DNA of 64,000 bases from positions 961,399 through 1,025,398 of the forward strand of contig JANQOQ010000008.1 in NCBI GenBank assembly GCA_028285755.1, written 5' to 3'. The notes under the pieces were generated by a model that was not told the DNA's origin, ran no database searches, and worked only from the letters and a program-made list of their open reading frames with translations. The stretch comes from Puniceicoccaceae bacterium (lineage in GTDB: Bacteria; Verrucomicrobiota; Verrucomicrobiia; Opitutales; JAFGAQ01). A program made the position numbers and the translations under genes. Positions 1 through 64,000 of this stretch are shown here, in pieces (the stretch's first letter is position 1; every line of letters begins with the position of its first letter).

Positions 1-553
1 AAGGAAGCATGGATCGATACGGATTGTGTTTGGAAAAGCGGCAGTAATAAAACCACAGCGATAAAATACATATGGAAGCAGTAGCTATAATGGCCTGAGT
101 ATCAAGGGTTAAATACCATTTAAATCCAAAAAGTCCGTCCCCCTTTTCGATTTGCCAGAGATACGGGTGAAGGAGGGCAAACAGCAGGGAAAAAACAAAA
201 GCCGAAATCACAATCCCCAGCCTGCCACGATTGCGTATATATAAAAACCCTCGAAAAATCACCTCCTCGATGATAGCCGCTGCCAGCATTGCAAATAAAA
301 ACCAGTGGCTGATGGTCGTTTGGTCACCGCTTACACCGAGTAATAACTCCAGTCCAGTTGTTACAGCAATAATAATCAGAGCGCCTACACACGCTACGAT
401 ACAAAAGCCTGGACCTGCTGGAGTCGCTCCGGGCATAGTGCCTGCCTTGGCGGTTCCATGCGTTTGGTAATATTGATAATCCTTTATCCAAAGATACAGC
501 GCATAGGCAGCTGCCAGAAAACTGAGAGTTGAACTTACGGGATCATTGAGCAT
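1..553 (-). CDS. CPBP family intramembrane metalloprotease (partial, C-terminus beyond window)
   Basis: Reading the minus strand from the ATG at 551-553 gives 184 codons with no stop before the window edge; an in-frame TAA at 557-559 fixes the N-terminus to this ATG. The protein is hydrophobic with several membrane spans. It carries the CPBP (Abi/Rce1-like) signature: an EEVIFRG segment (EExxxR motif) near residue 103, followed by a helix ending FALLHP, whose His corresponds to the second metal-binding motif. Known members are membrane-embedded proteases, but the substrate of bacterial ones is mostly unknown. Its start lies only 19 bp from the divergently transcribed ThiF-like gene, so the two promoters must overlap each other or the coding regions. 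The last conserved motif (HxxxN/D) would be off the window edge or degenerate. Confidence 0.85.
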   Translation of the reverse strand, partial: MLNDPVSSTLSFLAAAYALYLWIKDYQYYQTHGTAKAGTMPGATPAGPGFCIVACVGALIIIAVTTGLELLLGVSGDQTTISHWFLFAMLAAAIIEEVIFRGFLYIRNRGRLGIVISAFVFSLLFALLHPYLWQIEKGDGLFGFKWYLTLDTQAIIATASICILSLWFYYCRFSKHNPYRSMLP

Positions 554-572
554 AGCTTAGCTATTTGAATAT

Positions 573-1727
573 ATGAGCGAATTATCCGCAGAAGAAAAGG
601 AAAGATATAGTCGCCACCTGCGAATCCCGGAATGGACTGAAGCCGAGCAGCTTCGCCTAAAGCAGGGCTCTGTGCTGGTGATCGGAATGGGCGGTTTGGG
701 TAGTCCGGCATCAATGTATCTTGCGGCAGCAGGAGTGGGGAGGATTGGTTTGGCTGACTTTGACCATGTGGAGTCGCACAATTTACAGCGCCAGATTCTC
801 TACACGGAAGACCAGGTAGGTCTTAAAAAAGCGGAGCAGGCTAAGCAGCGCCTATTACAAATGAACGGAGGCATCCATGTGACTTTGCACGAAGCGGGAA
901 TTACCCAAAAAAACGTGGAGGAAATCTTTAACCAATATGATGTGATCCTGGATGGTTCGGATAATTTTGATACCCGCTATCTCGTAAACGATGCCACTTA
1001 CTTGCTGAAGAAGCCACTCGTTTATGGCAGTGTCTTTCGCTTTGAGGGGCAAGTGATGGTGCTTAATCATATGGAATCCTCGCCCTGTTATCGTTGCCTG
1101 TTTCCCGAACCGCCGGCTCCGGGCACAGTGCCCAACTGCAACGAAGCAGGAGTCGTGGGTGCACTTTGTGGAGTGGTCGGTAGCCTGCAGGCGATGGAAG
1201 TGATTAAGCTGCTTTCAGGGGTGGGAAAAGTTCTTGAAAGTTGTATCATTAAGGTAGACCTGATGAACGGGCGCTTCCCGAAAATTGCGATTACTAAGGA
1301 TAAAAAGTGTCCCCTGTGTGGCAATTCTCCCAAAATTACCAATATTCAGGATCAAAATTATGCCGTACCCTGTGAACTACCGAGTGTAACCATGTCGAAC
1401 AATACCGAGATACCGATTGAACTACCGATTGAAGAAACCCATGCCCTTCAGACTTCCGGGGACGCTTACCTGCTCGATGTCCGGGAACCCTCGGAGGCGG
1501 AAATTGCACAAATACCAGGCAGTCTCTTTATCCCCATGGGGCAGATCCCTGAACGCGTGAATGAAATCCCAAAGGATAAACGCGTGATCGTATACTGTCA
1601 CCACGGCATGCGTAGCCTGAAGGTGACTCACTACCTCAGAAGTGCCGGACTTGAGAATACATCCAGCATGAAAGGCGGTATCGATGCCTGGGCTCTCGCA
1701 ATTAGCCCGGATATGGCGCGCTATTGA
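573..1727 (+). CDS. ThiF/MoeB-type adenylyltransferase fused to a rhodanese domain
   Basis: 384 residues. The N-terminal E1-like half has the nucleotide-binding GMGGLG at 38-43, the typical D...LQRQ segment, and two CxxC pairs (CYRC and CPLC) expected to hold a structural zinc. The C-terminal about 100 residues form a rhodanese domain with active-site loop YCHHGMRS, catalytic Cys342. Family members adenylate the C-terminal glycine of a ubiquitin-like sulfur carrier (MoaD or ThiS). The rhodanese domain then supplies the sulfur, as in MoeZ/MOCS3-type fusions. No moaD, thiS, moaE or other cofactor gene is nearby, so whether it serves molybdopterin, thiamine or another thiolation pathway cannot be decided. 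The 3' end overlaps the convergent thrH gene by 26 bp. Confidence 0.92.
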   Translation: MSELSAEEKERYSRHLRIPEWTEAEQLRLKQGSVLVIGMGGLGSPASMYLAAAGVGRIGLADFDHVESHNLQRQILYTEDQVGLKKAEQAKQRLLQMNGGIHVTLHEAGITQKNVEEIFNQYDVILDGSDNFDTRYLVNDATYLLKKPLVYGSVFRFEGQVMVLNHMESSPCYRCLFPEPPAPGTVPNCNEAGVVGALCGVVGSLQAMEVIKLLSGVGKVLESCIIKVDLMNGRFPKIAITKDKKCPLCGNSPKITNIQDQNYAVPCELPSVTMSNNTEIPIELPIEETHALQTSGDAYLLDVREPSEAEIAQIPGSLFIPMGQIPERVNEIPKDKRVIVYCHHGMRSLKVTHYLRSAGLENTSSMKGGIDAWALAISPDMARY

Positions 1728-2322
1728 TAAACGGGCTGATTTGGGCGGCAAGTTCCGCATAAGTCCGGGTTACCGGGTATTGCGGATATTCTTCGACAAT
1801 GGAGTCCGGTGGGCAGAAAAACACGCCTTGGTGTGCCTCCTCAAGCATCGAAAGATCATTGTAGGAATCACCTGCAGAAAGTATCTGGTAATTCATCGAT
1901 TTTAAACCCTGCACTGCGATACGTTTTTGGTCATCCTGACGCAATCGATAGCCTGCGATTCGTCCGCTTTCTTCGATTTCCAGAGAGTGGCAGAAGATGG
2001 TCGGAAAATCCAATTTCTTAAGCAGTGGTTTTGCGAATTCGAAGAACGTGTCGGAGAGAATAATCACCTGGGTTTCGCTCCGTAGCCAATCCAGAAACGA
2101 TTTTGCTCCTTCCAGGGGTTCCAGATTATCAATGACCTGCTGCACCTCCTGCATGCCGATGCCGTGCTTATCGAGGATCTCCAGCCGATAGTCCATGAGC
2201 TTACTGTAGATGGGCTCATCCCGGGTAGTGCGGTTAAGCTCATCGATTTCAGTCAATTGGGCGACCCCTTTCCAGATTTCAGGAATGATCACGCCTTCGA
2301 AGTCGAGACATACAATGTGCAT
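1702..2322 (-). CDS. thrH: ThrH-type phosphoserine phosphatase / phosphoserine:homoserine phosphotransferase
   Basis: 206 residues, the usual length for ThrH of the HAD superfamily. The first HAD motif is DFEGV (residues 7-11), with Glu replacing the second Asp as in Pseudomonas ThrH, rather than DxDxT of SerB. Motif II is ILSDTF and the acidic motif is AGDSYND. The stretch VIIPEIW near the N-terminus and the LRQDDQKR segment also match ThrH. The Pseudomonas enzyme dephosphorylates phosphoserine and can pass the phosphate to homoserine. It is the last gene of an apparent operon: only 1 bp separates its start from the stop of the upstream alkaline-phosphatase-like gene. It converges on, and overlaps, the ThiF-like gene. 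Confidence 0.93.
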   Translation of the reverse strand: MHIVCLDFEGVIIPEIWKGVAQLTEIDELNRTTRDEPIYSKLMDYRLEILDKHGIGMQEVQQVIDNLEPLEGAKSFLDWLRSETQVIILSDTFFEFAKPLLKKLDFPTIFCHSLEIEESGRIAGYRLRQDDQKRIAVQGLKSMNYQILSAGDSYNDLSMLEEAHQGVFFCPPDSIVEEYPQYPVTRTYAELAAQISPFINSAPYPG

Positions 2323-2323
2323 A

Positions 2324-3760
2324 TTATTCTTGGGTAATAGTTGCTTCCGGACTCATATCGGTAGAGGCCAGACCTTTGATGGATTGATTGATGGAGGTTA
2401 AATGCAGATACTCACCATAGATCGTATCCTCCTTGCGCTCCAGGATATCGATTTGGTTTTTAATCTGGCCCCGGTAGAGAAGGGGGACGAGCGAGTTGGT
2501 AGGGCCTTTATGATTAACGCGCATACCGGGTAAGCGGTTAGGCCCCCGATCCAGTATTTGAGCGAATGGAAAGTTGAGAGAGTCAGACCCCCAGATCAGC
2601 CCGTATTCGTAGCTTGAGCTGTAGATAAGGCTATTCTGTGCCCAAACTCCATTCTCACTGAGCCATTCATTGATGGTATACATTAAGTGAAGATTGTTAG
2701 TTACCTGTTCCAGTGCAAACTGGAGCCGATCTGCCTTAATGATATGAGGTAATTGCCCCAAATGGACGATAAGCAGCCAACCCTCAGGATTTTGATTCAG
2801 ATGCTCGAGCCCTTTGAGTGTCTGAATGCGCATTGAATTTTGAATGCTTTTTTCAGTCAGGGAAAATCCGATATTGAGCCGTTCTACATCGCGTGTATCC
2901 CCGAATTCCTGTAATACAATTCGTTTTTGAGGCATATCACTCGGTTCGGTGTTCATGCTCATGAGGTCGTCGTCACCAAATAGTGTTTGCCAGTTGTAGC
3001 TATTGGTGTCCCGACGAAAATCCTCCCAATCATCTTCAGTAAAGCAGTTGTATTCGGGTAGCCCCAAAGGTGTGCCTGCGGGATCAAATTCTGGGTGTCC
3101 GGTAGCAACCATAAGATCCAGAGACTGGCTTTGTATGATTGCCTCGAAAAACTCGAAGTCATCGTCCCTGGGGTCAACGCGCAAACCGGCAAGCGCCTGA
3201 AAGCTGGGATCGGAAAAGGGAACATTGCTGATAATACCGGTTGAAAGCCCTTGCTGCCTGGCCCATTCCAGTAAGTGATCACCCAATGGTGTAGGGGATC
3301 CTTTTTTCTCGGGGAAATTGAGCCAGTTAATACTGCCCGTGAAGGAGTTAAAACCGGTGGTTATTGCAGTCGATGCGGTTCGGGCATCCGTAGCGCTTTC
3401 TACAGTCCATTTGTAGCCGTTGAAATTCGATTCCACCTCAGAAGTTTCCGGGTTGACTGCGAATGCCCCATTCCAGGCAATAAGGGGATCATACAGGAGT
3501 GATTCATCCTGTTGAGCTGCGTTAGGGGTAGCCGTCGCTTGTAAAGGATAAGTGCTCAGGGACAGACTCCCCCAGTCCGGATCGATTCGCCATTGCCAGA
3601 TACTGGAATCCGGCTTGTAGAGGCGGGCGGCATAGAAAAGCTCCTGCCCAAGCCCCTCCTGAACAATCAATACGATACCGGTCTTAGCGCTTACAGTATT
3701 CCACGCTAAAAGGGCCGGTACTATATACCAGGCATTTAAAACGCTGGATATTGATTTCAA
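2324..3760 (-). CDS. Secreted alkaline-phosphatase-superfamily protein with degraded active site
   Basis: 478 residues with an N-terminal signal peptide ending near NTVSA. Family membership is seen in three places: a strand-loop VLIVQEGLGQE (cf. DGMG), the helix TDARTASTAITTG...SFTGSINW (cf. DSAASATAxxTGxKTxNG) and GHPEFDPAG (cf. GGGxPDxD). Key residues are changed. The first metal Asp is Glu35, and the nucleophile Ser position after Asp125 is Ala126. The E...D...H ligand helix reads IVHLGQLPHIIKAD, and the later DH ligand pair is SSYEYG. Only the late HKG (His417, cf. HTG) looks intact. It may therefore be a non-catalytic binding protein, or an enzyme with another chemistry. Start is TTG; no in-frame ATG is close. 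It sits 9 bp after pfp and 1 bp before thrH. Confidence 0.8.
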   Translation of the reverse strand: MKSISSVLNAWYIVPALLAWNTVSAKTGIVLIVQEGLGQELFYAARLYKPDSSIWQWRIDPDWGSLSLSTYPLQATATPNAAQQDESLLYDPLIAWNGAFAVNPETSEVESNFNGYKWTVESATDARTASTAITTGFNSFTGSINWLNFPEKKGSPTPLGDHLLEWARQQGLSTGIISNVPFSDPSFQALAGLRVDPRDDDFEFFEAIIQSQSLDLMVATGHPEFDPAGTPLGLPEYNCFTEDDWEDFRRDTNSYNWQTLFGDDDLMSMNTEPSDMPQKRIVLQEFGDTRDVERLNIGFSLTEKSIQNSMRIQTLKGLEHLNQNPEGWLLIVHLGQLPHIIKADRLQFALEQVTNNLHLMYTINEWLSENGVWAQNSLIYSSSYEYGLIWGSDSLNFPFAQILDRGPNRLPGMRVNHKGPTNSLVPLLYRGQIKNQIDILERKEDTIYGEYLHLTSINQSIKGLASTDMSPEATITQE

Positions 3761-3769
3761 AATACAGGA

Positions 3770-5029
3770 TTACAATTCGTATGCTGAAAGCAGCTTGGGT
3801 ACTTTATTGTCACTCAATTTAACAAATTGCGGTAGCCCATGGCTGAATGGCACTTCGACTTCACCTTGTATCAAAGGTTGTGCATAGCGATGAAAATTAA
3901 AGTTCATACTTACCCCATCCTCATTGATCCAGCTTTCTGGCAATGCTTTCACACCGTTCGCCACTTCGTCCAAAGATACCAGGCCTGTCTCACATAGGTA
4001 TTGGTCTGCCTCAGCGCGTACGAGTGTCACCATCTTATCCGTTTCACCGTCAATGGCAGCTTTTACAGCAGCTGCGCCTGCCATGAAAGCTTCGTCATTG
4101 TCCGTTTGTGATGAGCAATGAGCCGCTGAACGTTGGCTGATGCCCAAGGTGGCGCTTCTGGATTTTACCCCGAGTCGCTCCTCTGCCAGGTTCTTTAAAT
4201 AATCACCCACGCCGCCGAGCTGGCTGTGCCCGAATGCATCCTTGGAAGCGCTGGCTGTGGATATGTAATTGCCGTTTTCATCGACCAGTCCTTCGCCGAC
4301 AACGATGAAGCAATACTTTTCCTTATTCAGCACGCGTTGAATATCTTCCAGATACTTATCCACCGAAAACGGAACTTCGGGTAGATAAATCAGGTGGGGA
4401 GGGCTTCCCGGATCATCCCGGTGTTTAGCCAGTGAAGCGCCTGCTGCTATCCAACCGGCGCTGCGCCCCATCACCTCAAGCACATACACGAGATCGTGAT
4501 TGCCCATAGCCTCATTATCCTTGGAAACCTCACGAACCAGCGTTGAGACGTATTTGATCACGCTGCCATATCCCGGGCAATGGTCGGTCGCTACGAGATC
4601 ATTATCGATGGTTTTCGGGATACCGATGACACGCAGATCATAATTACGTTCCTGAGCCAATTTCGAGATTTTGTTGGCGGAATCCTGGGAATCATTCCCT
4701 CCTATGTAGAAAAAATAACGAATGTTATGGGCTTCGAATACTTCGAGTATGCGATCGAAGTCTTGGCTTTGCTTGAGTTTGAATCGACAGGTTCCGAGTG
4801 CGGATGCGGGGGTATATCTTAAACCGCGGATGGTTTGCTGGGATTGCTCGGCCAGATCGATCAGCTCCTCGTTTAGAATACCTTTAATTCCGTTAAGCCC
4901 ACCATAAACTTCTTCAATACACTCATGGTTGAGAGCTTCAGTAACTGCTCCGGCAAGGCTGGCATTGATGACGGAAGTAGGCCCCCCGGATTGTGCGATT
5001 AAACAGTTTCCTTCTAATTCTTGTGACAT
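3770..5029 (-). CDS. pfp: Pyrophosphate-dependent 6-phosphofructokinase
   Basis: 419 residues from ATG 5029; an in-frame TTG at 5041 would add four. The glycolytic PFK fold is clear: GGPTSVINAS at the N-terminus, GGNDS (110-114), PKTIDND (138-144) and MGRSAGW (187-193). The Asp in GGNDS (Gly in ATP-PFKs) and the Lys of PKTIDND (Gly in ATP-PFKs) are the residues known to mark PPi-dependent enzymes, so the donor is predicted to be PPi. The reaction interconverts fructose 6-phosphate and fructose 1,6-bisphosphate in the cytoplasm and is reversible with PPi. First gene of a minus-strand operon with the phosphatase-like gene and thrH; divergent from glgA across 185 bp. Confidence 0.93.
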   Translation of the reverse strand: MSQELEGNCLIAQSGGPTSVINASLAGAVTEALNHECIEEVYGGLNGIKGILNEELIDLAEQSQQTIRGLRYTPASALGTCRFKLKQSQDFDRILEVFEAHNIRYFFYIGGNDSQDSANKISKLAQERNYDLRVIGIPKTIDNDLVATDHCPGYGSVIKYVSTLVREVSKDNEAMGNHDLVYVLEVMGRSAGWIAAGASLAKHRDDPGSPPHLIYLPEVPFSVDKYLEDIQRVLNKEKYCFIVVGEGLVDENGNYISTASASKDAFGHSQLGGVGDYLKNLAEERLGVKSRSATLGISQRSAAHCSSQTDNDEAFMAGAAAVKAAIDGETDKMVTLVRAEADQYLCETGLVSLDEVANGVKALPESWINEDGVSMNFNFHRYAQPLIQGEVEVPFSHGLPQFVKLSDNKVPKLLSAYEL

Positions 5030-5106
5030 AGTTGATTTCAATAAATGAGACTCTTAAAGGGAGTCGAGGAGATATTTATTGTAACGTCAATAGTCATGTA
5101 TCTCAT

Positions 5107-5123
5107 TGTCAATTTTGTTGACA
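5107..5123. promoter_or_regulatory. Inverted repeat in the pfp-glgA divergent intergenic region
   Basis: TGTCAA (5107-5112) and TTGACA (5118-5123) form an inverted repeat with a 5-nt centre, between the divergent pfp and glgA genes. The right half also resembles a -35 hexamer, but no well-spaced -10 follows. It could be an operator for the sugar-metabolism genes on both sides. That is inference from position and symmetry only. Confidence 0.3.
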
Positions 5124-5214
5124 CTTAGTTGGGTTTTATGGTGTTCGAAACAAGCTGATTTTTCGCAAACAAGGCACTTTTTGTTCAAACCATGGAAAAA
5201 TACGAGGTGAATGC

Positions 5215-6744
5215 ATGAAAATATTAATGGTTGCTCCTGAAATGGTGCCGTTCTCAAAGGTTGGAGGTTTGGCAGATGTAGTTGGTGCGCTTCCAATCGC
5301 CTTGAGTAAAATGGGGCACGATGTAAAGGTGATATGCCCCAGGTATAGCTTCATGAAGCTCGACTCAAAGTGGTCCCCCATGGAGAAGGTTTTTCAGATT
5401 TACCTGGGCCGTGAAGTGCAGTTTGGTCGACTTTGGCAGAGGACGCTCGATGATGGGAAGACCGAAGTCTATGCTCTCGAAAACGATACTCACTTTGATA
5501 TACCGACTGTCTACACACACGATTATGCCCTGCATGAGCAGGAGGGCTATCGTTTTGCATTTTTAAGTAGAGCGGCCATCGACTTTTGTTTTTTTCTGGA
5601 TTGGATTCCGGATATTATTCATTGCCATGACTGGACTACAGGGCTCGTGTCGGTACACCTAAGCACACGAGAATCGGAAACGGCACTCGCTAAAACCGCT
5701 TCTGTATTTACGATTCATAACTTACAATTTCAGGGGGTTTTTAGTTCCGACCTTTTGGCATTCAGTGGATTGCCTATGAATTTATTCAAGGCGGATGGTC
5801 TTGAGAGTTATGGCCGGGTCAATTCGATGAAGGGCGCAATCTATCATTCGCAAAAGGTGACGACCGTTAGTGAAAATTACGCCCGTGAGATTCAGACTCC
5901 GGAGTTTGGTTTTGGGTTACAGGCCACCTTGAAATACAAAGCTTCGGATTTGATTGGAGTCGTCAATGGCATTGATATCGACATGTGGGACCCGCAAACT
6001 GATAAAAAGATTCCGCAGGCTTACTCCAGCACACAAATGGCAGGCAAAGCCATTGCGAAGGCGGAGTTTCAAGCAAAGATGGGCTTGGAAGTTGATCCTG
6101 AGATACCTCTGTTTACGGTTATATCGCGACTGTTTCATCAAAAGGGGCTCGATGTGCTCATGCATGCTGTGCCTAAAATCCTGGATAACATGGAAGTGCA
6201 GTTTGCTGTGATCGGTACGGGCGAGCCAGAGCTTGAGCGTGGGTTTGCCGACTTGAATGGAAAGTATCCCGGTAGATTTTCGGCATTTATCGGTTATCAT
6301 GATGAGCTGGCGCATTTATTATACGCAGGCGGTGATTTTATTGTAATTCCGAGCCGCTTTGAACCTTGTGGCCTCAGCCAAATGTATGGTATGCGCTATG
6401 GTAATCTGCCGATCGCACGGGCGACCGGGGGGTTGGTAGATACTATCGACCAATATAACGAAAGCACTGCCGAAGGCACTGGCTTTTTATTTGATCACCT
6501 CAATGTGGATGCGATTTACTATACAATCGGTTGGGCTTGTTCTACTTATTATGATCGCAAGGACCACTTAGTACAATTGCAGAAAAATGCGATGGCACGG
6601 GATTTCTCCTGGGATAAATCAGGAATCCGGTATGAGGCTATTTATCATTGGGCGTATGAGGCTAAAAATGGCTACGTATACGAGCAACCAAAACCTGCAG
6701 CTCCCGTAAGTACCAAGGCTGCACTGAAGAAAGTTCGGGGTTAA
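5215..6744 (+). CDS. glgA: Glycogen synthase, GT5 family
   Basis: 509 residues, close to the usual 480-530. The N-terminus MKILMVAPEMVPFSKVGGLADVV contains the KxGGL ADP-glucose binding loop (Lys15), with Val where Thr is common. The C-terminal GT-B domain has the EPCGLSQMYGMRYG motif from about residue 383, with the expected Glu for retaining catalysis. It elongates alpha-1,4-glucan from ADP-glucose in the cytoplasm. The C-terminal 20 residues (PAAPVSTKAALKK) look like a disordered tail. Other glg genes are not in the window. It is divergent from pfp, so storage and glycolysis genes share an intergenic region. Confidence 0.96.
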   Translation: MKILMVAPEMVPFSKVGGLADVVGALPIALSKMGHDVKVICPRYSFMKLDSKWSPMEKVFQIYLGREVQFGRLWQRTLDDGKTEVYALENDTHFDIPTVYTHDYALHEQEGYRFAFLSRAAIDFCFFLDWIPDIIHCHDWTTGLVSVHLSTRESETALAKTASVFTIHNLQFQGVFSSDLLAFSGLPMNLFKADGLESYGRVNSMKGAIYHSQKVTTVSENYAREIQTPEFGFGLQATLKYKASDLIGVVNGIDIDMWDPQTDKKIPQAYSSTQMAGKAIAKAEFQAKMGLEVDPEIPLFTVISRLFHQKGLDVLMHAVPKILDNMEVQFAVIGTGEPELERGFADLNGKYPGRFSAFIGYHDELAHLLYAGGDFIVIPSRFEPCGLSQMYGMRYGNLPIARATGGLVDTIDQYNESTAEGTGFLFDHLNVDAIYYTIGWACSTYYDRKDHLVQLQKNAMARDFSWDKSGIRYEAIYHWAYEAKNGYVYEQPKPAAPVSTKAALKKVRG

Positions 6745-6825
6745 ATTAATATTTTATAATATTCATTCGCTTTAATTTTTACGGTTCTGGCCGATCTATC
6801 GGTAAATGTCTGAATCTGTAATTAA

Positions 6826-7476
6826 ATGAAACCCGCTTTACCAACAGCGGTTTTCGAGAATCTGATCGCTATTCATCCCGGTATGGTTAGCAAGAGACAT
6901 CTTGTTGTTCAAGATGATGTATTCCAATATGGAGGCGCAAGAATTGAATATGCTTGGCTCGAGTGTGCGATGCAATACTCAAGCAAATCGGGCAATCCTT
7001 TGAGCATGCCCCAGTATCATGATCATGTAGAGTCCTTGCCTAATCGTAGTTATATAGGCGCTTATCTCGTGGAAGTGCTTTCGGTGAACGAACATCATAT
7101 ACTTATGCTGAATTCTTTTCCTGTGGGCCAACTGGATAGAAAAGGGAAATACATCATGGTGATGACGTTTAAATATCCCGTCATGTCCGTGGAAGAGAAG
7201 GAGAAGTTTGAATTGCTGAGTGCTGCCAACAGTTGTTATGAGTTTATTGAATTAGCGAAAGATCGGCACCATTTAAACTACGTGATGCAAGAAGAGGGTA
7301 TGGTTAATTCTCTGAGATTTATTCGGAGTGTATGCCTGGAAAACAGTGAAGTGCAGCTTTTGATAGAGGTAGATCATTCCACGATATCCGAGAAACCGAC
7401 TTGGGATAACATCATTGACTGGATCGGCGTGCGAAAAGGGGAGACCCATTTGGCTGAACTCAAACGTAGAAAGTGA
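6826..7476 (+). CDS. Conserved hypothetical protein, cytoplasmic
   Basis: 216 residues, soluble, with no signal peptide or membrane segment, and no family I can name. Visible features are an Ile/Val/Tyr-rich central beta-looking region (about 95-125, containing GKYIMVMTFKYPVMS) and a basic C-terminus ending ELKRRK. The single ATG at 6826 follows 81 bp after glgA on the same strand, so co-transcription is possible. Codon use resembles its neighbours, which supports a real gene. Confidence 0.6.
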   Translation: MKPALPTAVFENLIAIHPGMVSKRHLVVQDDVFQYGGARIEYAWLECAMQYSSKSGNPLSMPQYHDHVESLPNRSYIGAYLVEVLSVNEHHILMLNSFPVGQLDRKGKYIMVMTFKYPVMSVEEKEKFELLSAANSCYEFIELAKDRHHLNYVMQEEGMVNSLRFIRSVCLENSEVQLLIEVDHSTISEKPTWDNIIDWIGVRKGETHLAELKRRK

Positions 7477-7600
7477 CTTTTTTGACAAATTCCTAAGGGA
7501 GTGCTTTACTCTATCAAATAGAAACTATTTGTTAATACTTTATGCGGTGCTTTGACAGCACCTGAGGCATTCAAAGTGTCCCTTTATAGTCCCTTACTTT

Positions 7601-10120
7601 ATGAGTTTATCGCCCGCAAAACACTATTACAGCCGAACATCCGTAGAAGCATGGTTTCGTTTTTTATCACAGGACTGGGAGCGCCATTTTACAGAGCAAC
7701 AGTTGAAAAAAGGGCGACAGATCTACCTCAGCAATGGGATTCGCGAGCTTGAATTATCCAATGAGGATGCGATCGTGCATTGTGAGCTCAACGAAAAGCC
7801 CTATTACTCGGTAATCACCTGGGATAAGCAAGTGCCATCGATACGCTCTTCCAGTCGGATGGCTGAGCGGGCAAGATCCATAGCAGTAGCCGGTATCTAC
7901 CAAATAGAGGAACTGATCGCAGACCAAATCACCGATTTAGCACTTGAGGAGTTTGCGGATGATATGGATGCAGATGAAGCGTTGGGTGAAGAGGTTGAAG
8001 AGGATACAGACTCTGAAGTGGGCCGCACCCGATCCCGACCCATGATTTTAACTTTTTCTGGATCTGAGCGGGGCCTGAGCTTTAAAGCAACTTGGTTGAA
8101 TGGCGATAACTCCAAAGAATCCGCCCTGGATTTTGCCAGTAGTAGTAAACGAACGCCTCTTACCGAGTCCGAAAGTGAAGACCTTATCAGGCTTACAAGC
8201 ATGGCGCGCAAGGCAGGCTTCACTTTGGATAAGGAAAATCAGTGTTTTCTGATGTCGGATATTGGTCGTTTTTTACCGTTTCTGAGTCATGTTTTACCCA
8301 AATGGAAATCGCACTTTACCATTGTGCGGGAGACTGAAGTAAAGCGGTTGATGCAGGGCATACAGTCCATTGAGTTGGAAGCGCATGTTGAAGAATCAAA
8401 GGAAGAAGGCGAAGCCGGCAAATTTTCCATAGAATGGACTTATCAGGCGGAAGGCAGAAAACTCACTGAAAAGGAAGCAACAAAACTGACCAAGAGGCTT
8501 GGGCAGCCGATCTTCCTACCCGAGCAGGGAATCGTGCAGCTTACAGATTCCCAAGTGGATTTGTTGGGTAAATGGGTGGAATTTAAGAAAGAGACCAACC
8601 AGAGGAATCTTGATAAGTACATGATCCTTTCTCTTTTTGGTGAAGGAGAATATACACTTAAACTATCCCGGAATCTGGTTTCGTGGCGCAATCGTCTGTT
8701 TTCGGAGCCTAAACTACATGCGAGCGCTTTTGATTTCTTGAGGGTTTATCAGGGCAAGGGGATTGACTGGATGGTGCATGTTCTGAATGAAGGCTGCCAT
8801 TGCCTGCTTGCAGACGAGATGGGGCTCGGTAAAACCGTTCAGGTCCTTGCGGTCATTTCGCTAAGCAAGAAACGTAGTAAAAAACCAGCCGTTGTATTTT
8901 GCCCGGCCAGTGTAATTCCGGTATGGAAATCGGAAATCTCGAAGTTTTTCCCGGAGCTTACCTATTTTCACTTTACCGGTCCCAAATGCATGCAGCAAAA
9001 AACGCTGGAACCCTTTGATGTTTTACTTTGCAGTTACACGCAGCTAAGGCGCAATGTGGAAATATTGAAAGAGCTGGAGTATGCTTTGTGCATTCTGGAT
9101 GAAGCTCAGGTGATTAAAAATCCGGATACAAAAGTCTCGCGTGCCAGCTTCCAGATTAATGCCGAAAAACGCCTGGCAGTAACCGGAACCCCGATTGAAA
9201 ATCATTATAAGGACATTTGGTCTATCTTTTACTTCCTGATGCCCGGGCTCTTAGGAAATCGTACGAAATTCGAAACTACCCTCGAAGCGGCGGGTGAGGG
9301 CTTCTATGAAAGACTTAAAAACCAACTCGCGCCCTTTATTTTGCGCAGAACCAAGGAGGAGGTCATATCCGAGCTGCCCGAAAAGAATGAGATGCAGCTC
9401 AATTGCAGCATGACCGAGCTACAACGCAAAGAGTACAGCCGTATCCTCACTGAAGGGCTCAAGAAAATCGGAGATGAATTTGAAGGCGGTACCGTACAGA
9501 AGCGATCCTTTAGTTTCTTTGCATTACTCACCCGTTTAAGGCAGGTATGCTGCGATCCCGGCTTATTGCCGTGGATGGACTCTGAGCCCATGAAAAGTGC
9601 CAAAATCCAGCTCATGGTGGAAAAGCTGGCTGATATTTTTGAATCCGGGCATAAGGTCGTGATATTCAGTCAGTTCGTTGGGCTTATAGAGCGGCTTAAG
9701 GAAGTCTTTGATGAGGAATTCCCTCAATTAAACTTATATACGCTTACGGGTAAAACGGTAGATAGGGAAAAGCCAGTGAAGGCATTCCAAACCGTGCAAA
9801 GTCCGGCAGTCATTCTGGTTAGCCTGAAAGCAGGTGGGACGGGCATAACACTCCATGCTGCGGATTACGTATTCTTAATGGATCCCTGGTGGAACCCATC
9901 GGTTGAAAATCAAGCAATTGATCGCGTGCATCGATTGGGGCAGGAGAAACCAGTTTTCGTATATCGGGTGATTACCGCAGGCACTATAGAAGAGCGGGTG
10001 CAGGCCCTCCAACAAGAAAAACGGGATATGTTCAAGCATCTCATTGAAGACTTAAGAGACGTTAGCGATTTTAAAGAGCATATGAATACGCTTACGGATT
10101 TGCTGAGTTTGCAGAACTAA
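7601..10120 (+). CDS. SNF2/Rad54-family DNA-translocase ATPase
   Basis: 839 residues. The C-terminal about 450 form a SNF2 ATPase: Walker A LADEMGLGKT (DEMGLGKT at 405-412), DEAQ box at 500-503, ITGTPIEN-type motif III (VTGTPIENH), FSQFVGL, SLKAGGTGITL and DPWWNP...DRVHRLGQ from residue 761. The N-terminal 400 residues resemble the accessory region of bacterial HepA-like SNF2 proteins. Residues 20-75 look like the place of a SWIM domain (KGRQIYL...), but the Cys/His zinc ligands are absent. It contains an acidic stretch at 128-145. Such proteins remodel protein-DNA or RNA polymerase complexes; the exact partner is unknown. Monocistronic by spacing. Confidence 0.9.
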   Translation: MSLSPAKHYYSRTSVEAWFRFLSQDWERHFTEQQLKKGRQIYLSNGIRELELSNEDAIVHCELNEKPYYSVITWDKQVPSIRSSSRMAERARSIAVAGIYQIEELIADQITDLALEEFADDMDADEALGEEVEEDTDSEVGRTRSRPMILTFSGSERGLSFKATWLNGDNSKESALDFASSSKRTPLTESESEDLIRLTSMARKAGFTLDKENQCFLMSDIGRFLPFLSHVLPKWKSHFTIVRETEVKRLMQGIQSIELEAHVEESKEEGEAGKFSIEWTYQAEGRKLTEKEATKLTKRLGQPIFLPEQGIVQLTDSQVDLLGKWVEFKKETNQRNLDKYMILSLFGEGEYTLKLSRNLVSWRNRLFSEPKLHASAFDFLRVYQGKGIDWMVHVLNEGCHCLLADEMGLGKTVQVLAVISLSKKRSKKPAVVFCPASVIPVWKSEISKFFPELTYFHFTGPKCMQQKTLEPFDVLLCSYTQLRRNVEILKELEYALCILDEAQVIKNPDTKVSRASFQINAEKRLAVTGTPIENHYKDIWSIFYFLMPGLLGNRTKFETTLEAAGEGFYERLKNQLAPFILRRTKEEVISELPEKNEMQLNCSMTELQRKEYSRILTEGLKKIGDEFEGGTVQKRSFSFFALLTRLRQVCCDPGLLPWMDSEPMKSAKIQLMVEKLADIFESGHKVVIFSQFVGLIERLKEVFDEEFPQLNLYTLTGKTVDREKPVKAFQTVQSPAVILVSLKAGGTGITLHAADYVFLMDPWWNPSVENQAIDRVHRLGQEKPVFVYRVITAGTIEERVQALQQEKRDMFKHLIEDLRDVSDFKEHMNTLTDLLSLQN

Positions 10121-10208
10121 TAGGCGACTTACGCGTTACAGTTATTTAACAATATTTGGTTCGTTATCGCTCAATTTAGCCTCTAGTTCTTACATTTTTA
10201 ATTAATGG

Positions 10209-11183
10209 ATGACTTACCTATTACAGAGAGTTACACGGTTGGTTGGATGCTTCGTATTCAGCCTGATTTTTTGTAATATAGTGAGAGCAAATGAGGTTAA
10301 TTCAGAATTACCTCAATACGAGCCTGTAAGTGGGATCACTGGCAGTCTGAATTCCGTAGGATCTGATACTTTGAATAATTTAATGACTCTATGGGCGCAG
10401 GCATTTAAGAGATATTATCCGAATGTGATCATCCAGATAGAAGGCAAAGGATCCTCAACGGCACCTCCGGCATTAATTGAGGGGACGGCGCAAATAGGCC
10501 TCATGAGTAGGGATTTGAAGTCTACTGAAATCATTTCGTTTGAATCCCGCTATCAGTATAAACCCTTTAAAGTTATAGTGGCACTCGATGCATTAGCATT
10601 GTGGGTTCATAAGGATAATCCAATCGATAAGATCGATTTCTCTCAAATCGATGCAATTTTTTCAAATACTCAACGAAGGGGGGGTAAATCCGTAGAAAGA
10701 TGGGGGGAATTAGACCTAACAGGTGAATGGCAAAGCCGAAAACTGAGCCTCTACGGAAGAAACAGTGCGAGTGGTACCTATGGTTTCTTTAAATCAGTGG
10801 TTTTGCTCAATGGGGATTTTCGTGCGTCTGTAAAACAACAACCAGGATCCTCCGGAGTTGTTCAAAGCGTTGGCTCTGACCGCTATGGCATTGGTTATTC
10901 CGGCATTGGTTATTATACATCCGAAGTGAAGGCGCTGGATGTGAGCGTGGATGGAGTGAATTATTTTGCTCCCACCCGTGAAAATAGTATTTCGGGGGAT
11001 TATCCATTGGGCCGGTTCCTCTACGTATTTGTAAATCGAACACCGAATCGCCCCTTGAATCGCCTCACATCAGAGTTTATTCGCTTTGTACTTTCGCAGG
11101 AAGGTCAGCAGATAGTGCAACGAGATGGATATTTTAAATTACCCAAGTTTGTAGTGGACGATATGCTCACGAAACTTGAATAA
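10209..11183 (+). CDS. pstS: Phosphate ABC transporter substrate-binding protein PstS
   Basis: 324 residues with an N-terminal signal peptide cleaved near IVRA-NEV. The PBP fold has the phosphate-binding segments GSDTLNNL (residues about 51-58), GKGSSTAPPALI with the SST loop, MSRDLK, and GRNSASGTYGFF. These match PstS-type periplasmic phosphate receptors. It delivers phosphate to the PstCAB transporter. An ATG 4 bp upstream (10205) is in another frame, so 10209 is the start. First gene of a five-gene operon pstS-pstC-pstA-pstB-phoU; no phoBR genes are in the window. Confidence 0.95.
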   Translation: MTYLLQRVTRLVGCFVFSLIFCNIVRANEVNSELPQYEPVSGITGSLNSVGSDTLNNLMTLWAQAFKRYYPNVIIQIEGKGSSTAPPALIEGTAQIGLMSRDLKSTEIISFESRYQYKPFKVIVALDALALWVHKDNPIDKIDFSQIDAIFSNTQRRGGKSVERWGELDLTGEWQSRKLSLYGRNSASGTYGFFKSVVLLNGDFRASVKQQPGSSGVVQSVGSDRYGIGYSGIGYYTSEVKALDVSVDGVNYFAPTRENSISGDYPLGRFLYVFVNRTPNRPLNRLTSEFIRFVLSQEGQQIVQRDGYFKLPKFVVDDMLTKLE

Positions 11184-11229
11184 TGGATTTGAACAGTGGT
11201 TGGGTGAAATTATCCGGCCTTAAGATGTG

Positions 11230-13515
11230 ATGAACCAGAAGGCATACCACAGTGAGGAAACAAGAAAGAAGTTTCAAAAGCAGGTCATTCGTTCTAACCA
11301 GATTGCTCATTGGTGCTTTTCTTTGGGGGGATTAACGGTTCTTGCCAGCATTTTTGGTATCTTTATATTTATACTCGTACAAATATTCCCGCTCTTTCAG
11401 CCAGCGAGCGTAAAAAAAGTCACTCAATATAAAGTGACTTCAAAAGACCCAGTTGTCATTGGGGTGGATGAATATAATCAACGTCCATTTGTAGTGGATC
11501 GTTCAGGAATACTTGAACTTTTTAATGGTCAAAATCCTGCTGATGTTTCTTCAAAAATAGATCTTTTGCAATTAGTAGGTTTTGAAGGCAGTTTAGAAGC
11601 TAGTATCTTTTTGGAGGATAAACAAGAGCTCTTATTGGGATCATCGACCGGTGAATTTAGTCTGGTTGAGCTGGGCTTTAGCTCTGAGTTTACCGAAAAT
11701 CAAAGTCGGACTATTTCTGTAAATCCAAATGTAGTGTTAAGCTATCAGTTAGATGCGGATCAGATTATCGCTTCAGACACTTCTCAATCGTTGGATCGCA
11801 GGGTGCTTGCAAATGTGGTGTCCAAGGGGGGATCGCGTTCTGTTTACGCGATAGAATTCAATAGGGGACGTACGCTTTTTGGCCCTGGAGATTTACGGTT
11901 AAATCGCGTTGTTGACCTGACGCCCTGGATCGATCTCCAGCCGGTGAGTGTAAAAGTAGGTAGTAACAGCTCAGATATACTCGTCTTGGATGATGCTGGT
12001 AATATATCCGTCCTTAATTTGTCCGGGAGTGAAGGTGCTCAACGGGTTCAACTTTGGGTGCCGAGCCCAGAGATTATTCAAGGCAAAATTGTAGATATGC
12101 GTTGGCTACTGGGTCGCTTTTCGCTCATACTGACCGATGATCTCGGTTTCCAGTACCTGGCTTCCAGAGCTTCGGATTCGCAGGGTGAAACCCGATACTC
12201 CATTACAACGGTAACCGGGGATGAAATATCAAATCCGGATTTGTTTTCAACGAACCTGAGAAATCGGGTGTATTTGCGCGGAAATGCAAATGAAGTGGAG
12301 TTACTCTATGCCACAACGTTGCGAAGTCGATGGTCACATAGCCCGGATTATAATGTAATCGATACGGCATTAAGCCCCAGAAATGATGCACTCTATTTGC
12401 TCGATGATGAGCAATGGATGCACCAATACAGTATTTATGATCCTCATCCCGAAGCCGGTTTTAAGTCTTTCTTTGGTAAAATTCGATACGAAGGCCAGGC
12501 AGAGGCCCAGTATACCTGGCAGTCGAGTGGAGCCACGGATGATTTTGAGCCTAAGTTCAGTTTGATGCCCCTGATTTATGGGTCGATGAAGGGTACATTT
12601 TATGCCATTATTTTTTCAGTACCTATCGCAGTGCTTGGCGCCCTCTATACTTCCCAGTTTCTGGCAGATCATTATAAAAAGTATATCAAACCCCTTATGG
12701 AAATCATGGCCTCGCTGCCCTCGGTGGTATTGGGTTTTTTGGGAGCGCTTTGGCTGGCACCGATTATAGAGACACGTATTCCATCAGTGCTTTTGATTAT
12801 CGTATTTATGCCTTTGATTTCGATGTTTTTGGGTATGATCACGTACCAGGTAAATCAAAAATTCAAAATACGCTTTCGTGGAAAAGAGTTTCTGTTTTTA
12901 ATCCCCCTTTTGTTGTTCAGTGCCTATGCGCTCTGGCAACTGGGCCCCACTGTTGAGCGATTGATATTTGTTTATCAGGACCCGGTTACAGGTGAGCGCA
13001 TTGCTGATTTCCGCCTCTGGTGGCCGGAAAACCTGGGGATCGGTTTTGATCAGAGAAATTCCATGGTCGTGGGCTTTATGATGGGCTTTGCGATCATACC
13101 TTTGATTTTCACAATCTCGGAAGATGCCATGTCGAGTGTGCCGACTCACCTGACTTCTGCGTCTTACGCACTCGGGGCCAATCGTTGGCAGACCGCCTGG
13201 AAGATTGTTGTTCCCACTGCATCGGCAGGAGTGTTGTCTGCAGTTATGATCGGGATAGGCAGAGCCATTGGTGAGACGATGATTGTGGTTATGGCAACCG
13301 GCAATACGCCCGTTATGGAATGGGATGTGTTTACAGGTATGCGCACACTGGCTGCAAATTTGGCAGTTGAACTTCCGGAGGCTGCATTGAACAGCACGCT
13401 TTATCGATCCTTGTTCCTGGGTGCTATGGTTCTCTTTTTAATGACCTTCGCTTTAAACACAGTATCCGATATTATTCGGCAGCGCCTGAAACTAAAATAT
13501 AAGTCTACGCTCTGA
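11230..13515 (+). CDS. pstC: Phosphate ABC transporter permease PstC with large periplasmic insertion
   Basis: 761 residues from ATG 11230 (an adjacent GTG at 11227 is possible), against about 300 for classical PstC. One membrane helix (about 28-58) is followed by a periplasmic region of nearly 380 residues, rich in short strands with repeated GS/D turns and resembling a beta-propeller. The permease domain then starts near residue 450. It includes the BPD-TM signature around SYALGANRWQTAWKIVVPTASAGVLSAVMIGIGRAIGETM. The enlarged architecture is shared with PstC of some gammaproteobacteria. The insertion may contact PstS or sense the periplasm; that is inference. Confidence 0.92.
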   Translation: MNQKAYHSEETRKKFQKQVIRSNQIAHWCFSLGGLTVLASIFGIFIFILVQIFPLFQPASVKKVTQYKVTSKDPVVIGVDEYNQRPFVVDRSGILELFNGQNPADVSSKIDLLQLVGFEGSLEASIFLEDKQELLLGSSTGEFSLVELGFSSEFTENQSRTISVNPNVVLSYQLDADQIIASDTSQSLDRRVLANVVSKGGSRSVYAIEFNRGRTLFGPGDLRLNRVVDLTPWIDLQPVSVKVGSNSSDILVLDDAGNISVLNLSGSEGAQRVQLWVPSPEIIQGKIVDMRWLLGRFSLILTDDLGFQYLASRASDSQGETRYSITTVTGDEISNPDLFSTNLRNRVYLRGNANEVELLYATTLRSRWSHSPDYNVIDTALSPRNDALYLLDDEQWMHQYSIYDPHPEAGFKSFFGKIRYEGQAEAQYTWQSSGATDDFEPKFSLMPLIYGSMKGTFYAIIFSVPIAVLGALYTSQFLADHYKKYIKPLMEIMASLPSVVLGFLGALWLAPIIETRIPSVLLIIVFMPLISMFLGMITYQVNQKFKIRFRGKEFLFLIPLLLFSAYALWQLGPTVERLIFVYQDPVTGERIADFRLWWPENLGIGFDQRNSMVVGFMMGFAIIPLIFTISEDAMSSVPTHLTSASYALGANRWQTAWKIVVPTASAGVLSAVMIGIGRAIGETMIVVMATGNTPVMEWDVFTGMRTLAANLAVELPEAALNSTLYRSLFLGAMVLFLMTFALNTVSDIIRQRLKLKYKSTL

Positions 13516-13522
13516 TTTTGGC

Positions 13523-15202
13523 ATGAATAGTTGGTATAAGAAGTTGCTTTCGGATCAGGGTGAAAAATTTGTCTGGCTTTCTGCTATGGGCCTGACGGTT
13601 GGAATTATTATGATTACCAGCCTTATTGTGCTGGTTTTAGTACGTGGGTTAACCGTATTTTGGCCGAAAGATATCACATATTTTGAGTTTACAGCGGACT
13701 ATGATAATTGGCAGCGGGGGGATATTCTGGCAGGCATCGTGGCAGATCGAGAAACGGATGTTCACCATTCCATACAGAGTGATGCAGCAGCAGACACTGA
13801 ATTAAAACTCTATATAGCGAACCGTATTTACAACAATTCCCAGTTTATCTGGGTGCCGGAAAATGCCGTCAGAATGATCAGTAAGCCCGATAACATATTC
13901 TCGGTGCATACTTTGGATATGGGTGAACTCTTTGTAAAGCCCCTCAAGCTCGTTTATAATAATGGAACAGAGGTGCTTAGCAATAGTCCGGGGTTTCAAA
14001 AGCAACTGTCTCAAAGTCTTCGTGAAAACAATGCGTTGAGAGAAGAGATCAGCCGTATTGAGAGAGGAGCGCTATCCCGGATTAATAAGGAGTTGTTGGA
14101 TATTCAGCTAGAGTTGAGGCGGCTGGAGCTTGATCAGGATTTCAGTGAGGCTGAAATTGAAAGAATACGAAGTGAACTTTCGGAGCGGTTAATACTGGCA
14201 AATCAGCAAAATGAACGTATTCAGCAGCAAATATTGGAGCTGCGAGAGTCTCTGAACCGTATTCGCTTTGAATTTGAAGTTCAGCATGATCGGCAAGATA
14301 GTATTTCTCTGGGTGATATAGTCCAGATATACAACCCGAATCGGATGAACCCGGTTCAAAAGCTGGGTGTATTTATAGTCAGTTTATGGGACTTTTTAAG
14401 TGAGTTTCCCCGTGCTGCTAATATGGAGGGAGGTATATTCCCAACTATTGTCGGAACCTTTGTGATGACTGTCCTGATGAGTATACTGGTAACTCCCGTT
14501 GGGGTAATGGCTGCTGTTTATTTGCATGAATATGCCCGCAACAATCTATTTTTTCGTTTGATCCGCACTTCTGTAAGTAATCTTGCCGGAGTACCTTCTA
14601 TCGTATTTGGGGTGTTCGGATTATCCTTTTTTGTTTATTTCCTCGGAGGGGGCATCGATAACATATTTTTTCAGGATAAAGCCGCCTTGAATATCCCCAC
14701 ATTTGGTACCGGCGGGATTTTATGGGCCTCATTCACATTGGCATTGATGACCACTCCAGTAGTTATTGTTGCAACTGAGGAGGCATTGAGCTCAGTGCCT
14801 TCAGGTATTAAAGAGGCGTCTGCCGCGTGTGGAGCATCCAAATGGCAGACCATTCGCAAAATATTGCTCCCGGCAGCGCGCCCGGGCATACTCACGGGTC
14901 TTATACTGGCGACTGCAAGAGGTGCTGGAGAGGTGGCCCCTTTAATGTTTGTCGGGGTTATTAAATTGGCTCCGAGCCTACCTATAGATGGTGAATTCCC
15001 TTTTGTGCATTTGGATCGCAAGTTTATGCATATGGGATTTCATATTTTTGATTTGGCCTTTCAATCACCTGATTCTGAAGCCGCCCTTCCCATGGCTTTT
15101 GCGACCACTCTATTGCTGTTACTCTTAGTGATCCTTATGAATTTTGTGGCTATCTTGTTCCGAAACCGTTTACGTCATGCCTACGATCAGGACACTTTTT
15201 AA
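13523..15202 (+). CDS. pstA: Phosphate ABC transporter permease PstA with coiled-coil insertion
   Basis: 559 residues, about twice the length of E. coli PstA. A first membrane helix at 20-42 is followed by a periplasmic insert to about residue 290. Within it, residues 160-252 form a strongly predicted coiled coil, with heptads rich in Glu, Leu, Arg and Gln. The permease half follows, with the conserved segment [38 protein letters not shown] and [10 protein letters not shown]. It starts 7 bp after pstC. The extended insertions of PstC and PstA are both in the periplasmic loop after the first helix, so they may pair with each other. Confidence 0.93.
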
Positions 15203-15213
15203 TAATACCGAAT

Positions 15214-16032
15214 ATGCCTATTGAAAGTCAGCCCATAGAAAATATTCTAAATCGTGCAGAAGACACGTATGAGGAAAAGGCCACTCAGATTGAGATTGAG
15301 AATCTTAGCTTTTGGTACGGCAGTAACAAAGTGTTGCACCATTTAAACCTGTCCATTCCCGAGAAAACGGTTACTGCGTTTATTGGCCCATCCGGTTGCG
15401 GCAAGTCGACTCTGCTACGGTGTATGAATCGCATGAATGACATGATTGAGAATTCGCGTTATGAGGGCAGTATAAAGGTAATGGGGCAGGATATCTTTGA
15501 TCCCAAGTTACATGTGATCGAATTACGCAAGCGGGTAGGTATGGTGTTTCAAAAATCGAATCCTTTCCCGAAATCGATTTATGAAAATGTGATTTACGGT
15601 CTCAAAATTGCCGGACTGGGTGAAAAGAGTGCATTGGATGAGGTTGCTGAAAGGAGTTTAAGAAATGCTGCTCTTTGGGATGAGGTAAAAGACCGTTTGC
15701 ACGAAAGTGCCTTTACGCTTTCGGGGGGGCAGATGCAGCGCTTATGTATAGCAAGAGCCCTGGCGATCGAGCCGGATATAATACTCATGGACGAACCGTG
15801 CTCATCACTCGATCCGATTGCCACGGCCAATATCGAAGAGCTGATTTATCAATTAAAAAGTCGATATACCATTATAATCGTTACTCATAATATGCAGCAG
15901 GCCGCGCGTGTTTCTGACAAGACTGCGTTTTTTTATTTGGGTGAATTGATTGAATATGATCTAACTGAAAACATCTTTATGAAACCGAAGGACGAGAAAA
16001 CCGAGGATTACGTTTCCGGCCGCTTCGGCTAG
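15214..16032 (+). CDS. pstB: Phosphate ABC transporter ATP-binding protein PstB
   Basis: 272 residues, standard PstB length. Walker [10 protein letters not shown] at 58-66, Q-loop region [19 protein letters not shown] signature LSGGQMQRL at about 169-177 and Walker [12 protein letters not shown] near 191. The segment [17 protein letters not shown] and the FPKSI motif are typical of PstB. It powers high-affinity phosphate uptake from the cytoplasmic face. It starts 11 bp after pstA. Confidence 0.97.
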
Positions 16033-16064
16033 AATCCTAGGATTTCTATTCCAACCTTGCATAC

Positions 16065-16739
16065 ATGAACCGACATTTCCATTCAGAGCTAGAGGATTTA
16101 AAGGCACGTCTCATTGTGATGGGTGAACGTGCGCTTGAGATTTTGGATACTTCGGTAAACGGACTGTTACAGCAGGATATACAGCTATGTGAAGCTGCCA
16201 TTGCAATGGACGATGAAATCGATAACCTTGAAGTAGAAATCGATAAGGAAGCCATGCGCTACCTTACATTGAGATCGCCCGTGGCCAGTGATTTGAGGTT
16301 AATAAAGGTTTCCATCAAGACCGGCATTAATTTTGAACGAATCGGTGATGAATCTACAAGCATCGCTAAGCGTACGCGCAAAATGCTGGCAGCTGGCCCA
16401 ATAACCCTGGACTTGCTGAACTTGGAGCAGATGAGTACTTATACCAAAGAGATGCTCAGTGCGGCACTGGATCTATTCATTTCTCCAGACCTGGATAAGG
16501 CTATCGCTCTTTGTCAGAGGGATAAGTTGGTTGATGAACTCAACCAAAAGAATTTTGACGGTTTTGCCGATCAGGTGGTTAACGATCCTGTGAGTGCTAA
16601 GTTATTGCTCGAGCTATCCCTGATATCAAAAGCACTGGAAAGGGTAGCCGATCATGCTACAAATGTTGCCGAGGAGCTCATTTACCTGATCAAAGGCGAA
16701 GAAATTAAGGGCAAGACGGTAAAATCGATTGTTATTTAA
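16065..16739 (+). CDS. phoU: Phosphate signalling/transport accessory protein PhoU
   Basis: 224 residues, all-helical. It shows the tandem PhoU motifs: DDEIDNLEVEIDKEAMRYL in the first half and a second repeat with ISKALERVADHATNVAEELIYL near the C-terminus. PhoU links the Pst transporter to the PhoR sensor and lowers phosphate uptake in replete cells. Last gene of the pst operon. It ends 10 bp before the convergent batC, with no clear hairpin between. Confidence 0.95.
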   Translation: MNRHFHSELEDLKARLIVMGERALEILDTSVNGLLQQDIQLCEAAIAMDDEIDNLEVEIDKEAMRYLTLRSPVASDLRLIKVSIKTGINFERIGDESTSIAKRTRKMLAAGPITLDLLNLEQMSTYTKEMLSAALDLFISPDLDKAIALCQRDKLVDELNQKNFDGFADQVVNDPVSAKLLLELSLISKALERVADHATNVAEELIYLIKGEEIKGKTVKSIVI

Positions 16740-16749
16740 TGGTTGTGAG

Positions 16750-17565
16750 TCACCAATCGGGTTGATCTGAGTCATCCTGCTCCCACCCGATACTATCAGG
16801 GAATAGGCGTTTTTCCTGATTTTGCAGAGACTGAAGAAAAATGAGTGCCTCTTCTTTGGATATGGAGGGTGTAGTTGAGGTATCCATGGATGTTGAAGGC
16901 GTTGTGCCGGCAGCCTGCTCATTAGAGCCTTGAGATGCGCTGTCCTGATTTGAGGTTTCAGGATTTTCGTTTGCCCGGTTATCAGAGGAATCTCCATCAT
17001 TGGTACTGGATGAGTCATTCTGACCTTCCGCATTGTCTTCGCCATTTTCAGGTTCAGCTTCGTTATTTGAATCGCTATCTTTATTGTGTGTGTCGGTATC
17101 CGTTTGGATTTTATCCAAGAGATTCCTGATTATCTGCAGATTCTCTTCTGTGCTCGAGGAGTCAGGAACAATTTCGAGTGAAATTTCATATTGATCGTAC
17201 GCCGCATTCCAGAGCCGGTAGGCTAAATTGGGCTGAGTTAGAAAAAACGCGCGCCCCCGTTCGAAATAGGTATTCCCCAGGTTGTGGTAGATTTTAGCCT
17301 GGATTTCGGGATCGTCCATTTTCAGGTTCAATGCTTCTTTAAACGCACTTTCTGCGCTTGCGTAACGGTGCGTGCGATAGAATGCGACTCCCAGGTTGTA
17401 GTGTAGTCTTGGGTTATTCGGCTCTTCAGTCAGAATGTGTTCTAACTCAATAATCGCTTCGTCCCATTTTTCGGTTTCCAGTAGACTGAATACCTGGGCT
17501 TCGGAAGCGGAAACCTGCTGCCCGATATTAAGGCTAAGAAGCAAGATAATGGCTGATAGACGCAT
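16750..17565 (-). CDS. batC: TPR protein of the BatABC set (BatC-like)
   Basis: 271 residues. A signal peptide (cleavage near VSA-SEA) is followed by about three tetratricopeptide repeats between residues 20 and 135, with NNPRLHYNLGVAFYRTHRYASAESAFKEAL as a clear unit. Residues about 150-235 are low complexity, rich in Ser, Asn, Asp and Glu, which suggests a flexible linker. The C-terminus EQDDSDQPDW is acidic. It follows batB by 2 bp. In Bacteroides and spirochaetes, Bat proteins are envelope-associated and linked to aerotolerance or stress, but the mechanism is unresolved. Confidence 0.85.
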   Translation of the reverse strand: MRLSAIILLLSLNIGQQVSASEAQVFSLLETEKWDEAIIELEHILTEEPNNPRLHYNLGVAFYRTHRYASAESAFKEALNLKMDDPEIQAKIYHNLGNTYFERGRAFFLTQPNLAYRLWNAAYDQYEISLEIVPDSSSTEENLQIIRNLLDKIQTDTDTHNKDSDSNNEAEPENGEDNAEGQNDSSSTNDGDSSDNRANENPETSNQDSASQGSNEQAAGTTPSTSMDTSTTPSISKEEALIFLQSLQNQEKRLFPDSIGWEQDDSDQPDW

Positions 17566-17567
17566 AG

Positions 17568-18563
17568 TTATGTGAGAGCATCCAGTCTGCGATTACCCAT
17601 GGCAAACTCGAAACAGAGTAAGATCCAGGCAAAAATGAGAGGAGTTTGATAGTATTCCTTGGGTATTTTTACGCGCAGCGTTTGAGAGCTGAGTTCAATC
17701 GGCTCACGCAGTGCCCTGACAACTCCCTGGGGGTTGGAAGCATTATTCTTTATATGCCAGAAATAGCCGCCTGTATATCGGGTGATTTGCTGCAGGGCAC
17801 TGGGGTCCGCACTGGAGTTTACAGCCTGTCCCTCCGAATTCATAAAGAAATTGTCCTGCCCACCGGAATCACCCGGGATCAGCCCGCCACTGAATGTGCC
17901 AATACAAATGCTATGGATCGTTATGTTCTCCGATTGCAAATACCGTAATTGATCCTGGAGATCGTTTGAAAAATCTTCTCCATCACTGATTAAAACAACT
18001 TGGGTGTGATTTTCGGTATAATTGATTTGGCTCAACAATGATAAGGCATTGGCCATGTTCGAGCCCTGTCGGATGTTGTCAGTATTCAAAAAATCAACGG
18101 ACTCTAGAAATGCTCTGTAATCATGAGTCACAGGGCATTGCAGAAAAGGGTCTTTGGCGTATACGATGAGCCCCAGATTCATATCCTGAATATTTTGAGA
18201 CACCTCCTTGATAACTTGTTGTGCTCGGGCAAGTCGGTTTGGAAAAACATCCTGTACCTGCATACTCCGTGAGACATCGAGGATAAAGACAACATCCATG
18301 TTTTGGCTGGGTGTCACTTTCCAGTTATGACCCCACTGAGGCCTGGCCAAACTCACAAAAACGAGCAAAATGGAAAACAGTAAAAGCACGTTTTTAATAC
18401 GTGATCGCGTAGGACTGTAACTTTTGAGATTAAATACGCGGTTCTGAGTGTTGGCGAATTCTTGGAGCTTTTTCCTTTTTTTGAATTTCGTGCGCAACAA
18501 TACCAATATGAGAGCCAGTGCAATTATTGGTATAACATTTAAATATATAGGATTGGCAAACAT
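17568..18563 (-). CDS. batB: VWA-domain membrane protein BatB
   Basis: 331 residues: membrane helices at about 9-24 and 58-72, a von Willebrand A domain at about 88-285, and a last helix near the C-terminus (TPLIFAWILLCFEFAMG). The MIDAS metal motif DVSRS (D96, S98, S100) and ISDGEDFSND are intact, so metal-dependent ligand binding is plausible. It starts 5 bp after batA ends, and its stop is 2 bp before batC. The pairing of two VWA proteins with a TPR protein is the standard BatA-BatB-BatC arrangement. Confidence 0.9.
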   Translation of the reverse strand: MFANPIYLNVIPIIALALILVLLRTKFKKRKKLQEFANTQNRVFNLKSYSPTRSRIKNVLLLFSILLVFVSLARPQWGHNWKVTPSQNMDVVFILDVSRSMQVQDVFPNRLARAQQVIKEVSQNIQDMNLGLIVYAKDPFLQCPVTHDYRAFLESVDFLNTDNIRQGSNMANALSLLSQINYTENHTQVVLISDGEDFSNDLQDQLRYLQSENITIHSICIGTFSGGLIPGDSGGQDNFFMNSEGQAVNSSADPSALQQITRYTGGYFWHIKNNASNPQGVVRALREPIELSSQTLRVKIPKEYYQTPLIFAWILLCFEFAMGNRRLDALT

Positions 18564-18568
18564 CGGAA

Positions 18569-19594
18569 TTAGGGAAGTTTGTAGAGGTAGAGCCTGCTTA
18601 GAACAATCTCGATAAACAGTAATACAAGAATGAAATGCAGGGGTGTATAGAATATATCTTCGGCATTGTTCTGGGTAACAAATCGAACCTCCCGTTTTTC
18701 AAGCTGGTCAATCTCGTCATATACATTTTGAAGGCTTTCGCTACTGGTCGCCCGGTAAAATCCTCCTGAGGTTATATTGGCGACTTCCCTCAGGGTATTT
18801 TCGTCGATATCTGATTCGACCCAATCCATGATAGGTTTGCCTTGTTCATCCAGCAATAAGGTATTGTTTTGCCGGCGGGGCATCAATACTGAGCCAGTTT
18901 TTCCCACACCAATCGTGTAAACCTTGATTTCAAAACTGTTTGCGGCCTCGGCTGCCGCAATAGGGGGTATCTCGCCACTATTATTTTCGCCGTCCGTTAA
19001 GAGAATCAGTATTTTGGAAGGAGATTCGATAGCACGTAAACGATTGGTGCCCATTCCAATGGCAGACCCAATTGCGGTGGCATTGGATGCTATGGAACCA
19101 ATTTCGAGACTTTCGATGACGTTCTTGAGCCATGTGTGATTATAAGTGAGCGGGCTCACCAAAAAAGGTTCTTCAGCGAAGACCAGCAGCCCCAATCGGT
19201 CATCAACTCTACGGTCGACAAAATCATTAATGACGCGTTTGACCACGCTTAAACGACTGACCGTGTCTCCTTCGAATTCAAAGTCGTGGGCGAGCATGGA
19301 ACCTGATAAATCCACAGCGAGCATTATATCGATACCTTCCGAAACACGCTCCCGCCACTGTCTGCCTACCTGCGGGCGCATGAGCACAAATATGATCAAC
19401 AACAAGTTTAGGATGCGGACACCTGTGAGAAAATAAGAGAATAGGAGCTTCTTGCGTCGGATAAAGTGGTTGATGGCCCAGTTGCTTGGAAACTGGTGAG
19501 TGGCATGTTTTCCCCAAACCCTGCGCAATATCATGACCAGTACCAGAACGAGCAATAGCCAACCAAATTCGGGATTTTGAAATCTGAAAAACAT
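18569..19594 (-). CDS. batA: VWA-domain membrane protein BatA
   Basis: 341 residues with helices at about 8-24 and 55-72, the VWA domain at about 88-290, and a C-terminal helix (FYTPLHFILVLLFIEIVLSRL). MIDAS residues are intact: DLSGS (D95, S97, S99) and LTDGENNSG. It is the first gene of batABC. The usual upstream partners, a MoxR ATPase and a DUF58 protein, are not next to it. The DNA upstream is 541 bp of AT-rich non-coding sequence leading to the pilin gene, so this is a reduced bat cluster. Confidence 0.9.
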   Translation of the reverse strand: MFFRFQNPEFGWLLLVLVLVMILRRVWGKHATHQFPSNWAINHFIRRKKLLFSYFLTGVRILNLLLIIFVLMRPQVGRQWRERVSEGIDIMLAVDLSGSMLAHDFEFEGDTVSRLSVVKRVINDFVDRRVDDRLGLLVFAEEPFLVSPLTYNHTWLKNVIESLEIGSIASNATAIGSAIGMGTNRLRAIESPSKILILLTDGENNSGEIPPIAAAEAANSFEIKVYTIGVGKTGSVLMPRRQNNTLLLDEQGKPIMDWVESDIDENTLREVANITSGGFYRATSSESLQNVYDEIDQLEKREVRFVTQNNAEDIFYTPLHFILVLLFIEIVLSRLYLYKLP

Positions 19595-19868
19595 GAAGTA
19601 TCAGATTAGTTCACTTTGCTCATGGAATTCAATCCATTATAGTGAACTATTGGATGGGTTTTTATTTCGCTCTTAAATGATATTTTAGGTTGGAAATAGA
19701 ATATATCACCGCTCAAATAGTAATCTAAAGTTGCTTGGGATTTTATAAATAATGCGTGCTTAGACACCTTTTGGGAGTATGTAAGCCAAAGCCTGAGTTC
19801 CGGCAATGCCAAGCGATATGAATACTTATAAATAATTTGTAAAAAAATGCTTGAAATTTCCAAGCGAG

Positions 19869-19888
19869 TTATTCACAATTGTGAATAA
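19869..19888. promoter_or_regulatory. 20-bp perfect palindrome (putative operator)
   Basis: The half TTATTCACAA at 19869-19878 is followed directly by its exact reverse complement at 19879-19888. A perfect 20-bp palindrome with no spacer suits a dimeric repressor or activator. It lies between the divergent batA and pilin genes, about 275 bp from batA and about 165 bp upstream of the putative pilin -10 box. No regulator is identified. Confidence 0.4.
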
Positions 19889-20030
19889 TTTGGTAAATGA
19901 TTGATTAGTATGCTTTAATATTTTTACGTTTTATTTACAGGCGTAATTATATACAAATTATATTTTTTAATAGTGTATTCATTATTTTAAAAATAATGTA
20001 AAAGTGTAAATATCTTATGATATTTAATCT

Positions 20031-20056
20031 TTACATTTACTAAATTACATTATACT
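20031..20056 (+). promoter_or_regulatory. Putative sigma70-type promoter of the pilin gene
   Basis: CTTTAC at 20029-20034 (overlapping TTTACA) and TATACT at 20051-20056 are spaced about 15-16 bp. They would give a leader of about 75 nt before the pilin ATG. The leader contains a 10-codon frame starting ATG CGG AGG at 20069, which is out of frame with the pilin. The call rests on consensus matching only. Confidence 0.35.
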
Positions 20057-20135
20057 ACGTTAATTGTATGCGGAGGCTATTAACAAGTCTTCGTGTATAG
20101 AAACTATACATTATAACTATAAATTATCGAATATT

Positions 20136-20465
20136 ATGAATAATAAAAAAGGTTTCACTCTTGTAGAAATTATGATCGTTGTGGTAATCATCGGATTACT
20201 TGCAGCGATGGCGATTCCTGCTTTCCAGCAAGTACGTCAATCTTCTCAGGAAAACGCAGCACTCAATGATCTGCGTCAAATCGCAGCAGGTGCAGATACT
20301 TACTTCCTTGAAAACGGAGGCACTTCTGTAACTACCACTGCATTGGTTGGTACATACATCAAGACTCTGTCAGCGGGTAACACTTATCCGACTACAGTAA
20401 ACAGCACAGACGCTTCTCTGACTGCTACTACTAAGAGCGGTGATGTAGTGACCTACGAAATGTAG
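20136..20465 (+). CDS. Type IV pilin-like protein (prepilin N-terminal methylation motif)
   Basis: 109 residues from ATG 20136. The prepilin leader is the short MNNKKG followed by FTLVEIMIVVVIIGLLAAMAIPAF, the class III/type IV cleavage and methylation motif with Glu5 present. The mature part is small, with a Thr/Ala/Ser-rich C-terminal half and no Cys pair. An in-frame TTG at 20064 would add 24 residues before the leader and is unlikely. Small pilins of this shape are abundant in Verrucomicrobiota and serve as pilus or pseudopilus subunits exported by a type II/IV secretion machine; none of that machinery is in the window. A strong terminator follows at once, and two GT-C glycosyltransferases lie downstream, so the pilin may be glycosylated. 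Confidence 0.93.
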   Translation: MNNKKGFTLVEIMIVVVIIGLLAAMAIPAFQQVRQSSQENAALNDLRQIAAGADTYFLENGGTSVTTTALVGTYIKTLSAGNTYPTTVNSTDASLTATTKSGDVVTYEM

Positions 20466-20495
20466 TTTGAGCTCAATTTTAAATTGAAGTTATAA

Positions 20496-20530
20496 GGTCG
20501 CTCTTCTAATAGGAGAGCGATCTTTTTTTT
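20496..20530 (+). terminator. Rho-independent terminator after the pilin gene
   Basis: GGTCGCTCTT (20496-20505) pairs with GGAGAGCGATC (20512-20522), with G-U pairs at two positions and a loop of about 6 nt, followed by eight T at 20523-20530. The next gene's ATG is at 20534, only 3 nt after the T-run. Expression of the downstream gene must therefore come from read-through or from a promoter inside the pilin region. Confidence 0.88.
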
Positions 20531-20533
20531 GTT

Positions 20534-22411
20534 ATGTTCAATCTCAGAGTTGTTCTTTTGGCGCTTTCTTCCGTCCTCGCCCTATTGTTCGGATTTGTTC
20601 TATTAAGCCCGGAGTCTTCTTTGGTGGCTTATAAGTTTTCATCCTATTGGGTGACATTTTTCATTTACGGGGTGCTCGTTTTTGCAATCTGTCGCACCTA
20701 TCAGGTTGCCCATGTAAAAAGTGCAGCTGCGTGGATGGTTTCCGAAGGCAAGCTGCTGTTTATCATCTACCTGGCATTACTGAATGTATTTCTGATTTAC
20801 GAGCATTGGGGGTTTAAGACCATTATGGACGAGCCTTTGATCATGTGTACCTCGCAGGGGCTACATTTCGATAGGCTCCCATTGACTCCCTGGCGTGCCT
20901 ATAACGTAGAGGGGACTTACCAGACATTGGTATCGTTGCTGGATAAGAGGCCCATTCCTTTCGCTTTTTTGATAAGTCTGGTGCATGACTTGTTCGGATA
21001 TAACATCCAGAATGCATACGTACTCAATAACATCATCGGAGCATTGACCCTGATTCTGTGTGGTTATCTCGGCTACCGGGTTTATGGCAAGTGGGGCAGC
21101 ATTATAGCTATGGTTTCCATGGCAGGTTTACCGATTTTTGTGCTCTATGGAAATGGCGGAGGCTTTGATGTATTCTTTATATTTTTAATACTACTAACCC
21201 TTATCCTGGCGCTCAGGTGGTATGAGACAAGCAACAGTTTTGCGCTGATAGCCTTTATCTATGCAGGGGTGTTGCTCTGCCAATCACGCTATGAAGGCCC
21301 CATTTTTGCAGCGGCTATCGGGATATCACTGCTCTATAAATTTTATGCGGATAAGAAGCTGCAAATACCCTGGTTTATCGTCCCGGTTCCCTTGTTTATG
21401 ATGTTGGTACCCTGGATTCAAAATGTCTTCAAAGTAAACGAAGCGTTTTGGGAGCTGGGTTCACGGCCTGAGGCGGAGAGTGTATTTGGCTTGAGTTACT
21501 TTTTTCCGAATCTGGGCAAAGCCATTCATTTTATGACCGAGTTTGGTTCGTATTATCCAAATTCTCCTTATCTGGCTATCCTGGGTACTATTGCAGCGAT
21601 TTTATTAGTAGCGAAGGGAGCTCCCCGTTTGGTACAGATTGTAAAGGATCAACCCGGTGCAGTAGTTTGGATATCCTTTGCGGGCTGTTTATTGGGACAC
21701 TTTTTATTGATTATGTTCTACTTTTACGGGCAGATTAATGAAGAGCCGTTGTTCCGTTTCGCGCTTCCCATTTTCCTGTTTTTTGTTATCTGCACGGTGG
21801 GTTTAGTGCGCATTTTTGACAATAAATACCTGAACTATTCGGTGGTTCTCATTACTGTTTTTGGTTTCATTCATTACAGTATCCCCACTATGGCAAAAGG
21901 AGAATACTCGGACCGCAATATCTATGCACGTATGAGCGACTGGATCGGTGAGTATGTGGAGGATAATCAGGATAAAAATTATATAGTGGTTGAGCGCAGC
22001 CCCATGATTTGGTTTGCCCACCGAATCAGTGCCATGAACGTTGCAATAGCCAATCTCCACTATCAGAAAATCAAGTATCAGCTAACCAATCAATTTTATG
22101 ATGATGTATTGGTGGTACGGATATTTAGTCAGGATCGCTCAACCGGGGAATGGATGGTACTGGATGATGATAACTTACATCCTGGATTTGAGCTCGAGAA
22201 TATTATGGTCGAGCGCTTTCAACCGTTTTATGCAATTCGTGTGGATCGCGTAGTCGATGTTGACCTGGACGCTTTTACCGAAGAAAGCCTGAAAACCAGT
22301 GAGGATGACAATGCGACTGAACAGGCAGGCGCCCACGTTGAGGATGCTGAAATTTTCCAATATGATGAGGATAAGAAGTTTGCACAGGAATATTACCTGA
22401 ATCTGCCTTAA
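20534..22411 (+). CDS. GT-C fold membrane glycosyltransferase (GT39/ArnT-like)
   Basis: 625 residues with about a dozen hydrophobic helices between 5 and 470, and a soluble C-terminal 150 residues with an acidic end. The first large periplasmic loop has the DE pair (D99-E100) that serves as the acidic motif in lipid-linked-sugar-dependent GT-C enzymes (PMT, ArnT, PglB-like). The sequence around GNGGGFDVFFIFLILLTLILALRWYE resembles the helix-rich core of GT39. Predicted role: transfer of a sugar from a polyprenyl-phosphate carrier to a protein or glycolipid at the periplasmic face. Its place next to the pilin makes pilin glycosylation an attractive guess. No ribosome binding site is visible before the ATG. 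Confidence 0.7.
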   Translation: MFNLRVVLLALSSVLALLFGFVLLSPESSLVAYKFSSYWVTFFIYGVLVFAICRTYQVAHVKSAAAWMVSEGKLLFIIYLALLNVFLIYEHWGFKTIMDEPLIMCTSQGLHFDRLPLTPWRAYNVEGTYQTLVSLLDKRPIPFAFLISLVHDLFGYNIQNAYVLNNIIGALTLILCGYLGYRVYGKWGSIIAMVSMAGLPIFVLYGNGGGFDVFFIFLILLTLILALRWYETSNSFALIAFIYAGVLLCQSRYEGPIFAAAIGISLLYKFYADKKLQIPWFIVPVPLFMMLVPWIQNVFKVNEAFWELGSRPEAESVFGLSYFFPNLGKAIHFMTEFGSYYPNSPYLAILGTIAAILLVAKGAPRLVQIVKDQPGAVVWISFAGCLLGHFLLIMFYFYGQINEEPLFRFALPIFLFFVICTVGLVRIFDNKYLNYSVVLITVFGFIHYSIPTMAKGEYSDRNIYARMSDWIGEYVEDNQDKNYIVVERSPMIWFAHRISAMNVAIANLHYQKIKYQLTNQFYDDVLVVRIFSQDRSTGEWMVLDDDNLHPGFELENIMVERFQPFYAIRVDRVVDVDLDAFTEESLKTSEDDNATEQAGAHVEDAEIFQYDEDKKFAQEYYLNLP

Positions 22412-22412
22412 T

Positions 22413-24023
22413 ATGGACAAAGAGAGCAATAAAACACCCAAGTGGTATGATACTTATGGTCTATGGCTGTTGATGGCCATCCCCATCGTAAGTTGCCTGA
22501 CCTATGTATTAATCAGTAATCATGTGTGGGAGGATTATTTAATAACTTTCAAGTTCAGCCGGAACTTTGCCGAGGGGAATGGGCTGGTTTATAATGTAGG
22601 CGAGCGAGTCCACGGATTCACCTCCTTTTTCAATACGATAATCCCTGCGGTATTTGACTGGATAATCGGAGTGGAATCGATCTATCCGGTATTGTGGCTC
22701 TATCGGATCGTCAGTATATTAACGTTGGTAGCGGCATTGCGGATTTTAGTTAAGGCATTGACTGCTGAGAGTCCCTTGCTGAGCATCCTGATGGTCGTCT
22801 GGATTGCCTTTGAGATCAAAGTCGTGGCTTTCACGACCAATGGGCAGGAAGTGGCATTTATGATCTTTTTCATCGCTTGTGCAATCTACCTGATTTCGAA
22901 AGATAAGTTGTGTGATTGGTTTAAAGTGGGGGCTGTTGGAGCGGGATTCATGTATACGCGGCCGGACGGTTTTATCTATGCGTTGGTTTTATTCGGAGGT
23001 GCCTTTTTGTTTTCGAAGGACAAGAGCTGGCAATTGTGGTTTTACTTAGTGAAAGCAGGGCTGGTCACCTTTATGCTCTACAGCCCGTGGTTTATTGCCA
23101 TGTGGGTGTATTACGGAAGCCCTGTGCCTCATACAGCCGTTGCAAAAGCAAATGCCTACCTGACGATCGCTCCCCATGAGTATTGGGGATACATTCAAAA
23201 AGTATTCATTCTCACGGTCGGGCATATTTACAAGGCGATCTACGTGGATCATTTGGGCAATCCGGTATCAATGTTTTGGGTGCAGTGGTTTGTAGGCCCC
23301 TTTCTGGCCCTATTCTGGTTAATCCCGGGTGCGAATCGGATTGGTAGAATTGCGTCGCTGAGTTATTTGGTGGTTTGTGCTTATTTGGCCTATGCAGGAG
23401 TCCGGGTAGGTGGGCAGGTATTTCCCTGGTATAAACCGGCAGTAGCGGCACTCGGTATTGTGGTGTTGATCACCGGTCTTAAGCAGATCCTGCCATTCAT
23501 GATGAAAAATACCTATGCGAAGCTGTTGTGGCTGCTGCCGATATGGTTTAGTTTTTTTATATTCTATAATTATATATACGGTACTGTTCAGCTGACTACG
23601 CATCAGAATATAGTCGAGAATCAATGTCGTAAAGAAGTAGGGCTGTGGATCAGGGAACATGCTGAGCCGGGGGATACTGGGCATAGTGAGCCCCTGGGCT
23701 ATATTGGTTTCTACAGTGGTTTGAGGATGCATGATTGGCCCGGCCTGGTAAGTGAGCAGTCGGTGCAGGCACGTGAGAACCAGAATAACATCCGGGGAAA
23801 GGTGATCTATGAAATGCAACCGGATTGGCTGATTTTAAGACCCAGCGAATTTATCAAGTGCTTCAGCCAGGAGCCTAAATTGGCCGATCTTTATTACAGA
23901 GCCCATGTTGTTGATGTTATCCCCATTTTAGATGAGCGACCGTGGATACCGGGCAAGCGATATCACTACTTTGATGCTAAGTTCTACATCTTCCATAAGG
24001 TTCAAGAAGCAACTGTAGAATAA
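22413..24023 (+). CDS. GT-C fold membrane glycosyltransferase, AftB-like type
   Basis: 536 residues with 10 or more membrane helices. The first periplasmic loop reads WEDYLITFKFSRNFAEGNGLVYN followed by GERVHGFTSF. This is the pattern (DD/ED-Y-I-T-F-R/K...N...G.GLV.N.GERV.G.TS) of a large family of polyprenol-phosphate-sugar-dependent transferases that includes mycobacterial arabinofuranosyltransferases. The acidic pair is E40-D41. A soluble C-terminal domain begins near residue 410. It begins 1 bp after the preceding GT-C gene, so the two are translationally linked and probably act on the same glycan. The acceptor is unknown. Confidence 0.72.
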   Translation: MDKESNKTPKWYDTYGLWLLMAIPIVSCLTYVLISNHVWEDYLITFKFSRNFAEGNGLVYNVGERVHGFTSFFNTIIPAVFDWIIGVESIYPVLWLYRIVSILTLVAALRILVKALTAESPLLSILMVVWIAFEIKVVAFTTNGQEVAFMIFFIACAIYLISKDKLCDWFKVGAVGAGFMYTRPDGFIYALVLFGGAFLFSKDKSWQLWFYLVKAGLVTFMLYSPWFIAMWVYYGSPVPHTAVAKANAYLTIAPHEYWGYIQKVFILTVGHIYKAIYVDHLGNPVSMFWVQWFVGPFLALFWLIPGANRIGRIASLSYLVVCAYLAYAGVRVGGQVFPWYKPAVAALGIVVLITGLKQILPFMMKNTYAKLLWLLPIWFSFFIFYNYIYGTVQLTTHQNIVENQCRKEVGLWIREHAEPGDTGHSEPLGYIGFYSGLRMHDWPGLVSEQSVQARENQNNIRGKVIYEMQPDWLILRPSEFIKCFSQEPKLADLYYRAHVVDVIPILDERPWIPGKRYHYFDAKFYIFHKVQEATVE

Positions 24024-24047
24024 AAAAACCCGTCTGATGACGGGTTT
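24022..24047 (-). terminator. Terminator of the sdhCAB operon
   Basis: AAACCCGTC (24026-24034) and GACGGGTTT (24039-24047) form a perfect 9-bp stem with loop TGAT. On the minus strand the hairpin is followed by a run of seven T (complement of 24022-24028), so it is oriented for sdhB. It overlaps the stop codon of the convergent glycosyltransferase and may act weakly for that strand too. Confidence 0.85.
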
Positions 24048-24071
24048 CAAAAATAGAACTCTAGGTTAGGA

Positions 24072-24833
24072 TTAGCTGGCCCGACCTACCAGTCGGCGCA
24101 TAGCCGCTGCTGCGTAATCACGGTTAAGCTGTGAAATCATATCCAGAGATATGCCCTTTGGGCATACCGCTTCACACTCGCCATAGTTGGTGCAGTTCCC
24201 GAAACCGGCTGCATCCATGGTTTCAACCATAGCCAGCGTTCTGCGATCCTTCTCAGCCTCCCCTTGAGGCAGGCTATTGAGCTGAGATACTTTTGCCGCA
24301 GTGAAAAGCATGGCAGAAGCATTTTTGCAGGCCGCAACACAGGCTCCACAACCGATGCAGGCGGCACCATCCATCGCCCAGTCCGCAATCTCTTTCGGAA
24401 TGGGGATTGCATTTGCATCCACAACCGCGCCGGTGTTCACACCAATATAGCCGCCAGCCTGTTGGATGTCATCAAAGGTGCTGCGGTCCACCACCAGGTC
24501 TTTTACCACGGGAAATGGCTTCGCACGCCACGGTTCGATTGTGATGGTGTCACCGTCCTTAAAGTGTCGCATATGGAGCTGGCAGGCCGTTGTGAGGCGT
24601 TCTGGCCCATGGGGTAGGCCATTGATTACCAGTGAGCACATTCCGCAGATACCTTCGCGGCAATCGTGGTCAAACGCGATCGGCTCCTCGCCGGTCTCGA
24701 CAAGCTGCTCATTAAGTATGTCGAGCATTTCGAGGAACGAAGATCCCTCGGAAACGTCCTCGACTTTATAGTCTACCATTTTGCCGTCACTGTCCGCGTC
24801 GGCTTGTCTCCAAACTTTTAATGTTAAATTCAT
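24072..24833 (-). CDS. sdhB: Succinate dehydrogenase/fumarate reductase iron-sulfur subunit
   Basis: 253 residues. The [2Fe-2S] ligands are C58, C63, C66 and C84 (CREGICGMC...C). The [4Fe-4S]/[3Fe-4S] clusters are served by [11 protein letters not shown] (C159, C162, C165, C169) and C214, C220, C224. The spacing matches the type B enzymes of Bacteroidota, Bacillus and Wolinella more than E. coli SdhB. It moves electrons from the flavin of SdhA to the heme/quinone site of SdhC. Last gene of sdhC-sdhA-sdhB. Confidence 0.97.
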
Positions 24834-24856
24834 GGTTTTCTGTGACTTGCTTAAAT

Positions 24857-26809
24857 TTATTTGTAAGAGCGTATTGCGAGTTTCACATTCTCGAACTCCA
24901 GCTGCTCAGTGTGTTTGACGGGGGCTGAATCATCTCCGGTATACTCCCATACGCTTGCGTTGCAGAAGTTTTCATCGTCGCGCACCGCTTCGCCGTCTTC
25001 GGTTTGGCTTTCGGAGCGGAAGTGACCTCCGCAGGACTCTTTACGATCCAGCGCATCGCGGCAGAGTAGTTCGCCGAATTCCAGGAAATCGGCAACACGT
25101 CCTGCTCGTTCGAGCTCCTGATTGAGCTCACCGTCGCTGCCAGGAACCTTAAGATTGTTGTAAAACTCTTCACGAAGTTCAGGGATTAATTTCAGTGCCT
25201 TATTGAGCCCTGTTTCATTGCGCTCCATTCCGGCATATTCCCACATTATTTTGCCGAGCTGCTGATGGAAGCTGCGGCCACTACGCTTACCGTTAATGGA
25301 GAGCAGCTTTGCGTTTTTCTCGCGCAGTTGGTTTTCCACTTCATCAAATTCGGGAGTGTCCGTGTGCGAGCGGCCTGCACTGGCCAGTCCCACATCTCCT
25401 GCGAGGTAGTCTCCAATAGTGTAGGGGATTACGAAATAACCATCTGCAAGTCCCTGCATGAGTGCAGAGGCTCCAAGGCGATTCGCACCGTGATCTGAGA
25501 AATTAGCCTCACCCAATGCGAAACAACCGGGAATGGATGTCATCAAATTGTAGTCCACCCAAAGGCCACCCATGGTGTAGTGGAGTGCAGGGAATATCTG
25601 CATGGGAGTTGTGTAGGCATCCTGACCCGTGATACGCTCATACATATCAAAGAGGTTACCATAGCGCTCCGCGATTTTATCCTGCCCCAGGCGCTTGATC
25701 GAATCTGCGAAGTCGAGGTATACCCCGTTGCCGCCTTCGTTGTGGGCGATGCCGCGGTCATCATCACACGCTTCTTTCGCAGAGCGGCTGGAAATATCAC
25801 GCGGGGCAAGGTTACCAAAACTTGGGTATTTGCGCTCCAAATAGTAGTCGCGATCCTCCTCTGCAACCTGGGAGGGGTGCAGCTCGTCGTTTCTGAGCTT
25901 CTGAGCAATTTCCTTGCTTTTGGGCACCCATACGCGTCCATCATTCCGCAGGGATTCACTCATGAGCGTAAGCTTACTTTGCTGCGTGCCGTGAACCGGA
26001 ATACAGGTCGGGTGAATCTGTGTGTAGCAGGGATTTGCAAATCCTGCACCCCGTTTGTGAGCGCGATATGCGGCAGTGACGTTACAGCCCGCTGCATTAG
26101 TCGAAAGGAAGTAAACATTGGAGTAACCCCCCGTCGCGAGAAGTACTGCATCTGCGGCCCACCGGTCAATCTGACCGTTGACCATGTTACGCGTGATGAT
26201 ACCCACGGCATGTCCATCCTCGACTACAAGATCGAGCATTTCATGGCGGTTATACATTTGCACGGTTCCGGCGGCTAACTGACGATTCAAAGCGCTATAA
26301 GCGCCCAGCAGTAATTGCTGGCCGGTTTGGCCCCGTGCATAAAACGTGCGGGATACCTGGGCACCTCCAAATGAACGATTATCCAGAAGGCCACCATATT
26401 CGCGAGCGAAAGGAACACCCTGGGCGACACATTGGTCGATTATGTTATTCGATACTTGTGCGAGACGGTAGACATTTGCTTCTCTTGCCCGGAAGTCACC
26501 CCCCTTGACCGTATCATAGAACAACCGATAGATGCTATCCCCGTCATTCTTATAATTCTTGGCTGCATTGATACCGCCCTGCGCCGCAATACTATGCGCT
26601 CTGCGTGGGCTATCCTGGTAACAAAAGCACTTCACATTGTAGCCGAGCTCTCCCAGGGAGGCTGCAGCACTTGCGCCGGCCAGACCAGATCCTACAACGA
26701 GTATGTTATATTTACGCTTATTGGCAGGGTTTACCAACTTGATGGAAAATTTATGATTGTCCCACTTATTTTCGATGGGTCCAGATGGTATTTTTGAGTT
26801 TAACTGCAT
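24857..26809 (-). CDS. sdhA: Succinate dehydrogenase/fumarate reductase flavoprotein subunit
   Basis: 650 residues. FAD-binding [13 protein letters not shown] lies near the N-terminus, and [15 protein letters not shown] contains the His (H72) expected to carry covalent FAD. The active-site stretch includes [11 protein letters not shown] and [21 protein letters not shown]. It oxidises succinate to fumarate at the cytoplasmic membrane face. A 50-residue extension with a charged C-terminus is normal for the type B subfamily. It lies 33 bp after sdhC and 23 bp before sdhB. Confidence 0.97.
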
Positions 26810-26842
26810 GATACGTGTATACTGAAATTAGTGGTTTGGCAC

Positions 26843-27631
26843 TTAGGCGGGTATTCCCTGCACCTTAATAATGCCGAGCAGAACAGCAACCGGTATGGAT
26901 GAATATCCCAGAAATAAACCGATACCATAGATTCGGGCGAACAAATCGAGGGATTTTCGGGAGCCCGAATTGCGCATCCCCAGGCTTTGAAACATACTGC
27001 TGACCCCGTGCGAAAGGTGGTTGCACAGTAAAAATACCGCCACCAGATAAATACCGGTTATCCAAAGGTGTGAAAAACCTGCGATCATCATGGTATGCAC
27101 ATCGTAGCCATATTTATCCTCCCCGGTAGGCGTTTTCAATACTGCTCCGCCCTTGGATTCCGGGAGCTTCAGAGGAACTTTAGCCTCATAAGTGACGTCC
27201 TTGATCTGTATGGCTTTCCCATATTCATGTCCGGGAACATTTTTTACCGTGTAATGTGCGAGGTGGAAGATTAAAAAAAGTAATACAATAATACCCGATA
27301 CCCGCATCGTGCGTGATGACAAGCTGGCCTCAGCAGTTGCATCTTTATCATAGCTTTGGGGGCGTGCCTTGCGGTTTTCCAATGTCAGCACAATGGATGT
27401 CCAAACATGAACGGCTACTACCGCTAATAGGCCAAAGCGGATTACCCAGAGTAAGCCATATGGCAGATTGTGTAGCTTGTAGGCGTATGAATTGATGAAA
27501 TAGGGATCTGCGAAGATCTGCAGGTTCCCCACTAAATGCCCCAGGACAAAGAGTGAAAGCAGCAGACCTGAGATGGCCATTAAATATTTTTTCCCCAGAG
27601 AGGAACTAATTAGAGCAACAATTGGATTCAT
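26843..27631 (-). CDS. sdhC: Succinate dehydrogenase cytochrome b558 subunit (type B)
   Basis: 262 residues with five hydrophobic helices, as in the single-subunit b558 anchors. Histidines that can ligate two hemes sit in or near the helices: GHLVGNLQ, AVHVWTS, IFHLAHYT, FSHLWITG and CNHLSHGVSSMFQSLG. It anchors SdhAB and passes electrons to quinone; two-heme type B enzymes usually use menaquinone. First gene of sdhCAB, divergent from the E1-E2 fusion gene across 280 bp. Confidence 0.95.
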   Translation of the reverse strand: MNPIVALISSSLGKKYLMAISGLLLSLFVLGHLVGNLQIFADPYFINSYAYKLHNLPYGLLWVIRFGLLAVVAVHVWTSIVLTLENRKARPQSYDKDATAEASLSSRTMRVSGIIVLLFLIFHLAHYTVKNVPGHEYGKAIQIKDVTYEAKVPLKLPESKGGAVLKTPTGEDKYGYDVHTMMIAGFSHLWITGIYLVAVFLLCNHLSHGVSSMFQSLGMRNSGSRKSLDLFARIYGIGLFLGYSSIPVAVLLGIIKVQGIPA

Positions 27632-27911
27632 AACTTTAGCAACATATTCAGCGAGCGAATATAAAATTTACTAATATGGTATTTCGGCGTTTTTCAATGA
27701 TTTCCCCCCGGAATCGCCTGATATTAGTTTAGTTTATGTACTTAATTAGAATTGGTTAAATAGCTCGCAATTGAACAGATTCGTTTGCTTATTATCGGTA
27801 TTAAAAAACAAGCTTAAATCCTAAATGTTACATTATGAGCTTGTGATGCTCGTGTTACATTCGGTAATTAGCTCGCTTTTTGTTGCGTAAAATTGCTAAA
27901 AACTAGCCTAA

Positions 27912-30900
27912 ATGATCGAAAATTTACAAAAGTTGCAGGACATTAAGGTGTCTCTCAATGATGAACAAAAGTTAGATCTTTTGAAAACCATGCTTGAGAG
28001 TCGGTTGGGGGATCAACGTGAGAAAAACCTCATTCGACAAGGTAAAGGGTGGTTTCATATTTCAGGTGCCGGTCATGAAGCGCTGGCGGCATTTTCAACT
28101 TTTCTGCGCTCTGATGACTACTGTGCTCCTTATTATCGGGATCGCGCACTGATGCTCACCCGAGGTATATCCAACTACGATATCGCTACGAATTTTTTTG
28201 GCAAAAAGGATTCTACGAGTGGGGGTCGCCAGCTACCCAATCACTTCAGTGATCGTTCCAAAAATGTGTGGTCACATGCCTCACCGGTTGCGAGTCATTT
28301 ATTGCCGGCATGCGGGCTCGCCTGGGGGATTAGCCTGGATAAGAAAGATTCTATCTTACTCGCATCGCTCGGTGAAGCGGCTACCCGTCAGGGGGATTTC
28401 TTCGAGGCGATCTGCTTTGCAAAAGAGAAGAAACTACCCGTTATTTTCATCGTTGAGGATAATAAATTGGGCATCAGCACCCATAATGAAAAAACGAATC
28501 CGCTGTATCTAAAGGCGGTTAACCCTGAGGAATGGATACGCGTGGATGGCTCCAATGTTTATGCGGTGCATCAGGCTGCGGAAAAGCTCGTTGAGCATAC
28601 ACGCGGTGGGAATGGCCCGGCGTTTCTGTGGGTAGATGTTGAGCGCATGGAAAGTCACTCCATTGCGGATGACCACCGCAAGTATCGATCACAGGAAGAC
28701 ATAGAGGCCATGTCTGACCGGGATCCGCTCCGGCTTTTCAAGGAACAGTTGATCGAGGAGGGGGTAATTACAGCAGATGATTACGAGAGTCTTGAAAAGA
28801 AGCTCAAAGAAGCTGTCCGCCAGGACTACCTGAAGGCCGAAAAACAACGTGATCCCAAACCCGAAGATACATTCCAGCAGTTGACGGATGATTCCGGGCT
28901 GGTGGAGGCGCCCCCGGTCAAGCTTGGCAAGAAGTCGCGGATGATTGAGGCTGTGAATTTAACGTTGCGAGCTGCCCTCGAAAAAGATGAAGACTGTGTG
29001 CTTTATGGGCAGGATATTGAAGATCCCAAGGGGGGAGTATTTAATCTGACTGTCGGGCTCTCTACGGATTATCCGGAGCGGGTAAATAATGCGCCAGTAG
29101 CCGAGTCAACCATTGTCGGTGTTGCGTGCGGGTTGGCGGCTTATGGTAAAAAAGCAGTATTCGAAATCCAGTTTATTGATTTTATCAGCCCCGGTTGGAA
29201 TCAACTGGTGAGTAATCTTGCAACGATCCGATGGCGGACTTTTGGAGACTGGGAATGCCCGGCAGTTATTTATGCGCCCTGTGGTGCCTATTTGCCCGGG
29301 GGTGCTATCTGGCACAGCCAGTCGAATGAAGGATTGTTTGCCGCAGTACCGGGCCTTAAGGTAGTGATGCCCTCATCGCCTAAGGACTGCGCCAGCCTTA
29401 TGTGGACAGCCATTCACGATAAGGATCCGGTCATCTTTTTGATCCCGAAACACAGCATGTGGACGGAGCAGGCGACCGAGGGCGAGTTGGAAGCGCTTCC
29501 ACTCGGGCAGAGCCGTGTGATTAAGGAAGGTGATGAGCTGACCGTTGTAACCTGGGGGAATTGCCTGGAGATCGTTAGCGAGGTTTCTGAAAATGTCCCG
29601 GACCGTCAGGTAGAGATTCTGGATCTCCGATCCATTATGCCGTGGGATTCTGAAGGAGTGAAACGTTCGCTGCGTAAAACCGGCCGTTTACTCATCGTGC
29701 ATGAAGATCCTCCGCATTGTAGTGTGGGGCAAATGATTTTGGCAAATCTGGCGCAGGATGATAATTTGTGGAAATCAATGAAGGCCCCGCCGGTCATGGT
29801 ATCCCGTGAGAATGTGCATATCGGCCTGAACCCGATCTACGAATATGCGGCCTTGCCGGATAAAACCCAAATCCAGGAGGCCATTGATAAGCTGTTGAAC
29901 ACAGAGCTTATAAAGCGCGAGACTACGCGCTTTGCGGAACTGACATCTGATCCAAAAGTGGCAACTGAAATTCTGCGTAAAGGGGATGCTGCGCAAGTAC
30001 CGGGTGGTAATGTCCAAAAAATCCAGGTGCCTATCCTGGGTGAAGGTATTCAGACCGCCCGTGTAGTTTCCATTGTAAAGAACCCGGGCGATACTATTGA
30101 GCATGATGACCCTTTGTGTGAGCTAGAGACGGATAAGGCTGTTTTCCCCGTGGAGTCTTCACTCGACGGTGTATTAAAGAGCTGGTCAATTGCAGTGGGG
30201 GATGAAGTGGAAGTGGGCCAGGAAATCGGCGAGATCGAAGTCGAGTTGAGTGAGGAGGATTTGGTCGCGCAGACTGAATCCCAAATCGGGGACATGGCGA
30301 CACCTATTGAGCCTGAGGCTCCAGCGCCCCGGAAAATTTTATCTTCCCTGATTAATAAAGTTTTTAACTCTGAGGGCGAGCGGGAGAAGAAGTCTGGCCT
30401 GTCTTCTGAGATTATTCAGCAAATGCAGGGTATTGTCCCGGCAACGATTACGATCAAGGCAACCTGGGATCCGATTCGGGAAGCGCGCAAAAAGGCAAAA
30501 GCTAAATATGGCAAGAAAGCACCCTCTCCTTCCGCAATGATCGCATGGAACGCGGTCCAGGCCATGAAGAATCATGAAATGTTTACCTTTACTGTGGCCA
30601 TGGATAAACTGCAAAAGGACACGGGAGACTTTGATTTGGGCATTGCGGTATCCCTACCTGATGACGAGCTTGCAAGTGCTGTGGTTAAGAATGCAAACCA
30701 GCTAAGCTGGGATGAGTTTACCAATGATTTTATTAGTGCGATTCAACGCGCAAGACGGGGGCAGTTTGACCCCAAGACGCGTGCGCCGCTAATGCTCTCT
30801 ACGATGGGTCCCTTTGATGTGATTTCGGCAGTGCCAGTCGTGGTGCCTCCGGCAATTGCAACTCTTTTTATCGGGGGTTCCCATATCGAACCCGTCGTAA

Positions 30901-31040
30901 ATAACAAAGGGCCACATACTGTAAGGGAAGTCGTGAATCTAACGCTGACTTTTGATCACCGTTGGATTAATGGGGTAGGTTCTGCTTCCTTCCTTACAGA
31001 AGTTCGGGACAATATCGAAAACTTTAAACTACCCGATTAA
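27912..31040 (+). CDS. Fused 2-oxoacid dehydrogenase: E1 alpha + E1 beta + lipoyl + E2 acyltransferase
   Basis: 1042 residues joining what are normally three proteins. Residues 1-330 are E1 alpha: YYRDRALML near 74-82, and the ThDP motif LGEAATRQGDFFEA...VEDN at 153-184. Residues 340-660 are E1 beta, with GGAIWHSQSNEG and catalytic-type His468. A lipoyl domain spans 703-778 with Lys742 in ETDKAV. The E2 catalytic domain spans about 840-1040 and ends DHRWING (His1016, with Asn1020 where Asp is usual). The linker 780-835 has no recognisable peripheral-subunit-binding domain. The enzyme should convert a 2-oxoacid to acyl-CoA. The E1 part resembles branched-chain-type E1, but pyruvate is possible. 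E3 is not in the window. It overlaps convergent tsaC by 4 bp. Confidence 0.93.
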   Translation: MIENLQKLQDIKVSLNDEQKLDLLKTMLESRLGDQREKNLIRQGKGWFHISGAGHEALAAFSTFLRSDDYCAPYYRDRALMLTRGISNYDIATNFFGKKDSTSGGRQLPNHFSDRSKNVWSHASPVASHLLPACGLAWGISLDKKDSILLASLGEAATRQGDFFEAICFAKEKKLPVIFIVEDNKLGISTHNEKTNPLYLKAVNPEEWIRVDGSNVYAVHQAAEKLVEHTRGGNGPAFLWVDVERMESHSIADDHRKYRSQEDIEAMSDRDPLRLFKEQLIEEGVITADDYESLEKKLKEAVRQDYLKAEKQRDPKPEDTFQQLTDDSGLVEAPPVKLGKKSRMIEAVNLTLRAALEKDEDCVLYGQDIEDPKGGVFNLTVGLSTDYPERVNNAPVAESTIVGVACGLAAYGKKAVFEIQFIDFISPGWNQLVSNLATIRWRTFGDWECPAVIYAPCGAYLPGGAIWHSQSNEGLFAAVPGLKVVMPSSPKDCASLMWTAIHDKDPVIFLIPKHSMWTEQATEGELEALPLGQSRVIKEGDELTVVTWGNCLEIVSEVSENVPDRQVEILDLRSIMPWDSEGVKRSLRKTGRLLIVHEDPPHCSVGQMILANLAQDDNLWKSMKAPPVMVSRENVHIGLNPIYEYAALPDKTQIQEAIDKLLNTELIKRETTRFAELTSDPKVATEILRKGDAAQVPGGNVQKIQVPILGEGIQTARVVSIVKNPGDTIEHDDPLCELETDKAVFPVESSLDGVLKSWSIAVGDEVEVGQEIGEIEVELSEEDLVAQTESQIGDMATPIEPEAPAPRKILSSLINKVFNSEGEREKKSGLSSEIIQQMQGIVPATITIKATWDPIREARKKAKAKYGKKAPSPSAMIAWNAVQAMKNHEMFTFTVAMDKLQKDTGDFDLGIAVSLPDDELASAVVKNANQLSWDEFTNDFISAIQRARRGQFDPKTRAPLMLSTMGPFDVISAVPVVVPPAIATLFIGGSHIEPVVNNKGPHTVREVVNLTLTFDHRWINGVGSASFLTEVRDNIENFKLPD

Positions 31041-32020
31041 GTATTCGTAGCGCGGTTGATACGGTCGCGAAGCGCGTCCCATTCGGAACCTCCGGGGGGG
31101 AGCTCTATGATAAGCTGATTATGTCCAGCTTGGTCGGCTTTTCGCAGAATTGAATATAGATTTTGCGCAACATCTTTAGAATCCGGGAGCTTGGCGATCG
31201 GATAAAGGGTTCCCGATAGACCTTGAGGGGGTTCATGAGGATGAATAAGGATATAGCCGGTTTCGGAATCGCCCCATTCGTCCATACTCCTGTAGGCAAC
31301 TGCTTTCATGGGTGTGTGTGGACTGTAGTGAATATGCTCTTGTCCGGGACTGGTTTTGGGTTCTAATGGGCTGGAAGCTTCTATGGGCTCCAGAATAGTC
31401 ATATCCAAAACAGCTTCCAGTTCCTGTCTTGAAATAGGTCCATATCGCAAAATTCGAGGTCCAGCTTCAATTCTAAGGTCTACGATGGTAGACTCGATAC
31501 CTCTGGAGCAGGGCCCTCCGTCGAGGATATGGCCTATCGCATGCCCGAGGGATTCCGCAACATGATTCGCTCTGGTCGGGCTGATGTATTTGCTGGGGTT
31601 GGCACTCGGAGCGGCTACGGGGAAATCCAGTCTCTGTAATAATTGAAGCGTTACCGGGTGATTGGGCATGCGTATACCCACGGAATTAAGGCCTGCCGTT
31701 ACAATATCGGGAATAGTTGATTTTTTCGGTAAAACCAGAGTCAATGCTCCTGGCCAAAAGGCTTGAGCAAGTTTGATTGCTGAATCATTGACTTCGCAAT
31801 ACTCCGTAACTTGCGATACTTTGCCAATATGAATTATGAGTGGATTGGTAAGCGCCCTTTGCTTAACCGAAAAGATTTTGGATACGGCAACGGGATTTAG
31901 TGCATTTGCTGCTAAACCATATACTGTCTCCGTGGGAATGGCTACCAGCTCTCCTGTATTGAGCAGCTCAGCGACTTTATCTATGTCAGAAGGTGTATCC
32001 CTGTAGAATTGCGGGCTCAC
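31037..32020 (-). CDS. tsaC: L-threonylcarbamoyladenylate synthase (Sua5/TsaC)
   Basis: 327 residues, the long Sua5 form: a YrdC domain (1-200, with LVAIPTETVYGLAANA and KQRALTNPLIIHIG) plus a C-terminal Sua5 domain. It makes threonylcarbamoyl-AMP from Thr, bicarbonate and ATP, the first step of t6A37 tRNA modification. The start is GTG at 32020. It lies 33 bp after rpsR on the minus strand. TsaE, which works in the same pathway, is 1.3 kb away on the opposite strand. Confidence 0.95.
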   Translation of the reverse strand: MSPQFYRDTPSDIDKVAELLNTGELVAIPTETVYGLAANALNPVAVSKIFSVKQRALTNPLIIHIGKVSQVTEYCEVNDSAIKLAQAFWPGALTLVLPKKSTIPDIVTAGLNSVGIRMPNHPVTLQLLQRLDFPVAAPSANPSKYISPTRANHVAESLGHAIGHILDGGPCSRGIESTIVDLRIEAGPRILRYGPISRQELEAVLDMTILEPIEASSPLEPKTSPGQEHIHYSPHTPMKAVAYRSMDEWGDSETGYILIHPHEPPQGLSGTLYPIAKLPDSKDVAQNLYSILRKADQAGHNQLIIELPPGGSEWDALRDRINRATNT

Positions 32021-32053
32021 CTCGAGTAATCAAACAGCATGCGCTGTCTGCGA

Positions 32054-32248
32054 TTACAAAGTAGTTAATGCGTTGCGACCCTGCTTGATCACCCGTGCGA
32101 CGTGACGCTGTTGTTTAGCAGACAGGCCGGTGTATTTGCGCGGTAAAATTTTACCGGTTCCGGTTACGTATCGCTTCAACTGATCACTGTCCATAAACGT
32201 GAGTTCTTCAGGACGCTTTGCATTCGTTTCTGTTGCTTCTTCTGACAT
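32054..32248 (-). CDS. rpsR: 30S ribosomal protein S18
   Basis: 64 residues, near normal length. The core matches S18: GKILPRKYTGLSAKQQRHVARVIKQGRNALTTL corresponds to the usual GKILPRR.TG.s.k.Qr...aIKraR segment. The N-terminus lacks the CxxC found in some S18 proteins. It is usually found with rpsF, ssb and rplI, but here it stands alone with tsaC. It is followed closely by tsaC and diverges from thiL. Confidence 0.95.
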   Translation of the reverse strand: MSEEATETNAKRPEELTFMDSDQLKRYVTGTGKILPRKYTGLSAKQQRHVARVIKQGRNALTTL

Positions 32249-32321
32249 AAAAAAAGTGAGAAGCTAGGTAGATTTCTCTTTAATTTCAAGCTAAAAAGAC
32301 ATTCTTTAATGGGAAGCTAAA

Positions 32322-33308
32322 ATGGATAGCCCCTCATACACACCTTTTGATGACCATAGTGATGACACATTGAATCATTACTACGAAACGGAGTTGATTC
32401 TCAAGATCAAAGCGTGGTTGGCTGACGTAAATCCTGAGGCTCCTGAAGGCATGGGTGATGACTGTGCTGTGAATGTCGATTTTCCGCAGGGTAAGAAGGT
32501 GCTTACAACAATCGATGGTGTTCATTGGGGTATTCACTTTGATGAGAGAGTATCGCCTTCGAACGCGGGTCGCAAACTACTCGCCCGAAATCTGAGCGAT
32601 ATTGCAGCGATGGGGGGTGATCCGGTTCAAGCGGTTGTTTCTGTTAGTGCCGGAGCAAACCTTAAAGTGGCTTGGCTTGCTGATTTTTTTGCGGGCATGA
32701 GAGATTTGGCAAAAGGCTTTGGTGTGAAAATCGTTGGAGGAGATATTTCACAGACTCTTAATGGGCAGTTTCATGCTGAGCTCTGTCTGACAGGAGTTGC
32801 AGATGTTCCTGTGTTGAGAACCGGGGCTAATGTTGGTGATTGGATAGTGGTCACCGGATCGCTGGGAGGTAGTATCCTGGGAAAGCATTACGATTTTACT
32901 CCGCGAATCGCTGAGGGAAAATGGTTAGCCGAAACTGGGATGGTTAACTCCATGATAGACTTAAGTGATGGTCTGGGTAAAGATTTGAAAGCTTTATTGG
33001 ACGGTCACGCTGCACAATTGGATATCGCTGCACTTCCTGCTAGTGAAGCAGCTACTTTGCTTTCGAAAGAATCCGGCCGATCCGTGTTCGATCATATGTT
33101 GAATGATGGTGAGGACTATGAGCTGTTATTTACTATAAAAGCAGGGACGGATATCCAGGAATTTCGGAATCAATGGAATGGTGAATTTAAGGCGTCGCTA
33201 ACCTTTATCGGTAACATCATTGCTTCGGACAGTCGTTTCAAGGCAGGTATGTATTATGACCAAAACGGTGAAGGCCTGGAGGAAGGCAAAGGTTATGAGC
33301 ATTTTTGA
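32322..33308 (+). CDS. thiL: Thiamine-monophosphate kinase
   Basis: 328 residues. ThiL motifs are present: MGDDCAV near residue 43 and the Gly/Ala-rich metal/ATP segment RKLLARNLSDIAAMGGDPVQAVVS. Also seen are GGDIS and MIDLSDGLGKDL, and DGEDYELLFT near the C-terminus. It phosphorylates thiamine monophosphate to the diphosphate cofactor, which the E1 enzyme nearby would use. The 3' end overlaps tsaE by 14 bp. Confidence 0.95.
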   Translation: MDSPSYTPFDDHSDDTLNHYYETELILKIKAWLADVNPEAPEGMGDDCAVNVDFPQGKKVLTTIDGVHWGIHFDERVSPSNAGRKLLARNLSDIAAMGGDPVQAVVSVSAGANLKVAWLADFFAGMRDLAKGFGVKIVGGDISQTLNGQFHAELCLTGVADVPVLRTGANVGDWIVVTGSLGGSILGKHYDFTPRIAEGKWLAETGMVNSMIDLSDGLGKDLKALLDGHAAQLDIAALPASEAATLLSKESGRSVFDHMLNDGEDYELLFTIKAGTDIQEFRNQWNGEFKASLTFIGNIIASDSRFKAGMYYDQNGEGLEEGKGYEHF

Positions 33309-33750
33309 TAGATTGAAATCAGGCATTGCGACAAATAGCCCTGAAGAAACCATTCAATGGGCATCTGAGTTTGCGCGGGCAATGCCTGAAAATCAGGTTG
33401 TTACTTTGTCTGGTGACCTCGGAGCTGGTAAGACTGTCTGGGTCAAGGGGATGGCTAAGAGTCTCAGTATCGATGAGAGTGTAGTAAGCCCGAGCTTTAA
33501 TATCTATCAAGTCTATCAAGGCAGACGACAGCTTATCCACATGGATGCGTATCGGCTACAGTCTGCTGAACAATTGGATGCATTGCTCATAGATGAGCTG
33601 CTTGAAGAGCCCTGGCTGGTCGCCTACGAATGGCCTGAGCGCGGTCTGTGTGACTGGATGCAGGGTCGAATCTGGAGAATGGAATTCTCAATTCAAGCAG
33701 ATATGAAACACGCTATCCGACTCATTGCTGAGTCTGAAGATTTAGTATAA
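33295..33750 (+). CDS. tsaE: tRNA threonylcarbamoyladenosine biosynthesis ATPase TsaE
   Basis: 151 residues from ATG 33295. This start follows a good ribosome binding site (GGAGGAAGG about 10 nt upstream, inside thiL); a longer frame opening at 33220 lies wholly within thiL and adds non-conserved residues. Walker A GDLGAGKT, SPSFNIYQVY (cf. SPTF) and HMDAYRL are TsaE hallmarks. It supports the TsaBD complex in t6A synthesis. It is coupled to thiL by overlap and converges on the next gene 11 bp away. Confidence 0.93.
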   Translation: MSIFDRLKSGIATNSPEETIQWASEFARAMPENQVVTLSGDLGAGKTVWVKGMAKSLSIDESVVSPSFNIYQVYQGRRQLIHMDAYRLQSAEQLDALLIDELLEEPWLVAYEWPERGLCDWMQGRIWRMEFSIQADMKHAIRLIAESEDLV

Positions 33751-33761
33751 CAACAGAAGGC

Positions 33762-35492
33762 TTATTTAGGCTTTTCTGCTGCCTCTGCTGAAGCAGCCTC
33801 TTCTTCGGAGTCCGGTTTTTCGCTCTGTTCTGAACTTTCTCCAGTTTCCGAATCGGGTGTATCCGTTATTTCAGAAGTTTCGTGCTCTGCAGCAGGTGTT
33901 TCAGCTTTATCCTCCGCAACTGGTTCAGTCAATTCATCCTCTACCGCATCTGGTTTTTCATCAGAAGTTTCAGTTTGTTCATTCTTGGTGGGGGCCGATT
34001 CTTCCCCTTTAGTGAGTGCCGTTTGATCTTCTTGAGCTACGGACTCTGCTTCGACTTTTTCCTCGACGGGCTCCAGAGTAGCTTCTGGCTCTGGTTTTGC
34101 AGGTGCGGTTTCAGCTTTTTGACCTCGATGAGGCTCACGCTGCTGTCGGCTCTTGTCATCAGCAGCATTAATATTGAGTGCCTTTTCAGCAAATAGCTTA
34201 CCGTCTGCAAACTCGGTGACATATCCTTCAGATACCAGCCAGCGCAAATCCTGGTGGGCGCGTTTTTTGGCATCTTCAGTCGCCTCGATACCTGCACTCT
34301 TCAGGTAAGCATCGAGTAATTCTTCACCCGTGATTCCCTGTTTAGAGTCAATAAAATCAATAAGGCTCTGGATGCTTTCGCTGAATACCGTGTCCTTGTA
34401 TCGCGGCTTGCGCTTTACTGCACACACATAAGTGATACCTTTCGCACCTTTTTTAAAGAAGTTAAGGTTACATCGGCGCAGCCGTCCTCGCAGGTGATTG
34501 GATGTAACGAGCGGGAAACGTTGCTGGTTTTCATGCTCCATTTCAATGGATCGGCGAATATTGCCGCGCGGAAGCTCTTCTACTTTCTCCCCCGGTAGTC
34601 TGATTTTGTCCTTTGCCTGATAAATGGAGCTCTTATGCTTTTCGAGCAGATAAAATTTAACCTCTTCTAGGGTTTGAAACATGTCGGGGGTTTCCTCACT
34701 GCCTTCCGGAACTTTGGTTGTGTATTGCTTGACCGTCTTCATACTATCAAGCCAGGCGTTGATGCTTTCCTCGTCGCGCACTGTCTCCACTTTCTCCAGA
34801 AAACGTTCGAAGCTCAGGCTGCGAATATTTTGAGCATGATGCTCCTTTAAAATTTCCTGATAGCGGTGGTAGTTGGGAGGGGCGAGCAGTTTTCCGGTTA
34901 GCGAGCATTTTGCCACTTGTTGGAAATTACCCTTAGGTGGCTCCACTTCAACCTCTTCAATGGTGAAAAACTTATCCAGATGATGATTGAGTACATGATT
35001 GATCGCTTCATCTTTATTATCAAAGGGGAGCTGATCCGGCATGGAAACAAAGAGCTTCTTCTCCGAATCTCCCTCTTTGGGGTTAATAATGACTGTGAAG
35101 CGATTTTCTTTACCGAGGACGATACGCGCAATTTCGAAAAGCTCATAGGTCTTATGAGTAGTTCGCATCGCCTTAAGTAGCATTTCGAAAGGTTTATCCT
35201 TGCTCACAAAGATAACATCAACGGGAGGTACGAATGGTTTATATTCACGCTCTTCCCGAGGTCGTTCTTTTTGGGGTGCCCCGCCACGACGGCGATCCCT
35301 GCGTTGAGGCGCACTGCCCTGATCTCTACGACCCTGGCGTCTATCTTCACCCGAATGATCCTGGTAGGACTTTTGCGAAGGCTTATTCTTTTTTTCGTCC
35401 GCCCAGTCAGGACCCAAAGAAATATCCTGCAACTGAGAAAGATCCAGTGCGTTAAAAGGTGAATCTGTACTGTTATCCGGTTGTTTGCCCAT
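33762..35492 (-). CDS. Verrucomicrobial conserved hypothetical protein, charge-polarised
   Basis: 576 residues from ATG 35492 (a TTG at 35540 would add 16). Three parts are visible. An N-terminal Arg/Gln/Glu-rich disordered stretch covers about 30-80. A folded core of about 350 residues includes KCSLTGKLLAPPNYHRYQEIL, LRGRLRRCNLNFFKKGAKGITYVCAVKRKPRY, and a putative winged-helix segment ending LRWLVSEGYVTEFADGKLF. Last is a 140-residue Glu/Pro/Ala-rich acidic tail. I know no named family. Basic arms plus an acidic tail suggest a nucleic-acid or ribosome-associated protein, which is inference only. Monocistronic, next to the tRNA-Leu. Confidence 0.75.
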   Translation of the reverse strand: MGKQPDNSTDSPFNALDLSQLQDISLGPDWADEKKNKPSQKSYQDHSGEDRRQGRRDQGSAPQRRDRRRGGAPQKERPREEREYKPFVPPVDVIFVSKDKPFEMLLKAMRTTHKTYELFEIARIVLGKENRFTVIINPKEGDSEKKLFVSMPDQLPFDNKDEAINHVLNHHLDKFFTIEEVEVEPPKGNFQQVAKCSLTGKLLAPPNYHRYQEILKEHHAQNIRSLSFERFLEKVETVRDEESINAWLDSMKTVKQYTTKVPEGSEETPDMFQTLEEVKFYLLEKHKSSIYQAKDKIRLPGEKVEELPRGNIRRSIEMEHENQQRFPLVTSNHLRGRLRRCNLNFFKKGAKGITYVCAVKRKPRYKDTVFSESIQSLIDFIDSKQGITGEELLDAYLKSAGIEATEDAKKRAHQDLRWLVSEGYVTEFADGKLFAEKALNINAADDKSRQQREPHRGQKAETAPAKPEPEATLEPVEEKVEAESVAQEDQTALTKGEESAPTKNEQTETSDEKPDAVEDELTEPVAEDKAETPAAEHETSEITDTPDSETGESSEQSEKPDSEEEAASAEAAEKPK

Positions 35493-35632
35493 ATAAGGTA
35501 AGCCAGCTAATGCCGACTGAGTTGTTAAGTTGTAATGCAATCACATAAGTAAACAGGTTTCAATCGCAATGAAAATATTTGGGGTTGAATTCAATTACAA
35601 TGCTGTTACATTTCAGTCTTTTAACACATTTT

Positions 35633-35716
35633 GCTCAGGTGGTGGAATGGTAGACACGTACGCTTGAGGGGCGTATGCTTAACGGCGTGAGGGTTCGAGT
35701 CCCTCTCTGAGCACCA
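35633..35716 (+). tRNA. tRNA-Leu (anticodon GAG)
   Basis: 84 nt including an encoded CCA. Acceptor GCTCAGG pairs with TCTGAGC, with a G-U at position 7. The anticodon stem TACGC/GCGTA holds loop TTGAGGG (anticodon GAG). A 13-nt long variable arm, typical of class II tRNA-Leu, comes next. The T arm is GAGGG-TTCGAGT-CCCTC. The tyrosine integrase gene starts 99 bp downstream, so this tRNA is the likely insertion site of the mobile region. Confidence 0.97.
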
Positions 35717-35814
35717 TATTTTAAGCGGTTTCCGGGCCATTTGAAGTATAGTATTGTCGGAATAGTGACAGAATTTTATTGAGTTTTGGCAATATAATGC
35801 ATTAGATTGCAAGT

Positions 35815-37101
35815 ATGAGTAAGCTTGACTCATACACTTACCCTAATGGTTCAAAGATAAGAATTCGGGTTAAACTGAACTCAAATCAAACCGGTGTATT
35901 CGGATATTCATATCAGGTAGATATACCTGAAGGAGTTACATCTGGGAAAAGGATTAGAAAGCAATTTACTTCTAAAAAAGAAGCTGAGTCTTTTGCTAAG
36001 GAGCAATACGATGGCCTAAAAAATCAAGGAGTTCCTTACTTTGATTCAACCCCTCAAGAAAGGAATGAATTTGTTGAGGTTCTACCTCAATTAAGGGATG
36101 CGGGTTTGAGCTTAAAGCAAGCTGTCAGTTTTGCATTGGAACGTATACGCCCTAAAGGTGGTGATAAATATATTCGCCATATAATTTCCGAATTATTGGC
36201 TCACAAGGAAAAATTGCTAACTAGAAAGCAGCTTCGTCCAGACACAGTTAAGTCTTTTCGTTCTAAATCAAAATTTATTTCTGAAGAGTTTGGGGGCTTA
36301 TTGATAAAAGATCTTAAGATCGAAGAAGTTATTCTTTGGATTAACTCTATGGAATTAAGGGATAGAACTAAGAAAAACTACCTTACATGTCTTAATGAGA
36401 TATTATCTTATGCCAAAAATAAGCAGTATATTTTTGATAACATCTTAGATTCATTGACTACATACGAGAGAAAGGAATTGTTTTCGGAGCAGGAAGATTC
36501 TGAACCAGGTATTTTGACCATCGAGGAAAGCAGAAGATTAATACATGCCGCTTACGACAATCCAGGTCTAGGATTGCTGCCAGTAGTTACATTGGCTTTA
36601 TTCTGTGGAATAAGAACTGAAGAACTACAGAGGCTTAAATGGGAAGATGTCAGACTAAAGGAAAAATTTGTTTTAATCAGCGCTTCTATAGCCAAGAAAA
36701 GAAAAATCAGAAGTGTATCCTTATCCAGCAATGCAATAGCTTGGTTGTCTAGTTGTGCAAAGAAAGAAGGATTAATTTACGATTCTAGAGAGAAATTGTC
36801 ATACAATAGCCAATTTAGTTTATTACTTCGAAAAGCCGAATTCCTTGATCCTGGGGGCAGAAAAAATTCAAATGGACAAGTTGCAATTTGTTGGAAAAAG
36901 AACGCCATGAGGCACTCCTTTGGCAGCTACCACTATGCTCTTCATGATGATGCAAAGAAAACTGCAAAAGAATTAGGCCACGGTGACAGCACAGATATGC
37001 TATTCACGCACTACAGGGCACTGACTACTAAGCAACTAGCAAAACAATATTTCTCTATTTATCCAAATTCCGCTGATCAAGTGGTAGTTAGTTTTATTTA
37101 A
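35815..37101 (+). CDS. Tyrosine recombinase (phage-type integrase)
   Basis: 428 residues with an N-terminal arm-binding region (about 20-60), a SAM-like core-binding domain (about 150-220) and a C-terminal catalytic domain. Catalytic residues visible: Arg267 (GIRTEE), Arg366 in AMRHSF, His389 in LGHGD and nucleophile Tyr400 in THYRAL. The first His of the HxxR box is replaced by Asn363. Low GC compared with flanking genes. Its position just after tRNA-Leu and the same orientation fit integration at the tRNA 3' end. No matching att copy was found by eye. Confidence 0.93.
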   Translation: MSKLDSYTYPNGSKIRIRVKLNSNQTGVFGYSYQVDIPEGVTSGKRIRKQFTSKKEAESFAKEQYDGLKNQGVPYFDSTPQERNEFVEVLPQLRDAGLSLKQAVSFALERIRPKGGDKYIRHIISELLAHKEKLLTRKQLRPDTVKSFRSKSKFISEEFGGLLIKDLKIEEVILWINSMELRDRTKKNYLTCLNEILSYAKNKQYIFDNILDSLTTYERKELFSEQEDSEPGILTIEESRRLIHAAYDNPGLGLLPVVTLALFCGIRTEELQRLKWEDVRLKEKFVLISASIAKKRKIRSVSLSSNAIAWLSSCAKKEGLIYDSREKLSYNSQFSLLLRKAEFLDPGGRKNSNGQVAICWKKNAMRHSFGSYHYALHDDAKKTAKELGHGDSTDMLFTHYRALTTKQLAKQYFSIYPNSADQVVVSFI

Positions 37102-37240
37102 ATCACTATATAAATAGTGGTTCATTGGCCCTATTTAAAGTGTTGACCTTACGGCAATATCATGTAATCCTGTGCATACAGTGCGCCAAGAGGGTGCCTG
37201 AAAAACATTATGTTTATAATATAGCAAAAGGACATATATA

Positions 37241-37429
37241 ATGAATGAAAATAGGAACCGTAATCGAGGTTTGAAAAGTGTTAATGAAGTAGCAAGGTAT
37301 CTGAGGATTTCTGAAAGAAATCTGCGCTCAATTATTTCTAGTGGAGATTTAAAAGTGGTTAGGATTGGACGTAGAATTGTTATACGTTACCAGGACGTCC
37401 AAGCTTATTTAGAAAAGAATCTTAGATAG
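37241..37429 (+). CDS. Excisionase-family helix-turn-helix protein
   Basis: 62 residues. The segment LKSVNEVARYLRISERNLRSIISSGDLKVVRIGRRIVIRYQDVQAYLEKNL is the MerR-like HTH_17 fold of Xis/AlpA proteins. AlpA-like proteins act as recombination directionality factors or control integrases; this one lies 139 bp after the integrase. A possible promoter (TTGACC near 37143, TAATCC near 37165) precedes it. AGGA-type spacing before the ATG (AAAAGGACAT) is good. Confidence 0.88.
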   Translation: MNENRNRNRGLKSVNEVARYLRISERNLRSIISSGDLKVVRIGRRIVIRYQDVQAYLEKNLR

Positions 37430-37597
37430 CTTTGTATAAGGATGCTAAAATCTTCTTTAAGTGTATTTGTTGGCTTAGAGAGGCTTTGTATTTATTGTAT
37501 GTATTTTTACTCCATGAGATCGCTAATCATAGCTAATGTGATTTTTTGAGATATTCGCAGATTTTGAAATTATTCAATATCTAAGAGAATTTAGATA

Positions 37598-38566
37598 ATG
37601 ACGGCACTAAATCACAAAAACCGTAGATTAAGCAAAACGGTAAAAACAATACGGGGTGGCAGAAAATTACGGAGTGCTACGCTTAGAATAGAAATTAAGA
37701 AAAATACCGTGATCGGTATGGATCGAGTGGTTACTCAACTAAGCCAAGAACATGCAGGTAGGAAATGGGTGTTTTTTGGTCGAAGTTCTACAAAAAAACA
37801 GATGAGGAATATTGAGCTTCAGTATGAAGCTTGTAAGAAAGAATGTGAAAAATATGGTTGTGAATTAATTGGAGAATATTGGGCAGTTGAAAAAGGACAA
37901 ATAACTAGTAGAAGAAAACTGATTGAGGCTATAAATTTTGCCAAAGAAAATAATGCGTTTGTTATAGCTTCATCCAGTGACAGATTCTTTCGGAAATTCA
38001 AGGAATCAGATGAAAACAATTATACTCCACCGAGCCAGGAAGATATTCAGAGATTTCAAGACTTTCGTATGGATAACGAAAATAAGAATGATCCAGATGA
38101 GTGTGTTGAATTAGTATCATTGCTTGATCCTAATGAAAATTTTTTAAATACCCAGAGTTATTATAAGAAATTAGGAAGACAACGAGAGTTAAGAAATAAA
38201 GGAAAAAGAGCTAAGGGCCGAGCCACACTGGAAGAACAGAAACAATTCATCCCAGAAATCTACTATTTACTTACAATTGGATTTTCGCCAAACAGTATAG
38301 CTAAAAAGCTAAAAAGATCGGATACTACAGTTCGCAATTATAAGAAATGTTTTATCCTTCAGGGGGTAAACTTTATCAAACCTGATAGTTATATAGATAA
38401 ATATAATGGCTTATCTATTAATGAGTTAAAGCTTCATCGGCAACATAAACACGCATATGTGAACTCTGGTATAAATTATAAACAACTTAAAAAAGATTTG
38501 ATTGGAATTAAGAAGAAAAAGCTCAATGAAGATGATATAGTATTACTGCGTAATACATGCAGCTGA
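37598..38566 (+). CDS. Serine-recombinase-like protein with HTH region
   Basis: 322 residues. Residues about 54-135 resemble the resolvase catalytic domain: FFGRSSTKKQ (cf. YxRVSTxxQ, putative nucleophile Ser62 or 63), NIELQYEACKKECEKYGCELIGEYW, and VIASSSDRFFRKF (cf. DRLaR). After that come a variable region, a basic GKRAKGR linker, and an HTH-like segment (ISEIYYLLTIGFSPNSIAKKLKRSDTTVRNY-like). It is shorter than large serine recombinases and divergent, so it may be a small resolvase, an accessory recombinase or a degenerate copy. AT-rich, like its neighbours. Start at ATG 37598. Confidence 0.7.
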   Translation: MTALNHKNRRLSKTVKTIRGGRKLRSATLRIEIKKNTVIGMDRVVTQLSQEHAGRKWVFFGRSSTKKQMRNIELQYEACKKECEKYGCELIGEYWAVEKGQITSRRKLIEAINFAKENNAFVIASSSDRFFRKFKESDENNYTPPSQEDIQRFQDFRMDNENKNDPDECVELVSLLDPNENFLNTQSYYKKLGRQRELRNKGKRAKGRATLEEQKQFIPEIYYLLTIGFSPNSIAKKLKRSDTTVRNYKKCFILQGVNFIKPDSYIDKYNGLSINELKLHRQHKHAYVNSGINYKQLKKDLIGIKKKKLNEDDIVLLRNTCS

Positions 38567-38868
38567 CACCCCCGGTCCGTTTTGCAGATGTCACAAAGTG
38601 TCGAAAGATAGCGTTGACGTTATATGCACAAATAAAATTTAGCCTTTTTGGGCCTTTGGTTAATGTGTCATTTAAATAAGATTATTTTTTATTAATTATT
38701 GGCCCACAATTTTTTGAGTGATTCTTGAGCGAGAATTTTTTGGGAAAATTATAAAATACCATGACAATGTGTTTTATTGGGTATATTAATTTTTGCCTTT
38801 TTATTTGGGGCTAAGGGCAAGGACTTTATTTGATTTTTACTACCCTATTATGACAAATACAAATTTAA

Positions 38869-38922
38869 AGCCCTCACAGGGCATTAAAGCCTCAGACTAT
38901 ACCTTGGTATAGGCAGAGGGCT
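38869..38922 (+). promoter_or_regulatory. Structured RNA-like region with mutually exclusive pairings
   Basis: AGCCCTC (38869-38875) can pair with GAGGGCT (38916-38922) around an inner hairpin CTATACC-TT-GGTATAG (38897-38912). Alternatively GCCCT (38870-38874) can pair locally with AGGGC (38878-38882). Alternative pairings ahead of a terminator (38992-39023) are an attenuator-like layout. Seen directly in sequence; function is inferred. Confidence 0.4.
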
Positions 38923-38991
38923 AAATGTAACATCTTATAGGATCACATAAGCTTAAATCGATTTCTGGTTTTAATCGATCACCTCAAAATA

Positions 38992-39023
38992 CCCTAATTC
39001 CTGAAATTATTAGGGATTTTTTT
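38992..39023 (+). terminator. Rho-independent terminator-like hairpin
   Basis: CCCTAAT (38992-38998) and ATTAGGG (39009-39015) form a 7-bp stem with a 10-nt loop, followed by A and seven T (39017-39023). It could end transcription of the recombinase-like gene 426 bp upstream, or act in the leader of the dihydroorotase gene. Confidence 0.6.
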
Positions 39024-39323
39024 CTCCATCACGGACTTTAAAATACCTCAAGGATTTCCCTAAAAGGTGGTAAAGCTTGCTCGCAAGTGTGAACTGGATA
39101 AGAGGTTGTCGCGAGTTGTATTTATTCTTTATATTACAACTCTTGTATTTTCACCTCATTAATGATAGTATGCAATCACTCCGACATTTCACTACAGCGA
39201 TTGGCATGATTTTGCCAGTCTATCTGCAAGCTCTGGGGTCATATACTGGTGACGGTAGATTGGTGGAGCTGGTATATCGTATAGGTCAGACAACAGCAAT
39301 ATCGCAAAATACTGAAAAATTTC

Positions 39324-40439
39324 ATGACTCCCGAAGGATATAAACTTGAACTTCCCAAATGGTACGATTTGCATGCGCATTTTCGCCAGGGCAATATGAT
39401 GTCCACTTTGATCGCAGACCATAAAACAATGGGCTGTGCAGGAATTTTGGCGATGCCCAACACCGCTCCACCAGTGGCTAAAATCGAGGAGAGTAAAGAT
39501 CTGCCTTATTGGAGTCTTGAGACTTATCATGCCATGTTAGAAGAGGCAGGTGCTGGAGATATGGAGACGGTGATTGTGCCACTTTATCTAACTAAGGACA
39601 CAACCCCGGCGATGATAGAGGCGGGCAAAAAAAAAGGTCTACTCAAGGCTGTGAAATATTACCCACCGCATGGGACGACTGGTGCGGATTTCGGGCGGCC
39701 TTTATCAGAATACATTGAGAACGGAGTCTTCGCGGCGATGCAAGAAGCCGGAGTGGTACTGTGCATGCACGGGGAAGAGCACAATTTGGCATCTGAAGGG
39801 TATTTCGGGCGCGAAACTAATGCCGAAGAATACTTTTACATGGAGCGCGCACCACGTGTGCTCGAGGCATATCCAAATCTGAAGGTGGTCTGTGAGCATC
39901 TGACTACAAAAGTGGGTGTGGAGTTTGTTAAACAGGCCGGGGTTAATGTGACAGCCACGATTACGCCGCAGCATTTGCTTTATACGATTGGAGATTTGTT
40001 ACAAGGGCTTAAATATTATCTTTATTGCTTGCCGCTTCTGAAGTTTGAAGAGGACCGTCAAGCGCTTCGGGGTGCGGTGACAGCTGTTGGAAATGCCAAG
40101 TTTTTTGCTGGTACCGATAGTGCTCCGCATACGGAAAAAATGACGCGGTGTGGTTGCGCCGCTGGATGTTACACGGGTGGGATTGCGCCGCAGCTTTACG
40201 CCCAAGGATTCGAAGCGGCGGGTATGGATTTGAGCACGGATGAGGGACTGGCGAGCTTTGAACAGTTTCTATGCCGCGTTGGACCTGCCTTTTATGATTT
40301 AAGAATACCAAAGGAATGCTTCAAGCTCGAGAAAACACCACATATACTCAGGTCGCGCAGTGATGGCATTGTGCAACTACCACTGGGGCTCAGCCAAGAG
40401 GAAGAAACTACACTTCCCTGGTCAGTTTGCTCTACGTAA
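39324..40439 (+). CDS. pyrC: Dihydroorotase
   Basis: 371 residues, similar to the homodimeric E. coli-type enzyme. Metal and catalytic motifs: DLHAHFRQG (residues 14-22, DxHxH), the putative carboxylated Lys in AVKYYP, His in MHGEEHN, His in CEHLTT and Asp in GTDSAPH. It closes carbamoyl aspartate to dihydroorotate in pyrimidine synthesis. It lies alone between mobile-element genes and decayed sequence, with normal GC. It is either an extra copy carried by the island or a core gene at its right edge. Confidence 0.93.
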   Translation: MTPEGYKLELPKWYDLHAHFRQGNMMSTLIADHKTMGCAGILAMPNTAPPVAKIEESKDLPYWSLETYHAMLEEAGAGDMETVIVPLYLTKDTTPAMIEAGKKKGLLKAVKYYPPHGTTGADFGRPLSEYIENGVFAAMQEAGVVLCMHGEEHNLASEGYFGRETNAEEYFYMERAPRVLEAYPNLKVVCEHLTTKVGVEFVKQAGVNVTATITPQHLLYTIGDLLQGLKYYLYCLPLLKFEEDRQALRGAVTAVGNAKFFAGTDSAPHTEKMTRCGCAAGCYTGGIAPQLYAQGFEAAGMDLSTDEGLASFEQFLCRVGPAFYDLRIPKECFKLEKTPHILRSRSDGIVQLPLGLSQEEETTLPWSVCST

Positions 40440-40488
40440 ATTTTAGTTGTATCTTTATTACGCTTTCCACGATACGATCATTTTGAGT

Positions 40489-40826
40489 TCATCTGCAACC
40501 TTCTAAACTGAATGAGCCTATTATGGACTTTTCTCCGCTATAATAGATGACCGTATCAATGCTACCTTCAGGACCACTGAACGTAACCGAGTCAATTACA
40601 GTATCTTTAGACTATTTACTAAAGATAAGCATCTCGTCGTTGCGTTTGCGCATGGCATGATTTGTTTCTCACAAAAAGATTACCACTTAATTCGATATCC
40701 TTACTTCTTTGAATGATAACGCCGATGTCATCATTGTCAGCAAAGGTTGTATTAACCACTAAGCCGTAGACACATCTTGTCATTCGTAGTCCATTTCTAC
40801 ATTCAACAAGCAGGAAATTTGGTAAA
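40489..40826 (-). pseudogene. Decayed parallel beta-helix (pectate-lyase/NosD-like) protein gene
   Basis: Read on the minus strand, one frame gives TTFADNDDIGVIIQRSKDIE followed by LSGNLFVRNK. After a one-base frame change near 40660, the next frame continues through NDEMLIFSK, a stop, then SKDTVIDSVTFSGPEGSID and TVIYYSGEK, ending at the stop at 40489-40491. The repeated Asn/Val/Ile/Gly strand-turn pattern is typical of right-handed beta-helix proteins. One frameshift and one internal stop show that the gene is dead, and the N-terminus is missing. Confidence 0.6.
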
Positions 40827-40901
40827 AATTGCGTAAATATTAGCTAGATTTATATTAAATCTGTAAAATATTTGCTATAAAATCAGCTAATATTGCAATT
40901 T
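40826..40901. repeat. Imperfect inverted repeat, AT-rich
   Basis: A left arm (40826-40851, core AATATTAGCT-A-GATTT preceded by AAATTGC) is matched in reverse complement by a right arm (40880-40901, AAATC-AGCTAATATT-GCAATTT), with a few extra bases in the left arm. The arms could form a stem of about 22 bp with a 28-nt AT-rich loop. It lies 47 bp before the signal-peptidase-like gene and might be the remnant of a small mobile element or a transcript structure. Confidence 0.5.
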
Positions 40902-40947
40902 AACTTAAAAATATTTATTATATAAATTACTTAATCAATAACCTTCA

Positions 40948-41502
40948 TTGAAATACCTTCCGCAAAAGGTGACGTTAGGCGATCAATCGCTTACTAGTAT
41001 CGTTACCATTATGCTGCTTGCAGTATTGCTGCTCTCTTGCGCTCAGGGAGCCTCGAACTGTGATGGCAAGGACTTCTATGTTACCCGCATAGAAGGAGAC
41101 AGCATGTTGCCTACGCTACAAACCAATGACGTCACAGTTATAAACCGAGCTTATCCTTATAGAAAGCTTCGGAGAGGAGACATCGCTATCATTAGGAGTG
41201 ATTATGGCTATAACGTCATCCACCGTATCATACGTCGTCACCGAGGGGGGAAATGGATTACTCGCGGTGATAATAATAGACGTGAAGATTATGTAATTCT
41301 CACTGCGGATAATTATGGTGGCTTAGCCTTGGTCGGTGAATCATCTATAGCTCGTCATAATCGCTTTTTGGTTAAGAGAGCTGAACAAAATGAAAAAAAG
41401 CATACACAACTAGTTGCTGAAAATGATATTGACAGGGACAGATTGGTTAATGCTCGTGCTGAGATGGATTTTGTGTATACCTGGGCTCTCAGAGATACAT
41501 GA
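40948..41502 (+). CDS. Signal peptidase I-like (S26 family) putative lipoprotein
   Basis: 184 residues from TTG 40948; later in-frame GTG (40969) and ATG (41011) are alternatives, so the start is unsure. It has a hydrophobic N-terminus ending LLLSC (lipobox-like). The S26 catalytic motif is EGDSMLPTLQTNDVTVINR, with putative nucleophile in DSM. A second box GDIAIIRS...NVIHRIIRR has His where bacterial signal peptidases have Lys, as in the Ser-His (Sec11/SipW-like) type. The third box ITRGDNN is also present. The tail after residue 140 is not recognised. It lies in AT-rich accessory DNA without an evident substrate gene. Confidence 0.65.
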   Translation: MKYLPQKVTLGDQSLTSIVTIMLLAVLLLSCAQGASNCDGKDFYVTRIEGDSMLPTLQTNDVTVINRAYPYRKLRRGDIAIIRSDYGYNVIHRIIRRHRGGKWITRGDNNRREDYVILTADNYGGLALVGESSIARHNRFLVKRAEQNEKKHTQLVAENDIDRDRLVNARAEMDFVYTWALRDT

Positions 41503-42101
41503 TCTTTGAGTGGTAACTTGCTAATTGTCTTAATTCTTCAGGACAATATTTAGTTTCACATGAAAGTAGGTATACGCTTAATTTTACGTAGTAAAGCTAA
41601 TTATAATCGGTATCACTCGGTTGACTAAAGTCTGAAACATAATATTTTTCGATCCTCACGATTCAACCACAGCTAACCAATATTGTTTTCAATTTTATCT
41701 GATTCTTTCGTGTGAATGAGTGATAATAGTTTCCACTAAAACCTGATCCTCCAAGCATACTAAATATTTCGCCTATATGAGGTTATTTTGCTAATCAGGT
41801 ATACTAAACCCCAGAGATGAATTTGAAGCTTGAAGAAGAAAGCAAAATATCAAATTCCATTTAGTTTCCGGTTTTAGGTTAAACGAATTGCTGTTGTCTA
41901 CAAGGGAAATTGCCATATTTTGCAGTTTGTGAGATATTAATAAGTCCTTCATGAAACCACTTGTGATTAACCTAGCTAGCTAGGTTAAAGAAGAACCTTT
42001 GGTTTTCGCAAAATTAGAGGAGTATTTAATGGCATCATAGAAAAATAAAACCACTCAAGCATAATACATTTTCCTCACTAAAGCATCTATTATTATATAT
42101 A
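41503..42101. other. Non-coding AT-rich stretch with a perfect palindrome
   Basis: 599 bp with no supported gene. Stops are dense in all frames. It contains a 22-bp perfect palindrome (41967-41988). Near 42017-42032 an RBS-like AGAGGAG is followed by ATG GCA TCA TAG, possibly the residue of a small gene. Confidence 0.5.
41967..41988. repeat. 22-bp perfect palindrome
   Basis: The half TTAACCTAGCT (41967-41977) is followed at once by its exact reverse complement (41978-41988). It could be a dimeric-protein binding site or a cruciform. It lies 135 bp before the NTF2-like gene. Confidence 0.4.
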
Positions 42102-42122
42102 ATGTTAAAGAAAAGGATTAAT

Positions 42123-42485
42123 ATGGACGGAAAGTCTTTAACTCTTAAATACTATAAATTATTAAATGAAAGAAATTTAACCCATGTTGCATTATTGTTT
42201 CATGAATCTGCTACATATAGTTCAAATAATACCGGGGTCTATTTTGGAAAAAAAGATATCATAAAAATGATAGACTCTTTTTATAATGAATTCCCACAAT
42301 TACATTGGATTTTTCATGCAATAAAAACAATTAACGATAATATTGCTGAAATAGATCTGACCTTGTATGCTACAGACGAAGGCGGTAATAAGATCCAACG
42401 TAGCAACATTGAGACTGTAGTAACTGAAAACGACTATATCCGTCACATAGAAGTAAGGAATAAATTACTATGCAGTTCACAATAA
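42123..42485 (+). CDS. NTF2-like/SnoaL-type small protein
   Basis: 120 residues from ATG 42123, which has AAAAGGA a few nt upstream; ATG 42102 would add seven. The pattern LKYYKLLNERNLTHVALLFHESATYSS followed by YFGKKDIIKMIDSFYNEFPQLHW is that of the NTF2/SnoaL fold: a helix, a wide sheet and a pocket. Such proteins range from isomerases to accessory domains, so no reaction can be given. AT-rich, in accessory DNA. Confidence 0.65.
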   Translation: MDGKSLTLKYYKLLNERNLTHVALLFHESATYSSNNTGVYFGKKDIIKMIDSFYNEFPQLHWIFHAIKTINDNIAEIDLTLYATDEGGNKIQRSNIETVVTENDYIRHIEVRNKLLCSSQ

Positions 42486-42844
42486 CGGTATGCATTCAAG
42501 AGTGCGGGAGGTTCTGATTATACTCAGGGTGTGGAAACAAAAAGCCTTGTATTAGAGGTTGTCTATAATCGAACCAAAAAATGGAGAATTACATTCAATG
42601 CAACCAGGCAGAAAGTGGTCTGGACAGGTACGGGGAAACGCTCCTGGATTGGCAAATTAACAACCCCCATTTTGATACAAATCTAGATGATAAACCAGAT
42701 ACTTCTTTGATAGAAGAATTTTCGGAATCTATAATGATGCGAATTGGAATGTCCCATGAACCCAAGAAGTGTTTGGTTGCTTCATTGCCGATAGGTCTAA
42801 GAAATCTGATCGTAAACCTGCCTAATTGCTTAAAGAATAGATGA
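42486..42844 (+). pseudogene. Remnant of an Opitutae-type TonB-dependent receptor (C-terminal part)
   Basis: From 42486 one frame gives RYAFKSAGGSDYTQGVETKS, then LVLEVVYNRTKKWRITFNA and TRQKVVWTG, up to a stop at 42684-42686. The pattern (G.E.E..YN.T..WR..FNA.RQ) is that of the late beta-barrel strands in the TonB receptors common in Opitutae. The open 87-codon frame at 42581-42844 overlaps it in another frame and may continue the same decayed gene after a frameshift. No plug or signal peptide remains. It lies directly before the AraC regulator gene. Confidence 0.55.
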
Positions 42845-42928
42845 CGCAAGGGTTCATGATAGAGGTTAAATTACTGGCTTGATTTATTAAGATTGATTCT
42901 CAGTATCATCTTGTGTTTGCTATTTATT

Positions 42929-43861
42929 ATGATTCATTGCCCTTTTCATACACCTCAGGAGGAGATATTACAAATAGGCGGTCATGCAGTGACAGTAAGA
43001 CGCTTTACCCAGCACGAAGGTTTTTCATTTGCTAAATCCACCATACCGCCAAGCGATTCTTATGAGTTTAGCAAATCTCATTTTAGGGCTTTTTCGGTGA
43101 TCATGTATGTTAATGTCGGAACCGTCAGCTTTCACTTGCCGGACCAAGGGTATACAGATGTATCCGCAGGAGAATGGTGTCTTTTGGTGGATTTTCAAAA
43201 TCAAGCGACATTCTCTTGCAAAGATGAGGCTTCAGTGAGTTGGTTCGAGTGCGATGCCATAATATGGGAAACACTTTGGCATGATCGAATTCAGGCCCAT
43301 AGCTACCAAGCGTGTATTAATTGCATACAACGGGAAGAATCCCTTTTATTCAAAGGCCTGTTTACTTCACAGATGAGCTTATTATTGGCGAAGCTCTGGT
43401 CCAATGAGGGAATAGATCCTTCTAATCGTCTCAAAGTAGCCTCTCAAGGTTATGAGCTGTTATCGGAAACCCTGGATGCTCCGGAATTTTTGCAAAAACC
43501 CCAGGCAGAACCTTGTTTACATAATGAGGATGAGTCTGCTTTGAAGGCAGCCGCAAGCTATCTGGAAAGGAATCTGGCATACGATCATTCCATAAAGGAG
43601 TTGAGCCGCAAAGTTCACCTAAATGAATTTAAGCTGAAGAAGGGTTTTCGGGAGCATTATCAGACGACTGTCTTTGGTTACCTGCGAAAAAAACGTATGG
43701 AATACGCACGGAGCTGCTTACTGGAAAATGGGGATACTGTATTGGAAGTGGCGCATAAGGTAGGTTATTCAAATCCCAGTCACTTTAGTCGGGCCTTTAG
43801 GGAGTCATTTGGTATCAACCCAAGTGAACTCAAACGCAGAGTTGCCATTGGTTATCATTAA
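42929..43861 (+). CDS. AraC-family transcriptional regulator (PchR-like)
   Basis: 310 residues from ATG 42929; a TTG at 42893 would add a hydrophobic 12-residue stretch and is unlikely. The C-terminal 100 residues form the double HTH of AraC/XylS: LNEFKLKKGFREHYQTTVFGYLRKKRMEYARSCL and VLEVAHKVGYSNPSHFSRAFRESFGINPSELKRR. The KLKKGF recognition helix and the N-terminal sensor part resemble PchR-type regulators that respond to iron chelates. The neighbouring iron-uptake genes fit this. It is the best in-window candidate to bind the 21-bp-spaced repeats near fbpA. Confidence 0.88.
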   Translation: MIHCPFHTPQEEILQIGGHAVTVRRFTQHEGFSFAKSTIPPSDSYEFSKSHFRAFSVIMYVNVGTVSFHLPDQGYTDVSAGEWCLLVDFQNQATFSCKDEASVSWFECDAIIWETLWHDRIQAHSYQACINCIQREESLLFKGLFTSQMSLLLAKLWSNEGIDPSNRLKVASQGYELLSETLDAPEFLQKPQAEPCLHNEDESALKAAASYLERNLAYDHSIKELSRKVHLNEFKLKKGFREHYQTTVFGYLRKKRMEYARSCLLENGDTVLEVAHKVGYSNPSHFSRAFRESFGINPSELKRRVAIGYH

Positions 43862-43901
43862 TTTGTTCCTGCGATAAACTTCTCAAATTCGCAAGAAAGT
43901 C

Positions 43902-44249
43902 ATGAAACACCGGATTTACTCAATGACCTTTGCTCATACCTATCCATTTCTGGTTGCAAAGGCTGAAAAAAAGGGGCAGACGAAAGCCGAGGTTGACGAA
44001 ATTATCCACTGGCTGACCGGATACAGCCAGGAAGCGTTTGAGGCCCAATTGAAAAAGGAGGTAACGATTGAAGCCTTCTTTTCCGATGCACCCGCAATGA
44101 ATCCCTCGCGGGCACTCATTAAAGGCGTAGCATGCGGCGTCCGGGTGGAAGAGATCGAAGAACCCCTCATGCGGGAAATCCGTTATCTGGATAAGCTCAT
44201 TGATGAGCTGGCGAAGGGGAAAAAGATGGAGAAGATTTTGAGGCAATAA
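43902..44249 (+). CDS. DUF2200 family protein
   Basis: 115 residues, soluble. The sequence from [38 protein letters not shown] through [30 protein letters not shown] matches the DUF2200 family as I know it. No activity is established. It lies 40 bp after the AraC gene on the same strand and converges on the TonB receptor. Confidence 0.85.
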
Positions 44250-44272
44250 CCCGTCTTCAGGCACCAATGATA

Positions 44273-44306
44273 AAGCCCCTGCTGGATATTAACCCAACAG
44301 AGGCTT
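44273..44306. terminator. Possible hairpin between convergent DUF2200 and TonB-receptor genes
   Basis: AAGCCCCTGCTGG (44273-44285) pairs with CCAACAGAGGCTT (44294-44306) with two mismatches and an 8-nt loop. T-runs are short on both sides, so factor-independent termination is uncertain. Confidence 0.4.
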
Positions 44307-44341
44307 GGTATGGATAACCTGTGAGTGGGAAGTTGGCCGGA

Positions 44342-46618
44342 TCAGAATGAAGCGGTCACTGAGAGAAAGCCGTTTAGGCCAGGTTGGGTATTACGGTCAG
44401 CCCCGGCTCCACCATGTCCTCCACCTCTACGTGCTGTAGACCAGAGGAAGTAGGATTCATCGGTGAGGTTGTTGATACCTCCGTTGATGCGAATATAATC
44501 GTTGAGCTGAACAAAAGCGATGATATCAAGCAGGAATACGCTATCAACCGAATCGAGTGCCCCTGCCTGGGTAGTCTGATCGATATCTTCCTCTTCCTTT
44601 TCACCAATGTAAGTACCCGTCAGGCGTGCTCCCCAGCGATCATCGGCGGAACTGTAACCGACATAGGGGACTAGTTTAATCGGGTCTACGGAATTCAAAG
44701 GCTGATCAATGTCGCTGCGCTCACCTTCCGTCCAGGATAGTGAGACTCCCGCTTCTGCTCCCTCGAAGCTCCCGCGCTCTTCACCAGCTTCCCAATCCCA
44801 GCGCACTTCGATCCCGTAGGTTTCGACTTCCTGTAGATTGACAGTAGTAAGGACATCCGGTTCCGGATTAGGATTATCGGTAACGAGCACGTTGCTTTCA
44901 AGGAAATCATCGTATTGATTCAGAAACCCTGCTATCTGGAAGGTGTTCTCCCCACCGAAGCTTTGCAGCCCGATTTCAAAGCTGTTTGACGTTTCTTCTG
45001 AAAGGTCCGGATTAGGAACAACGATAAAATCAGTTCCGTGGGTGAATACTCCGTTGAGCTCCTCAGCCGAGGGATTGCGGATGCCACGCCCATATGTAAA
45101 GTAAGTATTCAGATTATCCTTCCAGCGATACATTACCGATAGGCTGGGTGCAAATGCATCGTTTTCATATTCGACCGCACGAACGGGCTCATCCGATCCC
45201 GGGGGAACCGTGCGTGCCAGAAACGCTGCGGTATTGTCAGGGGATACCTCGTAACTATCAAATCGCAGTCCTGGGGTAATCACCCATTTTTCATCGAGAC
45301 CCAAGGTGATTTCATCCAGGATAAAGAAACCCAGGCGTGTAACTTCCGAAGGTGCCATGCCAATACGGTCGTCCAATCTTTCGCTACCATCCTGAGATAT
45401 ATCAGTCCTAATGAATTGAGACTCCACATCTGACCATGAGGCTTCAAGACCGTAGCGAAGCGTATGTGTGGCTGATTCTGCCAGTATCAGTTTATCTGCC
45501 TGGGCATCCAGCCCATAGATATCAGTTAAGTAGCTGATTTTATTGCGGCGGTTACGTGGACTTGGGAAAGGACCAAAGGAGAGGCTACCCTGTTGAATAT
45601 TAAGGCTGTTGAATTCTGATTCTTGTGTGTAAATCTGTGCACTTACGGTATCCGCAATAGGGAGTCCATCTTCAGGAGTGAATGTAGAGCTTACTGAGAA
45701 TCTTAGTCTTTCCCGTTCATCATCCTGCGAGACATTGTCATTGACGAGTAATCCACCGAAGAAACTACCCTCAGCAGCATCCCCTTCGGTGAAATTTTCA
45801 AAAGTGAAGTAATCAACTGTGCCTTCCAGTTGCCAGGCTTCTTGCTTAAACAGGACTTTTGCAAGCACTGCATGGCTGCTGAATTCCTGAGGATTAGGTT
45901 CATTGTCGCCGTTATTTTCGCGTTCAGAGCCATCACGGTAACTGTATACAACACTAGCTGCGACTTCACCATTACCCACGGCTGCTTCGAAGCGATTATT
46001 AATGCTGGAATTAATGCTCGCATAGGTCAGCGAATTGCTGAATGCAGTTCCCTCTATGTTGTCTCCCAATAGACTTTCAGGACCCGTTGTTCTTCCACTA
46101 ATAGTGCCACCCATGGCATCACTTCCATAGAGACTGGATGAGGCTGACTTGAATAACTCCAGTTGATTAAAGATGGCCGGGTCAAAATAAATACGTCCCG
46201 GACCACCTGCGCTCAGGAAAGTTTGCGCTACGAAATCCTCCGGCTGCCGGATACCATCGATCAGAATCGAAATACGGTTGGCTTCAAGTCCTCGTATATT
46301 AATGGCCTGATCACCACCGCCCAGATAGGGGATTAAGCCATCCGTGCCAGCGAAGTCAAAAGGCACGGATACGCCAGGTTCGTATTTGAGTGCTTCACCT
46401 ATACTCGTTGATCCTCGGGTAATCAAATCATCCGAAGTGACCACGGTGGTTGAGCCTGCGGTATCGAGAGCCGGTTGAGCTGAGCGGGTTGCCACTACGG
46501 TAATGGCAATATCTGCATCTGACTCTTGTCCAACGGTGTTCGAAACGATCCCGAAAACTGCGAGTAAAGTAAGCAAACGCGATAATAATGGATAGTAATT
46601 AGTATGTGTAGGTTTCAT
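44342..46618 (-). CDS. TonB-dependent outer-membrane receptor (hemoglobin/heme receptor-like)
   Basis: 758 residues with a signal peptide (to about residue 30) and a plug domain at about 45-170 (TTVVTSDDLITRGSTSIGEALKYEPGV, INIRGLEANRISILIDG). The beta-barrel ends in the canonical terminal Phe (SVTASF). A GRGIRNPSAEELNGVF...VPNPDLSEE segment resembles the NPNL-type region of heme/hemoglobin receptors. It carries iron or heme across the outer membrane using TonB energy. Divergent from exbB-exbD-tonB with shared Fur-like sites in the 272-bp gap. Confidence 0.92.
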   Translation of the reverse strand: MKPTHTNYYPLLSRLLTLLAVFGIVSNTVGQESDADIAITVVATRSAQPALDTAGSTTVVTSDDLITRGSTSIGEALKYEPGVSVPFDFAGTDGLIPYLGGGDQAINIRGLEANRISILIDGIRQPEDFVAQTFLSAGGPGRIYFDPAIFNQLELFKSASSSLYGSDAMGGTISGRTTGPESLLGDNIEGTAFSNSLTYASINSSINNRFEAAVGNGEVAASVVYSYRDGSERENNGDNEPNPQEFSSHAVLAKVLFKQEAWQLEGTVDYFTFENFTEGDAAEGSFFGGLLVNDNVSQDDERERLRFSVSSTFTPEDGLPIADTVSAQIYTQESEFNSLNIQQGSLSFGPFPSPRNRRNKISYLTDIYGLDAQADKLILAESATHTLRYGLEASWSDVESQFIRTDISQDGSERLDDRIGMAPSEVTRLGFFILDEITLGLDEKWVITPGLRFDSYEVSPDNTAAFLARTVPPGSDEPVRAVEYENDAFAPSLSVMYRWKDNLNTYFTYGRGIRNPSAEELNGVFTHGTDFIVVPNPDLSEETSNSFEIGLQSFGGENTFQIAGFLNQYDDFLESNVLVTDNPNPEPDVLTTVNLQEVETYGIEVRWDWEAGEERGSFEGAEAGVSLSWTEGERSDIDQPLNSVDPIKLVPYVGYSSADDRWGARLTGTYIGEKEEEDIDQTTQAGALDSVDSVFLLDIIAFVQLNDYIRINGGINNLTDESYFLWSTARRGGGHGGAGADRNTQPGLNGFLSVTASF

Positions 46619-46642
46619 TTTTCTGTTAGGTTAAAAATAAAA

Positions 46643-46660
46643 TTAAGTCTCATTCTCAAT
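46643..46660 (-). promoter_or_regulatory. Putative Fur-type operator, TonB-receptor promoter
   Basis: On the minus strand the sequence reads ATTGAGAATGAGACTTAA, 25 nt before the receptor start. Its GAGAATGA core resembles Fur half-sites (TGAGAATnATTCTCA-like). Nearly the same 14-mer lies before exbB. Confidence 0.5.
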
Positions 46661-46858
46661 AAGCAAGGTTAAAGCATATCTATTTATGTTGTTTATTATT
46701 AACAGTTTATAAGGTTTTAAGGGTGTTGGTTTCTGGAGAATTGGTAGCTATTTCGAGAGATGACTCGTAAATGCCACATGCGAATATGCAGAAAAGTCGG
46801 ATCATCCACTTTTCTTTGCCCAAGTACCAATTTATGCTTGAAAACATAGGGGTATCTA

Positions 46859-46876
46859 ATTGAAAATGAGACTGAG
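46859..46876 (+). promoter_or_regulatory. Putative Fur-type operator, exbB promoter
   Basis: ATTGAAAATGAGACTGAG lies 15 nt before the exbB start. It agrees with the site before the TonB receptor at 13 of 14 core positions. The two divergent transcripts may therefore share control. Confidence 0.5.
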
Positions 46877-46890
46877 TTGCAACTATAAAA

Positions 46891-47544
46891 ATGGATTTAC
46901 ATCAATATTTTGCAGATTTCGATAAGCTTGGGTTAATGGGTATTCCTCTGCTTTTAACGAGCGTTACCGCCCTTGCACTGATCGCTGAAAGGCTCTTCTT
47001 TTTTATTTATCATCACCCTAAATATGAAGTATTGGACAAATTTCTGGAGAGTGATGATTGGCCAAAACAGTTTGAAGATTTTTTAAAAAATAAGCCTAGG
47101 GATCAGTTAACAAACTCACCTCTATTTGAGCTTTTGAAAGTGTTTCATACCCATATACATCTTGAAGAAACAAAGCGGCAACAAGTGTGCGAAACTACTT
47201 TCTGTACCTGGCTGAATCGTGCGCGGGGTCCCATAAAACACCTATCCATGTTAGCCCAGGTCGCTCCTCTACTCGGATTAACCGGAACCGTTCTGGGATT
47301 GGTTAATGCATTTCAAGTATTGGAGAAAAGTGAACGCATGGCTTCTCCATCACTATTGGCCGGGGGGATTTGGGAAGCACTGCTTACCACTATAGTCGGT
47401 ATGCTGATAAGTATTCCGCTCATTATACTCGTTCGGGCCTTTAATCATCATGTAGATAAGATCGTCGTGGCGGCAAAAACCTTCTACACTAAACTCTCGG
47501 TAATTCCTCAATCTGAGGATAAGCTACTAACTGAAAAAGTGTAG
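46891..47544 (+). CDS. exbB: ExbB/MotA/TolQ-family proton channel protein
   Basis: 217 residues with three membrane helices (about 16-36, 120-150, 165-190). The conserved MotA/ExbB core is MLAQVAPLLGLTGTVLGLVNAF followed by GGIWEALLTTIVGMLISIPLIIL. With ExbD it uses proton-motive force to energise TonB. First gene of exbB-exbD-tonB. Confidence 0.93.
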   Translation: MDLHQYFADFDKLGLMGIPLLLTSVTALALIAERLFFFIYHHPKYEVLDKFLESDDWPKQFEDFLKNKPRDQLTNSPLFELLKVFHTHIHLEETKRQQVCETTFCTWLNRARGPIKHLSMLAQVAPLLGLTGTVLGLVNAFQVLEKSERMASPSLLAGGIWEALLTTIVGMLISIPLIILVRAFNHHVDKIVVAAKTFYTKLSVIPQSEDKLLTEKV

Positions 47545-47562
47545 TCATAAGATTGTGTTTAG

Positions 47563-48006
47563 ATGATTTCATCCATGAGTGAGTTTTTAGCAGCGGATAG
47601 CGAGAATGTGGTTAACGAGCCTGATGTGGGACTAACCCCCTTGGTGGATGTCGTATTTCAACTGTTGGTATTCTTTATATTGACCAGTACGTTTGCAACT
47701 CCAGTTCTGGATGTAGTTTTGCCTCAGCTCAGTGAGACCCAAAGCAATTCCGAGTCAAATGCTTGGCGTATTGAGCTCGATGCTGAAGGACAGCTCGCAC
47801 TTGAGGGCCAAAATGTAGCCTCTGATACTTTTGAAAATCTTCTAACTACGCTAATCTCTGAGTATCCTGAACGCAGGAATGCGATATTGGCTGCAGATGA
47901 AAAGGCCGACCATGGAGCCGTATTGGAATTGATGCAGAAACTGGGTAACCTAGGGATTAATCAGCTTTATTTCGAGCACACGGTTGGAGAAGGGGGAATG
48001 CAATGA
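47563..48006 (+). CDS. exbD: ExbD/TolR biopolymer transport protein
   Basis: 147 residues (ATG 47575 would give 143). One membrane helix near the N-terminus is preceded by LTPLVDVVFQLLVFFILTSTF, which holds the Asp (PLVDV) needed for proton coupling in ExbD/TolR. The periplasmic domain has the usual IL.AD.....G.V..LM..L. pattern. It overlaps tonB by 4 bp (ATGA). Confidence 0.93.
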   Translation: MISSMSEFLAADSENVVNEPDVGLTPLVDVVFQLLVFFILTSTFATPVLDVVLPQLSETQSNSESNAWRIELDAEGQLALEGQNVASDTFENLLTTLISEYPERRNAILAADEKADHGAVLELMQKLGNLGINQLYFEHTVGEGGMQ

Positions 48007-48773
48007 ATGTGATTCCCTTGATTCGAAAAAGCCCGTGGAGTATATGGCTTGTTCTTTCTGCTGCGCTTCACCTTGCCGCGTATGAGCTTGTATTCGATTC
48101 GTTCGTGAGCGTTCCGGAAATCCATTTTGAGGATCAAAAACAATCCATCTATACTCATTTTGTATTAAAAGAAACCGTAGATTCGGTTGCCTCCAATATT
48201 GCACCCATTATTGAGCCCGAGCCTGAGATCGTATCTGCGCAGTCTCAAGACGCCCCGGATGTTGCTCCATTGCCTGAATCGATTTTAGAGGAGTTTCAAG
48301 AAGTAGAAGAATTTACCGAAGTCATTCCAGTGAGCATCGCAGCAATTGAACCTCAGGAGGTAGTTGAGCCAACTCCCGTATTAGCCGAACCGATTCCTTT
48401 GCAAACCGATTTGCCCGAGGAAAGAGATACGCAAGTTACTCCGATAGCCACACCTGTAGAAATTCCCCAATCAGCCTCAGCACCTGAGATCAAAGGGGGT
48501 GCACAATACGAACAAAGTGGACCTGTACCCATTCTGAATCCAGCACCGGATTACCCGCGAGTCGCGATTCAACGAAAGATGAGCGGTATCGTTTGGCTTA
48601 ATGTGCTAATTTCTGACAACGGTAAACCGGAAGTGTGCGAAATATTAGAAAGTTCGGGTTATTCGCTTTTGGATCGCAAAGCGCAGGATACGATACTGAA
48701 GCGTTGGAAATTCGGTGAATCTCCTGAAACCCAACGCACGGCAACGATAAGAATAGATTTTAAGCTGGAATAA
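48003..48773 (+). CDS. tonB: TonB energy transducer
   Basis: 256 residues: an N-terminal anchor helix (about 12-30), a Pro/Glu-rich periplasmic spacer (about 55-165), and a C-terminal TonB domain from PAPDYPRVAIQRKMSGIVWLNVLIS to the end. The P.YP..A...G.V.L.V.I pattern is diagnostic. It links ExbBD to the receptor. Coupled to exbD by overlap, it ends 54 bp before the convergent DUF6607 gene. Confidence 0.93.
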   Translation: MNVIPLIRKSPWSIWLVLSAALHLAAYELVFDSFVSVPEIHFEDQKQSIYTHFVLKETVDSVASNIAPIIEPEPEIVSAQSQDAPDVAPLPESILEEFQEVEEFTEVIPVSIAAIEPQEVVEPTPVLAEPIPLQTDLPEERDTQVTPIATPVEIPQSASAPEIKGGAQYEQSGPVPILNPAPDYPRVAIQRKMSGIVWLNVLISDNGKPEVCEILESSGYSLLDRKAQDTILKRWKFGESPETQRTATIRIDFKLE

Positions 48774-48827
48774 GGCCTATGGCGCATCGTAGATCACACG
48801 AAACCCCGTAAGCCCACTACTATCGGA

Positions 48828-50027
48828 TTAGTATCCGGAACTGCCATCGCCGTTATTTAGATACTTAGAAATAGTCTCTTTTATGAATGCCCTAGCAGAA
48901 TCGAAATCATAGGGTTCACCCTCATTGAGTTTTCCGGCGAATTGAAAATGGTGCTCAAACTGACTTTTGTCATCTACTTTACTGCTCAAGCTAAAACGAT
49001 CATGCTCTGCATAAACGCCGTTCCATGCAGTGCGAACAGCTTCCCAGTATGGGTGGGTTTTCTCCCAGTATTCATCAGCTTTTGCAAGGCTTGGGCTGGT
49101 GATGCGTTCATAGCGATTAATACCGATTTCCTGAGCCAAAAATTCTGCGGTATCTGAATTCTCACCCGCAACTCGCTTCCAGCTATTTTGCTCATGCAAC
49201 CAGCCTTTGGGGGTGATACTGATACGGTGGTATCCATCCATCACGTTGTAGTCATCGCGTATACTATACTCACGTCGTGGCAGGGGACGCCAAAAGCTCT
49301 CACTGGTCCAGATCGAACGATTGCCTGAATGATCCCACTTTCCTAACACTTCATATCGGGGAGAATCATCTACTTGCCAAACGGATTGCGACCAACTTTC
49401 CTTTACATCATCAGCAGAGCGAGTGTCCCGTGCCCAGGTATTATCACCCCGGTAAGTATGCAGATCGGTATCTTCGTAAGTCCAGTCCTGCCGCCAGTGC
49501 TTAACCAGAAAAGGTCCTGACATTTCTCCGTTATCATCTTCAAAGTACATGACCAGGATATGTTGAAGACTGATAAAGTCTCCAGTGTCCTCAAGCAGGA
49601 ATACTTTTTCGGTTGCCCAAGAGTGATAGGAGCGTTCTGGTTCATGATCAGGCAAAAGACCTAGGGCTTCCATGAAGTGGAAACTCACCTTGTAATCGCC
49701 CTGTAATGAGAGGATAGCCGCACGATCCTTTTCATATGCGCTTCCGGCGCTTGCAATTGTATCAAGTGGCAAACGATTTGCGTCTGCGTAAGTCACCGGA
49801 GTACCTCGGGTACTTCCCCCGCGAGGACTTGCGACTTCATCAGATAAATTACCCCAGCCAAACACGTAGCGTTCTGTGGAGGCTGCTGCAGCAGTTTCTT
49901 CACCGACTGGTGTTGCTGATTCAGCAACCGGTTCTGAATCATCAGTCAGGCAGCCTGAGTTCAACAACAGGCTGAGAATTGCCATCGTCAGTAGGCTATA
50001 GTTCGTTAATTTTGAATTTATTTTCAT
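48828..50027 (-). CDS. DUF6607 family lipoprotein
   Basis: 399 residues. A type II signal peptide with lipobox LLNSGC (Cys26) points to a membrane-anchored lipoprotein. The central part matches the DUF6607 pattern I recall: DYKVSFHFMEALG, LQHILVMYF, VKHWRQDWTYEDTDLHTYRGDNTW, QVDDSPRYEV.GKW.H and PLPRREYS.R.DYNVMDGYHRI. Members often lie near TonB receptors. Function is unknown. Here it sits between tonB and an iron transporter, which suggests a role in heme or iron acquisition. Probably co-transcribed with the upstream 279-residue gene (63-bp gap). Confidence 0.8.
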   Translation of the reverse strand: MKINSKLTNYSLLTMAILSLLLNSGCLTDDSEPVAESATPVGEETAAAASTERYVFGWGNLSDEVASPRGGSTRGTPVTYADANRLPLDTIASAGSAYEKDRAAILSLQGDYKVSFHFMEALGLLPDHEPERSYHSWATEKVFLLEDTGDFISLQHILVMYFEDDNGEMSGPFLVKHWRQDWTYEDTDLHTYRGDNTWARDTRSADDVKESWSQSVWQVDDSPRYEVLGKWDHSGNRSIWTSESFWRPLPRREYSIRDDYNVMDGYHRISITPKGWLHEQNSWKRVAGENSDTAEFLAQEIGINRYERITSPSLAKADEYWEKTHPYWEAVRTAWNGVYAEHDRFSLSSKVDDKSQFEHHFQFAGKLNEGEPYDFDSARAFIKETISKYLNNGDGSSGY

Positions 50028-50090
50028 GGTATGTAATCGCGATTTTTTAAAAGTGTTTAGGATGTTTTTTTCGGATAATAGAGCATAACC

Positions 50091-50930
50091 TCACTCGGGA
50101 AATAAGAGGGGTTTGATATCTTCATAATCGCAGAGTGCCTGGATTTTCAGAAGTTGAATGCTGTCGCTTCCGCTTAAGTAAAACGTAGGATATAGGGCTT
50201 CCTGGTCGCAATAGACGTCGTGGATTGCAGGGATGTAGAGCTGAAGATTTACGTCATGACCCGCTACGGTGAGTGAACCTTCATTCAATCGGATGCCGAG
50301 CGGTGTAATTGCTTCCTGATGAAGTATGCCCGAGCTGAATAAAGAAACTTCAAAAGCAATGCTTCGCTCGCGTGCTTCTTTAAATAGTCTAACAATAGAG
50401 CTAGGCTTAAGCGGCGTGTATTCAACCTCTTCCGGGATAATCGGATAGCTGATCCATTCGTTTGCTGGAGTATGGTAAGATGCATCTGCACACTTAACCA
50501 AAACTTTGCCCCATTCAATAAGGGGAAGCGTTGACAATGCACTTATCTGCATCACTTCAATGCCATAAGGATTGAGAAACACTATTTTTCCCGGGGAGCC
50601 GCAACACTTGCACACGGACACATGCCCCTGAGCCTGAAATCGGTTACCCTCATGAATGGATAAGCGATTGTATGCATCCGAAATGATTTCGCCTGCCTGT
50701 ATTTTTGAGAGCCTTAACGGGCTTGTTTTACTAATCAGCCTTGCGTAGGCATGTTTAGTTTGCAGGTGATAACCTTCCAGGTTTGTAAGGCGGTTAAAGA
50801 TTTCAAGAGCTCTTGAATCAAGCGATACCCAGCCTGCTTCATTAGTTTGCAAAAATAAAGAATCTACGGAGCACGTTGATATGCTATTGCTTTGCTGTAT
50901 ATGAGGAGGATAGGATTTTAATCGGTTCAT
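50091..50930 (-). CDS. Unknown protein of the iron region, CxxC-containing
   Basis: 279 residues, no signal peptide and no membrane helix, so probably cytoplasmic. The notable element is VSVCKCCGSPGKIVFLNPYGIEVMQIS at about 105-131, with CKCC able to bind a metal or heme. The layout is faintly like one half of HemS/ChuX heme-handling proteins, but I cannot support that by a motif. It is followed by the DUF6607 gene. Upstream are two direct repeats identical in spacing to those before fbpA, so it is probably under the same control. Confidence 0.65.
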   Translation of the reverse strand: MNRLKSYPPHIQQSNSISTCSVDSLFLQTNEAGWVSLDSRALEIFNRLTNLEGYHLQTKHAYARLISKTSPLRLSKIQAGEIISDAYNRLSIHEGNRFQAQGHVSVCKCCGSPGKIVFLNPYGIEVMQISALSTLPLIEWGKVLVKCADASYHTPANEWISYPIIPEEVEYTPLKPSSIVRLFKEARERSIAFEVSLFSSGILHQEAITPLGIRLNEGSLTVAGHDVNLQLYIPAIHDVYCDQEALYPTFYLSGSDSIQLLKIQALCDYEDIKPLLFPE

Positions 50931-50976
50931 GCGTATCAGTAATCTGATTTTACAGGATTTTCTAAGTTTTCAGCCA

Positions 50977-51011
50977 CTCTCAGAGGGATTATGCCGGCTC
51001 CCTAAGGGATT
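50977..51011 (-). promoter_or_regulatory. Paired direct-repeat operator upstream of the 279-residue gene
   Basis: On the plus strand CTCTCAGAGGGATT (50977-50990) and CTCCCTAAGGGATT (50998-51011) are direct repeats with their GGGATT cores exactly 21 bp apart. The nearest copy is 46 bp before the start codon. The same pair in the same spacing recurs upstream of fbpA (54728-54762). Confidence 0.65.
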
Positions 51012-51043
51012 TTTTGTGATTTTTGGACAATTTTTAGGAGCAC

Positions 51044-52015
51044 TCATTTCAAACTGATCCATACATTCATGCCTTCATGAATGGGCTCGCTATCATAATA
51101 GAGCAGCCATTCGTCTGCATTCAGGGTGAACGCGGGCTTTTTCGGAGAAACTAAAACCTCTTGATGCTTCCCAGTATTGTGTATCCGTGAGACTCTGCAC
51201 TCGATCGCCCCAGCGGTAGATTCTGTGTTTATTTGCAACTGTTCGGGCCGGTAATATTGGACTGAATGGCCATTGATCTGGATCGGGTTGGCAGGTCCAA
51301 AAAGGTTGGCGCAATAAATGTTTTGGGGATGTCGGTAAACTTCTGAAGGAGTGCCGATTTGCTCAAGTTGCCCTTGCTTTAATATGGCAATTTTTGTTGC
51401 AACGGAGAGCGAATCAGCTGGATCGTGAGTCACCAGGATTGCGGTCGTTTTGAGCTCATGGAGTAATTCGCGAATCTCTTCGCGCATTGTCCTTCGCAGT
51501 GCAGGGTCGAGGTTGCCAAAAGGTTCATCCAGTAGCAGCACTCTGGGCTTTGGAGCGAGGGCACGGATAATAGCAAGCCTCTGGCGCTCTCCGCCGGAAA
51601 GCTCATGGGGGTAGCGTTTCTCTTTTCCAGCAAGGCCAACCATATTGAGTAACTGGGTGGAAATGGACTGTTTATCTTTTGTGCTTTTGCGGTGCAGTCC
51701 ATAAATGAGGTTCGCCTGAACCGTTAAATGGGGAAAAAGTGCACCCTCCTGAAACACCAACCCGATGCCTCGTTTTTCCGGAGGCAGCCAGATACGGGGT
51801 CCCGCAATGGGTTGATCTCCCAGGTAAATCTCACCCTGGTCAGGTATTTCAAGGCCTGCAGCCAGACGAAGCAGAGTGCTTTTGCCACTACCACTTTCGC
51901 CTACAAGTGCCAATATTTCACCCTCATTGAGTTTCAAGCTAACCTCATTTACAGCTGCTAGCTTCGATGAAGGATAGGATTTGCTTATGTTGCGAAATTC
52001 CAGGGAAATGCTCAT
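51044..52015 (-). CDS. fbpC: Ferric-iron ABC transporter ATP-binding protein
   Basis: 323 residues. Walker A GESGSGKST, signature LSGGERQRLAIIRAL and Walker B VLLLDEPFGNLDP are intact. The C-terminal 90 residues form the regulatory extension of the FbpC/PotA type. It energises the FbpB permease. Overlaps fbpB by 4 bp. Last gene of fbpA-fbpB-fbpC. Confidence 0.92.
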   Translation of the reverse strand: MSISLEFRNISKSYPSSKLAAVNEVSLKLNEGEILALVGESGSGKSTLLRLAAGLEIPDQGEIYLGDQPIAGPRIWLPPEKRGIGLVFQEGALFPHLTVQANLIYGLHRKSTKDKQSISTQLLNMVGLAGKEKRYPHELSGGERQRLAIIRALAPKPRVLLLDEPFGNLDPALRRTMREEIRELLHELKTTAILVTHDPADSLSVATKIAILKQGQLEQIGTPSEVYRHPQNIYCANLFGPANPIQINGHSVQYYRPEQLQINTESTAGAIECRVSRIHNTGKHQEVLVSPKKPAFTLNADEWLLYYDSEPIHEGMNVWISLK

Positions 52016-53646
52016 CGGTTTTCAGGGAGTAGCAGACGGTTAATCAATATAAGACCCAAAGCGCCTACCACCAGGATGATCAACGAGGGAAGTGCACACT
52101 CATGAATACGCCCTTCCATAGCTATCTGGAATGCCGTAGTCGCCATCGTTTCAAAATTGGCAGGACGCAAAATCATGGTCAGCGGTAGTTCCTTAAGTAT
52201 GTCTATAAATACGAGCGTGAACGCTGCCCAAAGCGTACCGCGTAGTAAGGGTATATTGATGTGCCATAGGGTGGCGGCGCGTCCGCGCCCCAAAGATATC
52301 GAAGCTTCATCCAAAGAACCACATACCCGGGTCATTCCGCTTTTCAGGGGATGTAGGGCGACTGCAAGAAAGCGAATACAATAAGCAAAACCAATAGCAA
52401 AAAGGGTACCACTCAATAGAGGAAACCATGCGTTTTCTGGCGAAGCACTAATTAGCCTATCCAGCGTGCCGAAAGAAACAAGTATACCTAATGCAACTAC
52501 CGCCCCAGGCGCCGCATAGCCTAATAGTGCAAGGCCATTGATCCCCCGTAACCAACGGGTGGAATGAATTTTGGCCGCGTAGGCCATGACTAACGCGATA
52601 GCAGTTAATGTTACCGCCGTGAGGCCAGCCATGCTCAGGGTATTTATGAGATGACCTAAAAAGGCAGTATCGAAGACTCGTGACCACGTACGATAAGCCC
52701 ATATCAACAATTGGCCCGCAGGAAAGAGAAATCCCAGAGACAGAGGTACCAAACACAAAACACATGCGAAAATACCGTTTATTCTTGAGAGCCTGCGAAC
52801 CGGGAGAGTCGATGATCGATTGCCAGTTTCAGCAAAGCGGGCTTTGCCACGCAGATACTGTTCGATCATCAGTATCAGGAAAATGGCCAGCATAACAAAA
52901 GCTGCGATTCTGAGCGCGGACGCACGATCCCCCTGTCCAAACCAGGTGCGGAAAATACCCTCGGTAACGGTGGGCACCCCGAAAAAGTGTACTGCTCCAT
53001 AATCATTAATGACTTCCATGATTACGAGGCTGGCCCCCGCTATAAGCATGGGCCGGGCCATCGGCAATGCGACTGTAAAAAAGACAGACCTATGTCCGCG
53101 CCCCAATGTTTGGGCAGCCTCTAGGACTTGCTGGCGTTGCTGGGAAAACGAAGCACGCGCGCTAATATAGATGTAAGGATACAATACGGAAGCCATCAGT
53201 AAGCACAATATACCGTAACGCAGGATGGATTCTGCTGCACGAAAAGCATCCACGCCCCATATTTTTCGGATCTCAATAAGCAGCGGGATTGCGGCTTCTG
53301 TCGCCTGAAAATAGACAAAAGCCCCGACATAGGTCGGAATGGCCAGCGGCAGGATGAGTGCCCACTGAAATAAATCCCGGCCTGGAAAAGTGTAATTACT
53401 GACCAGCCAGGCAGTCGGTATGCCCAGCAAAGCTGCCAGCGCCGTAACCAGTATTACAACAATAACCGTATTGGATACATAGGTGCCCAATACAGTCGAT
53501 ACCAGATGATCCCATTGCGGACCTTCACCCGCCAGGCCCAGGACTACTGCGAATAAAGGAATGAGCAGCAACAATGCAAGGAGTAGAGCGCTGCCCGACC
53601 ACAGATCCAAATCCCTTTTTAGATACCTGTAAACAGTCGCGATCAA
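52012..53646 (-). CDS. fbpB: Ferric-iron ABC transporter permease (fused two-domain FbpB)
   Basis: 544 residues with about 12 membrane helices, the internally duplicated FbpB form. Each half has a permease coupling loop: AAQTLGRGHRSVFFTVALPMARPML in the first, and DEASISLGRGRAATLWHINIPLLRGTLW in the second. It is 6 bp after fbpA and overlaps fbpC. Confidence 0.92.
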   Translation of the reverse strand: MIATVYRYLKRDLDLWSGSALLLALLLLIPLFAVVLGLAGEGPQWDHLVSTVLGTYVSNTVIVVILVTALAALLGIPTAWLVSNYTFPGRDLFQWALILPLAIPTYVGAFVYFQATEAAIPLLIEIRKIWGVDAFRAAESILRYGILCLLMASVLYPYIYISARASFSQQRQQVLEAAQTLGRGHRSVFFTVALPMARPMLIAGASLVIMEVINDYGAVHFFGVPTVTEGIFRTWFGQGDRASALRIAAFVMLAIFLILMIEQYLRGKARFAETGNRSSTLPVRRLSRINGIFACVLCLVPLSLGFLFPAGQLLIWAYRTWSRVFDTAFLGHLINTLSMAGLTAVTLTAIALVMAYAAKIHSTRWLRGINGLALLGYAAPGAVVALGILVSFGTLDRLISASPENAWFPLLSGTLFAIGFAYCIRFLAVALHPLKSGMTRVCGSLDEASISLGRGRAATLWHINIPLLRGTLWAAFTLVFIDILKELPLTMILRPANFETMATTAFQIAMEGRIHECALPSLIILVVGALGLILINRLLLPENR

Positions 53647-53652
53647 TCCAGA

Positions 53653-54669
53653 CTATCGCCAATCGGACTCATTGAATACGCGAATGGCCGCTTCGTTGAG
53701 ATCACCCAATACTCCGAGGTAAAGTGGATCTACCTTAAACTCACCCCAGGACTTTTGAAGCTCTGACCACTCTACACCCTTCGCAACCGGATATTCATGA
53801 GTAGCTGCCGGGAAAGTGGCTTGGGCCCCATCGGAGATTAGAAATTCAAGGAATTTTACGGCATTTTCTTTGTTCTTTGAGGATTTGGTAATCCCTGCAC
53901 CGCTTACATTGACATGGGTGCCACGCCTCTCCTGATTCGGAAAAAAGATGGCTAAAGATTCTCCCACACTGCGGTCTTTGGGATCCGTGGAATTTAAAAG
54001 CAACCCGAGATAATAAGTGTTCACGATCGCAACATCTCCGAGCCCTGCTGCGACTGCACGCATTTGATCCCGGTCACTGCCCTGAGGTGGACGCGCCATA
54101 TTATCGCTGATTGCATTGGCCCAATCACGTGCTCCAATAACTCCATGCTCTGCTATAATGGAGGCCATGAGGGACTGGTTGTATATGTTCGAAGATGAAC
54201 GGACCAGAATACGTCCACGCCATTCAGCGTTGGCGAGTGCTTCATAGCTTTCCAATTCATCCGCGCTAACACGTTCTTTCGCGTAAGCCAATATGCGGGC
54301 TCGCATTGAAAAGCCGAACCAATGCCCCTCGGGATCGCGGAAGGAAACTGGAATGCGCTGCTTGAGCAAATCAGAGTCTAATGGTTGCAGCAGTCCAGCC
54401 GTTTTGGCACGTTCCAGACGTCCGGCATCGACAGTCATAAACATATCTGCTGGAGAGTTATCGCCTTCGGCACTCAACCGCTCAATGAGCTCGTCCGCCC
54501 CCGCCTGAACGACATTTACCTTGATGCCCGTTTTTTCTGTAAATTGAGCGATCAATGCTTTATCAGAATCGTAGTGACGCTGAGTGTAGAGCGTAATTTC
54601 GTTAGCATTAGCAAAACTCCCGATCAAGAGTGAAAAAGAAAAAAATAATACTATTAACTGCCTTATCAT
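53653..54669 (-). CDS. fbpA: Ferric-iron ABC transporter substrate-binding protein
   Basis: 338 residues with a signal peptide (cleavage near ANA-NEIT). The family pattern ITLYTQRHYDSDKALIAQFTEKTGIKVNVVQ and the late double Tyr in NTYYLGLLL match Fe3+-binding FbpA-type proteins; the Tyr pair binds iron. It delivers periplasmic Fe3+ to FbpBC. Upstream are a Fur-like site and the paired 21-bp-spaced repeats. Confidence 0.93.
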   Translation of the reverse strand: MIRQLIVLFFSFSLLIGSFANANEITLYTQRHYDSDKALIAQFTEKTGIKVNVVQAGADELIERLSAEGDNSPADMFMTVDAGRLERAKTAGLLQPLDSDLLKQRIPVSFRDPEGHWFGFSMRARILAYAKERVSADELESYEALANAEWRGRILVRSSSNIYNQSLMASIIAEHGVIGARDWANAISDNMARPPQGSDRDQMRAVAAGLGDVAIVNTYYLGLLLNSTDPKDRSVGESLAIFFPNQERRGTHVNVSGAGITKSSKNKENAVKFLEFLISDGAQATFPAATHEYPVAKGVEWSELQKSWGEFKVDPLYLGVLGDLNEAAIRVFNESDWR

Positions 54670-54710
54670 ATTTGTAGTGGTTTGAATGATTTACCACCAC
54701 CTTATTAATA

Positions 54711-54727
54711 TTGAGACTCTTTTTCAA
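54711..54727 (-). promoter_or_regulatory. Putative Fur-type operator upstream of fbpA
   Basis: On the minus strand TTGAAAAAGAGTCTCAA resembles the motif of the TonB receptor and exbB promoters (TTGAAAATGAGACTGAG) and is itself a partial palindrome (TTGA...TCAA). It lies 41 bp before fbpA, next to the paired repeats. Confidence 0.45.
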
Positions 54728-54762
54728 CTCCATGAGGGATTTTAGAAACCCCTAGCGGGATT
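54728..54762 (-). promoter_or_regulatory. Paired direct-repeat operator upstream of fbpA
   Basis: On the plus strand CTCCATGAGGGATT (54728-54741) and CCCCTAGCGGGATT (54749-54762) repeat with their GGGATT cores 21 bp apart. Spacing, orientation relative to the gene and core are the same as at 50977-51011. The nearest copy is 58 bp before the fbpA start. Confidence 0.65.
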
Positions 54763-54937
54763 AGTAATTATGAGTGGAGCTAAACGTGGCTATGACAAAT
54801 TTAACATTCGACACTAGTCCTCTAGCCGGCACATTTGTTTTTAGCCTGAAATTACTGAATGCTTTGTTACATAAATACCTATTTTTGAGTCATAGCTATT
54901 AGTATAACTAAGCGAATTTGTTTATAATGGGATAATT

Positions 54938-56353
54938 ATGGTATCTGTTCTCAAAAATAGTATTATCCGAGTATATGTAGGTTTTTGGTTATTACACCTC
55001 ATTTTTCGAACGTTTGGTTCTGCAGAACTATTACCCAATATCGTTTTTATAATGGCGGACGATTTGGGTTATGGAGATGTGGGTTTCAACGGACAGGATA
55101 AAATAAAAACTCCATATTTGGATAAAATGGCGGAAGAAGGTATGGTATTTACCCAGCACTATTCAGGGTCCACGGTATGCATGCCATCGCGATGTGCCTT
55201 ACTTACCGGTAGGCACATGGGTAGAGCAACGATTCGGGGTAATCCGCGCTGGACAGCTACTGGGGTTGCGATAGATCTTGGATCAGAGGATGTGACTATT
55301 GCCGATGAGTTAGATCGTGCGGGTTACTTTTCGGGCATTATTGGAAAATGGGGTCTCGCCGAAGCCAGTGATACAGGTATGCCGCTCGAGCAGGGTTTTG
55401 ACTATTTCTTCGGGTATCGCAAGCATCGGGACGCTCACCACTATTACTGGCCTGACCTTTGGGAAAACTCAGAGCCCTTTCACTTGGAAGGAAACGATTA
55501 CTACAACAAAAAGGGAATCTATACCCATGATCTTTTTGAAGAAAAGGCCATCGATTTTATTTCAAATCAGAAAGAGCGACCTTTCTTTCTCTATCTGGCG
55601 CTGACAATCCCTCATTATGAGTTAACAGTGCCTGAAGAAGAAAAGGAGATGTATGCAGAATTAGGCTGGCCAGAACGCCCCATGAAAGCTGCACATTATC
55701 GTCACGATCCTGAAGGGAATGTAAGCTACGCTGCTATGGTTACTCGGATGGATCGAAGTATCGGCAATATCCTTAAACACTTGGATGGATTGGGAATTGC
55801 TGAGAATACCCTCATTATTTTTACATCCGACAATGGCCCAGAGTATGAGAAACAAGATCGCTTTTTCAATAGCAATGGGAATTTACGAGGTGGTAAACGA
55901 GATTTGTATGAAGGCGGTATTCGGGTGCCGTTTGTAGCCTATTGGCCTAGCAAGATCAAAGCAGCTAAGCGAAGTGATCACGTTTCAGCTTTTGATGATG
56001 TTTTACCCACTTTCTGTGAGCTTGCTGGAATAGAACCAAGTTCGGAGATAACGGGTATTTCGTTTTTGCCCACGCTAATGGGAGATTCTAAAAATCAGGA
56101 ACTGCGTGAATATTTGTATTGGGAGTTTAATGAGAGGCAGGGTCCGATTCAGGCGATCCGCATGGGTCAGTGGAAAGGTGTGCGTTTTGCAGGAAAACCT
56201 CTTGAACTCTATAACTTAGAACAAGATGTTTCAGAAACTAATGATGTTTCTGACGATTATCCCTACGTGGTTGCTCAAATATTGAAAAAAATGAATATCG
56301 CCCGAAGCGAAGATCCAAACTTTACACTTACTAAAAGAGAGATTTCGAGATGA
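54938..56353 (+). CDS. Sulfatase (S1 family, arylsulfatase type)
   Basis: 471 residues. An N-terminal signal peptide is followed by NIVFIMADDLGYGDVG (metal DD pair at 41-42), the formylglycine motif CMPSR with Cys81, LTGRHMGR, GKWGL, and FTSDNGPE. The Cys must be oxidised by a formylglycine-generating enzyme, not present in the window. It removes sulfate esters from a substrate in the periplasm or outside. It overlaps the next sulfatase by 4 bp and lies beside a hybrid regulator and a TonB receptor, which points to a sulfated polysaccharide. Confidence 0.95.
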   Translation: MVSVLKNSIIRVYVGFWLLHLIFRTFGSAELLPNIVFIMADDLGYGDVGFNGQDKIKTPYLDKMAEEGMVFTQHYSGSTVCMPSRCALLTGRHMGRATIRGNPRWTATGVAIDLGSEDVTIADELDRAGYFSGIIGKWGLAEASDTGMPLEQGFDYFFGYRKHRDAHHYYWPDLWENSEPFHLEGNDYYNKKGIYTHDLFEEKAIDFISNQKERPFFLYLALTIPHYELTVPEEEKEMYAELGWPERPMKAAHYRHDPEGNVSYAAMVTRMDRSIGNILKHLDGLGIAENTLIIFTSDNGPEYEKQDRFFNSNGNLRGGKRDLYEGGIRVPFVAYWPSKIKAAKRSDHVSAFDDVLPTFCELAGIEPSSEITGISFLPTLMGDSKNQELREYLYWEFNERQGPIQAIRMGQWKGVRFAGKPLELYNLEQDVSETNDVSDDYPYVVAQILKKMNIARSEDPNFTLTKREISR

Positions 56354-57903
56354 GAGTTCGAATATCAGCACTAATTAAAGCATTCATATTAGGTTTGCTC
56401 AGCTATGATGGTTTATCGGCAAAACAACCCAATATCATCGTCATTATGGCGGATGATCTGGGTTACGCGGATATGAGCTTTCTTGTGCATGCACCTGCTG
56501 ATGTGCAAACACCGGGTATCGATCAGTTAGCCGCAGAGGGTTTTTATTTTACGAATGCCTATTCCACTTCGCCTATATGCAGTCCCTCTCGAGTGGGGTT
56601 TATGACCGGTCGGTATCAGCAGCGTTGGGGTAATTATTGGTATGGGGAAGGTGGGTTGCCTTGGGATGAAAAAACGATCGCTCAATATTTGAAGGAGCTG
56701 GGCTATTACACTATGAAAATCGGCAAGGTACATACAAACAGAGGTCCGGCTGAACATCCGTTAGATCATGGCTTTGATGAGTTTTTAGGCTTTATTCATC
56801 ATACTCATGATTTTACTCGATTGAGCCATAGAGATGTCGAAGCCTACGAAGAGCGCCTAAAAGGGAGTGCTCGATCAGCAACTATCGGACCATTAATCCG
56901 AGGACGTGATGAGTCAGCATCCTATGAAAAAGGGTTTACGACGCGTATTTTCACTGAAGAGGCGGTTGATTACATTAATCGTGAGCATAGCCAGCCTTTC
57001 TATCTCCAGCTCGAGCATAATGCTGTGCATATGCCTACGTACGTTACAGATCCGTACTACGATCAAAAAGTGGGATTGGGGCACAGTCCATGGAATCGTG
57101 ATGCAGAGGATTGGCATTTTCCATACTGGGACCCTGCTAAGGAGACTTGGCAGCAATGGCATAGTAAATGGGGCCATCTTGGTGCAGTAGATACTCTTGG
57201 TCGTAAGCGCTACCTCTCTCACTTGGCAGCATTGGATGATAGTGTATCTGCCATCTTGCGCGCTCTTGCAGAGAAAGGGATAGAAGATAAGACAATACTC
57301 GTGTTCCTGTCTGATAATGGAGGTACGATCAATACATATTCGAATAATTACCCTCTGAGCGGCTATAAGTTTATGTTTGGAGAGGGAGGTATTCGTATAC
57401 CGATTATTATCAAGATACCTGAGGCAGAAGCTGTTGGTCGTTCATTTTCTCAGCTGGCGTCTGCTATGGATATATTGCCGACACTGGTGCAACTCGCGGG
57501 TGGAGAAATCGCGGATAATCTGGATGGAAAGAGTTTATTGCCATTGATAGAGGGTAAAGAGCCGGTAAACCACAAGCAGCTGTTTTGGGATAAGGGCCGG
57601 GATGATAGCTGGGTGGTGCGTAAAGGAGACTGGAAGCTAGCTCATAAGGCTGGTTGGATACATTTAAACTATGCACTTGATGTAGAAGGTATAGCTAAGC
57701 GTGCGCCAGACTATGCTTACCCTGATGGCATTCTTCTATTCAACCTTGAGCATGATATTGCTGAACAAGAAAACCTCTTTGATATACACCCCGAGAAGGT
57801 GAAAGAATTAACAAAAGCTTATCAGACTTGGCGAAAGCAAATGTCCAGACCACTCGGTAGGAGTGAATTACCTCAATTTACAAGCGATATCACTTTGGAA
57901 TAA
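56350..57903 (+). CDS. Sulfatase (S1 family), second copy
   Basis: 517 residues, a different subtype from the preceding one. Signal peptide, NIIVIMADDLGYADMS (DD at 35-36), CSPSR with Cys77, MTGRYQQRWG, and LSDNGG near residue 320. Its start codon overlaps the stop of the first sulfatase (ATGA), so the two are translationally coupled and likely act on the same glycan in sequence. It ends 7 bp before the convergent hybrid regulator. Confidence 0.95.
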   Translation: MRVRISALIKAFILGLLSYDGLSAKQPNIIVIMADDLGYADMSFLVHAPADVQTPGIDQLAAEGFYFTNAYSTSPICSPSRVGFMTGRYQQRWGNYWYGEGGLPWDEKTIAQYLKELGYYTMKIGKVHTNRGPAEHPLDHGFDEFLGFIHHTHDFTRLSHRDVEAYEERLKGSARSATIGPLIRGRDESASYEKGFTTRIFTEEAVDYINREHSQPFYLQLEHNAVHMPTYVTDPYYDQKVGLGHSPWNRDAEDWHFPYWDPAKETWQQWHSKWGHLGAVDTLGRKRYLSHLAALDDSVSAILRALAEKGIEDKTILVFLSDNGGTINTYSNNYPLSGYKFMFGEGGIRIPIIIKIPEAEAVGRSFSQLASAMDILPTLVQLAGGEIADNLDGKSLLPLIEGKEPVNHKQLFWDKGRDDSWVVRKGDWKLAHKAGWIHLNYALDVEGIAKRAPDYAYPDGILLFNLEHDIAEQENLFDIHPEKVKELTKAYQTWRKQMSRPLGRSELPQFTSDITLE

Positions 57904-57910
57904 CGTTCTT

Positions 57911-60900
57911 TCATGAAGTCGTGGTGCCTTCCCTGAATTCTGTGGGAGTGACTCCGTATTCGTTTTTGAAGCACGTGCCAAAATAACTGACTTCGTTAAA
58001 ACCGACCGAGAAGGAAATCTCTGAAATCGTTAACTCTGTATGTATAAGCATTTCTTTTGCACGTTTAAGTCTTACGTTCCGTATGAAAACGCGTGGTGCA
58101 CTTCCCGTGGTAGCTTTGATCTTTCGATAGAGTGTCATACGACTCATGTTCAAATCTTTTGCCAAGTGTACTACATCATAATCTATGTTATCAATTTGAG
58201 CATCGACGGATTCCACCGCTTTTACAATAAAGGATCCTGTTATTTTATCATAAACGGGCGGCTTGGAAGTCTTTTGTAAGGTGTCAAACTGTTCCTGGAA
58301 ATACCCCCAAAGTGCTTTTTGCGCGTTCAGCAAATTATTTATTTTTCGAATAAGCAGCTGAGTGTTTACCGGTTTGGTAATATAATCATCAGCTCCCGAA
58401 TCTAGACCCTCGAGCTCATGAGATTCGGATTTTAATGCGGTCAATATGATAACAGGTATATGGCTCGTATCTACCTCTCGCTTGAGTTTGCGGGTTAGTT
58501 CCAAGCCACCCATTTCGGGCATGCGAATATCGCTTATAATCACATTGGGAATGGTTGCTTGTGCACACTTCCAGCCAGATTTGCCATTATCAGCTGAATG
58601 AATGATGTAGTGCTCGGAAAGTTCGTTTGTCAGGTATTGGCGGATATCGGAGTTATCTTCGACTATTAGGACAGAGACTTCCTCCTCAGAAATGGTCTTT
58701 GATGAGCTGGTTAGATTACTCTTAGGTTGAATTTTCCTATTTTCAGCTTTGTTTTCTTTTACTGCCTCTGTTGGTATCAATACATTAAAGCGAGAACCTG
58801 GGTAGTCGGCGTGATTTCTCACTGGGCTTTCAAGTTCTATTTTACCGCGCATTGAATGGATGATACTCTGAGTGAGAGCAAGCCCCAAACCTGTACCGTT
58901 TGTGTTATCTGAAGAATTATGCCTGATGCGGTAAAAGGGATCGAATATCCTCTTGGCTTTTTCTTTGGTGATACCCAGACCTTGATCCTCCACCATAATC
59001 AGTATTGAATTCTCATCGTCGCGTTGAATGAGCTCGAGTTTGATCTTTATGATGCTATTTCTCGGAGAGTATTTGATAGCATTAACCAGAAGATTATCAA
59101 AAACTTTTTGCAGATTTGCCTCATCATATCTTACATAATTCAACATGCTGTCGCTCATAAAGCGGATTTCCTGGTTTTTTTGATCTGCAAGTGGTCGATC
59201 AGAATCAATGAGCTGCTGAATAAAGGTGTTTAGGTTAGCAGCCTTATATTCAATCAGTAGCTTTCCAGCTTGCACCTGTCGGAAGTCCAGAATCTCATCC
59301 ACAAGGTGCTTCATTTTTTCTGCATTACGATAGGCAAGTTCTATATTCTGCTTTTCTTGGGGTTGTTTACTTTTCTCCAGTAGGCTTCTAAGAGGTCCAA
59401 GAATTACCATTAGGGGGGTTCGAAGCTCGTGGGAAATGTTGGTGAAAAACTGAAGCTTGAGGGTTTCCAACTCCAGAATATGGCGGATGCGCATTCTCAT
59501 AATCCAATAACCCATTGCAGTAATTGTAAGGAAAATGGTTGCCATACTTACAATGAACCAGGGGCGCTTCCACAAATATGGAATAATGGTAAATTCTGCA
59601 ATTGCGTATTCTACACTCTCATTGCCGGCAAGATCACGGGCTTTGATCGAAAGCTGATATTTGCCGGGTGTTAGAGCAGGCAGTAGCACCTCTGTAGCGG
59701 TCGAGTAGAGAGACCAGTCTTGCTGGTTAAGGCGATAGGCGTACTCCAATTTTGATTGAGGTGTTTTAGACCAGAGATCTTTGCCTGACCATTGGAAATA
59801 CACATTTCCAGGTTCCTGAATTTGTTCCTCATAGCTTGAAAGTTGGACGATGGGGGCGTCCGAATCGGGAATATAATGCGTCGTTCGAATGTTGTGTTTA
59901 ACGGGTTTTGTATGCAAACCTTCTGAATCTCTAAAGTACCACTCTCTCGAAGCCTGATTGATCCAAAGATCATTAGTTTGCGAAACTTTTATTTCCCCAG
60001 ATTCACGGTTCATGCGAATATGGTTATTGATTGGATTGGATGACCAGGATTCGCCATCGAATCGGTAAATACCACTATCCGTACCGGCTAGGATATGCCC
60101 CTGTTGTGTAGGGTCTATGGTAAGGCAAACAACGTAATTAGAGCTTAGGCCAGAATTCTGATTGTTATGGAGAGTCCAATTACCGTCTTGATAACGGTAT
60201 ACACCAATACCCCACTGAGCGACCCATAGGGTATCTTCGGCATCTGCAAGGATATACTCAGTCCATTGGCTTTCAAACGCGCTCACATATTTTACATCAG
60301 ATGATTCGACCTGTTGAGTTCGATTTAGAGACGGTCCACCAAACCACAGATACCCCCCCGCTTTTTCAATGCCAACGATTCGATTAGGGAAATTCTTGCC
60401 ATATATATGTTTGATAGCGTATCCATCTCTACGTGGTGTAAATGCAACAATACCCCCATTGCTCGTACCGAGTTCCTGAGGTGGGTCCCCGCAACCAAAG
60501 AGTATAGTACCATTTTCGTCCTCCCATACTGATAAATAGCTGATCCGGCGACCTAATTGTGGAAAGGTGTGCCTGTACCATTGTGCTCCATCAAAATAGC
60601 AGATAGTTGCATGGTCTTGATGGCTGCCTGCGATCCACAGGTAATCGTTTTGTGAAGTATGTATGACTCCCGGATATTCGATCTTCGGATATTTAAGCTT
60701 TTTCCAGCTACCAGTGTTATCTCGAAAAATTATGTCATTTGAATCGGATATAAACCAATCGATTTTATTCGCATCCGTACTTTGGTAGATTAATCCCGGA
60801 TAAGTAATCCATGGAGTATTGTGTGTTCCTATCTCAAAGACACTTTGTCTGCGACCGCCTAAAATGATGGCACCGGAGTTTCGTTTGAAAGCAAATGGAT

Positions 60901-61852
60901 AGGTATTTGGGATTTTGTATTCAGGAAATTCGAGAACTTGCCAATTAGATCCATTACGATAAACCAAAGCACGGTTCAACAAAACGAGAAGCTGTTCCTC
61001 ATCTCCATGTAGTATAGATACTGGAGGATTATTTGAACCTGTTAATCCTACTAAATTTATGGATTTCCAAATATTCTCATCAGCAATGTATTGATGCAAT
61101 TGTCCATCCGGAACGATTTTCAAGCAGTATACATCCCCGGAATCCACCTCAAACAATAAAGGCTGATAATTTTGATGAAGGCCTCCAAGAATGTATGATT
61201 CCAACTGATTCTCAAGGGGAACATTTAGTCCATCCAGAAAGCCTTTGAATATACGACCACTTTTCGAATCGCTGAACCATAATTGATTGCTCTTATCTAG
61301 CAACAAACTCGATATCCAATAATTTGAGTAGTGGGTTCCGACGACTTTATGATTAACCACTTTTAGTAGTCCTTTGGAAGTTCCAATGAGAAGTGTGTCC
61401 GGGCTGAGTTTTACGAATTTGTTTCCATAATTATTTGTGGAATGCTCCGCTTCCGAAATAATTTTCCAGCCATCTTGAGTATATAGGTAGACCCCGCTGG
61501 AAGTATGAATATAGACGACATTATCCGAGAATGCTTTTACAGATTTCGGGAATGACTCCTTCCAATTCTCAGGATAAGGGTGCTTTTCTATGCTCAAGCC
61601 ATCATAGCGAATGAGCCCGTTCATATTCGCAAACCACAGTGATTGATCGGGTGCTTCATCACCGCATATGACAATCTGGTTTTCGAGAGCGTCCAATAAG
61701 TGCCAGTTTGCCAAATTTGTGAAATTTGCAGGATTTTGAGGAACGAAAACTTCATATTCAAAAGAGCTGCTCTCGACGAGAGACACGAAGCAACCTGCAC
61801 ACATTGCCATGGTGCCTGTGGTTCGTAACAGATAGTCTCTAAGGCTGCTCAT
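57911..61852 (-). CDS. Hybrid two-component system protein (sensor kinase/response regulator/AraC)
   Basis: 1313 residues, all parts of a two-component system in one chain. A signal sequence is followed by a periplasmic beta-propeller made of about 14 short repeats (about 40-650, LWF/LWV...G.Y.Y.. units) and a Y_Y_Y domain (about 697-757). One membrane helix spans about 765-785. The histidine kinase has NISHELRTPL (His808), N-box NLLVNAIKYS and GTGLGLAL. The receiver has phospho-acceptor Asp1108 (VIISDIRMPEMGG) and Lys1160. An AraC-type HTH covers about 1215-1305. This is the HTCS design known from Bacteroides, where the periplasmic part binds oligosaccharides and switches on a polysaccharide locus. 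Neighbours (two sulfatases, a TonB receptor) fit. Confidence 0.95.
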   Translation of the reverse strand: MSSLRDYLLRTTGTMAMCAGCFVSLVESSSFEYEVFVPQNPANFTNLANWHLLDALENQIVICGDEAPDQSLWFANMNGLIRYDGLSIEKHPYPENWKESFPKSVKAFSDNVVYIHTSSGVYLYTQDGWKIISEAEHSTNNYGNKFVKLSPDTLLIGTSKGLLKVVNHKVVGTHYSNYWISSLLLDKSNQLWFSDSKSGRIFKGFLDGLNVPLENQLESYILGGLHQNYQPLLFEVDSGDVYCLKIVPDGQLHQYIADENIWKSINLVGLTGSNNPPVSILHGDEEQLLVLLNRALVYRNGSNWQVLEFPEYKIPNTYPFAFKRNSGAIILGGRRQSVFEIGTHNTPWITYPGLIYQSTDANKIDWFISDSNDIIFRDNTGSWKKLKYPKIEYPGVIHTSQNDYLWIAGSHQDHATICYFDGAQWYRHTFPQLGRRISYLSVWEDENGTILFGCGDPPQELGTSNGGIVAFTPRRDGYAIKHIYGKNFPNRIVGIEKAGGYLWFGGPSLNRTQQVESSDVKYVSAFESQWTEYILADAEDTLWVAQWGIGVYRYQDGNWTLHNNQNSGLSSNYVVCLTIDPTQQGHILAGTDSGIYRFDGESWSSNPINNHIRMNRESGEIKVSQTNDLWINQASREWYFRDSEGLHTKPVKHNIRTTHYIPDSDAPIVQLSSYEEQIQEPGNVYFQWSGKDLWSKTPQSKLEYAYRLNQQDWSLYSTATEVLLPALTPGKYQLSIKARDLAGNESVEYAIAEFTIIPYLWKRPWFIVSMATIFLTITAMGYWIMRMRIRHILELETLKLQFFTNISHELRTPLMVILGPLRSLLEKSKQPQEKQNIELAYRNAEKMKHLVDEILDFRQVQAGKLLIEYKAANLNTFIQQLIDSDRPLADQKNQEIRFMSDSMLNYVRYDEANLQKVFDNLLVNAIKYSPRNSIIKIKLELIQRDDENSILIMVEDQGLGITKEKAKRIFDPFYRIRHNSSDNTNGTGLGLALTQSIIHSMRGKIELESPVRNHADYPGSRFNVLIPTEAVKENKAENRKIQPKSNLTSSSKTISEEEVSVLIVEDNSDIRQYLTNELSEHYIIHSADNGKSGWKCAQATIPNVIISDIRMPEMGGLELTRKLKREVDTSHIPVIILTALKSESHELEGLDSGADDYITKPVNTQLLIRKINNLLNAQKALWGYFQEQFDTLQKTSKPPVYDKITGSFIVKAVESVDAQIDNIDYDVVHLAKDLNMSRMTLYRKIKATTGSAPRVFIRNVRLKRAKEMLIHTELTISEISFSVGFNEVSYFGTCFKNEYGVTPTEFREGTTTS

Positions 61853-62095
61853 TCTTACTACATATTGTTCTGACTTCTAAGCTATATGAGTATTAGTAGA
61901 CCTTACTGTTCAATGAGATATGATGCTCTGATGTATTGTTGATACATATTGTTACATAATTGATAACCACACCTCTAGGTTTACGGTATACTTACTATTT
62001 CATTCTAAAGACTGAAATTACTGCGGCAGCAGATTTCCGTTCTCAAAACTCTTAACTACGCATACAGAGAATAGATGCGTGAAACCCAAATAGCA

Positions 62096-64000
62096 ATGAA
62101 ACTAATACTAAACCCCATTAAACTAGCAATTTGCTTAGTACTGCTAACTAGTTGCACCACTTTCTTAAGTGGACAGGATGCTACTGATAAAACTGACATT
62201 TTTCTGATGTCACCCTTTGAAGTTGTCACTACTGAGGATGTTGGTTATCTCGCAAGAAATACCCTGGCTGGTAGTCGTTTAAATACGGAGCTTAAGGATA
62301 CTGCATCCGCAATATCCGTCTTTACTGAGGAGTTTATGCAGGATATTGGAGCTGTAAGTATTGAGGAAGTAATGTCTTATGGAGCAAACATAACCGATAG
62401 CACTGCTTTTCAACAGGCAACTGTTAATGGGAATTCGTTAAGTGAATTTGATACTATATTTTACTCCCGTGGTTTGCCTGCAAGTCGAGCTCGCAATTAC
62501 TTTGTATGGGAGATCGCATCAGATATCTACAATGTAGGCCGCATTGATCAGAGTAGAGGTCCGAATTCTATCCTATTCGGTGTTGGTTCACCTGGAGGTA
62601 TTGTAAATACAACAACCAAGCAAGCTGAATTGACCCGCTCTTTCGGAAAGCTAAAAGCTACTTTTGGGAACAACAATTTTGCCCGTGCAGAAGGAGACTT
62701 TAATCATGTGCTCGTCGATGAGAAATTTGCCCTGCGTTTGAATCTAATGGCCAGCACAGAAGAAAATTGGCGAGATTTTGCCTTTAATGATCAGGAGCGT
62801 ATGCACATCGCTGCCAAATATCGCCCATTTGAAAGAACCGAGATTCGTGCAGAATTGGAAGTGGGTGAAGTAGAAAACATTGTGATACGCCCATGGGGGG
62901 GAATTGATTCGTTATCTGCTTGGCTGGAAGCAGGCAGCCCAATACTTAACTCTGCCAATCGAAGTCAAGGGGTAACTGCAAAAGGAGGCGCTAATTTTGT
63001 CTCTTATGTAGATAACCTGGGCTACGCACTCAATATGCGTCGAACATTGCAAACGATCGGTACTCCAACTAACAACTTTACTGTGTTTTTAGATGAGTCG
63101 TTAGCGTCTTTCGAAACGGGATGGGAAGGTCCGGGTGCACTGCGATACAATGACTACTCTACCTACTCTTTATTCTGGGATCAGAATCTTTTGGAAGGAC
63201 TTGACTTCCAAGTTGCGTTTAACACGCAAAAAACCGATTTCGAGAGCTATGATCCGCAGAATGCTTCACATGTTATTCGTGGAGAACCGGCTGCTGCATT
63301 ACCCGATGGTACAACCACATTTGCAGGTGATTATTACACCGAGGTTGTTTGGGAAAATCGAAATCGTGAACGTGAAATTGATACTTTCCGGGCATCGGTG
63401 TCCTACGAGCTTGATTTTAAAAACTGGTTAGACAGTGAGGGTATGGGTAAATGGTTGGGTAGGCATAGATTAGCAGGCTTATACGAATACAAAGATACTT
63501 CGAATGTGCGTAGTGAGTTACGTCCTTATTTAGAAGGAGCACCCTTTAATCGTAATCCCGAGAATGGGCAAAACCTCGTAAGGATGCGTCACTATGTGAC
63601 ACCTGGCGATACAGACGGATTCCGCGCTGCTGATTGGCGTGAATTAAACGATTATGTCTATGATGCGGGTAACGGAAACATGTATCCAATTACTTGGTAT
63701 CAGCGTAATGCTAACGTAGATGATGATGAGGAAGAGCAAACCGCACTCATGTTTGCCATGCAGAATTACTTTTTGGATGATCGCTTAGTTACTACATTTG
63801 GATATCGTAAAGATAAAGTTGATATTACTAATCGTGGAACTCGCCGTGGTGATCCTGTTGCAGCCGGAAAGAATGGGCAATTTGAAGTAGACTACGACAA
63901 TGTGAGTACCCCTACATTTGAGGCAATTACACGCACATATGGACTGGTCGGACACATCACAGATACTATTTCCGTTTTTTACAATGAGTCTAACAATACA
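62096..64000 (+). CDS. TonB-dependent receptor (partial, C-terminus beyond window)
   Basis: 635 codons open to the window edge from ATG 62096. A signal sequence (with an LTSC lipobox-like piece, but a type I site near SGQ-DA is more typical) is followed by a TonB-box-like stretch MSPFEVVTTEDVGYLARNTLAGSRL. The plug has DTASAISVFTEEFMQDIGAVSIEEVMSYGAN, DTIFYSRGLP and VGRIDQSRGPNSILFGVGSPGGIVNTTTK; the barrel then begins. The SPFEV...GY.A..TLAGSRL pattern is characteristic of Opitutae receptors. It is divergent from the hybrid regulator (243 bp) and is the likely importer of the locus's oligosaccharide. Confidence 0.93.
   Translation, partial: MKLILNPIKLAICLVLLTSCTTFLSGQDATDKTDIFLMSPFEVVTTEDVGYLARNTLAGSRLNTELKDTASAISVFTEEFMQDIGAVSIEEVMSYGANITDSTAFQQATVNGNSLSEFDTIFYSRGLPASRARNYFVWEIASDIYNVGRIDQSRGPNSILFGVGSPGGIVNTTTKQAELTRSFGKLKATFGNNNFARAEGDFNHVLVDEKFALRLNLMASTEENWRDFAFNDQERMHIAAKYRPFERTEIRAELEVGEVENIVIRPWGGIDSLSAWLEAGSPILNSANRSQGVTAKGGANFVSYVDNLGYALNMRRTLQTIGTPTNNFTVFLDESLASFETGWEGPGALRYNDYSTYSLFWDQNLLEGLDFQVAFNTQKTDFESYDPQNASHVIRGEPAAALPDGTTTFAGDYYTEVVWENRNREREIDTFRASVSYELDFKNWLDSEGMGKWLGRHRLAGLYEYKDTSNVRSELRPYLEGAPFNRNPENGQNLVRMRHYVTPGDTDGFRAADWRELNDYVYDAGNGNMYPITWYQRNANVDDDEEEQTALMFAMQNYFLDDRLVTTFGYRKDKVDITNRGTRRGDPVAAGKNGQFEVDYDNVSTPTFEAITRTYGLVGHITDTISVFYNESNNT

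Follow-up and report, generated by a model that had tools for sequence, protein, structure and literature searches.

Known systems of the same kind

At the araBAD I1-I2 site, AraC is bound at two direct-repeat half-sites placed 21 bp apart, the proximal one lying at the -35 position. The locus described here, part of a 64,000-nucleotide stretch of DNA from a bacterium of the Puniceicoccaceae (hereafter the window), resembles that arrangement in its 21-bp direct repeat and in the -35 position of its proximal half-site, while it differs in recognition sequence and in that its putative regulon is iron-related. For iron uptake, the established circuit is that of PchR, an AraC/XylS-family regulator of Pseudomonas aeruginosa, together with Fur, PchR acting as a repressor when its ligand is absent (PMC8477383). 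The locus would share with this circuit (PMC8477383) an AraC-type regulator of iron-chelate uptake genes, the link to a TonB receptor and Fur as a further, repressing level of control of those promoters. In contrast to PchR, the operator stands at several unlinked operons in two related genomes (G339 and G243), and the loci read showed no genes for siderophore biosynthesis. In addition, the operator (ATCCS-N4-GGRGY, units 21 bp apart) was derived from these bacteria themselves. The putative regulon is new but of a known kind, namely control by a PchR-like AraC and Fur, and a literature search returned no description of such an operator in this group of bacteria, for which a precise, testable operator sequence and a regulon for iron uptake are now proposed.

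The tandem element in the window and its genome

The preliminary description had reported four copies of a 14-bp element in two pairs, and this is what both strands of the 64 kb contain: the 14-mer CYCYN4GGGATT occurs at 50977, 50998, 54728 and 54749 and nowhere else, and the GGGATT cores of both pairs share one orientation and lie exactly 21 bp apart, as had also been stated. The distance to the start codon, formerly 46-58 bp, becomes 45 and 57 bp when defined on the coding strand, a close figure, and the former consensus, C(T/C)C(C/T)nnnnGGGATT, does retrieve the copies but had to be corrected in its gene-ward form. In coding-strand orientation the element is ATCC(C/G)-N4-GG(A/G)G(T/C), that is, ATCCS-N4-GGRGY, a pseudo-palindromic unit repeated directly; fbpA and a gene encoding a 279-aa protein each have two copies of it upstream, at a spacing of 21 bp (Table 1).

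Table 1. Position and basis of the features of the iron region (window coordinates)
Feature	Position	Strand	Basis or remark
AraC-family regulator, PchR-like, likely operator binder	42929..43861	+	HTH_18; orthologues accompany operator; cupin and AraC DNA-binding-domain fold
TonB-dependent receptor, haem/haemoglobin type	44342..46618	-	TIGR01786, TIGR01785; without tandem operator
Fur-like box TTAAGTCTCATTCTCAA	46643..46659	.	Upstream of TonB receptor
Fur-like box ATGAGACTGAGTTGCAA	46866..46882	.	Upstream of exbB
DUF6607 lipoprotein-like gene	48828..50027	-	PF20311
279-aa HemS/ChuS/PhuS-like protein (predicted fold)	50091..50930	-	AlphaFold model and Foldseek
-10-like hexamer TAAAAT, hemS-like gene	50947..50952	-	23 bp after proximal unit
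Proximal operator unit, hemS-like gene ATCCCTCTGAGAGT	50976..50989	-	21 bp from distal unit
Distal operator unit, hemS-like gene ATCCCTTAGGGAGC	50997..51010	-	
FbpC-type ATPase	51044..52015	-	ABC_tran
FbpB-type fused permease	52012..53646	-	BPD_transp_1; orthologues adjoin fbpA
FbpA/FutA-type periplasmic ferric iron binding protein	53653..54669	-	Pfam SBP; phmmer to solved iron-binding proteins
-10-like hexamer TAAGGT, fbpA	54699..54704	-	22 bp after proximal unit; fixed offset across 15 sites
Fur-like palindrome TTGAGACTCTTTTTCAA	54711..54727	.	Between fbpA operator and -10-like hexamer
Proximal operator unit, fbpA ATCCCTCATGGAGT	54727..54740	-	21 bp from distal unit
Distal operator unit, fbpA ATCCCGCTAGGGGT	54748..54761	-	

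The genome-wide scan for the paired 14-mer that had been proposed earlier was carried out on the 4.25-Mb window genome (G000), by pattern searches and by stretches. The pattern GGGATTN15GGGATT gave four matches, consisting of the two pairs, a tRNA-like sequence (TTCGAACCCC) and a site at C13:62002, while the full 35-mer with up to three mismatches added matches at chance level only. A third match within two mismatches (C15:485560) was rejected because it lies inside a coding frame, and a widespread repeat family was discarded as well, since the pattern and 35-mer scans show no such spread. With a matrix built exclusively from relatives' sites, the two pairs score 23.7 and 23.4 bits, the next-best window position scores 9.4, and 8 Mb of simulated sequence contains nothing above about 18.0 bits. 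The only convincing sites of the genome are the two window pairs, both ahead of iron operons, and the pair is not scattered over non-iron loci.

Recurrence of the tandem in relatives

The closest homologues of the AraC protein are found in G243 (47% identity; 45% aligned identity) and G339 (40%; 38% aligned), and both genomes carry the same tandem; the whole-genome comparison rests on these two strong relatives. Their tandems were found with matrices and patterns built from the window sites and from relatives' sites; the first generic relaxed patterns, applied to 14 genomes, gave chance counts, and the signal emerged with the coding-strand consensus. Within two mismatches, there are three genome-wide matches in G000, eight in G339 and four in G243, and the counts in genomes without this AraC (none in G030, G043, G025, G309 and G093; one each in G071, G057 and G537) are at chance level only. 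The non-coding matches of G339 and G243 precede TonB receptors, a TonB receptor-fbpABC set, a tonB/exbBD-like operon, DUF6607 and promoters adjoining araC, and the tandem is oriented gene-ward wherever a target is evident; the exceptions, in G243, are a tandem after fbpC without a following gene or -10, and another match, at C18:22126, without an evident target. Conservation of the pairs and of their spacing upstream of orthologues, named at the outset as support, was observed at the G243 fbpA orthologue, the one of highest identity (68%), which retains the upstream tandem at exactly 21 bp. The fbpA relatives of the wider contig collection belong to distant phyla only and were left out of the footprinting.

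Among same-strand pairs of units at these loci (each matching at least 9 of 10 positions, up to 200 bp apart), 14 of 23 are spaced 21 bp and no other spacing below 46 bp occurs, a statistic that is unbiased for the fbp and araC loci only, since the site set was partly collected with a 21-bp pattern. Weaker sites, counted as drifted versions only, are those of the f10 genomes, in which a divergent AraC homologue is encoded beside fbpC and a drifted tandem lies in the fbpA promoter, and of G014, with a drifted pair ahead of a DtxR-type gene. Comparable operators were not found genome-wide in G499 and G434, whose AraC homologues have 24% and 19% aligned identity.

Since the tandem recurs before iron-uptake genes in relatives with the same type of AraC, it is very probably the switch of that AraC, and we hold with good confidence that the two window pairs are operators of the PchR-like AraC encoded nearby, serving iron acquisition. 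The iron regulon suggested earlier, including the 279-aa gene and DUF6607, is supported by the recurrence of the tandem at iron and TonB genes, DUF6607 among them, in G243 and G339.

The regulator and the promoters

The AraC protein carries a C-terminal double helix-turn-helix (HTH_18, E 5e-22; HTH_AraC above cut-off) and an N-terminal cupin-like sensing domain, strand-rich in the predicted model, for which Foldseek returned CuxR, BgaR and ToxT. The helix-turn-helix segments LNEFKLK(K/R)GFR and Y(S/A)NPSHF are kept in the G243 and G339 homologues. As in regulators of the PchR type, the gene is linked to a TonB receptor or iron uptake genes in the window, G243 and G339, and a homologue on a cyanobacterial plasmid has a TonB receptor and a binding protein for iron-siderophores as its neighbours. 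The search against NCBIfam equivalogs gave matches far below cut-off only (e.g. RhrA, E 2e-9), and since no PchR model was among the matches listed, the protein is called PchR-like rather than PchR.

In 11 of the 15 sites, or 12 if one base of slack is allowed, the second element is followed at a distance of 22-23 bp by a TAnnnT hexamer (none of 5000 shuffles). The position of this predicted -10-like hexamer would make the proximal site abut or overlap -35, and all sites hold two same-orientation repeats at 21 bp, two helical turns, both being features of AraC class II promoters. The window fbpA promoter also contains a Fur-like palindrome, which agrees at 15 of 17 positions with the box that precedes fbpA in relatives lacking the tandem. 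The fbpABC genes are preceded by Fur-like boxes in genomes without this AraC, by the AraC operator in others and by both in the window genome, so that a switch of regulatory control is directly testable. The tandem is absent from the TonB receptor and exbB-tonB of the window, which show Fur-like boxes instead, though araC adjoins the receptor; the operons carrying the tandem in this genome are two only. Four Fur-family proteins are encoded in the window genome.

Proposed mechanism and alternatives

In the mechanism that we propose, one AraC DNA-binding domain would occupy each 14-bp unit, with ATCC and GGRG, roughly a helical turn from each other, as the contacts of its two helix-turn-helices, and an AraC dimer would sit on the two units, on one helix face. 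The proximal unit would end at the would-be -35 position, and it is from this placement that class II activation by liganded AraC, replacing a -35 element, is proposed. The signal would probably be iron status or an iron chelate brought into the cell, either a siderophore or haem-derived. The targets switched on in the window would be the hemS-like-DUF6607 operon as well as fbpABC, and a second, repressing input would come from Fur, via the box covering the fbpA promoter.

A possible, though rather unlikely, variant is that AraC binds these sites but mainly represses, or that it senses iron or haem directly and not an imported chelate. Repression would have a precedent in unliganded PchR (PMC8477383), whereas the -35 placement of the proximal unit agrees with class II activation. 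Direct sensing may have its basis in the cysteines of ACxxCxQR and EPC, common to the three AraC homologues whose operators are strong and absent from the others aligned. We regard as improbable the further proposal that AraC is a multi-operon iron regulator which, in part of the order, has replaced Fur at iron-uptake promoters and which senses iron, an Fe-S cluster or haem directly through these conserved cysteines of its sensing domain, and not a ferric siderophore.

Just as improbable is binding of the tandem by another regulator. The candidates would be a hybrid two-component system at 57911-61852, which has an AraC-type helix-turn-helix and lies near the fbpA pair, the four Fur-family proteins, or a DtxR protein, as the drifted G014 pair might indicate. 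However, the G243 and G339 sites are at iron genes and beside the homologue of the window AraC, not at sulfatases; the Fur-like boxes differ in sequence from the tandem and occur at fbpA in genomes without it; and DtxR was rejected because no homologue was found in G000 at the threshold used.

It is very improbable that the repeats are an RNA element (attenuator or riboswitch) of the 5' leaders. Pairing between the repeats is conceivable, and every unit is a pseudo-palindrome, but the stems would be just 3-5 bp. The 21-bp spacing, together with the constant interval to the -10-like hexamer downstream, places the units ahead of where transcription is likely to start; a known riboswitch or leader was rejected, as Rfam has no match in the region. 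That the repeats arose by chance, or through local duplication of a single promoter region in this genome, might be suggested by the presence of only two pairs, 3.7 kb apart, but is hardly credible in view of the sites in relatives: the relatives-only matrix scores both pairs far above simulated sequence, and the same tandem is present in other families of the order. The flanks of the two pairs are also dissimilar.

Genes of the region

FbpA matches solved iron-binding proteins in phmmer searches, with E 2e-108 for the best chain and E 5e-102 for an 'iron transport protein', and the TonB receptor scores just below cut-off against TIGR01786 (E 3e-95) and TIGR01785 (E 2e-93). The 279-aa protein, previously presented as of unknown type, is predicted to have the fold of the haem chaperones and haem-degrading proteins HemS, ChuS and PhuS. 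No Pfam or NCBIfam model matched its sequence, but its AlphaFold model, built on an alignment of 5 sequences and reaching a pLDDT of 72, gave HemS, PhuS or ChuS as the top nine Foldseek matches (E 1e-12 to 1e-11), and the likeness extends along most of its length (probability 1.00, E about 1e-12). It also has haem/iron gene neighbours, as those proteins do, and it differs from them in its low identity (about 9%), under Pfam detection, and in its shorter length (279 vs about 330-345 aa).

A literature search for DUF6607 returned no paper. The gene is probably in one operon with that of the 279-aa protein, and with these results both uncharacterised genes can be assigned, as candidates, to iron/haem acquisition; in G243, a DUF6607-like gene lies directly behind its own tandem site.

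Paired operators and promoter geometry

The four 14-mers of the preliminary description (CYCYN4GGGATT) were borne out on the + strand, and a pattern search found no others in the window. Since the downstream genes lie on the - strand, the pairs are read on that strand, each as two 14-bp units, ATCC(C/G)-N4-GG(A/G)G(T/C), 21 bp apart. The genome-wide scan proposed in that description gave no additional convincing pair in the genome of origin (G000). With a scoring matrix built from the relatives' sites only, the two pairs reached 23.7 and 23.4 bits, the next place in the window 9.4 bits, and the maximum in 8 Mb of Markov-simulated sequence about 18.0 bits. Both pairs are almost certainly operators.

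Regulator, paired operators and Fur-like palindromes in the window, and operator sites in two relatives, G339 and G243 (several gene names in the relatives reflect sequence resemblance rather than a family search; the G339 receptor preceding fbpABC and the AraC proteins are Pfam-confirmed)
Feature	Genome	Position	Strand	Gene context
AraC-family, PchR-like regulator	window	42929-43861	+	iron region
Pair ATCCCGCTAGGGGT-ttctaaa-ATCCCTCATGGAGT	window	54727-54761	-	57 bp before fbpA start codon
Pair ATCCCTTAGGGAGC-cggcata-ATCCCTCTGAGAGT	window	50976-51010	-	45 bp before start codon of 279-aa gene
Fur-like palindrome	window	54711-54727		upstream of fbpA
Fur-like palindrome	window	46643-46659		upstream of TonB receptor
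Fur-like palindrome	window	46866-46882		upstream of exbB
Site	G339			TonB receptor, then fbpABC
Two divergent sites	G339			between araC/ferritin and TonB receptor; drive 55-aa cysteine-rich and 94-aa protein
Site	G339			short receptor-like ORF, PepSY-like gene, DUF6607-like gene
Site	G339			TonB receptor and PepSY-like gene
Site	G339			another TonB receptor
Site	G339			one, different contig
Site	G243			fbpA
Site	G243			directly behind araC, before TonB receptor; 279-aa homologue downstream
Site	G243			exbB/exbD/tonB-like operon
Site	G243			DUF6607-like gene
Divergent site	G243			TonB receptor, then ApbE-like gene
Orphan tandem	G243	L192 12922-12956		immediately after fbpC

Among units matching at least 9/10 in the loci of G000, G243 and G339, 14 same-strand pairs were spaced 21 bp and none had another spacing below 46 bp; seven of the 14 came from loci fetched without the 21-bp pattern (two in the window, two in L192, one in L199 and two in L236). 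In addition, a TAnnnT hexamer begins 22 or 23 bp past the gene-side unit at 11 of 15 sites from these genomes (12 with one-base slack), a count matched at any offset by none of 5000 shuffled sets. Matches in the two relatives were examined in gene context, and every site with an evident target faces that gene. The araBAD geometry and class II activation by AraC-family proteins are well established. If the hexamer is the -10, the proximal unit would end at about -35, which, together with the direct repeat and the constant orientation, would match such activation.

The orphan tandem of G243 occupies the place held in the window genome by the hemS-like 279-aa gene, which in G243 adjoins araC instead. 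This tandem lacks a -10-like hexamer at the distance typical of the other sites, and may be a relic of the relocated gene.

Distribution of the operator, the regulator and Fur-like boxes

The closest homologues of the window regulator were found in G243 (47%) and G339 (40%), with weaker ones in G014, the f10 family, G035, G499, G434 and G257, and none at threshold in G030, G043, G025, G057, G071, G309, G093 and others. The coding-strand consensus, allowing two mismatches, matched 3 times in G000, 4 in G243 and 8 in G339, versus 0, 0, 0, 0, 0, 1, 1 and 1 in eight genomes lacking the regulator. Strong operators are carried by just these two relatives, and the operator is absent from G499 and G434 despite their remote homologues.

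Conservation upstream of orthologues, anticipated as support for the pairs, was seen at the highest-identity fbpA gathered from the order and class (G243, 68%), where the tandem is retained at 21 bp (ATCCTTTATGGAGT-catttta-AACCCCTGAGGGGT). The f10 genomes, which encode a divergent AraC homologue adjoining fbpC, keep it in drifted form. Many other orthologues lack the tandem and present a Fur-like palindrome instead, perfect in G030 (TTGAGACTCTGTCTCAA, 17/17 of a consensus derived from that copy) and nearly so in G257, G071, G043, G014 and G025; the window fbpA carries both signals. The distribution is thus nearly complementary, the box accompanying lack of a close AraC homologue and the tandem its presence. 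The palindromes are possibly the Fur box of this group, with Fur as the inferred binding protein on the strength of their type, the iron-gene context and four Fur-family genes in G000.

In two f10 genomes, fbpA is broken over two or three frames (G258, L244 8412-9423; G282, contig C132), reflecting assembly errors or pseudogenes.

Proposed mechanism and physiological role

In the proposed mechanism, the window AraC would occupy the pairs and, responding to an iron-linked ligand, activate transcription by the class II route, and Fur would repress at fbpA alongside it, a scheme resembling the Pseudomonas PchR/Fur circuit (PMC8477383). This AraC is very likely the protein that binds the pairs, and it probably acts by activation; the chances are about even that an imported iron chelate is the effector. 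The AraC proteins of the three genomes that carry strong operators have three cysteines in common, numbered C129, C132 and C196 in the window protein, which are missing in the remaining homologues aligned and are possible metal or haem ligands. Given this distribution, direct metal or haem sensing stays a candidate.

FbpA closely resembles ferric-iron binding proteins of known structure. For the 279-aa protein neither Pfam nor NCBIfam gave a match, but among 350,542 PDB chains the nine that fit its predicted structure (pLDDT 72) best were HemS, PhuS and ChuS. With gene functions judged from sequence rather than family search, its relative in G051 adjoins a haem-type ABC cluster with a pyridoxamine-oxidase-like gene, an AraC gene and NDH-2, and that in G014 adjoins NDH-2 and TonB genes. 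The window TonB receptor is of haem/haemoglobin type, slightly below curated cut-offs. From the HemS-like fold, these neighbours, the receptor and FbpA, the unit is best read as serving haem plus ferric iron acquisition.

Beside the iron region (54938-61852) lies a polysaccharide-type locus in which two sulfatases precede a hybrid two-component regulator carrying an AraC-type HTH. The 55-aa protein directly behind a G339 tandem (RYICCKCARV...KLCKPEKMC) is encoded at L236 ~10970-11136, minus strand. A family of small proteins of 94-110 aa (...AC/SxxACFCP...; L236 ~11320-11610, L235 from 12476, L195 from 7177) lies behind a tandem in G339, and in G243 and G051 it comes ahead of the hemS-like gene. 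Finally, a G014 cluster (L189 5630-9228) groups a 294-aa protein, flavodoxin, a DtxR-FeoA-type regulator and DUF3793 close to a ferredoxin-like frame; it carries drifted tandem sites and Fur-like boxes and looks like a separate iron regulon.
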